A stretch of DNA of 39,604 bases, taken from a virus. The stretch lies in the IMG/VR virus record IMGVR_UViG_3300008261_000110, positions 1-39,604 of that record; one strand, 5' to 3'. This document shows, piece after piece, positions 1 through 39,604 of the stretch. Positions within the stretch are counted from its first letter, which is position 1, and the number at the start of each line of letters is the position of its first letter. Position numbers and translations under genes: made by a program. Below the pieces are notes generated by a model. That model had not been told where the DNA came from. It did not search any database and saw nothing but the letters and a program-made list of their open reading frames with translations.

Positions 1-21
1 AGGGTTGCACCAAGGTGTCAA
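1..21 (-). promoter_or_regulatory. Partial sigma70 promoter P0 pointing out of the left edge
   Basis: On the minus strand a perfect TTGACA (16-21) is followed by a spacer containing TGCAACCCT, which matches the spacer of the complete promoter at 1502-1530. The window ends before the -10 box. The TGA inside TTGACA is the stop codon of the gene ending at 18, the same arrangement seen at 1527, 2220 and 3925. The promoter array therefore appears to continue beyond the window. Confidence 0.6.
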
Positions 22-437
22 GGTGTGCGGGTGCTGTTAATGATTCTGGTGGTGTCTCGGAGGGTTTCTTTCTCGTTGCCTGTCACCCTATTCGTCCAGA
101 CTCGTTTGAAGTACGAATCCCAGCGTGTTCGGTTAAGGTGGGAAACATTAGTGGTTAAACCCCAATAGGTGACAATATCCGCCAATTGGATGCGATAGCC
201 ATTGCCGTCCTTGTCCCAATAGTGGTCGTGCTTCTCATGCAAATCCATGAGATTGATGCGTCTGGAAATTTCCGACAGTTTTGCGTCAGTCATTTCTCCG
301 TCCATGTCATGCTGGAGAAGCATGGAATAGAAGACGAGGCTCTGGGCTCTTGGATGCCAATGAAGGGAGCCATCGGGCTTGGTGTACTCAATCAAATCCC
401 TGTCGATGTTTTCGGGAAATTGGAAGTCAAGACTCAT
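18..437 (-). CDS. Hypothetical early protein, 139 aa
   Basis: I recognise no family. The protein is soluble, has mixed charge, and is rich in His, Asp and Trp, with no membrane segment or obvious motif. The start at 437 follows a C/A-rich leader (repeats of CCACA ending CACCACCATG) with no Shine-Dalgarno, as in its neighbours. A sigma70 promoter at 489-517 drives it; the leader is longer than usual, about 52 nt from the -10 box to the ATG. By position it is an early accessory, possibly anti-host gene, which is inference only. Confidence 0.75.
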   Translation of the reverse strand: MSLDFQFPENIDRDLIEYTKPDGSLHWHPRAQSLVFYSMLLQHDMDGEMTDAKLSEISRRINLMDLHEKHDHYWDKDGNGYRIQLADIVTYWGLTTNVSHLNRTRWDSYFKRVWTNRVTGNEKETLRDTTRIINSTRTP

Positions 438-488
438 GGTGGTGGTGTGGTGTGGTGTGGTTTGGGTGGGTGTCGTTATGACTCTGAT

Positions 489-517
489 AATTTAGCCAAT
501 GTGCAGGGTGGTGTCAA
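489..517 (-). promoter_or_regulatory. Sigma70 promoter P1
   Basis: Minus strand: TTGACA (512-517), 17-bp spacer containing CCTGCACAT, and -10 TAAATT (489-494). It drives the 139-aa gene starting at 437. The TAA stop of the 107-aa gene (492-494) lies inside the -10 box, so the promoter is embedded in the end of the preceding gene. Confidence 0.75.
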
Positions 518-815
518 GGCGGGTGGCTTTCCATTCTTGAAACTCTTTCTTGGTGATTCTGCTGACTTTGTGACTGTGGAAGGAGTAGCCACGCAAATCC
601 CACCATTTACCCGAATGTATGGTGTTTAAATCGGTTTTGATTCCCTTTAAGGCACAAATATCTTCGATAAAATAACGAGCAGTCATGCGTTTTCCGCTTT
701 TGCTCTTATCCCAAAGATACTTGCAGGTTGTCGGATAAACTTCCGTTCCCTGTGGGATGGTGGTGGTGCTTCCGTCATAGTGACGATAAACATGGGTGTA
801 GTTAAGGACGAACAT
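492..815 (-). CDS. Hypothetical early protein, 107 aa
   Basis: No family recognised. It is a basic, aromatic-rich small protein (many Tyr, Trp, Lys and His) without membrane segments. A short segment (RMTARYFIEDICALKGIK) could form helices. Promoter P2 (836-864) lies 21 nt upstream of the ATG, and the leader ends AACCCACCACCATG without a Shine-Dalgarno. The stop codon falls inside the next promoter's -10 box. Its own promoter makes it a genuine gene; the role is unknown. Confidence 0.75.
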   Translation of the reverse strand: MFVLNYTHVYRHYDGSTTTIPQGTEVYPTTCKYLWDKSKSGKRMTARYFIEDICALKGIKTDLNTIHSGKWWDLRGYSFHSHKVSRITKKEFQEWKATRLDTTLHIG

Positions 816-835
816 GGTGGTGGGTTGATGTGATT

Positions 836-864
836 ACTATGCCACAGGTGCAGAGTGATGTCAA
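836..864 (-). promoter_or_regulatory. Sigma70 promoter P2
   Basis: Minus strand: TTGACA (859-864), 17-bp spacer containing CTGCACCTG, and -10 CATAGT (836-841). It drives the 107-aa gene at 815. It sits in the short gap after the ArdA-like gene. Confidence 0.75.
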
Positions 865-870
865 TGGGTG

Positions 871-1224
871 TTAGATATTTTGGAAGACATGACAGTCATG
901 AATCCAATAATCACCACCCAGCACCAAATCCCGCCCGAATAATTCATAGTCGAAATAATTGCGGAGGTTTTCGGGCATTTCTCCAAGCATATCGCATTCG
1001 TCTACCAAATGCTCCGCAAATCGGGTCATGTTGTCGAATTCGCCTTGATAAGCCTCTTCAACATCGCTCAAGGTGGATACATCGGGCTCCTTGATTCCTT
1101 GGTTGTAGCACCAAATGTAGACCACCCGCTGGTGGGCTCCTACAGAGAGGAATGTGTTGTTTTCATCACTCTCCAAGAGGGCGGTGATTTTGTCGTTGAG
1201 GATGTGTTCGGGTGTTTTGTCCAT
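871..1224 (-). CDS. ArdA-like antirestriction protein (short), 117 aa
   Basis: ArdA proteins are acidic DNA mimics that occupy the DNA site of type I restriction-modification enzymes. Residues about 57-117 match the C-terminal part of the family: EEAYQGEFDN, then FAEHLVDEC, the signature NYFDYELFGRDL, then GGDYWIHDCHVFQNI, close to the usual FDYEAFARDL...GHVFRN ending. The protein is strongly acidic. ArdA is usually about 165-170 aa, so the first domain is missing or replaced by a short N-terminus (residues 1-45). The family assignment is from motif recall. Whether a short form still inhibits type I enzymes cannot be judged here. Its own promoter P3 (1248-1276) and a short C/A-rich leader precede it. 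Confidence 0.8.
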   Translation of the reverse strand: MDKTPEHILNDKITALLESDENNTFLSVGAHQRVVYIWCYNQGIKEPDVSTLSDVEEAYQGEFDNMTRFAEHLVDECDMLGEMPENLRNYFDYELFGRDLVLGGDYWIHDCHVFQNI

Positions 1225-1247
1225 GTGAGTAGTGGGTTGAGGTGAAC

Positions 1248-1276
1248 AGTATCGTCTATGTGCAGGGGATTGTCAA
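1248..1276 (-). promoter_or_regulatory. Sigma70 promoter P3
   Basis: Minus strand: TTGACA (1271-1276), 17-bp spacer ending CCTGCACATAGAC, and -10 GATACT (1248-1253). The -10 box is 24 nt from the ATG of the ArdA-like gene. The spacer and leader are nearly identical to those of P5. Confidence 0.85.
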
Positions 1277-1280
1277 TGGG

Positions 1281-1478
1281 TCAGTCCGCAACGCTCACAG
1301 AGATTTCAATGCTATCGAAAGAATTATCCCGAATGTCCTGCTCGATTGTGTCGAGTGGCTTCATGCTAGACAATGCAATCCCTAATGCGGACGCAACTTT
1401 GTCCTGTGCGTCATTCTTGGATTCTGCGTAAACCTCGACTTTGATAATCAAAGTTTCTTGGTATTGGTATTTAATCAT
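1281..1478 (-). CDS. Hypothetical early protein, 65 aa
   Basis: No family recognised. It begins with a likely beta strand (YQETLIIKVEVYAES), followed by a helix (KNDAQDKVASALG) and a second strand near the C-terminus (SIEISVSV). This gives a compact alpha/beta protein of strongly acidic character with no signal or membrane segment. The start at 1478 lies 24 nt from the -10 box of P4, behind a CAACCCACTACTACCATG leader. Confidence 0.75.
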   Translation of the reverse strand: MIKYQYQETLIIKVEVYAESKNDAQDKVASALGIALSSMKPLDTIEQDIRDNSFDSIEISVSVAD

Positions 1479-1501
1479 GGTAGTAGTGGGTTGAGGTGAA
1501 C

Positions 1502-1530
1502 AGTATCGCAGGGTTGCAGAGATATGTCAA
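1502..1530 (-). promoter_or_regulatory. Sigma70 promoter P4
   Basis: Minus strand: TTGACA (1525-1530), 17-bp spacer containing CTGCAACCCTGC, and -10 GATACT (1502-1507). The TGA stop of the 214-aa gene (1527-1529) lies inside the -35 hexamer. It drives the 65-aa gene. Confidence 0.85.
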
Positions 1531-2171
1531 GAGGCTGGGTTGGTGTGCTTGATGCTCATGGCTACGGAAGAAAGCGAATTATGGATTTTGCACCCCATAA
1601 GCATCATCTCCGCATATATGCTGGCAATACAGGTGTCAGTCGTTCCCATTGCAGACCAATTGATTCCGCTGGTAGACCATTTGAAACCTTCACGCACATA
1701 TATATCCAAATCGATTTCACGGAGGTTTCCTTCATCGTAATACGAGAAAGAAAGGTGTGCGGATATGTCGATACGCTCATCTCCGAATTTGATTTTATGC
1801 GGGTTGATGGTGAGGCGAATCACATACTTTTCCTTCATCATTTTCTGATGCTGGGTGTTGTTGTAGTCGTATGGGGTAATGGGAGAAAGATTGATTAAAC
1901 CACGCTCAAGGAGATAAGGATGAGATGGGAAGAATACATGAATGTATTCGCCATTTTCAATTTGTTTGCGGAATTTCTCGCCAACATTATTGGGAGTAGA
2001 TTCGATGTACTCGCCAAACCCCCTGTAATATACATTGCTGTACTTGTTTTCATTGTTCAGCAGGTGGTTGATTTCAATCAAACGCTCGCCCATCTTGGCA
2101 TCTTGTTGGGTATCAAGAATATCCATGATGGTCTGGCGTTCTGCTTTCAGTTGTTCGATGTCGTTGCTCAT
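1527..2171 (-). CDS. Hypothetical early protein, 214 aa
   Basis: This is the largest gene wholly within the promoter array and I do not recognise it. Residues 1-40 look like a helical hairpin or coiled coil (DIEQLKAERQTIMDILD...). The rest is a mixed alpha/beta domain with several likely strands (YVIRLTINPHKIKFG, DISAHLSFSYYDE, EIDLDIYVREGF). No catalytic motif, membrane segment or signal is evident. Promoter P5 lies 24 nt upstream of the ATG. The stop codon is shared with the -35 box of P4. Confidence 0.8.
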   Translation of the reverse strand: MSNDIEQLKAERQTIMDILDTQQDAKMGERLIEINHLLNNENKYSNVYYRGFGEYIESTPNNVGEKFRKQIENGEYIHVFFPSHPYLLERGLINLSPITPYDYNNTQHQKMMKEKYVIRLTINPHKIKFGDERIDISAHLSFSYYDEGNLREIDLDIYVREGFKWSTSGINWSAMGTTDTCIASIYAEMMLMGCKIHNSLSSVAMSIKHTNPAS

Positions 2172-2194
2172 GTGGTGGATGGGTGAAGGTGAAC

Positions 2195-2223
2195 AGTATC
2201 GTCTATGTGCAGGGAATTGTCAA
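2195..2223 (-). promoter_or_regulatory. Sigma70 promoter P5
   Basis: Minus strand: TTGACA (2218-2223), 17-bp spacer containing CCTGCACATAGAC, and -10 GATACT (2195-2200). The TGA stop of the 82-aa gene (2220-2222) is inside the -35 box. It drives the 214-aa gene. Confidence 0.85.
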
Positions 2224-2468
2224 GCGTCTCGCTCATCGATTACTTCTTGAACCACCTGCGAGAGCATTTCATGGTAGTGGTCAAGGAAAGACTCATGCAT
2301 ACGCTCCCAGATGTCATTTTTCTCGTCCTGCGTAAGCGGATTATCGCCAGCATCGTCAGCAAAGATTTCCAAATCTTCATCAACTAACATGAAAACGCAC
2401 ATATTTGCATCACGCTGAATCTTGTGGATGGCATCCACAGCATCGCTTTGTTTCTTGGTGTTGCTCAT
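2220..2468 (-). CDS. Hypothetical acidic protein, 82 aa
   Basis: No family recognised. The protein is strongly acidic (for example VDEDLEIFADDAGDN) with a helical C-terminus rich in Glu and His (DIWERMHESFLDHYHEMLSQ). It starts 2 nt after the stop of the 109-aa gene and has no promoter of its own, so it is the second gene of a two-gene unit driven by P6. Acidic small phage proteins are sometimes DNA mimics; nothing here proves that. Confidence 0.75.
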   Translation of the reverse strand: MSNTKKQSDAVDAIHKIQRDANMCVFMLVDEDLEIFADDAGDNPLTQDEKNDIWERMHESFLDHYHEMLSQVVQEVIDERDA

Positions 2469-2470
2469 GG

Positions 2471-2800
2471 TTAGGACAGGCGAGAGTCTACGCCATTGGC
2501 GTTGTAGCCATATGCGTTGAGGATGTCGCAGACATAATGCGACAGGTCATAGCAACCATCATAGTCGAAACAATTGCCTTGCAGGTCAAAGGAAAGGGTT
2601 CCTTCTCCGTAGCAGGAGCAATCATCGCTACAAATCTCCCATGCTCCGCTGATGTACCTTGCGTCAGCGTCATGGGTGAAGACGATTACCTTTGCGGTGA
2701 ATCCTTCAGTCTTGGTTTGGTCTGCCCCATTCGCATAGGTCATGCGAACAGGTTTGGTGAAGTGTTGCTTCACTTCTAATTTGATTTCTCGTTTGCTCAT
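2471..2800 (-). CDS. Hypothetical Cys-rich protein, 109 aa
   Basis: No family recognised. A likely beta-rich N-terminus (IKLEVKQHF, FTAKVIVFTHD) is followed by a Cys-rich stretch with five Cys between about residues 57 and 83 (CSDDCSCYGEG, then NCFDYDGC) and one more near 90. This could bind metal or be an acidic surface. It is the first gene of the P6 unit and is followed 2 nt later by the 82-aa gene. Confidence 0.75.
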   Translation of the reverse strand: MSKREIKLEVKQHFTKPVRMTYANGADQTKTEGFTAKVIVFTHDADARYISGAWEICSDDCSCYGEGTLSFDLQGNCFDYDGCYDLSHYVCDILNAYGYNANGVDSRLS

Positions 2801-2823
2801 GTGGTGGATGGGTTGAGATTGAT

Positions 2824-2852
2824 ACTATAGGTTATCTGCTATTTCTTGTCAA
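2824..2852 (-). promoter_or_regulatory. Sigma70 promoter P6
   Basis: Minus strand: TTGACA (2847-2852), 17-bp spacer, and -10 TATAGT (2824-2829). The spacer differs from the others (AAATAGCAGATAACC), but the box spacing and the 24-nt distance to the ATG at 2800 are kept. The -35 half lies within the 3' end of the 122-aa gene. Confidence 0.8.
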
Positions 2853-3207
2853 CCTCGTCTGGGGTGTTCATTGCGTTCATCGCAATATTGATTTCGATGG
2901 TGGACTCCTCATGCAGTTTTGCATGGGAAACCTCAAACTGCCAATCTGGGAACAAGGCTTCTTCTTTGGACATGACAACCTTATGGATGGTAAAGGTGAA
3001 TTTAGCGTAATGGTTTACCTGTTCGGTAATAAAAGCCAATGCTTTTACAGCGGAACTGAAGTAATTGATGTATACGGAATCTGCAAAACGACTTTTCCAA
3101 GCAATGATGTACTTGTAGGTCTTTTTGGAATCCCGAACAATATCCCAATGTGGGTTGTTCTTGGTTTCTTCTGGGACGATGATTTGGTTATTGGGTTCGA
3201 TGCTCAT
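2839..3207 (-). CDS. Hypothetical early protein, 122 aa
   Basis: No family recognised. A likely alpha/beta core is visible: YKYIIAWKSRFADSVYINYFSS, then a helix (AVKALAFITEQVNHY), then two strands (KFTFTIHKVVMS, TIEINIAMNAM). The arrangement is reminiscent of small ferredoxin-like folds, which is inference from pattern only. Promoter P7 lies 20 nt upstream of the ATG. Its 3' end carries the -35 box of P6. Confidence 0.75.
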   Translation of the reverse strand: MSIEPNNQIIVPEETKNNPHWDIVRDSKKTYKYIIAWKSRFADSVYINYFSSAVKALAFITEQVNHYAKFTFTIHKVVMSKEEALFPDWQFEVSHAKLHEESTIEINIAMNAMNTPDEVDKK

Positions 3208-3226
3208 GGGTGGGTGATAGGATTAT

Positions 3227-3255
3227 GTTATATGCTATGTGCGGGAATTTGTCAA
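3227..3255 (-). promoter_or_regulatory. Sigma70 promoter P7
   Basis: Minus strand: TTGACA (3250-3255), 17-bp spacer containing CCCGCACATAGCA, and -10 TATAAC (3227-3232). It drives the 122-aa gene, and the leader ends ATCACCCACCCATG. Confidence 0.85.
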
Positions 3256-3270
3256 TGGGTGGATGTGAGA

Positions 3271-3567
3271 TTATTCGTCATTGTCCTCGACAGGGAGGTC
3301 AGAGAGATAGGCGATGGCTTTGTCTTCATATTCGCTTGCGATACGCTTAAGCAAATCTTTGTCTTTGATTTCGACACCGCTATCATCGTCAATGGATTCG
3401 ATTTCGTAATCTTCCAAGTCCCAACAGTAATTGTGGTCTGTGCCTTCAGAGCCCCAATATTCATAGGAGCCGATGCCATCGTCAATCACGACAGCCGAAA
3501 GCATTCCGTAGACTGTGTAGGATTTGCCATCAACGATGACTGTGGTGGTGTAGGATAAGTCTTGCAT
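3271..3567 (-). CDS. Hypothetical very acidic protein, 98 aa
   Basis: No family recognised. The N-terminus forms likely strands (YTTTVIVDGKSYTVYG), and the rest is extremely acidic (EDYEIESIDDDSGVEIKDKD, ending EDNDE). Charge and size fit a possible DNA-mimic anti-defence protein, but I see no diagnostic motif. It has no promoter directly upstream. The leader runs into the tRNA gene, so it is probably transcribed from P8 together with the 69-aa gene and the tRNA. The ATG again follows a CCACACCACCACC-type leader. Confidence 0.75.
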   Translation of the reverse strand: MQDLSYTTTVIVDGKSYTVYGMLSAVVIDDGIGSYEYWGSEGTDHNYCWDLEDYEIESIDDDSGVEIKDKDLLKRIASEYEDKAIAYLSDLPVEDNDE

Positions 3568-3588
3568 GGTGGTGGTGTGGGAAGAAGT

Positions 3589-3660
3589 TGACCCATCTAG
3601 GAATCGAACCTAGATTCTCTGCTTAGAAGGCAGATGTTCTATCCGTTGAACTAATGGGTC
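3589..3660 (-). tRNA. tRNA-Arg (anticodon UCU)
   Basis: On the minus strand a full cloverleaf folds: acceptor GACCCAT/ATGGGTC (7 perfect pairs), D stem GTTC/GAAC, anticodon stem TCTGC/GCAGA with loop CTTCTAA (anticodon TCT), and T stem CTAGG/CCTAG with loop TTCGATT. The discriminator is A and no CCA is encoded. It reads AGA, and AGG by wobble. It lies between two small protein genes in the P8 unit, so it must be cut out of that transcript. Confidence 0.95.
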
Positions 3661-3667
3661 AATGTAA

Positions 3668-3877
3668 TTAGTAGTTGCCGAAAACGAAACCTGCAATGCT
3701 TGCGTCAAGACGCTTGCACTTGCCGTTGGGGGTTTCGATTGCTTGACGCAACTTCTTGTTCATGTAACGCTCAAAAGCGTCAATGAACTCTGGCTTGGCT
3801 TGCTTACCGCTGGCACGAATGATGTTTCGCACCTGCTTTACGCAAATGATGGAGGACTTTCTGGTGGTTTTCTTCAT
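3668..3877 (-). CDS. Small basic protein, possible single histone fold, 69 aa
   Basis: A strongly basic 69-aa protein. The layout short helix (VKQVRNIIRASG, about 13-24), long helix (PEFIDAFERYMNKKLRQAIE, about 29-48), then a loop with NGKCKRLDAS and a short final helix resembles the helix-strand-helix of histone-fold proteins, including the Lys/Arg-rich second loop. This is pattern similarity only. It could instead be an unrelated small DNA- or RNA-binding protein. It is the first gene of the P8 unit, followed by the tRNA. Confidence 0.7.
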   Translation of the reverse strand: MKKTTRKSSIICVKQVRNIIRASGKQAKPEFIDAFERYMNKKLRQAIETPNGKCKRLDASIAGFVFGNY

Positions 3878-3899
3878 GGTAGTATGGGAGAAGGATTAT

Positions 3900-3928
3900 G
3901 TTATAGCACAAGTGCATGAACCTGTCAA
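3900..3928 (-). promoter_or_regulatory. Sigma70 promoter P8
   Basis: Minus strand: TTGACA (3923-3928), 17-bp spacer containing ATGCACTTGTGC, and -10 TATAAC (3900-3905), 23 nt from the ATG at 3877. The TGA stop of the preceding gene (3925-3927) lies in the -35 box. It should drive the 69-aa gene, the tRNA and the 98-aa gene. Confidence 0.85.
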
Positions 3929-4236
3929 GCCTTGCGGAGGTAAGTCCGCTTCTCATGCTCGTTCACGCACGACTGCACATCGATTTCGATTCTCTGCCAA
4001 TGCGTTCTGTAGGCTCTGCGGGTATTCGCCCAGCCAGTCTTTTCCTTGGGGAAACCAATGGATGGGTCTTTGGCAAGACCAATGAGCGTATCGAGCAAAT
4101 CAGTAGCGTTGTCGTTGGTGAACGCTTCAACGGCTTGCTGATAGGTGATTGCGTGGCTATAGAACTTAGTGGCGAAAGAGACGAATCTATTCATCTCTCT
4201 CTTGTTTCGGAACGGCAGGTATTGGGTTTTGCTCAT
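3925..4236 (-). CDS. Hypothetical protein, 103 aa
   Basis: No family recognised. It is mainly helical and basic at the C-terminus (WANTRRAYRTHWQRIEIDV). I chose the ATG at 4236. An in-frame TTG at 4260, preceded by GGAGGAGAAA, is an alternative that adds 8 residues. Either start overlaps the end of the 178-aa HTH gene (stop at 4187), so the two genes are translated from one message in different frames. The stop codon is part of promoter P8. Confidence 0.7.
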   Translation of the reverse strand: MSKTQYLPFRNKREMNRFVSFATKFYSHAITYQQAVEAFTNDNATDLLDTLIGLAKDPSIGFPKEKTGWANTRRAYRTHWQRIEIDVQSCVNEHEKRTYLRKA

Positions 4237-4723
4237 GGGAGTTCTCGTCCAAGTTGACAATTTCTCCTCCCGATGTCAAGGGCGTATCAGAAATTATTTC
4301 CGCATTCAACAGAATGTTGTTTATCTCATCGTGCGTGATTCTCATGCGATGCTCAACGACAGCGGTGGGTTGGTCGTTCAGAACATTTATCTTGTCGATG
4401 AGAATACCCAATGAAACTGGCATTGCGGTGATGGGTATGTCATCAATCTCATCGCTCAATCTGCTGGCTCCTCTGCTCACGACATTACGCAGTTTCTCCA
4501 CGACTTCTTTCTTCCAGCCCTTCTCGTCCAACGCTGGCATGGACTTTCTGATTCCGACTACTGTGTGTGCGGACACGCCAGTCTCCGCTTGAATCTTACG
4601 CTGTGACGCACCATCGGCAATCATCTGCTTAATCTTGTTCTGCAACTCTTCTGGCAAACGCTCACCTGTGTGGTTCTGCGTTTGGTCGTTGCTAATTATT
4701 TCTTGTTTTGACTTGAACTCCAT
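4187..4723 (-). CDS. Helix-turn-helix DNA-binding protein, 178 aa (regulator or small terminase-like)
   Basis: The N-terminal third holds a Hin/resolvase-like HTH: PEELQNKIKQMIADGASQRK, then IQAETGVSAHTVVGIRKS (about 24-61). A helical region follows (WKKEVVEKLRNVVSRGASRL), then MPVSLGILIDKINVLNDQPT and VEHR. I have seen this HTH plus 'GILIDK...PT..VEHR' layout in phage proteins annotated either as regulators or as small-terminase-like, and cannot decide between them. I chose the ATG at 4723; an upstream in-frame ATG at 4762 would add 13 residues but would run through the inverted repeat at 4742-4771. The gene sits at the divergent junction, which favours a regulatory role. Confidence 0.75.
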   Translation of the reverse strand: MEFKSKQEIISNDQTQNHTGERLPEELQNKIKQMIADGASQRKIQAETGVSAHTVVGIRKSMPALDEKGWKKEVVEKLRNVVSRGASRLSDEIDDIPITAMPVSLGILIDKINVLNDQPTAVVEHRMRITHDEINNILLNAEIISDTPLTSGGEIVNLDENSHEQNPIPAVPKQERDE

Positions 4724-4733
4724 GCGGAAATGT

Positions 4734-4739
4734 AGTATA
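4734..4739 (-). promoter_or_regulatory. Candidate -10 element for the HTH gene
   Basis: TATACT on the minus strand lies 10 nt upstream of the ATG at 4723 and directly beside the inverted repeat. No good -35 box stands at the right distance; the spot 17 nt upstream reads ATGGGT, inside the repeat's spacer. A transcript from here would be nearly leaderless. Weakly supported. Confidence 0.35.
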
Positions 4740-4741
4740 AG

Positions 4742-4771
4742 AATCGACATATTGCAACCCATATGTCGATT
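4742..4771. promoter_or_regulatory. Operator-like 11-bp inverted repeat in the divergent control region
   Basis: AATCGACATAT (4742-4752), an 8-nt spacer TGCAACCC, then ATATGTCGATT (4761-4771) form a perfect 11-bp inverted repeat. There is no T-run after it, so it is not a terminator. It lies between the HTH gene (minus) and the RusA gene (plus) and adjoins a TATACT element. A dimeric regulator, possibly the adjacent HTH protein, is the simplest reader. The rest of the gap (4772-4853) is T-rich with only weak promoter-like matches for the plus strand. Confidence 0.65.
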
Positions 4772-4853
4772 ATCACCGCATCTGCCCTGTTCTTTGTATT
4801 CATTTTTCTCCCAATTCTTATCTTTAACTTATTAAACAGAAAAGACTAATACT

Positions 4854-5279
4854 ATGCTTTCTTTCACAATATACATAGAGCCTTCCCCTACCCAACAGGG
4901 GTCGTTGCGTATCCTCAAGAACAAGGCTGGGAGGATGTTTGTCGGCAAGATGTCCTCCAGCAAGGCTTCCAAATGGAAGAAGGAGTTCGTCTTGAAGGCA
5001 AAGGCTCACGCTCCCGCACAGCCATATGATTTCGCCATCGAGATTGAGATTGGCTTTGAGTATCCATTCTTGAAGAAACACAAGGACGAGGATTTGGATG
5101 GCATCATCGCAAAGACCACCAGACCAGACTTGGACAATCTTGAGAAGATGGTGCTGGACGGATTGGTTGAGGCTGGCATACTCAAGGATGACGCATTGGT
5201 ATGCACCAAGCGTAGTCACAAATTTTTCTCCAACGCAGGTCCGAGAATCACCATTGACATTTCTCGTTGCACATGGTAA
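4854..5279 (+). CDS. RusA-family Holliday junction resolvase, 141 aa
   Basis: RusA-type endonucleases cut four-way junctions as homodimers. The family's acidic core is visible: RPDLDNLEKMVLDGL (residues 90-104, Asp92 and Asp94) and GILKDDALV (Asp113). The 21-residue gap from Asp92 to Asp113 equals that between catalytic Asp70 and Asp91 of E. coli RusA. Length is normal for the family. It opens the plus-strand module, next to a RecE-like exonuclease, so it probably resolves recombination or replication intermediates before packaging. The ATG follows a weak, non-Shine-Dalgarno leader. Confidence 0.9.
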   Translation: MLSFTIYIEPSPTQQGSLRILKNKAGRMFVGKMSSSKASKWKKEFVLKAKAHAPAQPYDFAIEIEIGFEYPFLKKHKDEDLDGIIAKTTRPDLDNLEKMVLDGLVEAGILKDDALVCTKRSHKFFSNAGPRITIDISRCTW

Positions 5280-5298
5280 TCTACCTTTCCTAACCCAC

Positions 5299-6096
5299 AT
5301 GAGTAAAATCACCAAAATCGTCAAAGACATGCCAGATGAAGCCTATCGTGCTGAAGTCGGCATCAGTCAATCCTCCCTCAAGCCGATGTTCGTATCGCCA
5401 GAGCATTACAAGCACCAGTTCTCCGTAGAACGAGAAGTGACTCCAGCGATGTTGCTTGGCACGACCACTCACCTTGCCTGTTTCCAGCCCAACCTGCTTG
5501 ATTCGCTCGTAGCCGTGTCGCAGAAATTCGACATGCGTAAGACGGCTGACAAGATTGCGTCTGAAGAATTCCAACGCAACAACGCTGGCAAGATTATCGT
5601 CAACGAAAAGGATTTCGGTCTGGCTACCAGCATGGCAGACAAGGTTCGTATGCACCCGATGTTCCTTGAGATGTGTTCTTCTGGGGATGCTGAAGTTTCC
5701 GTCTTCTCCAACGAACTTCCATATGAAGACATTGTGTTGAAGGGTCGCATGGATTGGGTCAACTGGGAGAAGAAAATCATCGTTGACCTCAAGACCACCA
5801 ATGCCTGTCTTGCGGATATGTTCTCCGTTAAGAATGTGATTTACGACAACTATTACCACATGCAAGCGGCTATGTACCTCATGCTCCTTGAGCATAACAA
5901 CCTTTCTGGCTTTAGGTTTGTTTTCGTCATGGTGGAGAAGGAGGCTCCTCATGGTGTGCGTTGTTTCGAGATTTCGGAACAGAGTCTCAAGAAAGCAAGA
6001 GAGCGTTTGATGCTTGCCATCGAGAACATTCAGCATTGCATTTCGTTTGACAACTGGGCTGGCTACGACACCAAGAGCACCATCATTGACATTTAA
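5299..6096 (+). CDS. RecE-like PD-(D/E)XK exonuclease, 265 aa
   Basis: It resembles the C-terminal nuclease domain of RecE and related phage exonucleases, which resect double-stranded ends to make 3' tails for an annealing protein. Visible motifs: LGTTTHLA (His58), Glu132 in AEVSVF, KGRMDWV (Asp152), IIVDLKTT (Asp163 and Lys165, the core D-X-K) and YYHMQAAMYLML (Gln189). The start at 5299 gives a 19-nt gap after RusA; a longer upstream extension would overlap RusA. The probable partner is the ERF annealing protein at 7652. Function inferred from motifs. Confidence 0.87.
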   Translation: MSKITKIVKDMPDEAYRAEVGISQSSLKPMFVSPEHYKHQFSVEREVTPAMLLGTTTHLACFQPNLLDSLVAVSQKFDMRKTADKIASEEFQRNNAGKIIVNEKDFGLATSMADKVRMHPMFLEMCSSGDAEVSVFSNELPYEDIVLKGRMDWVNWEKKIIVDLKTTNACLADMFSVKNVIYDNYYHMQAAMYLMLLEHNNLSGFRFVFVMVEKEAPHGVRCFEISEQSLKKARERLMLAIENIQHCISFDNWAGYDTKSTIIDI

Positions 6097-6103
6097 TCTA
6101 CGC

Positions 6104-6799
6104 ATGAAACCAAAACCCACAGACACCACCACCGCAGAGAAGATGACCTTTGGGGGGATTTACATCCCCAGAGAGGTCTTCAACTCTGACATCAGCCCTA
6201 TGGCTAAACTCCTGTATGGCGTTATCCAATGCCTTGACGGAAACAATGGATGCTATGCTTCCAATGCTTACTTGGCAGATGTATGCAACATCTCCGAGTC
6301 TACTGTCAAAGACCACATCTCTGCCCTTGTTGACGCAAAGTTCGTCTACAGGCGTGAGGCTGACAACGGCTACAGAATCTTGACCACATTCTCTTCCCTT
6401 GGTCTTTCCAAGCCTGTGCCTAGGGAAGCCGAAAAATCGGCTACCCACAGCCAGAAAATCGGCTACCCCCCAGCCGAAAAATCGGCTACTAATATACAAG
6501 ATATTAATACTGAGAAGAGACAAGATACAGGAACGGACTATATCGTGTATCCTCATGGAGGTGAATTTAGGAAGACATGGGATACTTGGATGACCTACCG
6601 CAAGGAGCGTAAGAAGCCCATGACCACCCGAACCATCAACATGCAGTTGGAAGAACTCAAGCGAATGACTGAACAACAGGCAATCGCCACCATCAACCAG
6701 TCCATCAAGAACGGCTGGGTGGGTCTGTTTGCCTTGCAGGGGCAGTTTAAGACCTCCAGCCATGTAACCACCAAGGCTCAACACAAGAATGGCTTCTAA
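6104..6799 (+). CDS. Replication initiator, O-like winged-helix protein, 231 aa
   Basis: Residues about 12-90 form a winged-helix domain (SPMAKLLYGVIQCLD, then NAYLADVCNISESTVKDHIS) typical of phage replication initiators. Residues about 103-135 are a linker encoded by three near-identical DNA repeats. The C-terminal part (FRKTWDTWMTYRKERKK...) resembles the region in such proteins that contacts the helicase loader. The gene overlaps the DnaC-like gene by 11 nt, the classic O-P pairing of lambdoid phages. Iterons within the coding sequence mirror lambda's origin in gene O. I infer that it binds those repeats to start replication. Confidence 0.82.
   Translation: MKPKPTDTTTAEKMTFGGIYIPREVFNSDISPMAKLLYGVIQCLDGNNGCYASNAYLADVCNISESTVKDHISALVDAKFVYRREADNGYRILTTFSSLGLSKPVPREAEKSATHSQKIGYPPAEKSATNIQDINTEKRQDTGTDYIVYPHGGEFRKTWDTWMTYRKERKKPMTTRTINMQLEELKRMTEQQAIATINQSIKNGWVGLFALQGQFKTSSHVTTKAQHKNGF
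6427..6489 (+). repeat. Three iterons inside the initiator gene (candidate origin)
   Basis: Three 18-bp direct repeats at 6427-6444, 6449-6466 and 6472-6489 start 22 and 23 bp apart, about two helix turns. Consensus AGCCGAAAAATCGGCTAC; the middle copy reads AGCCAGAAAATCGGCTAC. The outer copies are themselves inverted repeats (AGCCGA/TCGGCT). An AT-rich stretch (6490-6514, TAATATACAAGATATTAATA) follows at once, the usual arrangement of an iteron origin and its unwinding element. The repeats are translated as a KSAT-type linker. Confidence 0.8.
6490..6514. other. AT-rich candidate DNA-unwinding element
   Basis: An almost pure A/T block directly downstream of the third iteron, inside the initiator gene. 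The local G+C content is far below the flanking sequence. By analogy with lambda and plasmid iteron origins, this is where strand opening would begin. Inference. Confidence 0.55.
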
Positions 6800-7484
6800 C
6801 ACGGCTCCCAAGTGTCTCCATTGCGAAAGCATGGGGTATCCAATCTACAACCCAGAGACGCACAAGTTTATGAAGATGACCTTGTGCCAGAACTGCTACG
6901 AGAATGCATGGGCTGTGAAGCCACCGCATTCGTATGTGGATGTCCTGCGGAAGGACGGATATGTATTCGTCAATGACTTCATCCACCCAGAAACGCCAAA
7001 GGCTTTCAAGAATACGGACATGGACTACAACGAGTTCATGCAGAAGGTGAAGCGATGGGAGAAGAAGGATGACAAGTGTGGCGTTGTACTGCATGGGCAG
7101 ACTGGCATCGGCAAGAGTCGTGCGGCTTGGTGGTTGTTCAATATGTTCTTTGTGTACAACCACACGGACAGCCTGTTCTTGCAGATGCGGAAGTTTGAAG
7201 GATTGATTGAGAAGGGCTTTGACGAAAAGAAGCATTCCAAGATTCTGGATACGATGATTAACTGTGCTGTGCTTGTGCTTGATGACTTGGGCAAGGAAAG
7301 GTTGACCGCAAGAATGGAGACGGATTTGTTCGCTGTCATTGACGAGAGAACTTCCAACCTGCGTACCACGATTATCACTACAAACTACACAGGTGAAACA
7401 TTGCTGGACAGGTTCAGCAACAAGGAGACTGGTACTGCAATCATCAGACGGCTCAGAGATTACATGGATGTGATTGGTGGTTGA
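6789..7484 (+). CDS. DnaC-like helicase loader, AAA+ ATPase, 231 aa
   Basis: This class of ATPase loads the replicative helicase onto the origin. Motifs: Walker A GQTGIGKS (103-110), Walker B VLVLDD (161-166), sensor-1-like TTIITTNY (Asn199), and an arginine-finger region (IIRRLRD, 219-225). The N-terminus has a likely zinc site, C9-x2-C12 and C33-x2-C36, seen in other phage DnaC/IstB-like loaders. It overlaps the initiator gene by 11 nt. No helicase gene is present in the window, so it probably recruits the host DnaB. Confidence 0.88.
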   Translation: MASNTAPKCLHCESMGYPIYNPETHKFMKMTLCQNCYENAWAVKPPHSYVDVLRKDGYVFVNDFIHPETPKAFKNTDMDYNEFMQKVKRWEKKDDKCGVVLHGQTGIGKSRAAWWLFNMFFVYNHTDSLFLQMRKFEGLIEKGFDEKKHSKILDTMINCAVLVLDDLGKERLTARMETDLFAVIDERTSNLRTTIITTNYTGETLLDRFSNKETGTAIIRRLRDYMDVIGG

Positions 7485-7556
7485 CAGCAGGAGGAAAAAG
7501 TGTAATAACCTATCTCGTCTGTGGGTTGATTCGTGCAGATAAAACTTCAAGTTTAT

Positions 7557-7596
7557 TAATCCTTATGTCTGTGGTGGGCGTAAGGATTATTTTTTT
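7557..7596 (+). terminator. Rho-independent terminator after the loader gene
   Basis: TAATCCTTA pairs with TAAGGATTA (7581-7589), extendable by two pairs inward (one G-U), with an 11-nt loop, followed by seven T (7590-7596). It closes the RusA to DnaC unit. Confidence 0.85.
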
Positions 7597-7605
7597 ACAT
7601 ACCCC

Positions 7606-7634
7606 TTGACGGATGAGGAAAAAGATGGTACATT
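7606..7634 (+). promoter_or_regulatory. Sigma70 promoter for the ERF operon
   Basis: TTGACG (7606-7611), 17-bp spacer, TACATT (7629-7634), immediately after the terminator. Transcription would begin near 7641, which excludes the in-frame ATGs at 7613 and 7625 and favours ATG 7652 as the ERF start. Confidence 0.7.
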
Positions 7635-7651
7635 GCTTGCCAATCAATCCT

Positions 7652-8407
7652 ATGGAAAATCCCGACTCCCCCACTCCTCAGAAGGCTGAACTTCACAAGT
7701 CCATCATCCTTGCCTTGGCTGAAACCAAGGACATAGTTGCCAATGACTATAACCCTTTCCACAAGTCGAAGTTCGCCAACCTGTCCACGCACTTGTCCAC
7801 GCTGAAGCCAATCTTTGCCAAGTACAATCTTGCCATTGTTCAGTTCCCGACCACGAACACCTTCCAAGATTCTGGCTCCATTGGTGTCAAGACGCTTATC
7901 ATTCACGCCAATGGAGAGTCGCTTGAATCCTCCATCTGCGTACCTGTTGACAGCGAAACCTCTGGTCAACAAGCAGGTGCTTTAATCACTTATTTGAGAA
8001 GGTACGCATTGGCTTGCGTTGCAGGTGTCGCTACGGATGATGACGATGCAGAGGCTGACCGAGTTGTTAAGTCTGCCCCCAAGGGAGTTAAGACTGTTCC
8101 TTCTGCCGCCACCTACGCCATGCCCAAGGCTTCCTATCAGCCTGTTACTGCTCCCCAAGTGACTGAAGGTGTACAAGATAGTATTGACCCTAGTATCCCT
8201 GTTCCGTTTGGCAACAACAAGGGTACTGCTATTGGCGAACTGGGTCTTAATGACTTGGCTTACTGGGCTACCAAGTGGGAACCTCGTCCTTACGAGAAGA
8301 CTGGTAAGGTGACTGCCAAGGATGCCAAGTTGAAGGCAACTGCCGTGGCTCTCTACCAGAACGCACAGGGTGGCTCGCAGGAGAACTCTGAAGATGTTCC
8401 CTTCTAA
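7652..8407 (+). CDS. erf: ERF-family single-strand annealing protein, 251 aa
   Basis: ERF proteins anneal complementary single strands in phage recombination and genome circularisation. The N-terminal ~140 residues carry the family layout: helix KSIILALAETK, then NPFHKSKFANLSTHLSTLKP, the core strand GVKTLIIHANGESLES, and SGQQAGALITYLRRYAL with an acidic tail (ATDDDDAEA). The C-terminal part is variable with a conserved-looking tail (IPVPFGNNKGTAIGELGLND). The start at 7652 is chosen because the promoter overlaps the upstream ATGs. It pairs functionally with the RecE-like exonuclease. The next gene starts within its stop codon (TAATG). Confidence 0.9.
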   Translation: MENPDSPTPQKAELHKSIILALAETKDIVANDYNPFHKSKFANLSTHLSTLKPIFAKYNLAIVQFPTTNTFQDSGSIGVKTLIIHANGESLESSICVPVDSETSGQQAGALITYLRRYALACVAGVATDDDDAEADRVVKSAPKGVKTVPSAATYAMPKASYQPVTAPQVTEGVQDSIDPSIPVPFGNNKGTAIGELGLNDLAYWATKWEPRPYEKTGKVTAKDAKLKATAVALYQNAQGGSQENSEDVPF

Positions 8408-8565
8408 TGGCTAGGAGCAAGCCAAACAGGTCTGAGCAACTGGAGCAAGCATCCAAGATTCTTGGCATCACCAAGGATGACTTGGAACTTGCTCTGGAGA
8501 TGCTCATTGCCCTTAAGCGAAAACTTGACGATTGGGAAAAACAGGCTGGGAAATCCAAGTCCTAA
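8407..8565 (+). CDS. Small helical protein, 52 aa
   Basis: Starts at the ATG overlapping the ERF stop (TAATG) and ends in another TAATG overlap with the next gene, so translation is coupled on both sides. The sequence is a predicted helix-turn-helix-like pair: EQLEQASKILGITKDDLELA, then LEMLIALKRKLDDW. No family recognised. It may be a small partner of ERF or a DNA-binding peptide. Confidence 0.75.
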   Translation: MARSKPNRSEQLEQASKILGITKDDLELALEMLIALKRKLDDWEKQAGKSKS

Positions 8566-8771
8566 TGTCTTACCAAAAGAAAAGCGTTGGCATCTCCTTG
8601 TTTAGGCTGGTTGCTGGACAGGCTATTGGCAGGAACAAACACGCATCTTTCAGTCCATCTGAATTGAAATCCATCATGCAGGAACTTGACGAAAGGATTC
8701 CTCGTAGCAACAAGCATATGGTTCCTAACTATCTCAAAGATGAAACCAAAGAACACACCTCCAAAGCCTAA
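8565..8771 (+). CDS. Small basic hypothetical protein, 68 aa
   Basis: The ATG lies in the stop codon of the 52-aa gene, and the 3' end overlaps the metallophosphoesterase start at 8740 by 32 nt. The protein is basic with a central helix (SPSELKSIMQELDERI). No family recognised. The tight overlaps on both sides support it as a real gene. Confidence 0.65.
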   Translation: MSYQKKSVGISLFRLVAGQAIGRNKHASFSPSELKSIMQELDERIPRSNKHMVPNYLKDETKEHTSKA

Positions 8772-9519
8772 GAAGAACGGCTGGACTAAATTCGTATTCT
8801 TCTCCGATAATCATGGAGATATGCAGGATGACAAGGCTGTGGATGCCTTGGTTCAATTCCTCCAGATGTTCAAGCCAGACATCAAGGTGCATGGTGGAGA
8901 CGGCTTTGACATTCGCAGTCTCCGCAAGAATGCCATTGGTGCTGAAGAGTATAACTCGATGGATAGGGACATCGAGGTTGGCTTGGAGTTTATTCAGCGT
9001 ACCAAGCCTCATGTATACCTTTACGGAAACCATGAGCATCGCCTGTTCAAGTCTATGGAGACTTCTGGCAATGGTATTGTAAGGGATTACTGCAAGCGTA
9101 CCATCGAGGACATCGAGCATGTACTGCGTGAGAATGGATGCCAGTACATCCTTCCGTACCATGCTGAAGATGGGGTCTATGAACTTGGTCCAATCGCCAT
9201 GTGTCATGCCTACAGCGTCAACCAGAACAGCGTTAGGGAGCATGCCATCCATTACTCGCCTAAGGGCGGTGCTACCATCATCGGACACCTGCATACCATC
9301 ATGCAAGCCAATGCCAAGAGACATCGTGGCGTTGTCGGATTCTGCGGTGGTTGCTTATGCAACAAGAAGAAAATGGGCTATGCCAACACGCATCTGAATA
9401 CGAGTGCTTGGGGTAACGGCTGGGCTTATGGCTGGGTGAAGGGCAATGAGTGGAAGGTATTGCAAGCACATAAAGTTGGAGGAAAGTGGCTTGCCCCTAT
9501 TGACTTTAATCTGTATTAA
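8740..9519 (+). CDS. Calcineurin-like metallophosphoesterase, 259 aa
   Basis: All motifs of the two-metal phosphoesterase fold are present in order: SDNHGD (22-27), GGDGFD (52-57), GNHEH (96-100), a candidate metal His at 156 (AMCHAYS) and GHLHT (182-186). The start at 8740 follows a Lys/Pro-rich N-terminus (KPKNTPPKPKK). Family members act as nucleases (SbcD/Mre11-like), phosphatases or cyclic nucleotide phosphodiesterases. The recombination context favours a DNA end-processing or nucleotide role, but no SbcC partner is present. Substrate unknown. Confidence 0.9.
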   Translation: MKPKNTPPKPKKNGWTKFVFFSDNHGDMQDDKAVDALVQFLQMFKPDIKVHGGDGFDIRSLRKNAIGAEEYNSMDRDIEVGLEFIQRTKPHVYLYGNHEHRLFKSMETSGNGIVRDYCKRTIEDIEHVLRENGCQYILPYHAEDGVYELGPIAMCHAYSVNQNSVREHAIHYSPKGGATIIGHLHTIMQANAKRHRGVVGFCGGCLCNKKKMGYANTHLNTSAWGNGWAYGWVKGNEWKVLQAHKVGGKWLAPIDFNLY

Positions 9520-9533
9520 TGAGATACTGAATC

Positions 9534-9824
9534 ATGGACACCACACCAGACATAATCGAAAGAGGTCTTGCCTTGGGTCTTTCCAAAAAGACCATCAAGC
9601 GTATGCTTGACGAAAAGACCTTCAAGGAAACCAACGAGAAACTTCCTAGCCGTAAGGACAAGGCTATGGAGAATCCCAATCACCACATGATTTTCAGTCA
9701 TGGCAAGTTTTACTTTAAACTTGTTTTCAAAGGCGTATGCTACTCCAAGCCTTTGTCTTCTGACGAGGCTGAAGCCAGAACCATGCGTGACCAATATCTG
9801 AAAGAATACGGCTATGCAAACTAA
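9534..9824 (+). CDS. Small protein with AP2/arm-type DNA-binding-like C-terminus, 96 aa
   Basis: Residues 1-45 are helical and basic. Residues about 50-92 read as three strands and a helix: HMIFSHGKFYFKLVFKGVCY, then SSDEAEARTMRDQYLKEYG. This resembles AP2 domains and integrase arm-type domains (G-x-W/F-x-x-strand, hairpin, 'DEAEAR' helix). It might be a free-standing DNA-binding protein or a remnant of a homing endonuclease or integrase. The last 11 nt overlap the next gene. Confidence 0.7.
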   Translation: MDTTPDIIERGLALGLSKKTIKRMLDEKTFKETNEKLPSRKDKAMENPNHHMIFSHGKFYFKLVFKGVCYSKPLSSDEAEARTMRDQYLKEYGYAN

Positions 9825-10059
9825 TCCTATGTTACGCCAAGGCTTTGGTGCTTGGGCAGAAAATATCATTGTCAATTACATTGAAGACTGGGGCGATGTT
9901 ATTCGTAACAGCAAGAATGGTAGACACACAGTTGAAAGAGAAGATTATACCATGAATGCTTCTTGGGATGACAATTGCTTAACCATTTCGATTCGTGCCT
10001 ATGTTCAGAATGATGGTTGGCAGACTCTTGAACAAAACATTTATATCAAACTGAAATGA
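9814..10059 (+). CDS. Hypothetical protein, 81 aa
   Basis: No family recognised. It has a helix (GFGAWAENIIVNYIEDWGDVI) followed by a hairpin of likely strands (CLTISIRAYV, LEQNIYIKLK). It overlaps its upstream neighbour by 11 nt and the downstream one by 4 nt (ATGA), so it belongs to the ERF operon. Confidence 0.7.
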   Translation: MQTNPMLRQGFGAWAENIIVNYIEDWGDVIRNSKNGRHTVEREDYTMNASWDDNCLTISIRAYVQNDGWQTLEQNIYIKLK

Positions 10060-10511
10060 GAAACCTCAACAAGCCTCCCCGCTACAATGTGGCGAGCATC
10101 CAAGCCCAGCAGACTATGGGCGGTGATGTGATGCAGTCGGACGAGAACGGACAGTATGTCGAGTTCCGTGACTACGCTTGGTTGCTTTCCGAGAAGCAAC
10201 GACTTGACAATAACTGCAATTATCTTGACCAAAAATTGGACGAGGAACTAGAGAAGTCTGCTATGCTCTGCGGACAGGTCGAGCGTCTTGAGCATCAAGT
10301 TAATTATTGGCGTATTGAAGCCGAGACTGACAACGCTCGCTGGTTACGATGCCTTGAAGACAACGAGCGGCTCCGCAAGGCAGGGGATGCGGTTGCCTTG
10401 GACTACGCTGAACGCATCGAGATTGAGGCAGGAGAGACAGCCAAGACGCTGATGAAGATTGTCCCTGTCCTCCGTGAATGGAACGCCGCCAAGGAGGGCA
10501 AGCAGTCGTGA
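10056..10511 (+). CDS. Coiled-coil hypothetical protein, 151 aa
   Basis: It starts in an ATGA overlap. Residues about 45-110 are a long amphipathic helix or coiled coil (LSEKQRLDNNCNYLDQKLDE, then QVERLEHQVNYW). No enzymatic motif. Its last codons (KEGKQS, stop) are encoded by a 22-nt element that recurs at the end of the next gene and contains a strong AAGGAGG ribosome-binding site plus an overlapping GTG start. Confidence 0.72.
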   Translation: MRNLNKPPRYNVASIQAQQTMGGDVMQSDENGQYVEFRDYAWLLSEKQRLDNNCNYLDQKLDEELEKSAMLCGQVERLEHQVNYWRIEAETDNARWLRCLEDNERLRKAGDAVALDYAERIEIEAGETAKTLMKIVPVLREWNAAKEGKQS

Positions 10512-10512
10512 G
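10491..10512 (+). repeat. 22-nt direct repeat, copy 1: SD, stop and GTG start cassette
   Basis: Identical to 10607-10628. It contains AAGGAGG, then about 10 nt, then GTGA, where TGA ends the upstream gene and GTG starts the downstream one. It is one of the few clear Shine-Dalgarno sequences in the window. Confidence 0.85.
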
Positions 10513-10627
10513 CCGTAAGAACCCGCACGAAGCAGGAACAATCCAAGCGACAACTTGGGCGTTGCTGAAGCCTGTCCGCAAAGAGCAAGCCAAACGCAGG
10601 AGCAAAAAGGAGGGCAAGCAGTCGTGA
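10508..10627 (+). CDS. Very small basic protein between two repeat copies, 39 aa
   Basis: A GTG start at 10508 overlaps the preceding TGA, with AAGGAGG 10 nt upstream. The peptide is basic (KPVRKEQAKRRSKK) and ends in the same KEGKQS as the previous gene because the last codons are the second copy of the 22-nt repeat. It could be a genuine small protein or the by-product of a duplicated gene junction. The good ribosome-binding site and overlaps support translation. Confidence 0.55.
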   Translation: MSRKNPHEAGTIQATTWALLKPVRKEQAKRRSKKEGKQS

Positions 10628-10628
10628 G
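10607..10628 (+). repeat. 22-nt direct repeat, copy 2: SD, stop and GTG start cassette
   Basis: Second copy, 116 bp after the first. It provides AAGGAGG and the GTG start for the tandem HTH gene at 10624 and the stop of the 39-aa gene. The reading frame relative to the stop is the same in both copies. Confidence 0.85.
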
Positions 10629-10941
10629 GTCTGGACAAAGCACCCACGGCTATGGAAAGACTAAAGAACTTGTCATAGAAGCACACGCACAAGGTTTAAA
10701 CATTGCTGTCATTGCCAAGAAGATTGGCTTAACTTACTCTGCCGTTTATAACGCTTGCAAAAGGGCTAACCTAGACATCCGCAGAACGGACAGGCGTGGT
10801 CACGGAGAAGTTAAAAACATTGTACTTACTGAACACTTCCAAAACAACTTGACTGCTGTTCAAATTATTCGCAAGCATAACCTACGCAAAAGGTCTGTGT
10901 ATTGTGTATATAAATACTGCGGAATTAAACGACACAAATGA
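10624..10941 (+). CDS. Tandem helix-turn-helix protein, 105 aa
   Basis: Starts at GTG 10624 (overlapping the upstream TGA, with AAGGAGG upstream). A longer in-frame reading from 10555 lacks a ribosome site. Two similar HTH units are visible: residues about 14-48 (LVIEAHAQGLNIAVIAKKIG, then LTYSAVYNACKRANL) and about 65-101 (VLTEHFQNNLTAVQIIRKHN, then LRKRSVYCVYKYCGI). The protein is strongly basic. It is probably a DNA-binding regulator late in the early operon; target unknown. Confidence 0.72.
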   Translation: MRSGQSTHGYGKTKELVIEAHAQGLNIAVIAKKIGLTYSAVYNACKRANLDIRRTDRRGHGEVKNIVLTEHFQNNLTAVQIIRKHNLRKRSVYCVYKYCGIKRHK

Positions 10942-11117
10942 ACAAACAAAAACCAAACTCGTCCATTGCGTCTACTGCTGTCCTTCTTGGCGTTAAGCCA
11001 GAGACTGTAGAAGCATGCTATGAATTGATGAAATTTGTTGACAGTCTGAATGAAGAAGAACTGAAATTCTGGAAAGAAACTAACAAATACAATGTTAAAA
11101 GCAAGAAAGTTGTCTGA
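10938..11117 (+). CDS. Small hypothetical protein, 59 aa
   Basis: The ATG overlaps the stop of the HTH gene (ATGA). Predicted mostly helical: STAVLLGVKPETVEACYELM, then KFVDSLNEEELKFWKE. No family recognised. It overlaps the next gene by 26 nt. Confidence 0.68.
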   Translation: MNKQKPNSSIASTAVLLGVKPETVEACYELMKFVDSLNEEELKFWKETNKYNVKSKKVV

Positions 11118-11385
11118 AGACGAGGTAAAGCAAAACGACATCCTCTACAAGGGTTGCGTAATGCTTGAGCCTAGAGAATGGCTTGACTGGGCTATCCAGC
11201 GTAAGATTCCAACCACAGGTCAGATTGAATACAACTATGATAAATTAGTCCTTGCGTTCATGGAAATGAACCAATGGAGCGATGAATCTGCGGAGTCTTG
11301 GGTAGACTACAACATTGACTCTATGTCTGGGACTCCGAATTATCCTGTGGTTTATCACGAACCTGTCGATGACGATGACGATTAA
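11092..11385 (+). CDS. Hypothetical acidic-tailed protein, 97 aa
   Basis: Last gene of the plus-strand module. The N-terminus is basic and the C-terminus ends in five Asp. A helical centre (EWLDWAIQRKIP, LVLAFMEMNQW) is visible. No family recognised. Its 3' end runs 65 nt into the convergent spanin-like gene on the other strand. Confidence 0.7.
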   Translation: MLKARKLSEDEVKQNDILYKGCVMLEPREWLDWAIQRKIPTTGQIEYNYDKLVLAFMEMNQWSDESAESWVDYNIDSMSGTPNYPVVYHEPVDDDDD

Positions 11386-12049
11386 TCGTCTCTCTGATTA
11401 GTATGTACAATCCGTCTATGACGGCAATGGCTATTCCTGTGCCTATAATCCAAGCAAACCATTGCGTGTCCAGTATCCATGCGGATGCCGTGGCTAAAGC
11501 ACCACCTGCTATGAGTCCAGCACCACGCATCTTCCAAGGAGTGAAGACAATGACGAAAAGACCTGCAACGGATATTGCCATTCCAATGCAAGAAACCATC
11601 CACAGTATCTTATCCTTCATCGCACCTTGACGCTCTTTCTCCGCATTATCGGCTATTGCTTGGGCAATTGCGAGAGCAGTCTCCTGCTGTTCTACTACAG
11701 CCCACAGTTTCTCCGTCTCAGAATCTACCTTCAACGCTTCTTCCTTGTCCTTCTTGACCGCTGATTCGTCTTTGGTTTCAAGAATTCGTCTATAAAACTG
11801 GGTTCTTTCGTCTGTTGGTTTCCTAATCCCAGAAAGCCTTGTGACTTGGTTTTCGATGAGTTCCCTAGAAACTCCAGCAGGGACGGAAGGAGCGAGAACA
11901 GAAAGAGCAGAAGCGGAGTCAGAAACGATTGATTCGATTTTTTCAATGTAGGTGTCCTTCTCTTTATTGGTTAGGATTACTGGCTCTGGCTGTTCCGTTG
12001 TGGCACAGCCTACCATAATCATTGACAATAGCATCAATATGGTTTTCAT
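11321..12049 (-). CDS. Lipoprotein with C-terminal membrane segments, possible unimolecular spanin, 242 aa
   Basis: Residues 1-15 are a lipoprotein signal (hydrophobic run then MVGC, Cys15 lipidated). Residues about 25-145 are periplasmic and largely helical or coiled (SVLAPSVPAGVSRELIENQV, then LWAVVEQQETALAIAQAIAD). Three hydrophobic segments follow (about 148-170, 176-193, 197-218). An outer-membrane lipid anchor plus an inner-membrane C-terminus is the layout of unimolecular spanins, which join the two membranes at the last step of lysis; classical ones have only one C-terminal segment. The holin-like gene beside it supports a lysis role. Spanin function is inference. It overlaps the holin gene by 4 nt. 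Confidence 0.75.
   Translation of the reverse strand: MKTILMLLSMIMVGCATTEQPEPVILTNKEKDTYIEKIESIVSDSASALSVLAPSVPAGVSRELIENQVTRLSGIRKPTDERTQFYRRILETKDESAVKKDKEEALKVDSETEKLWAVVEQQETALAIAQAIADNAEKERQGAMKDKILWMVSCIGMAISVAGLFVIVFTPWKMRGAGLIAGGALATASAWILDTQWFAWIIGTGIAIAVIDGLYILIRETINRHRHRQVRDKPQDNSESQT
11377..11390. repeat. Perfect 14-bp palindrome at the convergent junction
   Basis: GACGATTAATCGTC spans the TAA stop of the plus-strand 97-aa gene and lies in the C-terminal codons of the spanin-like gene. With no loop or T-run it is a poor terminator; it could be a protein site or chance. Confidence 0.6.
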
Positions 12050-12339
12050 TCATTATAAGTCTTAATCTTATTTCTAATCTGATGAAAGAGTTCCTGTGCA
12101 AATGTACCAGACACAGCACAGATAACGCTTTTATAGAATGGGTCTATAGACAACTGATGCAGGGCGAAATAGCAAATTACGCCAACTATTGACCCTGCGA
12201 TTATCATCCTAATCCATTTGATGGTATTGTACTTCTCATCCGTCAAGATAAGCCTAGCCAAGGCTCCAAGACCTCCAAGGACGGCAAACAGCCACCCCGC
12301 TTTCTTGAACTCTTGAATCAAATCGCTCATGTCGTTCAT
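12046..12339 (-). CDS. Holin, 97 aa
   Basis: Small membrane protein with a charged N-terminus, a first membrane segment (AGWLFAVLGGLGALARLIL, about 14-32), a short charged turn (TDEKYN), a second segment (IRMIIAGSIVGVICYFAL, about 43-60), a weaker third (SVICAVSGTFAQ) and a basic tail. The layout matches LydA/HP1-type phage holins, which form the inner-membrane hole that starts lysis. The gene starts in an ATGA overlap with the giant gene and overlaps the spanin-like gene. No endolysin gene is adjacent. Confidence 0.8.
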   Translation of the reverse strand: MNDMSDLIQEFKKAGWLFAVLGGLGALARLILTDEKYNTIKWIRMIIAGSIVGVICYFALHQLSIDPFYKSVICAVSGTFAQELFHQIRNKIKTYNE

Positions 12340-15300
12340 CGTCTGATTCCATTCTTATGAATGTCCCTAAGGATATCATCCATGCAGGATTCGGCATTGT
12401 CTCTGACCGAGATTGAACCCTTCATAGGATTGAACAGTCTGAACTTACCCTTAAACTTTAGGATTTCATAGCCAAGTTGATTTCTGTATCTGCTGGCTTG
12501 TTCTCTCGTCTGTTGTTCAAGTCCCTTGACAACAACATCGTCAATAGCCTTGAAGACTGTGGCTTGGTCTATGACTGCAAGCGGAAGGCTTCTTTGCGTG
12601 GTAGTCGCTTGAGGCAGAAGACCAGCGATTCTGACAGGCTGGGCAGTAACCTCTCTGACTACCTGCGGACTGGGGAGCATGACGAGCAATGGCTCAAGCG
12701 TAACAGGGTCAATGTGGATTGGCGTTATGCCTTGGTCACGCATTGACAAGAGCATCCGAATCATGGCGTTGTCCTTGATTTCCTTCATTCTAGCCGCATC
12801 CGAGTAGGCAGGATTCTTTCTGGCAAGAACCACAAGTGGGTTCTCGACAGGAATTCTGTTTTCAGCGAATGACCAACTACGCTCAAGTTCGATTCTGCGG
12901 ATGAGAATCTGTGCTTGATGGATGTCGTTCACATATGCGAGAAGACGCTTGTCGTACTGTATGCCAGTAATGGGGGACTTGTAATTGTTCTGGGTGATGA
13001 CATACTTCTTGCCCTTACGCTCAACCGAGAACCTGCCATCGGCTGTGCTTGCCAAATCCTTGGTTCCCTTCAGCGTAAGATTGTCATCTCTGTTGAGTGA
13101 GTCGATGATGAGTTGAGCAAGTTCTGGGTCTTTCATCATGCTGATGAAGCCCTTACCAAGAGCCTTGGCTTGCTTCTCGATGAACTCATTGTCCGACATG
13201 ACAGTCGTGGGCTTGTCAGCATTCTGAGCGTTCTGAACTTCCCATGCGTCAGCGGTAGGCTGGACAGGCTTGGGCTCTGGCGTTGCAGGGATTACAGGCG
13301 TTACTGGTGTCGCTTCAGCAGTTGCAACAACAGGTACAACCGCTTCTGGCTGTGGCTGTTCAATCGGAGGTTTAGGAATATTGACATTTGGTGCTGGCTT
13401 GGGTTGGCGTTTTGGCTTGGTGGTTCTCACACCAGCAGGGACGGAAGAAGCCTCTACACGCCTCGTAGGGGCGGGTCTAGGTGCTGGTGCTGGTGTTGCT
13501 ACAGGTTCGACAGTAGGAACGACTGTAGGCTCAACAGGAGTGGCTTGTGCTTGCGGTGCTGGCTTGTTCTCAGCGTCTCTTGGTGCAAGTCTAGCCCACT
13601 TCTGCTTGTCAAACTTCTTGTCTAGCCCTTGAAGCACCAACTCAAGGCTGGCGTTTCTGCTCGATTGAAGGAATCGCTCACCCGATTGGAAGGTGCTGGG
13701 GAACAACATCTGGACAGGCTGACCAGAGTTATCCTTAGCCATGTAGGTCTTGGTGGTGGGGTCATACTCGATGTTGTACAGGTAGTACCTAGCCTTCTTG
13801 GTCTTATCCAGTTGGCTCTGCACTATCTCAAGTTCGCTTCTGCCTCCAGCAACAGGAGCCGTAGTAGCCGTTGCAGGTTGGGCTGGCTTTGACACCATCG
13901 CAGGAGAATCAGCCCTTGCTTGGGCAACAACTGGCTGTTGCTTGGGCTTTTCTGGCATGCCACCAAGAAGACTGTCGATGAACTCAGCCGCCTCATAGGG
14001 GAACATGGCATGCTTTGTGTTCGTTGTGACCTTCTCGCCAGTAATCTTGTCGATGTAAGCGACAGGCATATTTACGCTCTTGCCAGCGGGGTCCATCATC
14101 TTGTAACCACCATTAGCCCTGTCGTATATTATCTTGTAACCACGATAGTCTGCGACACCATCCTTTGCCAGCCGTTGGTCAAGGTCTGTTCCATATGAGT
14201 CGGTAACGATACCTCTGTTGCCAACTTCTGGGATTTCGGAACCAGCCTCACGCTCACCAATGGTTCTGTCCTTCTTGACAGGGGCTGTGACAGGAACAGG
14301 AGTGCTTGATGATTCGCCTCTGATATCTCCAACAGTTTCTGGCGTTGTTTCTCCAGCCGTAGCCTTCTTCTTTCTTCTAGCCGCAGGTTGCCACATCGGT
14401 TGACCCTCCTTAATGGCATCCATCTGAGGAGTTATGTCAAGGATTAGACCTCTTGCTGAAGCAGATTTTGTTATCTTGCTTCCAGTATTTACAAGTTGTT
14501 TTCCGTCATCCGAAAGACCAATCCCAGATTGCTCCATCGGGAGAGTTCCTTGAACTTTGTTAATGAAATAATCTACTACGGATTTTGCATCTTCATAAGA
14601 TATGAGTGCTCTTGAACGAGTTCTTTCGACAAGTTCAATGTAATTTTCTCTTTGTAAATCAACATTATCTCTAAATCTCAAATGTTGTGAGGCGGTGGCT
14701 TCAAACGATTTTACTGTTGCTTCTAAATTCACATTTCCGTCATACTTTCTGAACACATCTAGTGTGCGGTTTAATGTTTCAACAAACTTCATATCTCCAG
14801 AAATTGCCAGTTGAGATTTGTTTTGTCTCAACTTGCCACCAAACTTCTTAGCATAACCATTTATTACCTTTGGATATATAGTTCCGTAGAAGTATTGCGA
14901 CTCACCGCCTGTTATTTTCTGAGGAAGTTCTGCGGGTATAAGTATGATTCCTTCATAGCCGTTATCAACAGCCTCCTTCAGAATCTTTTTGAACATGAGT
15001 TTCGTGAAGTCCTCTGTTCTTAGGAATGGCATGTATTCTGGAACAACAGTATCACGCTGTGTTGCAATATCTTTTATTAATTTTGACCTTAATTCTGACT
15101 TTTTTGGAGAATTCGTATCAAACGACCTTTCAAAAATGTCCATGCCATCAATGGTCATGTGCAAAACCTTTTCTCTGAACTGCTGATACGCACGACTGTT
15201 CTTATCTTTCATCGCATAATCAATCCATTCATCCCATATTTTTGCGATTTCATTACCTTGTAAGGCTGGAGTTACGCTAATGTCACCTAGGTATTCATCA

Positions 15301-18300
15301 ATGGCATTGTCAATCATTGAGTAGAGATTTCTCTTACTGAAATCTTCAGTCTTAAATACTCCAACCCAGTTGCCCCACTTTGCGTGGTCTGAATCAAACA
15401 GGTTTTTGAAAACCATCTTTGATATCTCTTCATGCAGTATTCTTCCTATTCTTGTTATGTTTTTGTCTTGAGGAGGTGTGTTTCCATACTGTGTAGCATG
15501 GTTATCCGCTACGCCTAAGAAATATGAAAGGTCGTAATATGGAAGCCTTGACTTGTCGTAGTTGAAAAGTGACACCTTAGCAAAGTTAACGACTTGGCTA
15601 AGTTCATCTCCAGTAATGTTATCATTCTTTAATACATTATCTTTTATTCCTCTTAATATGTCTCTTACTGTTTCAGCCGCCAATTTTGTTCCAGTATTGA
15701 TGGAGTCAGATGCAATCATTCTATCAACCAGAACAACAAAGTTTTCGACAAACTTTTCTTTTCCTCCAACAATCTTGTCATCGATTATTCCAGTCTGAAC
15801 ATCAAGATTAAGCCTTTCTCTTACTTCAGTTGTTCCTTCATAGAAGCCGTCATCAATAAGGTCTGTTCTTTCAAGATTCTTTTCTTTTGATTTCTTCCAA
15901 TTTTCCCAAACCTCAGAAACACGAAGTCCGCTTTCAATCGCTTGCTTGACTTCTGGAATCCTTAAAAAGTCCTTTTCAGACATGACAGTTGCTTCTCTCT
16001 TTCTTCCAAGTACTGCCCTTTCATCAACTAAAGCGGAACGCTCTTCATAAATGTCAGTCATGGTAGCCCATGCATTATCCATAAACTTTTCTGCCGCACG
16101 AACACCTTCTGGGGAGATTGCAGAAAGACCTATTGAGTCCAAATGACTTTGAACCCTTAGAGGCATTTCTTTATCAATTTCGTCAATTCTTCTGAGAACC
16201 TCTTCAAGTCTTGCTTGTTCCTGCGGAGAACGAACCCTTTCAAGTCTTGCGTCATTTCTGTTCTGCATCTTTTGAGCCGTGTCTGATTGAGACTCAAATA
16301 TAATTAACATCTTTTTCTTATCTTTTCTTGGAGCATCAGCAACGACTTCATCAAAGATGTAAGATTGAAACAACGCTATTGCCTCTTTTATTCCAGTACG
16401 AGCCCTTTCAATAGTTGTTGTTCTTCCGTTAGCCATTGACCCTCTAATATTATTTCCAGTATTTCTTCCACCATCCTTATCCACATATGAATCTGGTATT
16501 GCTAATGCTATGTTTTCAATATCATTAAACATATAGTAATCATATGATTCATCGGTTAATGCAAGTTTGACATCTTCCTCTTTTCTTATGTCAGTAAATT
16601 CAAATGTACCACCTACTTGTCGGTCTGTATTTCTTCTGTAAATGTCATCAACTTTCTTTATTAAGTCAACGGCTTTATCCCTTGGCAATGCTTTCCTAAG
16701 TCTATGAAGAGCGAAACCTAAATCTTCAAGCATTTTTGAAGATGGAATATATCCATCGATTTCATAGTTTCTGCCAACATCATTGTTGACCATTTGCGTC
16801 AGAATAGCCTCTGGTGACATAGACTTAAATGCGTCAATGTCATTGACTTTTATTCTGTTTAAGAATCTGTTGGTCGTTCTTTCAAATTGTCCAATGTCAG
16901 CATCTGGGCGTAACCTTTCCTCTTGCGTAAGCATTCTGCTGGCAATGCCTTGTGATTTTCCAGATGCTGGTTCTGGAGAAGGAAGTTCAGTTACTCTATC
17001 GAGATATATATCTCCAACTCTGGCAAATGCTATGATGTTTTCATGGTCTTTGAAATGACCTCCTTCGCCACCGCTATAGTCTGTTCCTTGTGGTGCTCTG
17101 AGGATAAGCACTCTGTAATTTGTGGTTGGATGGAAATCGTCATACCCCCTGTTTGCAGGTGTAAACCCTTCATACCCACCCTCAATCTGTGATTGGACCA
17201 ACGGACTATTAGGGTCAAGACCTTGCAATGTATACCAAGCCGTGTTGGTAATGTCTTCCTGCAACTCAAACTTGTGAGCCTTAATGTAATCAAGCAAAGC
17301 CTGTTTATTGACTTTTGCTTTGGTTCCACCATTAGCCTTCTTTTGGTCTTCAACCCATCCAGCAATGTCAAGGAATTCAAGTTCTGATTTAACAATCCCA
17401 GTACCCTTTGTTGGGTCAAGCAATCCCATCAATTCATTGAGAGATGTCTTGTCGGTAACTTTTTCCTCAACAAACTTTTCAACTGCTGAGTAGAATGTAC
17501 GCTTAACATTAGCCGCATCTTGTCTAAGCGGGGCTTCTCCAACGCCAATACCAATTCCTCTAGGAACAGGACGCTCATTGGTCACATCGTTATCAATGAC
17601 TGCGATATTGTCATTAGCGAATTCCTTGAACACGACTATCTGATTGTGTAAGATAGGCTCACCAGTAGCCAGCGAGATGTCATCCGCAATGTTCGTGAGA
17701 ACAAGCGAGTCATGTCCGTCTGCCTTTGCCTTAACAATCAAATTATTGACTCCAAGATTCTTGTCATCATAACGCATTTGTTTAGCGTCAATGACAAGTG
17801 GATTGTTGGTCTTGACCAAGGCTCTGGTAAGGTAGTCTCTGTTCTTTCTGAAGTATTGACCTACCTCAACATGGGATGCCCACCATGACGATTCTCCCTG
17901 CGACAGTCTTCTAGCCTTAGGGTCAAACGCACCTTCCATAGCAACTACCTGCGAGTCCGTAGCATGGACGGCAGGGAATACGGCAGGGCTACCAGTATTG
18001 AATTGCTTGTTGTATTCGGCAAGAGACATGCCTTGAGCCTGTGCCTCGTCAGCCATCTGTCTGATGACCGCAGTATGCCGTGGCATACCACCAAGGAAGT
18101 TATCCTTGATTGAGGAAGCATTGAATATGTCACCTTCAGCAACGGCTTGGTTATAGTTAGACTCAAGAGCCTTAGCCTGTTCAGCGTTTTGGGCTCCATA
18201 TCTGGAAGCCTTCTGCTTGAACATCGAGATGTTCTGGGGGCTGTACTCCCCATTGTTCTGAATCAAGTTCTTGACCTGCTTGCCAGAGAATGCAATGTAA

Positions 18301-21300
18301 GACCAAGAATTACCCTCGACAGAGTTTCTGTATCTGATGCCGTCAACACCTTTGCTCTCAAGCCACTTGTGCAATGGCGTAGATGCGGTAAACTGACGCT
18401 TTGACATTGCGTCAAACTTGGCACTAACGCCTCCGCTTGCCAGCATTTCGGTTTGAGCAAGAAACGCAGAGGTAGTGTTTACCTTATTGGCAATCAAGTC
18501 GGACTTGTAGTTGTTAAGGAAGTCCAAGTCCTTCTGTGTAAGAGGACCGATAGCATCCTTTATGCCTTCAAAGATATGCTTGTCCCAAGCACTTTCAACT
18601 CTGGGCTGTCCAGAGAATTTGCCGTCCTTTTGAAGACCAAAATTTCTTCTTTCTGAAGGAGAAGCATAAGAATAGAGGATGGTTTCGACAATATCGTCTG
18701 GGGACCAAGCACCTCTATCAACCAAGGTGATAGGCTTCTTCATCCGAACAACAAGAGGAATCACATTGTCGGCAACCTTCAATGGGTTTGTTCTCGTTCC
18801 AGTTGATACCTTTAATGCACGATACAGAGATGCTTCTCTGGTTCCGAAATGAAGACCGACTTGTCCCTGTTCAATGAACTCAAAAGGCTTGTCTGCATTA
18901 GTCCAATGCCAGAACACAAGTGCTGAATTGGTTGCTTCATCGTGACCAATGCCACCCTTCACAAAGTCAAGAACAGCCTGTTGCTTCTCTGGTGATTGCT
19001 TGTATTGGTTGCTTGCGATAGCCCTAATCACATCGTTAGGTGTGTAACCCTTCTCACGCATAGCCCAATCGCCTGTAGGTCTGATAGTTGAGAATATCTG
19101 CTTTGCCCTACCGCCTTGCAGTTCTTGCGAGACATAGACCATGTTGGCAGGAAGGTCATCGCCATTTCTGGGAACCTTTCTTGCGGCTGGCTGGTACATC
19201 TCTTGAGCCCTGTAGTATGCTCTTTCTGCATAGGGGACTCTCATTGAGTCTGCCGTTCCAAGAACCTGCTTGATGCCGTCTGCTCTCATGGCGGTCCAAG
19301 GAATGTCCTTTCCGTTCTTTCCTTTTCCGTATGAACGCAGTTGATAGTGATGCCAGTCAATCTCTGGGATGTCAAACTCAGCCTCGTCTCCGTCAATGAG
19401 TCCAAGCATTTTCTTGGATGGGAACGCACCAATAGCCGCACAAGCAAGACGCTTCTTTGCCTTGCCTTCAGCACCGCCACCAAAGAATCGGTTGCCACCA
19501 ATGGCTGACTTCATCGAATAGTTCTCTATCAGACGATATACATCCTTTTCAAAATCGTTATATGTGCTCCATCTCTTGGCGGTTTCCTTTTCGTTCTTCC
19601 ACATCCATTGGATTCTACGCTGTAGGACATCGATATCCACTCCGTGAAGCAGGAAGTGGGCATGTGGAGTCTTGTAATCAAACTTACCAGTATTGATGTT
19701 ACGGAGAGTTGCTCTCAGTTCCATGCCGTAAAAGACCATGCTCTTTTCAGTAGCGACCCACTTATCCTTTGACCGCTTCATCTTAACACCGCTTACATCG
19801 TCAACATGCTCAAATCCAGCATACTTGACTCTAGCCACATTGGGGCTACCAAGACCTCCATCAAGAATCAGAGGAGCAATCTGGGCGATGGCTTCAATCT
19901 CTCTCTTGGGCAAATGCTTCTGAAGAATCTTGAAAGCCTCTACAGTAGGAACACCGCTGAAGACAATAGTACCTTTCTTTGCAGTTGCCACCAAATCGTC
20001 AATGTCACCTGTACGAGGTCTTCCACGCCTTCCAAAATCCTTATTCTTGACCAACTGCTCAAGTTCTTCCTTGGTAGGCATAGTGCCTCTTCTTTGAGCG
20101 TCAGTAATGTCATCGACATTGGTTCTGTAAGTTCTCCAAGCCTCTTGCTTCAAGGCTCCTGTGTTGTTTTCTTCATCAAGACTGCCGACACTTGGAGTAT
20201 CCTTTTCAACTGCATAGATATGCATTCCAGTATCGACTCCACTCTTCTCTAGTTCAATCAAGTCAAGAGCCGCCGCTTGGTATCTTCTGGTTTGCTCTGC
20301 GTTGATGACTTCTTCTGGCTTCTTCACATAGTTGCCAGTTCTCTGGTCAACATCGTACAGGTCTTGCAGGTCGTTTTCCTCGACAAATTGCCTCTGCATT
20401 GCAGGAGACATCGATGCAACATCAACAGTATATCCGTCAAGATTAGCCTTTCTGTTCTTGTGAACCTCCAAGAATTGCTTGAAGAGTTTACGCATGTATG
20501 GGTCAACGATAGCCTTGCCATCCTTGTCCTTGAACCAGTCCACAAACGGCTTATTGAAGTCTGCAACAAAGCCAGCCTGTCTGCCGTTTCTGTCGATGAT
20601 TCTTGCGAATCTATGCTTCAATTCATCGATGATGTTTCTGGCAAAACCCAAGTCACCAGCAAGATAGATGTAGTCAAACGGAACATCGTTCTCATGGGCA
20701 TCCCAGATTGACTCACCCATCTCCTCGATAAGAACAGCCAAGTCTTGACCCCTAAGTTCTCCAGTCTTTTCAAAATGGTCAATTGCCGAGTAGATGTTTT
20801 CGACAGTTTGAGGCGAATGCGTTGACTGAGTTCTTCCAGCATTTGGCTTTGGAGCCTGTTGCGGAGGATTGGTATCCGTTCTTTCTCCAGCAACATTGGG
20901 AGGGGGAGTCCCCTGTTGAGTTGCGGTAGCCTTAGGTGTAGGAGCACTTGACGATTCCGTAGGAATGCTTGTTCCATACAAGCCCTCAATCGTTGCATTG
21001 GGCATGTCTGGATGATACCATCCAAGGTCAGTTGTCGTTGAGTCAATGTTAGTGTTGCTCTTGATGAGTCTTTCATCGTGAACCCATCCATCAGCAAACA
21101 ATCTCTTAACAACTTCTCTAAGTGTCTTTATCCGTTCCTTGCTTACTGTTGAGATATCTCCACCTTGCTTTTCTGCAATCAACTTGAGAAGAGAATCAAT
21201 TCTCTTGTCCAGTTCTACAGCCTCAATCATAGCCCTACCTTGTGCGGTTTCTCCAACCCTAGGTCCAGCAGATGTATTGACCTGTCCTTCAACTGGATTA

Positions 21301-23702
21301 ACCTTAGGCTTCTTTCTTTTGATTGATGGAATGTTGTCTGCCGATGTCTGCAAGTCCATCGGAGCAACCTCACCATGCTTCAAGATTGCATCATGCAATG
21401 ACTGTGCCTCGTAGCGTACAGTCTTTCCGTCAACCTTGCCGACAAGATTATACCTGCCATCGCTGGTTTCCGTGATAGACCATCCGTTTCTTGACTGCCA
21501 ATAGTAAAGTGGTCGCTTAACGCCACCTTCAGTTACAGTAACATTGCCCATCACATGGTCAACAGACCAACCTGCTGGGCTCTTTTGTCTTTGGAGTCTG
21601 AGAAGGTTCGTGGTTCTAGCCTTGGCTGACGGCTGGTTATGCACCCCATTGTTGAACACGCCAAGTCTCTGTGCCGCATTTCTAAGCACTTCAGCCATCT
21701 TTGTTCTGCCCTCTGGCGTTGAAGCAAAGCCAAGCGTTCTTGCTATGCCTTCAAACACTTCTTCCTTAAATCTTTCCTTACCAGATGCTTCCTTATACGC
21801 ATCAGAAAGGGCATGGTAAAACTCACCCTTAAGTCCTGTAGCCTGTACTTTCTGGTCAGCGTCAACAGCCCAAGCGTTGATTATGATATGTGTCTTTGCG
21901 GACTTCCCATCCTTGTACAGGAAGTAAGGCTTCTTTCCTCTTCTTCCCCAGAAAAGACCATTCCACGCTTGACCTGCTTGAGTTGGGTCGCTTTCTGAAA
22001 TAACTGCTTCAATTTCTCTCCTAACATCAGCGGGAGTGTTAGGGTCATTCTTCATTCGGATGAAATCTTCCCTGTCCCAAACTGACAATGCGACATCCGC
22101 ATCTCTTTCAACTGCAAGGTATATGCCGAGATTTCTGTAGAAAGCATCGTCTCCATGCTGTTCACGGATATTATTCAAGTACTTCAAGACTGCATCAGCC
22201 TTCTGCGTGAATCCATTCTTTCTATAGTCATCGATGTTCTTGATTAACTCAATGGTCATCGCTTCCCTTGACTTACCCTTGAACATATTATGGGCAAGTC
22301 CAACATGGTAATGTGAAGTACCAATAGCCGCACCTACACCAAGACCACTAGCCGCACCTTGCTCGCCATCGGTAACATAACCAATTGCGGCTCCATATGC
22401 TCCAGACTTCAAGGTAGCACCAGCCATTTCAGCCACATAGGAACCCATAGGGCTCCAATTGTTAAATGTTCTGGCAAGTTTACCTGTGCTATTCTCGACA
22501 ACTCCAAGTCTCTGAAGAACTCCAGAACCATGAGCCATTTCCTTACCAACAGCCTCCACAAACGCTCCACCAATCTTAGCCGCATTTGCTACAGCCCAAA
22601 CAGGAATAATGCCAGCCGCATAAGGAACAGCCCAAGAGCCATAACCTATACCAGCCATAACAGCACCACCAAATCCGCTTTGACCCCTTGTAGCACCAGT
22701 AACCTTCACATTGCCAGAAGGAGTGTCGTGAATATTCGCATCAAGCAGTTCGCTTGCTTGTCGCTTTATCCATTCAAAAGTAGCACTAATTGGCTTGTCT
22801 ACAACTTCACCAGCAACACGGAAAGACTTACCGATAACTTCCGTCAACTTTGACCCTCTGAGGCTTGCAACCTCAAGTTTGGTTGCGGTGTTAATTGCGG
22901 CTGATGCCGTAGATGTAACACCTTCCTTGATTGCGGATTTTGCAATAGCATCAGCACCTGCCGTAACAACCGCCTTACCTCCAGCCTTGGCAACAGCACT
23001 ACTGCCAAGCGTAGCCAATGTAATTGGGTCCAAAAAATAAGAACCAGCCTGTGCAAGTCTGTTGTTAACTTGATACAGTTTCTGTGCCGTCATCGTGGCA
23101 ACATCTTCTCCGACAAGTTCAGAAGTCGCTTCCGCAAGTGCGTTAGGCATAACGACATTTTCCTTGCCAGCCATTATTCTGGTAGATGTTGCGTTCCAAT
23201 CAGCGAGTTTGTTAAAGTCTACATAACGCTGGAAGATATCATCGTTAGGATTGAACAATCTATACAATGGCGAGTTTCCGCTTTGTCTGGCAAAGTTGTA
23301 AAGACCAACCATGTCTCTGGTTCCTCGTCCAAACGCTTCTAAGGTTGTAGGAACAAGTCGTGTTGTAAGATTTAACGATGCGTCCTTAAGACTGTTTTTT
23401 TCACCAAATGGCTGAAGAGAAGCCAATCCACCACCAATTTCACCAAAGAAGTGACCAACGCCACTTGATGCCATATCCCACCAATCTACTTCCTGCTTCT
23501 TATGCCATTCGTTATATAGTTTGAATTCATCAAACGAAAGGTTAGGATTGACTCCTTCAATTGCGGCTTGATTGACTTTGTACGCAACATCGTCCTCTGT
23601 TTGAGGACTTGTCAAAGCCGTAATCAGTTTGCTTGCTGTTTCTTGTGATGCCTTATCTTGTCTTTCGGGAGGATTGAAAAGATATAATGAGTCGTTATCC
23701 AT
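12336..23702 (-). CDS. Giant polyvalent protein with two ADP-ribosyltransferase-like domains, 3788 aa
   Basis: A single 11.4-kb frame. Domains, residues approximate: Ala/Gly-rich hydrophobic stretches (231-257, 341-384, 431-457) that could insert in membranes; a Pro/Thr linker (930-957); a conserved polyvalent-associated region ending QEMYQPAARK (~1500); a first ART-like domain (1590-1820: VFWHWTN, VGLHFGT, GVDGIRYRN); a second (1905-2035: FPAVHATDS, SWWASHVEVGQYF, NPLVIDA, DGHDSLVLTNI, NQIVVF); a polyvalent-associated domain with GGHFKDHENIIAFARV (~2200), FESQSD (~2470), ESQYFYGTIYPKVINGYAKK (~2930) and closing DITPQMDAIKEGQPMWQPAA (~3100); a Pro/Ala linker (3376-3497); and an unassigned C-terminus. 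Such proteins are thought to be injected with phage DNA and act on host targets. Its place after the ejection proteins fits. It starts in a TAATG overlap. Enzyme activity is inferred. Confidence 0.85.
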   Translation of the reverse strand: MDNDSLYLFNPPERQDKASQETASKLITALTSPQTEDDVAYKVNQAAIEGVNPNLSFDEFKLYNEWHKKQEVDWWDMASSGVGHFFGEIGGGLASLQPFGEKNSLKDASLNLTTRLVPTTLEAFGRGTRDMVGLYNFARQSGNSPLYRLFNPNDDIFQRYVDFNKLADWNATSTRIMAGKENVVMPNALAEATSELVGEDVATMTAQKLYQVNNRLAQAGSYFLDPITLATLGSSAVAKAGGKAVVTAGADAIAKSAIKEGVTSTASAAINTATKLEVASLRGSKLTEVIGKSFRVAGEVVDKPISATFEWIKRQASELLDANIHDTPSGNVKVTGATRGQSGFGGAVMAGIGYGSWAVPYAAGIIPVWAVANAAKIGGAFVEAVGKEMAHGSGVLQRLGVVENSTGKLARTFNNWSPMGSYVAEMAGATLKSGAYGAAIGYVTDGEQGAASGLGVGAAIGTSHYHVGLAHNMFKGKSREAMTIELIKNIDDYRKNGFTQKADAVLKYLNNIREQHGDDAFYRNLGIYLAVERDADVALSVWDREDFIRMKNDPNTPADVRREIEAVISESDPTQAGQAWNGLFWGRRGKKPYFLYKDGKSAKTHIIINAWAVDADQKVQATGLKGEFYHALSDAYKEASGKERFKEEVFEGIARTLGFASTPEGRTKMAEVLRNAAQRLGVFNNGVHNQPSAKARTTNLLRLQRQKSPAGWSVDHVMGNVTVTEGGVKRPLYYWQSRNGWSITETSDGRYNLVGKVDGKTVRYEAQSLHDAILKHGEVAPMDLQTSADNIPSIKRKKPKVNPVEGQVNTSAGPRVGETAQGRAMIEAVELDKRIDSLLKLIAEKQGGDISTVSKERIKTLREVVKRLFADGWVHDERLIKSNTNIDSTTTDLGWYHPDMPNATIEGLYGTSIPTESSSAPTPKATATQQGTPPPNVAGERTDTNPPQQAPKPNAGRTQSTHSPQTVENIYSAIDHFEKTGELRGQDLAVLIEEMGESIWDAHENDVPFDYIYLAGDLGFARNIIDELKHRFARIIDRNGRQAGFVADFNKPFVDWFKDKDGKAIVDPYMRKLFKQFLEVHKNRKANLDGYTVDVASMSPAMQRQFVEENDLQDLYDVDQRTGNYVKKPEEVINAEQTRRYQAAALDLIELEKSGVDTGMHIYAVEKDTPSVGSLDEENNTGALKQEAWRTYRTNVDDITDAQRRGTMPTKEELEQLVKNKDFGRRGRPRTGDIDDLVATAKKGTIVFSGVPTVEAFKILQKHLPKREIEAIAQIAPLILDGGLGSPNVARVKYAGFEHVDDVSGVKMKRSKDKWVATEKSMVFYGMELRATLRNINTGKFDYKTPHAHFLLHGVDIDVLQRRIQWMWKNEKETAKRWSTYNDFEKDVYRLIENYSMKSAIGGNRFFGGGAEGKAKKRLACAAIGAFPSKKMLGLIDGDEAEFDIPEIDWHHYQLRSYGKGKNGKDIPWTAMRADGIKQVLGTADSMRVPYAERAYYRAQEMYQPAARKVPRNGDDLPANMVYVSQELQGGRAKQIFSTIRPTGDWAMREKGYTPNDVIRAIASNQYKQSPEKQQAVLDFVKGGIGHDEATNSALVFWHWTNADKPFEFIEQGQVGLHFGTREASLYRALKVSTGTRTNPLKVADNVIPLVVRMKKPITLVDRGAWSPDDIVETILYSYASPSERRNFGLQKDGKFSGQPRVESAWDKHIFEGIKDAIGPLTQKDLDFLNNYKSDLIANKVNTTSAFLAQTEMLASGGVSAKFDAMSKRQFTASTPLHKWLESKGVDGIRYRNSVEGNSWSYIAFSGKQVKNLIQNNGEYSPQNISMFKQKASRYGAQNAEQAKALESNYNQAVAEGDIFNASSIKDNFLGGMPRHTAVIRQMADEAQAQGMSLAEYNKQFNTGSPAVFPAVHATDSQVVAMEGAFDPKARRLSQGESSWWASHVEVGQYFRKNRDYLTRALVKTNNPLVIDAKQMRYDDKNLGVNNLIVKAKADGHDSLVLTNIADDISLATGEPILHNQIVVFKEFANDNIAVIDNDVTNERPVPRGIGIGVGEAPLRQDAANVKRTFYSAVEKFVEEKVTDKTSLNELMGLLDPTKGTGIVKSELEFLDIAGWVEDQKKANGGTKAKVNKQALLDYIKAHKFELQEDITNTAWYTLQGLDPNSPLVQSQIEGGYEGFTPANRGYDDFHPTTNYRVLILRAPQGTDYSGGEGGHFKDHENIIAFARVGDIYLDRVTELPSPEPASGKSQGIASRMLTQEERLRPDADIGQFERTTNRFLNRIKVNDIDAFKSMSPEAILTQMVNNDVGRNYEIDGYIPSSKMLEDLGFALHRLRKALPRDKAVDLIKKVDDIYRRNTDRQVGGTFEFTDIRKEEDVKLALTDESYDYYMFNDIENIALAIPDSYVDKDGGRNTGNNIRGSMANGRTTTIERARTGIKEAIALFQSYIFDEVVADAPRKDKKKMLIIFESQSDTAQKMQNRNDARLERVRSPQEQARLEEVLRRIDEIDKEMPLRVQSHLDSIGLSAISPEGVRAAEKFMDNAWATMTDIYEERSALVDERAVLGRKREATVMSEKDFLRIPEVKQAIESGLRVSEVWENWKKSKEKNLERTDLIDDGFYEGTTEVRERLNLDVQTGIIDDKIVGGKEKFVENFVVLVDRMIASDSINTGTKLAAETVRDILRGIKDNVLKNDNITGDELSQVVNFAKVSLFNYDKSRLPYYDLSYFLGVADNHATQYGNTPPQDKNITRIGRILHEEISKMVFKNLFDSDHAKWGNWVGVFKTEDFSKRNLYSMIDNAIDEYLGDISVTPALQGNEIAKIWDEWIDYAMKDKNSRAYQQFREKVLHMTIDGMDIFERSFDTNSPKKSELRSKLIKDIATQRDTVVPEYMPFLRTEDFTKLMFKKILKEAVDNGYEGIILIPAELPQKITGGESQYFYGTIYPKVINGYAKKFGGKLRQNKSQLAISGDMKFVETLNRTLDVFRKYDGNVNLEATVKSFEATASQHLRFRDNVDLQRENYIELVERTRSRALISYEDAKSVVDYFINKVQGTLPMEQSGIGLSDDGKQLVNTGSKITKSASARGLILDITPQMDAIKEGQPMWQPAARRKKKATAGETTPETVGDIRGESSSTPVPVTAPVKKDRTIGEREAGSEIPEVGNRGIVTDSYGTDLDQRLAKDGVADYRGYKIIYDRANGGYKMMDPAGKSVNMPVAYIDKITGEKVTTNTKHAMFPYEAAEFIDSLLGGMPEKPKQQPVVAQARADSPAMVSKPAQPATATTAPVAGGRSELEIVQSQLDKTKKARYYLYNIEYDPTTKTYMAKDNSGQPVQMLFPSTFQSGERFLQSSRNASLELVLQGLDKKFDKQKWARLAPRDAENKPAPQAQATPVEPTVVPTVEPVATPAPAPRPAPTRRVEASSVPAGVRTTKPKRQPKPAPNVNIPKPPIEQPQPEAVVPVVATAEATPVTPVIPATPEPKPVQPTADAWEVQNAQNADKPTTVMSDNEFIEKQAKALGKGFISMMKDPELAQLIIDSLNRDDNLTLKGTKDLASTADGRFSVERKGKKYVITQNNYKSPITGIQYDKRLLAYVNDIHQAQILIRRIELERSWSFAENRIPVENPLVVLARKNPAYSDAARMKEIKDNAMIRMLLSMRDQGITPIHIDPVTLEPLLVMLPSPQVVREVTAQPVRIAGLLPQATTTQRSLPLAVIDQATVFKAIDDVVVKGLEQQTREQASRYRNQLGYEILKFKGKFRLFNPMKGSISVRDNAESCMDDILRDIHKNGIRR

Positions 23703-26362
23703 TATTTAGATTGTTGTTGTATTGCTTCAATAGCCATTCTTTGTGCCTGTTCTGGGGGAACGCCTTGGGCTATTGCTGTTTGGTATACATTTCTACCAAT
23801 AGCAGTTTGCTCTGGAGTCAAACCAGTATTTGCACTTTCTGTAACTTCAAATTGATAAGCACCAGCAATGCCGTTCACCTTTGCCACCATTCTTCCTCTA
23901 AACTCTAAGAGTCTTGCAATAGCAGTATCTCTGAACATGGAACCAGACATTGTTGCCATATCTGGAACAACTGACTCAAGTTTCTTTGCATCTTGTTCAG
24001 AAAACGCACCAGAACCAGCAACTTCAGTTCTGCCAGCCGCTTGAACTGCGTTGGTAATACCGATAATAATACCAGATTTTTCAGTAGGAAGCATAGAATC
24101 CCACTTGCTTGTATTTCTACCAAGTTCAATAAGTCTATCCAAGGCGTTAATAGCATTGATAGTGTCAAGAACCTCTCTCTTAACCTTGCCAGCCTCTGTG
24201 GAATTGTCAACCTTGATATCGCCTCGGAATCTCCACTTTTCAGAAGTCATGTTGTCCGTTCTTATTGACGCTTTCCATACGGCATTCTTTTCCATCGTAG
24301 CCATCTCTGAGGGGCTCATAGATTCACCCTTCATAACTTGCCAGTTACCACCAATGCCAACAAGTGTAACACCACCCTGTCTGGATATCTGAACCTTGGG
24401 TGGGTATCCACGCATCTGTCTAAAGGTTTCCTCAGACCAATTCATTGGAACGCTACCAAGAGCCTTAAGTCTAGATGTAACAACGCCATACTCTTGCGTT
24501 ATTTGGTCTTGTTGCGTCTTTTCTGGAGGAGCAATAGTGTCAGCACCAGCAACAGGTTGTGCTGGCTTTTGTGGCATCGCAACAAGCGGTTGAGTTGTCG
24601 CTGGCTTGATTGGAGCAGATGTAGCATTAGGTGCTATTGACGAGGGTACGACAGAGGCAGTAGTAGCAGGAGCCACAGCAGGAGCCGTTTCTGCAACTGG
24701 CTCTTCTGGAATAATTGCCTTACCATTTTGAAAAACAGGAGTTGTTGAACCTGCTTTGAAATAAGTAGTATTATACTTAGGAGTTCCTTCAACTGAGTCA
24801 TTGTTTGTTTTTTCAGAAAAAGCATTTTTAAAATCTCTTCCATTTTTTTCATAAGATTTTACCCATTCATTTGTCCAGAACTCCATTCCGTCAAATAAAA
24901 GACCGCCTTTAGAATCATACTCCTTATTACTAGGAGTTTTCATTGTACCATCTAAATTAGTAGCATATTTGCTTCTAAATTCTTTCCAAGCAGTTGCCGC
25001 AAAAGCATGAATATCTGCTTCTTCACCAGACAATTCTCCTCTTTTATTGCTAATGTCACCATTAAGAATTGCCACTCTTGTTTTTTTCGCAAGTTCAAGT
25101 TGTTTTTCTGTCTTTTGAATTTGAAAAGAAAGTTCAGATTTAGTCCAACCATCTGGGTTTAAATAAACTCTTTTTTCTAAACCTTGTTCTTTTGCATATT
25201 TATCCCTTTGTTTTCCTTCAAGCGTTTCAAGTTTCTTGCCAACCTCAATGTCTTTTTGCTTTTGTTTAACGGCTTGAAGTCTAGCAGATGCTTCCTCAAG
25301 GGATGCACTCTTAATCTTAGGTTCTGGGGGAAGTTGAGCCTCAATTTCCTTAATGGCGGTCTTAAGTTTGTTCTTTTCCGCTTCCTTTACAGCGTCATTT
25401 TCCTTCTTTGCCTTCTCAATTCTAGCCGCAGTTTCTGGAGTAGGCTTGTTAAGTGCGTCCTTTGCAAAATCAAATGCCATTCTTGCTGGGCTATACTCGT
25501 TTGTTAAAAGAGCATTCATAATAGGATTAGGAGCAAGTCCACCCTTAGGAATCAATTGATTTATAATCTCTCCATATTCATTAAGGAATGACTTTGGAGG
25601 GTTTTCAATCTCACCAAGTCTTGTCCGCAATGCTTCAAGTTTAGCCCTCAGTTCTGACTGAGATAAGGTTTCCTTGTTAGCCAGTCCGTTAGATTCGGTC
25701 TGTGGGGCTGGCTGTGCTGTTGTGGCTGTTCCCCTAGGGGTAGGCACAGAAGTGGCGTTAGGAGCAACGCTGGACGGCACAGGCGTTGACCTAGGAGCCC
25801 CACCACTCCACTCAACATCGCCCATTGAGATACCTCTAGGAACATCAGTAACTGACGGACCAGATGGCATTGCCTCAGTACTGCCACCGCCTTGAGATGT
25901 TTCCCATGCAATACGATGAGCATCCGCAATCTTCTTGGCTTCTTCAGCCTTTCTTCTTGCTTCAGCAATAGCCAAATCATTTATCGTTGCCGTCTGCTGG
26001 GCAGATTGAACCTTGAGTCTTTGCTCTTCAACGGCAACGCCAGCCTCGTATCCCTTCAAAGCGGAAATAAGGTTGCTTCTTGACATGCCATGTATAGTGC
26101 CTTCTTTCTTTATGTTCTTGTAAAGGTCATGGACATACTTTGGAGCCGCATCTGAAGGAACTCCGTTCTCGTCCACTCCGTATTGAGACAAGATTGAAGC
26201 AGTTGTTGACTTCAAGACATCCATCTCGCTTTGTGCGGAATTGAACTTTTCAACCGCATCAAGCATTGACTGTGCTGTAGCCTGTTGCTGTTTCAGAACA
26301 GCATCCATGTTACCAGCCACATTGAAGGCATCACCGCCTTGGTATTGTGCAAATATTGCCAT
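23702..26362 (-). CDS. Ejection/internal virion-type protein, 886 aa
   Basis: Large, soluble, mostly helical protein. Residues 1-50 contain a coiled segment (VLKQQQATAQSMLDAVEKF). A Pro/Thr/Ala linker (about 165-225) carries PVPSSVAPNATSVP, and a similar linker, VPSSIAPNATSAP, recurs near 570-585. A Lys/Glu-rich helical middle (about 300-420) and a more ordered C-terminal region (RQGGVTLVGIGGNWQVMKGE..., then FSEQDAKKLESVVPDMATM) follow. Its position between a Gly/Gln-rich protein and the giant polyvalent protein matches the internal virion or ejection protein slot of podoviruses. No lytic transglycosylase motif seen. It overlaps the giant gene by TAATG. Confidence 0.7.
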   Translation of the reverse strand: MAIFAQYQGGDAFNVAGNMDAVLKQQQATAQSMLDAVEKFNSAQSEMDVLKSTTASILSQYGVDENGVPSDAAPKYVHDLYKNIKKEGTIHGMSRSNLISALKGYEAGVAVEEQRLKVQSAQQTATINDLAIAEARRKAEEAKKIADAHRIAWETSQGGGSTEAMPSGPSVTDVPRGISMGDVEWSGGAPRSTPVPSSVAPNATSVPTPRGTATTAQPAPQTESNGLANKETLSQSELRAKLEALRTRLGEIENPPKSFLNEYGEIINQLIPKGGLAPNPIMNALLTNEYSPARMAFDFAKDALNKPTPETAARIEKAKKENDAVKEAEKNKLKTAIKEIEAQLPPEPKIKSASLEEASARLQAVKQKQKDIEVGKKLETLEGKQRDKYAKEQGLEKRVYLNPDGWTKSELSFQIQKTEKQLELAKKTRVAILNGDISNKRGELSGEEADIHAFAATAWKEFRSKYATNLDGTMKTPSNKEYDSKGGLLFDGMEFWTNEWVKSYEKNGRDFKNAFSEKTNNDSVEGTPKYNTTYFKAGSTTPVFQNGKAIIPEEPVAETAPAVAPATTASVVPSSIAPNATSAPIKPATTQPLVAMPQKPAQPVAGADTIAPPEKTQQDQITQEYGVVTSRLKALGSVPMNWSEETFRQMRGYPPKVQISRQGGVTLVGIGGNWQVMKGESMSPSEMATMEKNAVWKASIRTDNMTSEKWRFRGDIKVDNSTEAGKVKREVLDTINAINALDRLIELGRNTSKWDSMLPTEKSGIIIGITNAVQAAGRTEVAGSGAFSEQDAKKLESVVPDMATMSGSMFRDTAIARLLEFRGRMVAKVNGIAGAYQFEVTESANTGLTPEQTAIGRNVYQTAIAQGVPPEQAQRMAIEAIQQQSK

Positions 26363-26367
26363 AAAAG

Positions 26368-27474
26368 TTATGCCATGTTCCCCATATTGCTGTAATTGCT
26401 ACCATAATTCATACTAGCACCTCCAGCACCAAGTGAACCTATAGTGGTTGTGCTACCAGAAGCACCGCCATAATTTGATGCTACATTAGAACCCATACTT
26501 GGAATAGACATTCCAGAAGAACCAAAATTAAACAAATTAGGATTAGATGCCGCAAATGAACCAAACGAACCAAGAGTACTAAGCAACTGTTGTTGTTGTT
26601 GCATTTTGGCTCTAGCAATCCCCATTCCATGCTGATACTGCATGCCTTGGGCTTGGGTTCCCATTTGTGATTCTGGCTGGAACACCAACGGCTGGTACTG
26701 ACCAAGCATTGCATTGGCTTGTCCCATGAACGCCCCGCCAGCATTATACATGCTCATGGCGTTGTTCCCCATCTGAAGAGCCGCATTTTGAAGACCAACA
26801 TCTGCGTTAATCATATTGCCAGCGAACTGTCTACGCTGGTTAAGTCTGTTTTGACCCATTCCATAGTTGGAAAGAACACCAGCCGCAACTCCCTGTCTTC
26901 CACTAAGACCACGCATAGCCATCGATGCGTTAGCCGCTTGATAGGCTTGACGCTGTTCGTCTTCATTCAAAGCAGAACCATAGCCCAAATCCGACTGGGC
27001 TTGATTCATAAGCATGTTCTGCATTGCGTATCCAGAGCCAGACTGCAACATGCCTCTAGCCTGTCCAGAAAGCCCACCAAGCGTATTTAGATATCCTTGC
27101 CCAGCATTTGCTTGAACCCCAGCCAAAGCCGCATTTGACTGGTTGAGCATGTTGATATAGCCTTGATTTCCTTCACCTCCGTACAACTGTTGTTGCAGGG
27201 TTTTTTCTTGAAGGTTTTGCCATTGAGGTCTGTAACTTGCTTCAAGACTTATAAGTTTACCTTGAATGTCACGCTGTGCATCAAGATTGCGGTCCATTAA
27301 CTGACCATAAGTCGGAGGCTTTGGAACCTTGGTCTTCTTAGAACCAAAAAGTCCACCAATCAAAGCACCTACACCCATGCCAATAGGTCCAAGTGCGGCT
27401 CCTGCCATTGCACCAGACATTGCACCAGATGCGGCTCCAGAAGCACCGCCACCTACAGAATCGTAATCAGCCAT
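26368..27474 (-). CDS. Gly/Ala/Gln/Met-rich virion protein, probable ejection protein, 368 aa
   Basis: Residues about 8-45 are a glycine-zipper-like hydrophobic segment (SGAMAGAALGPIGMGVGALI) followed by a basic patch (GSKKTKVPKPP). The remainder is a low-complexity helical protein rich in Gln, Asn, Met, Gly and Ala (for example MQQQQQLLS). This composition, and the place next to the large ejection-type protein, suggest a small internal virion protein that inserts into the host membrane during DNA entry. Not assigned to a named family. Confidence 0.65.
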   Translation of the reverse strand: MADYDSVGGGASGAASGAMSGAMAGAALGPIGMGVGALIGGLFGSKKTKVPKPPTYGQLMDRNLDAQRDIQGKLISLEASYRPQWQNLQEKTLQQQLYGGEGNQGYINMLNQSNAALAGVQANAGQGYLNTLGGLSGQARGMLQSGSGYAMQNMLMNQAQSDLGYGSALNEDEQRQAYQAANASMAMRGLSGRQGVAAGVLSNYGMGQNRLNQRRQFAGNMINADVGLQNAALQMGNNAMSMYNAGGAFMGQANAMLGQYQPLVFQPESQMGTQAQGMQYQHGMGIARAKMQQQQQLLSTLGSFGSFAASNPNLFNFGSSGMSIPSMGSNVASNYGGASGSTTTIGSLGAGGASMNYGSNYSNMGNMA

Positions 27475-28526
27475 TAGAGTATAGAAGAGTCAGTTGTGAA
27501 TGTTGAAGTTTTTGTTTTCTGAAGGGTTATATTGTAATAACTGGTAGTATTGGCGTTTAAAATATTTGCCACAACAGTTGTTGAGTTTTGAGCATAAGCA
27601 ACGAATTTAATTTTCTTTTGTAAATTTGCAAGGCTTGCTTGGGTAAGAATAAGAACTGCATTTATCCTATTTACTCCAGATTGTGTTGGATAAGTGGTTT
27701 TCCACTCACCAAGTTCAACATCTGTGTAGGTGGCTTTTTCCGCAAATGCCTTAACAGTATAGTAGTAGTCTGGCATTGTGTTTCCACCAGCACCAGTTTG
27801 CCAAGACGCATCAAATGTAACAACCCAAGTTTCATCGGCTGGTATATCAAAATCGCCAGTCTTATGCAAAATGCCAGCACCAAATACAGCACATACACCA
27901 GTCTTAGCCGCAATAATTTCTGTAACAACTTGCTTGCCAGCGTTTAAAAGACCACCTGCTACATTTACTGTATGCTGTACAGTAAGGTTTCCATTAACTT
28001 GTATGTCAATGCCAGAACCAGCAATTGTTAAATCTACAGAACTGGTTGGGTCTAAAAATGTTGCTTGTCTGCCGTAAAATACAAAAGTGTTACCAACCCC
28101 ACCAGCAGGTAGAGCGTGTGTAACACTATCGTACCCAAAAGTTATTTGACCTCCTCCTGTGCTGGCAGAACTGTATAATGCGGCATTCCCAATGTCAAAA
28201 TAAACAGCATCATCATAAGCCCCATTTATGGTGAGGTTGTCAAATTCCGCTTCAGCAACCGAAAGGTTGTTGACATTAATCGTGTTAGAATTAATGACAT
28301 CTGTAAACTGAGCCTTTGTTTGCTTCCAAATAGAAGTAGGACTTGCTCCACCTCCTGTTCCTATGAGCAACACATCGGTATCGTTTGTAGATGAATTTGC
28401 AGGTTGTTCAGCAATTGCACCTCCCGCAAGAGTTGCTAACGAAACATGCTGATTAAGATTACTAGCAGTAACATATGAGTTAGCACCAGTCGATGAGTAT
28501 TCAAATCCTTTGTTAATTTGAGCCAT
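27474..28526 (-). CDS. Tail fibre or appendage protein, 350 aa
   Basis: Beta-rich and Asn/Thr/Gly-rich. The N-terminal ~100 residues look like a virion-attachment region (NKGFEYSSTGANSYVTASNL...). The middle contains repeated short strands (NVNNLSVAEAEFDNLTINGA, DLTIAGSGIDIQVNGNLTVQ) typical of trimeric fibre stems. The C-terminus (about 225-350) is a compact beta domain (ETWVVTFDASWQTG..., LANLQKKIKFVAYA). Probably recognises the host surface. No catalytic motif. Two nt separate it from the nozzle-like gene. Confidence 0.6.
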   Translation of the reverse strand: MAQINKGFEYSSTGANSYVTASNLNQHVSLATLAGGAIAEQPANSSTNDTDVLLIGTGGGASPTSIWKQTKAQFTDVINSNTINVNNLSVAEAEFDNLTINGAYDDAVYFDIGNAALYSSASTGGGQITFGYDSVTHALPAGGVGNTFVFYGRQATFLDPTSSVDLTIAGSGIDIQVNGNLTVQHTVNVAGGLLNAGKQVVTEIIAAKTGVCAVFGAGILHKTGDFDIPADETWVVTFDASWQTGAGGNTMPDYYYTVKAFAEKATYTDVELGEWKTTYPTQSGVNRINAVLILTQASLANLQKKIKFVAYAQNSTTVVANILNANTTSYYNITLQKTKTSTFTTDSSIL

Positions 28527-28528
28527 TT

Positions 28529-30478
28529 TTATGTTTTGTTTGTAATGTTTCTGCCAATCAGTTGAGATTCAATAGTTGTACTCATTACTGTAGGTCTTCC
28601 ATTTAGGGATATAAAATCAAGTTCACAACCAACTGCAACTTTTCTTATTGGAAATCTTCTTGTCTTGTCAGAAGCCCCATCAGATGATGTAGTGTCAATT
28701 GTCAATGTCGTGTCTGGATTGTATGTTACTACATTTGTCTTTATTGCACCAATGCCGTCAAACTTTAAATCAGTATTGACGCTTACGAACCTCTTGTCAA
28801 GGAGCGTGTTGAAAATGTACCTTCTTGTCTTTGCGTAACCTCTTATGACATCGTAGTTATACACTTCTGGCTCAAGTTGGAATTCAAGAGGAATTCCTTC
28901 TGGTATCTCTGGAGGTCCAGCCACATAGGGGTAATTCGCAAAAGAAGGAGAACTTGTAAGTGACCCATATTCATCTCTCTCTGTTTGTTCTGCTATGTAT
29001 ATTCCGTTTAAAGAAGAACAAAACACCATATCATTGTTAACATTTGATACAGTTCCTGTTCTTGCAGTTAAAATGTTATCAATAGAAACCGCTGATGGAT
29101 AAGTATCCACAGACTCCCACATCTGGTTTGTAAGGTTGTATACAAATACCTTATTGTTTGTTGTGCTGGAATTTGTTGGTACGGCAAGATAATACCTGCC
29201 ATTCCAAACAGTTCCAACGCTATTTTTGACGCTTCCATAATTAATGCTTTCTATGTATTTCTGAATGGAAAGAGACATTGGTGCTGTATTTGCAAGCAAG
29301 GCAACATCTAGTTGTGGCTCTAACTTGTATATGCCCCTTTGAGACATGAAGAAGACAATGCCAGATACATTGGCTATACTGTTCTTGGCTACACAACCAA
29401 TATCGTATGTCAATGCTCTTACATATGACTCAGCAAGCACTATGTCTGGCGTAGATGTGTTGTCTGCAAACTTGGCTTCATATATACTGTTTGTCTTAAA
29501 AACCAGTATTGTATCCCTAGTCCAAGGGTGAAATCCAGTTATATCCTGCTCGTCCCCAATGTTGATTGACAACGCTTGTATCGTAAGGTCAAACTGCCAG
29601 TTTCCAGTCGTATCAGAAAGGTAATCAGAAACGGCTATCTCGTCTTTGCTGTACTTGCAATAGATTCTGTTCTTGTGGTATATAGCAGTAGATGTAGGAG
29701 GGAAGTCGCAAGCAGTAGGAGAAGTGCCACCACGGACTGTTCCGTCAATTACTCCTTGCCTAACTACAGTTACGGAAGTGCCGTCAAAAACAAGCACAGG
29801 CTTTGCTACCTGTATTACATAAGCACTTGCTGGTGCGTTATGACCAGTTGTAAGCGTATATGTAAACGATGTAGTTGTAGGAACGCTTGCTACAACAAAA
29901 TTATTTCCGTTTTGAGGACCACTCCATTCTGGAGGATGTGCTTCAATTATAAACTCATCATTTACCAATAACCCATGCGGAGTACTAGTTGTAACTGTTA
30001 CTGTAGTATAAGGTGATACACCAACAGTAGCCTGTTGCCCAGCAGAGCCATTACCAGTTATGTACCTAGTAGCCTCACCTCTAAGTATATACAACTTGTT
30101 TTGAGCCTGTAGCAACTGAACATGACCAGATGTAATTGGTCTGTTTGATGGCATTGCTACATTTAAAGCAATCGTATTTGTCAATGTGTCATACAGGTAA
30201 AACCTGTTAAGACCAGTCTTGTAACCTACGATTGCAATAAACTCTTTTCCGTCTGTATTTCTTACATATATACCTGTCCCTACAACAAGACCAATTGTTG
30301 TAACAAACCCTTCATTAAGGGTTCTCTTTAGCCCCTTGCGAACCTGCAAGGATTGCAAATCAAGTCGAATATTGTTTCCGTCTTGAAGTACACCCTGCTT
30401 AAGGCTTGCTGGGTTGCTTCTGGTATCTATTCCTACAAACCCAGCATCACCATCAAATTGACGCTGTAGGTCTGCCAT
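28529..30478 (-). CDS. Tail nozzle / tubular-type protein, 649 aa
   Basis: The N-terminus QRQFDGDAGFVGIDTRSNPA followed by GVLQDGNNIRLDLQSLQVRK is typical of podoviral tail stabilisation or nozzle proteins. The central region has many blades of likely strands (KVFVYNLTNQMWESVDTYPS, GRYYLAVPTNSS, DTILVFKTNSIYEAKF) suggesting a beta-propeller. An Ig-like or fibronectin-like insert (TVTVTTSTPHGLLVNDEF, about 170-225) is visible. It probably closes the distal end of the short tail. It starts in a TAATG overlap with the 45-aa membrane protein. Confidence 0.7.
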   Translation of the reverse strand: MADLQRQFDGDAGFVGIDTRSNPASLKQGVLQDGNNIRLDLQSLQVRKGLKRTLNEGFVTTIGLVVGTGIYVRNTDGKEFIAIVGYKTGLNRFYLYDTLTNTIALNVAMPSNRPITSGHVQLLQAQNKLYILRGEATRYITGNGSAGQQATVGVSPYTTVTVTTSTPHGLLVNDEFIIEAHPPEWSGPQNGNNFVVASVPTTTSFTYTLTTGHNAPASAYVIQVAKPVLVFDGTSVTVVRQGVIDGTVRGGTSPTACDFPPTSTAIYHKNRIYCKYSKDEIAVSDYLSDTTGNWQFDLTIQALSINIGDEQDITGFHPWTRDTILVFKTNSIYEAKFADNTSTPDIVLAESYVRALTYDIGCVAKNSIANVSGIVFFMSQRGIYKLEPQLDVALLANTAPMSLSIQKYIESINYGSVKNSVGTVWNGRYYLAVPTNSSTTNNKVFVYNLTNQMWESVDTYPSAVSIDNILTARTGTVSNVNNDMVFCSSLNGIYIAEQTERDEYGSLTSSPSFANYPYVAGPPEIPEGIPLEFQLEPEVYNYDVIRGYAKTRRYIFNTLLDKRFVSVNTDLKFDGIGAIKTNVVTYNPDTTLTIDTTSSDGASDKTRRFPIRKVAVGCELDFISLNGRPTVMSTTIESQLIGRNITNKT

Positions 30479-30615
30479 TAGTCTTTAGACTTCAGTTTGT
30501 TGAGCATTTCCTTACCCCAAGAAACCTTCTCCGATTTGGCATTCTTAATGCCAGCGTAGAAGCCTCCAAGAAAGGCAATGACAATAACTGTGAGTGATAG
30601 AAGGAATGTAAACAT
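30478..30615 (-). CDS. Small single-pass membrane protein, 45 aa
   Basis: ATG 30615, stop overlapping the next ATG (TAATG). Residues 2-22 are a membrane segment (FTFLLSLTVIVIAFLGGFYA), then a basic tail (KNAKSEKVSWGKEML). No cleavage site or lipobox. In a structural operon such a peptide could be a minor holin or antiholin, a membrane-interaction virion peptide, or an inhibitor of superinfection; nothing here decides. Confidence 0.7.
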   Translation of the reverse strand: MFTFLLSLTVIVIAFLGGFYAGIKNAKSEKVSWGKEMLNKLKSKD

Positions 30616-30626
30616 AAAATTATAGA

Positions 30627-31034
30627 TTAACCAATCCACCAAGTGTTAGTGGTAGTCTTGACGAGTGTAACAACTGTTGATGCGTAAGAGATGCTTGCAG
30701 TACCTCCATTAAGCGTAGTTCCAGATGCACAACCTATATAGCAAGCAGTACCTCCTATGCAAACAACAGGAATTACAGTTCCAGCGGGAGGCGAGTCATC
30801 AACAGTCAATGTATCGCTATTGTCTAGGACATAGATGTGCGAATTGCTACTAGCAGTAACAGTATTTGAACCTGTAAAAATTGTACGGACTAAAGTACTA
30901 ACAGTAGCATAAGGATTTGCGGCAGAAGGCGTAGACGAACTTGTAATAGCCGCAAGTTGGTCATTTGTAATTTCGTTTCCAACCTCAACTACATTTGTCG
31001 GAATTTGAAAACCGACTGAAACATTGATACTCAT
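30627..31034 (-). CDS. Small beta-rich structural protein, 135 aa
   Basis: Ser/Thr/Val-rich with many short strands (THIYVLDNSDTLTV-like region, then GTVIPVVCIGGTACYIGCAS and TASISYASTVVTLVKTT), ending TNTWWIG. This last motif and the composition resemble C-terminal domains of decoration or fibre-base proteins. It overlaps the 100-aa gene at its ATG. A head decoration or tail-base role is likely by position. Confidence 0.6.
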   Translation of the reverse strand: MSINVSVGFQIPTNVVEVGNEITNDQLAAITSSSTPSAANPYATVSTLVRTIFTGSNTVTASSNSHIYVLDNSDTLTVDDSPPAGTVIPVVCIGGTACYIGCASGTTLNGGTASISYASTVVTLVKTTTNTWWIG

Positions 31035-31336
31035 TAGACTTGTGAATAAGCGATATGAACAACAGAGCCAGCCGCATCGTCTGTAAACGCTCTGACTGGT
31101 CCATTGTAGTTATCTAACGAAATGTTAGAAAGAGGTGAAACAATGATACCTACAGAACCAGTTTCCGCAAGTATAACTTGAATGGTAGCAGTAGCAGACT
31201 TATTCTGAACAAGAACAACAATACGCCTTGAAGAAGTCGTGTTTGTGGCAAGTACGCTTGAAGGAGATGTTCCTAAAGTGACATCTCCATGAATAAATGA
31301 CTTTAGGATTGGTGATGAGATTGATATAGCACTCAT
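31034..31336 (-). CDS. Small beta-rich structural protein, 100 aa
   Basis: Predicted beta sandwich: FIHGDVTLGTSPSSVLATN, then RRIVVLVQNKSATATIQVIL, IIVSPLSNISLDNYN and VRAFTDDAAGSVVHIAY. The 'RR-I-x-V-Q-N' then 'GPVRAFTDD' order is common in small phage proteins near the head-tail joint. Not assigned to a family. Followed directly by the 135-aa protein. Confidence 0.6.
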   Translation of the reverse strand: MSAISISSPILKSFIHGDVTLGTSPSSVLATNTTSSRRIVVLVQNKSATATIQVILAETGSVGIIVSPLSNISLDNYNGPVRAFTDDAAGSVVHIAYSQV

Positions 31337-31337
31337 A

Positions 31338-32099
31338 TTAGTATGATTTTATAAATTTGTAGTTTTGCATTTGACCTTGTTGTCTGGCAATCTTGTCGAT
31401 TTCGACATCAAGGTAATACTTAGCCTCTCCGTCTGCTTGCATCGCAGAGTCATATTGACCTTCTGAACGCAAGTAATCAGAAAAAACAGCCCTTGAAAGG
31501 TATGGTCCAAATATGTACGGAATCTTGACTATCTCCCAAGAGGAAGGATTCTGGGAAGGTATTTGGTTTGTGTTAGTAGCAAGGCACTCGTAAAAGTTTG
31601 CCGTGAAAGGCTTACCCTCAACTGGCTGTAAAGTGCCAGACGCTGAACCAGCGTCAAAATACACCTGCGAACCTGCCGAATAAGCAACTGTGTTTACCCA
31701 AGGATTCCCCTTAAGTTGAACAGGCTTTATTCTGTACTCAATGTAAAGTCCAGCATCATAGTCCTTTAGAACTACGATTCTTTCCTGTGTGTTTGTGACT
31801 TGTATGACGAAAGGAATGTTTATAGCCCTTGTGCCGTCAAATGGGTTTCTGTCCCAAACATTAAGCACCTCACCAGCAGATGAAGGCTTTATGCAGTAGT
31901 AAGTATTGTCAGTATTCGTGACGCTTACATTTTCGTATCTAATCAAGTCTGGGAATCTGTCGTATTCCCACGCAAATCTAAGTCTTGCAGAAGCAAAGTC
32001 CCTTAATTGCCGAAAAGTCTGAACAGTAAATTCGTCCCTATCCAGTCCACATAATTGGATGGCATAGTTTAGGACATCGTTGAAGTTTACTGTTCTCAT
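31338..32099 (-). CDS. Head-tail adaptor (tail tubular A-like) with carbohydrate-binding-like insert, 253 aa
   Basis: The N-terminal helices (FNDVLNYAIQLCGLDRDEFT, then FRQLRDFASARLRFAWEYDR) and C-terminal helices (YLSRAVFSDYLRSEGQYDSA) are typical of podoviral adaptors that sit between portal and tail. A segment at about 133-192 (NPWVNTVAYSAGSQVYF, then FYECLATNTNQIPSQNPSSW) looks like a CBM5/12 chitin-binding-like module inserted into the adaptor. It overlaps the 121-aa gene by 4 nt. Confidence 0.7.
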   Translation of the reverse strand: MRTVNFNDVLNYAIQLCGLDRDEFTVQTFRQLRDFASARLRFAWEYDRFPDLIRYENVSVTNTDNTYYCIKPSSAGEVLNVWDRNPFDGTRAINIPFVIQVTNTQERIVVLKDYDAGLYIEYRIKPVQLKGNPWVNTVAYSAGSQVYFDAGSASGTLQPVEGKPFTANFYECLATNTNQIPSQNPSSWEIVKIPYIFGPYLSRAVFSDYLRSEGQYDSAMQADGEAKYYLDVEIDKIARQQGQMQNYKFIKSY

Positions 32100-32461
32100 G
32101 TTATGAATCCGTCAGCGGTGAATATAGCACCTCTAACAACTGTCTTTTTTGCGTAGTTGTTGACCGCAATCTCTGGGTTGTCTCTCTTGTATTCCTTGAG
32201 AAACTGTTTGTCATCCCAGCATTCGTATCCCAATCGCTGTCCCCAATAATGGTAAGCGTCAAGAGGAATTCTTGCAGAAAGAGAACCAAGACCATCAATC
32301 GTATTGACTTCGTTCCTGTAGCCAAATGAGGCTAATTCCTTAGCCTTGATTGTAGCCTTGACCTCGTTTAGTTTCCATCCATTGATAAGTTCCCTCTCCA
32401 CCTCATGTCTGAGGTGGGAGGGAATCGAATCAGCCAATGACTGGAACATGTCATCAGCCAT
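32096..32461 (-). CDS. Conserved-type structural-operon protein, 121 aa
   Basis: Helical and mixed-charge, with N-terminus PSHLRHEVERELINGWKLNE and C-terminus KKTVVRGAIFTADGFIT. No named family recognised. Its place between capsid and adaptor suggests a head-completion or capsid-associated protein. It starts 5 nt after the capsid stop. Confidence 0.65.
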   Translation of the reverse strand: MADDMFQSLADSIPSHLRHEVERELINGWKLNEVKATIKAKELASFGYRNEVNTIDGLGSLSARIPLDAYHYWGQRLGYECWDDKQFLKEYKRDNPEIAVNNYAKKTVVRGAIFTADGFIT

Positions 32462-32466
32462 ACGGA

Positions 32467-33537
32467 TTAGGAAGCGTAGTCGAACTTACCAAACGCCAGA
32501 GGATTCTTCACGCAGAGTGAAGCGATGGCGTTGATGAGGCGAGCAGGTCCACCACCATTGTCCGTCAGTTCCTTGATGCCAGCAACGGAACCGCCATAGC
32601 GGATTTCGATGAGGTCCATAGGAATGACATAACCGCAGAAGTTGTTCTTAAGGAACAGCGAGGGGTGCAGACGAATCTGTCCAAAGTCACCTTCAAAGAT
32701 GTCAACGGACGAGATGTACGAGGCATCAGCCGCATCACGATTAATCGTGCGGATTTGAGCCTGTGATTCAGCACCACCAGACGAGCGATTGGTGTAGAGG
32801 AGGTTAGTGAACTGTCTCTTCAGTTGAGGACCAACGATGGCATCGTAGGAACGGAACTGACCAGTCTGCTGATAGATAGAAGTCAGCATGTCTTGGACAG
32901 TAATTTCCGTCAGCGTTGACGAGGCAGTTGAAGACTCAACAGTAGCGGTAGCGTTACCAACGACAGAGGTCGTGGGGGTAAGGAACGCAGTAGGGACATC
33001 GAGGTAGTTGTCGTTACCGACCACACCACCAGTTGTCTTGACTGAGCGAACCCATGAGTCAAGACCACGGCTGACATAACCTTGCGTAGAGCCGTTGTCG
33101 GTCTTGGGCAGGTTGTATGAACCAAAGGTCTTTTCCATGTCACGCTTAAGCATTGTCATGCCCTTTGAGATGTTGTTAGCCAGTTCGTCCTTAACGCCAG
33201 CAACCACAGCGACATCGATAGTCAGAGGAGACACACGAACAGGCTTTCTGAACTCTTGGATGTGGTTAGACAGTTCATAACGATACTGCGTAGCACCATC
33301 CTTAACAAAGTTAACAGGGTCGGTAGCGACATTCACATCCGTACCATCGACAACACCAGTAGTGCTGACAACAGCGTTAGGAAGTGAATCAACTTGCCAG
33401 CGGAACCAAGTATTGCCAGGTTTTGCGGCCTTAGGAATCATTGAAGTAAGGGGAGTGTCCTTAGCATCAACGAGGGAGATGAGGTCAGCGAGTGCTTCTC
33501 GCTTACCAATGAGGTTTCTTTCTGTGAGATTAGCCAT
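32467..33537 (-). CDS. Major capsid protein, SU10/DUF5309-like, 356 aa
   Basis: Features of this HK97-fold family: ADLISLVDAKDTPLTSMIPK near the N-terminus, then the W-Q-x-D-S-L motif (WFRWQVDSLPNA), QYRYELSNHIQEF, the long helix NNISKGMTMLKRDMEKTF, GYVSRGLDSWVRS, and in the second half VDIFEGDFGQIRLHPS with PMDLIEIRYGGS. Scaffold lies upstream and portal beyond it, as expected. Forms the icosahedral shell. The start follows an A/T-rich leader without a Shine-Dalgarno. Confidence 0.85.
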   Translation of the reverse strand: MANLTERNLIGKREALADLISLVDAKDTPLTSMIPKAAKPGNTWFRWQVDSLPNAVVSTTGVVDGTDVNVATDPVNFVKDGATQYRYELSNHIQEFRKPVRVSPLTIDVAVVAGVKDELANNISKGMTMLKRDMEKTFGSYNLPKTDNGSTQGYVSRGLDSWVRSVKTTGGVVGNDNYLDVPTAFLTPTTSVVGNATATVESSTASSTLTEITVQDMLTSIYQQTGQFRSYDAIVGPQLKRQFTNLLYTNRSSGGAESQAQIRTINRDAADASYISSVDIFEGDFGQIRLHPSLFLKNNFCGYVIPMDLIEIRYGGSVAGIKELTDNGGGPARLINAIASLCVKNPLAFGKFDYAS

Positions 33538-33563
33538 GATAGATAATATATGAAGTTGAACTC

Positions 33564-34532
33564 TTAGATGAAATTCTTCAAGACCTCTGCAAGGTCATTT
33601 GAGGAACGAGACTTTAGGAATCGTGAAGTTGCATCTCTAGCATTTGAGTCCTTTCGGCTAGTAGAGTATGAAGCGTTTCCTGTTGGCTGAACTGGTGCTT
33701 TCTGAATATTTGGTTGTTTTCTGCTACCTTCTCTGGCTTGCATGCCTCTGATGTAGTCTCCGACAACAATCTTGTAGTCTGGGAATCTGGTGATTTCGGG
33801 GAATGCCTTGATGAACCCTTGGGCTATCTGGTGTTCCTTTGATGACCTATCTCTATACCACTTGTATTCAGTTTCTGCGACCTTATCCACCTGCTCCTTG
33901 GTAGCGATGTAATTCGCTCTCTTGGGGAGGTGTTCTTCGAGAGCATCCATTGCATTGAGTTTGATTCGTCTGACATCTTCTGCCGAATAAATCTTCTCAT
34001 TGCCGTCCTCTTCAGTTACCACAACTCCATCCGCATTTTCCTCACACCAGCGTCTGACCTGTCTTGCTTGGGCAATCTCTGCCTCGATTTCTGCACGATT
34101 GGACAGATGTGAATAAGGGTTAGCGTTGTCCTTGTAGTTCTTCGGAGTAGATACTTCAGTCTCTTTGGCTTCCAGTTCCTTAACCTTGGCTTCCAGTTCA
34201 GCGATTTTGGCTTCTGCCTCTTTTCGCTTTGCCGTCAGTTTATCGATTCTCTTCTGGACACCTCTATTGACTGGTTCCTCGTCAGCGTCTTGTTCCTGTT
34301 GTTCGCTATTCTGTTCATCAGAGTTCTGACTTTCATCAGATTCCCCATCTTCATCATTATAGGCTTCTGGTTGATTTGTCTCGGATTCACCAGTATCCGT
34401 TTCGCTTTCCTCGATTAGCGAAAAATCCTTCATCAAGATTTCTTTTAGGGATGCTTCATTAAGGACTGAGGTGTCCTTTGCATTTTGAGGCGTAACCTCT
34501 GGATTGCTGTCCATATTATCGTTGTTAGTCAT
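33564..34532 (-). CDS. Scaffolding protein, 322 aa
   Basis: Residues about 30-90 are extremely acidic with many Ser and Gln (ESETDTGESETNQPEAYNDE...). A coiled coil spans about 93-128 (KRIDKLTAKRKEAEAKIAEL, then EAKVKELEAKETE). A helical region and a basic C-terminus (SRKDSNARDATSRFLKSRSS) follow, the latter being the usual capsid-binding end of scaffolds. The position before the major capsid gene is standard. A promoter at 34593-34621 precedes it. Confidence 0.82.
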   Translation of the reverse strand: MTNNDNMDSNPEVTPQNAKDTSVLNEASLKEILMKDFSLIEESETDTGESETNQPEAYNDEDGESDESQNSDEQNSEQQEQDADEEPVNRGVQKRIDKLTAKRKEAEAKIAELEAKVKELEAKETEVSTPKNYKDNANPYSHLSNRAEIEAEIAQARQVRRWCEENADGVVVTEEDGNEKIYSAEDVRRIKLNAMDALEEHLPKRANYIATKEQVDKVAETEYKWYRDRSSKEHQIAQGFIKAFPEITRFPDYKIVVGDYIRGMQAREGSRKQPNIQKAPVQPTGNASYSTSRKDSNARDATSRFLKSRSSNDLAEVLKNFI

Positions 34533-34592
34533 GGTTAAGGTCCAAGTCCTGTTTTTTGTGACAGAGTTTTAAGTTCTCAGAAACTATAGTGA

Positions 34593-34621
34593 TTATTAAC
34601 ACCATATAATCAATTGGTCAA
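34593..34621 (-). promoter_or_regulatory. Sigma70 promoter ahead of scaffold and capsid
   Basis: Minus strand: TTGACC (34616-34621), 17-bp spacer, TAATAA (34593-34598), about 61 nt before the scaffold ATG, in the largest gap of the late module (34533-34665). It would boost scaffold and capsid expression above that of the terminase and portal. The spacer does not share the left-arm TGCA motif. Confidence 0.6.
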
Positions 34622-34665
34622 GTGTCTCAAGTCACTTTTTTGATTTTATATGATTTTGCCCCTAT

Positions 34666-34863
34666 CTACTTATTCTCTATATCGAAAGTGTTGTTTTGTA
34701 GCACTTTAAATTGGTCTGTACGCATATGCCGAATAACCCCATCCTTTTCCAGTACTACCGCAAAAATGTCATTTGACCAAGTACCGCCATCTCGCACATA
34801 CATTAACCAGCCGTAACCTATGTCTGTCAAAACTGGTATTGGATTTCTGAATTCTAAAAACAT
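34666..34863 (-). CDS. Hypothetical protein, 65 aa
   Basis: No family recognised. Likely all-beta (YGWLMYVRDGGTWSNDIFAV, then VLEKDGVIRHMRTDQFKVL). It starts 2 nt after the stop of the 26-aa ORF. Small SH3-like proteins of this pattern are common among phage accessory genes; role unknown. Confidence 0.65.
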   Translation of the reverse strand: MFLEFRNPIPVLTDIGYGWLMYVRDGGTWSNDIFAVVLEKDGVIRHMRTDQFKVLQNNTFDIENK

Positions 34864-34864
34864 A

Positions 34865-34945
34865 TTAGTACCACATTAATTCTTCTACTGGGATATCAAC
34901 ATCCCACTCCGTGTCTTCCCAGTCAATATTATCTGGGTCAGACAT
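34865..34945 (-). CDS. Tiny acidic peptide, 26 aa
   Basis: ATG 34945 to TAA 34865-34867. The peptide is very acidic (SDPDNIDWEDTEWDVDIP) and ends EELMWY. It fits without waste between the 90-aa gene (stop at 34952) and the 65-aa gene (start at 34863), which supports real translation. No family recognised. Confidence 0.5.
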   Translation of the reverse strand: MSDPDNIDWEDTEWDVDIPVEELMWY

Positions 34946-34951
34946 AGCATA

Positions 34952-35224
34952 CTACTGATGAAGTGTTTCGTCTGTTTTCCAGTCAATGTTTGCTATGTTG
35001 AGAGCATCTTTACGCTCCGTAACCAACATTTCCCTTATTTCACGCAAAGCACTTGCTCTACCACATTGATGAATACGCTTTTCGCCTTGCACCTCAGAGT
35101 TGATGGCAATTTCAGTCTCAACCTTGATGTTTTGGTCAAGAATATACATGATGTTATTCCATAGTGCTTGAGGCTTATCTTCCGTAAAGGCAAAGATATC
35201 TCTTTTGTATTTAGGATTATCCAT
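34952..35224 (-). CDS. Hypothetical protein, 90 aa
   Basis: The start codon overlaps the portal stop (TAATG). Mainly helical: FTEDKPQALWNNIMYILDQN, then a His/Cys/Arg segment (IHQCGRASALREIREMLVTE). No family recognised. It belongs to the portal-scaffold interval, where small head proteins are usual. Confidence 0.68.
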   Translation of the reverse strand: MDNPKYKRDIFAFTEDKPQALWNNIMYILDQNIKVETEIAINSEVQGEKRIHQCGRASALREIREMLVTERKDALNIANIDWKTDETLHQ

Positions 35225-37482
35225 TATTGTTGGTTATTTTGAGGGTTTGCTCGCATGTAAGCCTCTTGCATCATCATTTGTTGCTGTTGCTCTGGGCTCA
35301 TTGCTTGCTGTTGACCAGCGGCTTCCTGTTGCATCTGCGATTGTTCTTGCTGGAACTTGTCAGACACAGGAGTAACACCAGTCCTGCCAATCTGCTTGTT
35401 CTGCTGTTGAGTAATTGACATTTGCAGATTCTTGGCGTAGTTCTGGAATAGGGCTTGGAAGAATTGGTCCCCCTGCAAGGCTTGCTGTGCCTTTGGATTC
35501 TTCTGGATGACATCTTGTGCGTACTGCAACTTGGAAGGGGCTGTAGGGTCATTCTCGACATACTGAGCCTCAATCCCCATAAGCATCAACGCAATGTCCG
35601 TTTGGACATCTCTGTACATCTTTTGGGAAGCCGTAGTTTGGTCAATAATGATATCCTTGGCGATGTCTGGCGAGATAGCCTCACAAAGTTTGGCAACCAA
35701 CTTATTTCTGTCAATTGAGCCTCCAGAATCCATAGGAAGGACAAACTGGCTAATTGCTTGCATCTTCTTCATCACATACTCGTTGTCAAGGTCACGAACA
35801 TCAAACTTGACCTCAAAGTCGAACTGAGAGGCAATGTCCGTAATGTTTTGAGGCAAAGTAATGCTCGTTATACGCTCAAGTTCCTCTGGAGCCATGTATT
35901 GCAAGCAAAGTTGTAGCACATGGGTGTAAACCTCAGACCAAACAGTAAGCCAGTCATCCACAATCGACTGTTGAATCAATTGCGTGGTAATTTGAGGCAC
36001 AGATTCATTGGGAACGCCAAAATACATAGCCGCATTCTTTTCAACCTGCTGAATAATAGAGAAAGCAAGGTTAGGAGTCCCTTGGGGAGGCTCCATGAAA
36101 CGATAATCGTCTGGAGACATGATTGGCACTTGAACGGCAGGTCCAATCTTTGTGATTCCTTGGGCTCTTCTCTTGACGAGAATAGGCGGGAATGTCTCGA
36201 CAGAGGTTCTATCTCTCAAAGCATCGTGTTGTGCCTTCATTTCGGCTTGCTCCGTCATCAAAATCTCTGGGATTCCTCGACTTTGGTTTATAGCCTTTCT
36301 GATGTATTCTTTTCTGTACGGAACAAACGGATATTGACCATGTGAATAGCCAAGTTTGTTGTGGATGAAATAACCACTAGAGTTAGACTGCGGAGCAAAT
36401 GCAGTATAGTAAATGCAAGGAGTGCCAGTTTCATCAATTTGTCTAGTGTATGCGTACACAACCTCGATTAGGTTGTTGTTTCTGTACTGCCTGTTGTCCA
36501 GCAACATGACTGGAGGGCTAATATTGGGGTCATTATACCATGCCGTCTTGCCAGCAGTATTGATAGCCGACTCAATATACGCTTCATCCCAGTTTTCGGT
36601 TTTAACCATCGAGCGAACTTCAACCTCAGTCATGTAGACTCGTCTAAAAATGACTCTTGCCTTCTGCAATTCGATGGTTTCTGGAGGAAAACAGATTTCA
36701 TCATACGGCTTAAGGGCGGTTATGATGGGGAGGTTCTTGGTAACTTGCTCAATGAACACCTTGGTGACTCCAGCGGTTCTCAATTCGTCAACCATTCTTC
36801 CAAGTTCTTCATCGCTTACATTCTGTACCGCAAGTTGAAGCAGTCCAACAGCCAAGTCCTTGGAGTTTTCGTCCATGATGTATTGCGGAAGTTGACCAAT
36901 GATTGCATTTGGGTCTTCCTGCAATGCAAGAGCAGTTATCTCTGCGATTTGCTCAAGCGTAATCTTTTGCTCACGCTTGCCGATTTCCTGTTGCCAGCCA
37001 ATAAACATGGCAGACCATCCGTATGTGTTGGCATAATTAGCCAAAAGTTTAGCCTCACGCAATGACTCTACCTTAAGTCTCCCGCAGATGATATGCTGAA
37101 GCAATGTCGATGAAGCGGAAGCAAATGCACCATCTTCAACAGTATTGCCTGTAACCCTAATTCTGCTGGCTTTCCAAGTATTTACGCACAAAGCAACAAC
37201 TTCATTGATAACTCTGTCGATAAGTCTGATTCTGACATCTGAAGCACCTTCAAAAGGCATTGCGGGATTTCCGTTGCTTCTGATATCTGAATATTTCTTG
37301 CCGTCATCCGACTGTCCATCCCATCTACAAAAACGCATGTCATCCAAAGCCTCAAGCCCAGTAGCAAACGAGCCATTGTAGACTGAGCGTTTGAACTCAA
37401 AGTTCAATTCCTCGATATCGGGTGTGTCGCTGGCGTATGCAAGTTTATCGTGCATGCCATTCTTGTAATTATCTGGTTCCAT
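35224..37482 (-). CDS. Portal protein, 752 aa
   Basis: The large portal class of podoviruses: the dodecameric ring through which DNA is packaged and ejected. Recognisable parts: RWDGQSDDGKKYSDIRSNGN, then MPFEGASDVRIRLIDRVINE (early wing); a helical middle (LLANYANTYGWSAMFIGWQQ); IPEILMTEQAEMKAQHDALR; TIPFPPILVKRRAQG-type crown region followed by PPQGTPNLAFSIIQQVEKNA; and a Gln/Met-rich C-terminal tail (about 700-752). TerL upstream and scaffold downstream give the expected order. The length exceeds typical siphovirus portals (400-500 aa). Confidence 0.85.
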   Translation of the reverse strand: MEPDNYKNGMHDKLAYASDTPDIEELNFEFKRSVYNGSFATGLEALDDMRFCRWDGQSDDGKKYSDIRSNGNPAMPFEGASDVRIRLIDRVINEVVALCVNTWKASRIRVTGNTVEDGAFASASSTLLQHIICGRLKVESLREAKLLANYANTYGWSAMFIGWQQEIGKREQKITLEQIAEITALALQEDPNAIIGQLPQYIMDENSKDLAVGLLQLAVQNVSDEELGRMVDELRTAGVTKVFIEQVTKNLPIITALKPYDEICFPPETIELQKARVIFRRVYMTEVEVRSMVKTENWDEAYIESAINTAGKTAWYNDPNISPPVMLLDNRQYRNNNLIEVVYAYTRQIDETGTPCIYYTAFAPQSNSSGYFIHNKLGYSHGQYPFVPYRKEYIRKAINQSRGIPEILMTEQAEMKAQHDALRDRTSVETFPPILVKRRAQGITKIGPAVQVPIMSPDDYRFMEPPQGTPNLAFSIIQQVEKNAAMYFGVPNESVPQITTQLIQQSIVDDWLTVWSEVYTHVLQLCLQYMAPEELERITSITLPQNITDIASQFDFEVKFDVRDLDNEYVMKKMQAISQFVLPMDSGGSIDRNKLVAKLCEAISPDIAKDIIIDQTTASQKMYRDVQTDIALMLMGIEAQYVENDPTAPSKLQYAQDVIQKNPKAQQALQGDQFFQALFQNYAKNLQMSITQQQNKQIGRTGVTPVSDKFQQEQSQMQQEAAGQQQAMSPEQQQQMMMQEAYMRANPQNNQQ

Positions 37483-37660
37483 TTTTTAGATTGTTGTTTA
37501 TGTGATTGATTAAAGAGTCTCTGTAAAATTTATGATGACCACCTTTGGTCTTGTATACCGCAACTTCATTCTCTTTTCTGAGTTTGTCAAGGTACTGTTT
37601 GTTTAATCCAGTCATTTCTGCGGCTTCAGCCTTTGATAACAAAATCGGATAGTTTTTCAT
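37469..37660 (-). CDS. Excisionase/MerR-like winged HTH protein, 63 aa
   Basis: Almost the whole protein is a single HTH_17/MerR-like unit: LLSKAEAAEMTGLNKQYLDK, LRKENEVAVYKTKGGHHKFY, then RDSLINHI. The 'G-G-H-x-K/R-F/Y' wing is diagnostic. It starts 3 nt after the TerL stop and overlaps the portal start by 14 nt. Between TerL and portal it might help recognise packaging DNA (a minimal small-terminase role) or act as a late regulator; both are inference. Confidence 0.8.
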   Translation of the reverse strand: MKNYPILLSKAEAAEMTGLNKQYLDKLRKENEVAVYKTKGGHHKFYRDSLINHINNNLKNGTR

Positions 37661-37662
37661 CG

Positions 37663-39267
37663 TTAATAACTAAAACCTGCGTTCCCTCCATTGAATGCTG
37701 ATATATCGTTGTATTCTGGGGACATGACAGCCAAGTACCTAAGGCAGTCAATAGGGTCTTTTGATGCTCCCTTATCTCCGTCTCCTCCAGTCCACTCTCG
37801 GAGGGAATAGATAAGGTTTTCGCACTCTTCAGAAATGTAGAGTTTAGGTTGATTGATTGCTGTCCTCGGCTGGGATGTGTCATATGAAAGCCAATCGTTA
37901 ATGATTGCTATGCCTTCTTCAAGCCTTAATCCTGCGGCTGGCTCAAAAAACATAGGTTTGTCTCCTCCGTCAAGAAGTTCAATAAGGGTAGTACCTCCAT
38001 CTCTTCCGACTGCTTGAGTTCCTCCAGCCCTAGGGTCAATAAAGCGTCTCTCTGGGGTAACTCCGTTTTCCAAGTCGAGTATCAACTCCTTGTATTCGTC
38101 TATACCTCTGCCAGCACCATTTCTTTGTGCCGTCCCAGCCTTGCCATCGACTTTCTCGCTTGGAAGAGTCCATTCCCCCATCGAGATGTCTGGAAACTCT
38201 CTGTAGATATAAATGTTGCCGTCTTCAGCGGCTCTTGCCCATATCATAAACCAATTTCTTGCTCCAGCAGGGTCGCAGACCATATAATCTGTTCCCTTTT
38301 CTGGAATTTGCTCCTTTTTGATGATATTGTGGTCATCAAATCTAGGAAATTGTGAACCTATTGTGTTTTCAGCCCATCCGTAGGCTCTTATTTTGATTTC
38401 TGAGGTGTTTTTGCCCTCAAGAGTCTTTGCAAGTTGGTCAAATGGGTTGTATGGGTTAAGGTCTGAATGAAACCAGATGCAAGCAGAGTTCTTTCTTACG
38501 GAATGAGCGATGTAAGGCATATTGCCATTTACGCAACCAGCCACATGCTGTGAATTCTTGTCAAGCAATGACGCTTTGCGTTGCTGTTTTATCTTACAGC
38601 CAGATACATAGTCCTTAACAACCTGTGAGAAACCTTGGACAGGCGTAAAAGTTACAGCCATTTTGCCTCTTCTTGTGACAATACGATAACGCAATGTTTC
38701 AATCCAATCCAAAGGCACAAGTTCATCGCACCAAATAAAATCAACTTCACCGCCCTCAATGACCTTCTTGTCTTGGGCGTAATTCATAAAGAAGCATTGC
38801 GACTTGTTCGGCAAAATAAAAGTGTTGTCCGAAAAGCCGTTTTTCTGGGAATACGATATATTCGTAATCTTTGTTTTCTTTGCGGTTTTCAGTTCCGCTG
38901 GCATATACTTCCAGATGACATTCTGTTGCATCTGTATGCTTGATTGTGAGGTCGTATGCAAACACCAGACTCTTGCGTCTGGCTTGCTTGTGAGAATTTG
39001 CATTACCTTCTTAGCCGCCCATTCTGTCTTTCCTGCTCTGTTTCCACCCATGACGCACACCTCGTCAAACTGATTCATCAATTCGTCTGCATCAGACCAA
39101 TGCTTTGGTTCATATCCGTGACGATATGGGTCAAGTTTTTCAGCCTGTATCTTGTCTTCCCTGTCTTGGAGCAACTTAGCAACAAACTCAGCACCATGCT
39201 TGTTTACAAGAGCCTTTATTTGCTCCTGTGATGGCTTGATAAGTACTGGATGCTCAGACAGTTTCAT
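37663..39267 (-). CDS. Terminase large subunit, 534 aa
   Basis: The packaging motor: an N-terminal ATPase drives DNA into the prohead and a C-terminal RNase H-like nuclease cuts it. Walker A GGNRAGKT (74-81), Walker B VDFIWCDE (175-182), and a coupling-type segment RGKMAVTFTPVQGFS. The nuclease half begins near 325 with DYMVCDPAGARNWFMIWARA (first Asp) and contains RRFIDPRAGGTQAVGRDGGT. Length is normal. It overlaps the upstream gene by 4 nt (ATGA). No conventional small terminase lies upstream within the window. Confidence 0.92.
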   Translation of the reverse strand: MKLSEHPVLIKPSQEQIKALVNKHGAEFVAKLLQDREDKIQAEKLDPYRHGYEPKHWSDADELMNQFDEVCVMGGNRAGKTEWAAKKVMQILTSKPDARVWCLHTTSQSSIQMQQNVIWKYMPAELKTAKKTKITNISYSQKNGFSDNTFILPNKSQCFFMNYAQDKKVIEGGEVDFIWCDELVPLDWIETLRYRIVTRRGKMAVTFTPVQGFSQVVKDYVSGCKIKQQRKASLLDKNSQHVAGCVNGNMPYIAHSVRKNSACIWFHSDLNPYNPFDQLAKTLEGKNTSEIKIRAYGWAENTIGSQFPRFDDHNIIKKEQIPEKGTDYMVCDPAGARNWFMIWARAAEDGNIYIYREFPDISMGEWTLPSEKVDGKAGTAQRNGAGRGIDEYKELILDLENGVTPERRFIDPRAGGTQAVGRDGGTTLIELLDGGDKPMFFEPAAGLRLEEGIAIINDWLSYDTSQPRTAINQPKLYISEECENLIYSLREWTGGDGDKGASKDPIDCLRYLAVMSPEYNDISAFNGGNAGFSY

Positions 39268-39604
39268 TGACCAAGTTTTGGCTTTTTAGCCATTTGTTTT
39301 TCAATCTGAGTTTCTATTGACTGGTTGAAGTCTGGATTCCACAGCAAATTATCAATTATGTATCTTCTTTGAGATTCTGGAGCATCTTGAGTAAAATCGG
39401 TTTTTCCAGTAAGAATATCAAGTCCAAGTTCCACTTGTCTTCCTTTATCAACAGGAAGACCATAGCCTACTGTCCAGTTTTGAGCCTCAACAGGCAACAT
39501 TGATGGAAACCTATTATTTTGTTGGTTATTTTTTTCTTGTTCTGCCTTTAAAAGTGCGGCATATGCATTGTTTTCCGTAATGTAAAAGTTAACTTTACCA
39601 TCTT
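39264..39604 (-). CDS. Partial hypothetical protein, C-terminal 112 aa
   Basis: The frame is open to the right edge, so the N-terminus lies outside. An internal ATG at 39500 is not the likely start. The visible part begins DGKVNFYITENNAYAALLKA, passes through a Gln/Asn-rich stretch and ends QIEKQMAKKPKLGQ. A segment ESQRRYIIDNLLWNPDFNQS looks helical. No family recognised. Its ATGA overlap with TerL suggests co-translation; in this slot a small terminase or an internal head protein would be possible. Confidence 0.7.
   Translation of the reverse strand, partial: DGKVNFYITENNAYAALLKAEQEKNNQQNNRFPSMLPVEAQNWTVGYGLPVDKGRQVELGLDILTGKTDFTQDAPESQRRYIIDNLLWNPDFNQSIETQIEKQMAKKPKLGQ

Follow-up and report, generated by a model that had tools for sequence, protein, structure and literature searches.

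Predicted sigma70-type promoters with a lineage-specific spacer element in front of small early genes of an uncultured tailed phage

Why should a phage place a copy of one promoter module in front of most of the small genes at one end of its genome, and why should the spacers of these promoters be alike? The question was raised by the left end of an IMG/VR virus fragment, a 39.6-kb record analysed over its whole length of 39,604 nt (hereafter the window). The window encodes head, terminase and replication genes, and its source is an uncultured tailed phage that deposited phages match only remotely (MCP, 25-28%; TerL, at best 31% identity). Early genes run leftward from about 4.8 kb, replication genes rightward and late genes leftward. 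A host search with the MCP in genome contigs gave no match. Naming the host through TerL was rejected, the single match (53%, L147, a 3.2-kb contig in a Verrucomicrobia MAG bin) being too weak. In the late operon, 12336-23702 encodes a 3788-aa protein whose sole match, a weak one, was to a polyvalent-protein ADP-ribosyltransferase domain. At 6422-6489, within the O-like replication initiation gene (6014-6799), a unit of about 22 bp (..CAGCCGAAAAATCGGCTAC) is repeated three times in tandem; the repeats are iteron-like and a possible origin.

The promoter array at the left end

Eight minus-strand sites with an exact TTGACA, a spacer of exactly 17 bp and a -10-like hexamer were all present where a sequence-only reading had placed them, and the ninth that it proposed was present as far as the window reaches. 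The features of the region are as follows.

1-20, minus strand: ninth predicted promoter, truncated by the left edge to its -35 box and some of the spacer (TTGACA-CCTT-GGTGCA-ACCCT, with TGCA at the shared offset)
18-4236, minus strand: eleven small array genes and one tRNA-Arg, mostly without a known family
489-517, minus strand: predicted promoter of 18-437, TTGACA-17-TAAATT
836-864, minus strand: predicted promoter of 492-815, TTGACA-17-CATAGT
1248-1276, minus strand: predicted promoter of 871-1224, TTGACA-17-GATACT; near-identical to 2195-2223
1502-1530, minus strand: predicted promoter of 1281-1478, TTGACA-17-GATACT; stop of 1527-2171 in the -35 box
2195-2223, minus strand: predicted promoter of 1527-2171, TTGACA-17-GATACT; stop of 2220-2468 in the -35 box
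2824-2852, minus strand: predicted promoter of 2471-2800, TTGACA-17-TATAGT
3227-3255, minus strand: predicted promoter of 2839-3207, TTGACA-17-TATAAC
3900-3928, minus strand: predicted promoter of 3668-3877, TTGACA-17-TATAAC; stop of 3925-4236 in the -35 box
4187-4762, minus strand: HTH DNA-binding protein encoded at the divergent switch and conserved among relatives; candidate spacer reader
5254-5282, plus strand: divergent-side copy of the module, ahead of the RecE-like exonuclease gene; G001 and G002 have orthologous copies
5298-6096, plus strand: RecE/exonuclease VIII-like gene, ATG at about 5298

The -10 boxes (GATACT three times, TATAAC twice, TATAGT, CATAGT and TAAATT once each) matched TATAAT at only 4-5 of 6 positions. 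At the left edge the minus strand reads TTGACACCTTGGTGCAACCCT, and the offset of its TGCA was the same as in the other copies. Eight of the 11 small genes had their own module copy, so the proposal of one promoter per small gene held for most of them; 2220-2468, 3271-3567 and 3925-4236 had none, and the plus-strand copy at 5254-5282 had been overlooked. The -10 box was 19-23 nt from the ATG at seven of the eight sites, close to the 20-24 nt first claimed for most; the distance at 489-517 was 51 nt. The array also contains a tRNA-Arg(TCT) gene (3587-3661) and, at 871-1224, a gene for an ArdA-like antirestriction protein.

The minus strand of 1-4000 has nine TTGACA boxes, eight of them in a module, while the plus strand there has none in a module. 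In 2000 dinucleotide-preserving shuffles the number of such sites averaged 0.40 and never exceeded 5. A consensus-only scan was less striking because weak matches are counted (12 sites, shuffle mean 8.6). When the pooled sites were turned into a profile and the whole 39.6-kb record was scanned with it, only the eight sites and 5254-5282 on the plus strand were found, all in the early region. The features of a sigma70-type array (TTGACA and a -10 box 16-18 bp apart, before genes, above chance) were thus found together. The module recurs before small genes in related genomes, which supports the proposal that a strong promoter of the sigma70 type was spread as a repeated unit, with its strength and early timing predicted from the sequence.

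Multi-promoter early regions are already known from T4 and Kayvirus, and the sequence-only reading overstated how far phage early genes depend on a few shared promoters: in Kayvirus vB_SauM-515A1, 58 early promoters of the sigma70 type combine a 17-bp spacer with a TRTGN extension (PMC7698491). Like that phage, with its dozens of early promoters, TnTG-type extension and genome-wide consensus (PMC7698491), the window repeats one sigma70-type pattern. Unlike it, the array has approximately one predicted promoter per gene in 4 kb, a conserved element upstream of TGn and G-free leaders without Shine-Dalgarno sequences. A search of the minus strand of 1-5400 gave no terminator-like site. Transcripts should therefore probably nest, and the "independent" expression suggested for each gene is doubtful.

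Module consensus and its change between lineages

Three relatives with the same module (together with the window, lineage A) carried 8 (G001, 45.2 kb), 9 (G002, 27.6 kb) and 7 copies (G003, 20.5 kb) before small genes, a recurrence that the sequence-only reading had named as support for the array. The pooled module was CC-TTGACA-N4-YYTGCA-..TnTGn-(G/T)ATA(C/A)(T/C), followed by a nearly G-free leader and an ATG without a Shine-Dalgarno sequence. In the logo of 31 sites, information was near 2 bits at TTGACA and was 1.59 and 1.47 bits at the G and C of YYTGCA, whereas the four intervening bases had about 0.1 bit; two C ahead of TTGACA, a T at offset 18 and a TG at 20-21 (extended -10) were also conserved. 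A shared spacer motif had been proposed and is real, but the form first given, CCTGCACATAG, was complete only at 1248 and 2195; a closer description is YYTGCA in a constant position, 8-13 bp upstream of the -10 box, together with an extended -10 (TnTGn). From the estimated start to the ATG, leaders were 55% C and 2% G (median 17 nt). A Shine-Dalgarno-like 4-mer was found upstream of none of 12 early genes and one of 19 late genes. Late leaders were A-rich and early ones C-rich and G-free, with almost no Shine-Dalgarno sequence in the window (1-39604); this scarcity and the leader composition may reflect an unusual host.

Relatives at a greater distance show this promoter architecture but share, within each genome, a different spacer element. 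G006 (lineage B) had 21 array copies of TTGACA-CCCCCCTCCC-N8-TA(A/T)AAC with an 18-bp spacer, a pattern resembled by G012, G008, L135 and L136. G011 (lineage C) had 16 copies of ACCACCCCCC-N8-TAAAAC, with ACCACCCCCC retained although the -35 box was often degenerate. The site consensus thus differs among lineages A, B and C, and the motif register also shifts in the C6-bearing lineages. Homologues of window genes bear the motif of their own lineage; that of 18-437, for example, does so in G006, G012 and G011. An unbiased search recovered the lineage A motif in L123 when restricted to the array side, and in L137 and L136 it recovered the motif with a signal well above that of controls. No clear array motif was found by this search in L126, L128, L129, L133, L140 and L142, where power was limited (over the whole locus, the known L123 motif was missed). 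L085, L087 and L088 matched the lineage A pattern, yet had no array, and scans for close relatives with the exonuclease (5098-6096) and gene 1527-2171 as queries found nothing. A possible fourth motif, nGAAC..TG(A/T)-TCCACT, was seen in three copies each in L141 and L143 with the same leader, TCACCCA.

A trans factor probably reads this lineage-specific element. The sites might instead be ordinary strong sigma70 early promoters whose spacer motif reflects a preference of the host polymerase (an extended -10 plus a host-specific spacer), with lineages differing as their hosts do and no trans factor involved. The core boxes, 17-bp spacer and TnTGn fit the Kayvirus consensus TTGACW-17-TRTGN-TATANT (PMC7698491), and T4 early promoters likewise carry extra consensus regions (PMC2988021). 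However, YYTGCA lies outside the listed sigma70 contacts, which are the -35, TGn and -10 (PMC2988021). Nor does contact by sigma70 alone agree with the retention of the motif in G011 while the -35 box decays, or with the change of motif sequence (and, in C6-bearing lineages, of register) between related phages. We regard this explanation as rather unlikely, though it is the strongest of the alternatives.

Constraint, copying and gene cassettes

Conserved spacers could also be the product of copying: RecE/Erf-type recombination between the repeats would spread the copies and keep them alike, leaving the spacer motif without a function. The phage encodes RecE-like and Erf-like proteins (the latter, an annealing protein, at 7613-8407), and the first ten spacer bases in lineage B were 92% identical within G006. 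The near-identical promoters 2195 and 1248 flank genes (1527-2171 and 1281-1478) without a homologue in G001-G003; at the corresponding joint G001 has only one promoter, its left flank like the window's 2195 copy and its gene matching that of 1248. Copying should, however, equalise all spacer bases, and the bases next to the motif were near random in lineages A and B. Identity over the 17-bp spacer was 0.47 between paralogues, 0.49 between orthologues and 0.45 between other pairs (random expectation, 0.26); paralogues were no closer than orthologues, indicating that the likeness does not come from recent copying. Fixed positions were kept while others drifted, so recent duplication alone is insufficient, and the pattern suggests constraint on the motif. 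Homogenisation with a functionless motif is accordingly improbable.

Recombination may nevertheless have shaped the gene content, with the RecE-like and Erf-like proteins as possible agents. The TGA in the -35 box ended the preceding ORF at 19 of 32 promoters, compared with 6 of 151 other TTGACA boxes used as controls (the count covers ORFs that have an ATG and 40 codons or more, some of which may not be genes). The -35 box thus often doubles as the stop of the preceding gene, so that cassettes would be joined, gained and lost at promoters. Gene order in the four genomes was F0 F1 P F2 F3 P F4 P F5 (F6) P, then variable genes, F7, F10/F11 and F8. Comparison of gene order and joints, in these four genomes only, placed promoters at the boundaries of gene gains and losses, which suggests that the promoters serve as joints of swappable gene cassettes.

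T4-type PeSLs offer a precedent, in that promoter-borne gene shuffling has been proposed for them (Arbiol 2010, Comeau 2014, as cited in PMC4503421). As far as that secondary account describes them (PMC4503421), these mobile regulatory cassettes, like the array, set a promoter between small variable early genes and exchange at regulatory joints. They belong to a different phage family, and the stop codon embedded in the -35 box and the lineage-specific spacer motif are particular to the array; identity with PeSLs was rejected, as the array strand has no stem-loop terminator.

The last alternative, also improbable, is that the motif, TTGACA included, is mainly a repressor-binding site and few copies are working promoters, as with the stoperators of Cluster A mycobacteriophages: those are likewise many, short, asymmetric and mostly in one orientation, with a genome-specific consensus that varies between related phages (PMC6550527), and lineages B and C have a C-rich flank after TTGACA; but most stoperators are not promoter-associated (PMC6550527), whereas each copy in the array comes with a -10-like box at a fixed distance and a start codon close by, making a complete predicted promoter before a gene rather than one of many sites away from promoters, and no integrase was seen among the window proteins searched. 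The per-gene packing and the extra spacer element set the array apart from Kayvirus promoters; one tested feature separates the array from PeSLs and one from stoperators.

A putative regulon and its implications

The reading to which we lean, with modest confidence, is that these are early promoters for the host polymerase that double as cassette joints and carry a lineage-specific spacer element for a trans factor. A host sigma70-type RNA polymerase would transcribe the small genes from many strong promoters soon after entry. Because the promoters are placed singly before early genes, a gene and its promoter would form a compact cassette. The element at a fixed offset (YYTGCA in the window, CCCCCCTCCC or ACCACCCCCC in relatives) would be a putative binding site for a phage or host factor acting on every early promoter at once, for instance in early shut-off; the sign of its effect is our inference.

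A common regulator reading the spacer had been raised as a possibility, and the fixed-position, lineage-specific motifs favour it, with the regulator itself at the stage of a candidate. The nearest candidate is the HTH protein at 4187-4762, which had weak Trp-repressor/HTH matches. Its identity between lineage A and lineages B and C was 37-41%, and binding by it is only putative; the AlphaFold model was poor (mean pLDDT, 52.7). No motif copy was found directly upstream of the HTH gene in the window. Homologues were also present in relatives L126-L133, where the array motif was not found, so the protein is a candidate only. One regulator possibly recognises all promoters of the array. A bolder version, which we put forward tentatively and consider unlikely as a whole, is that a private, lineage-specific "password" in the spacers of the per-gene promoters unites the early genes in one regulon, that a co-evolving phage regulator switches the array (for early shut-off, or to exclude related phages), and that the promoters are also the joints at which cassettes are swapped.

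If a trans factor does read the spacer, comparing motif with regulator across the many members found in metagenomes would give a handle on early-gene control and on competition between phages. The locus is also a clear case, at the level of sequence, of promoters that delimit genes and serve as points of exchange in rapidly changing early regions, and the module offers a practical route to small host-takeover genes of uncultured phages.
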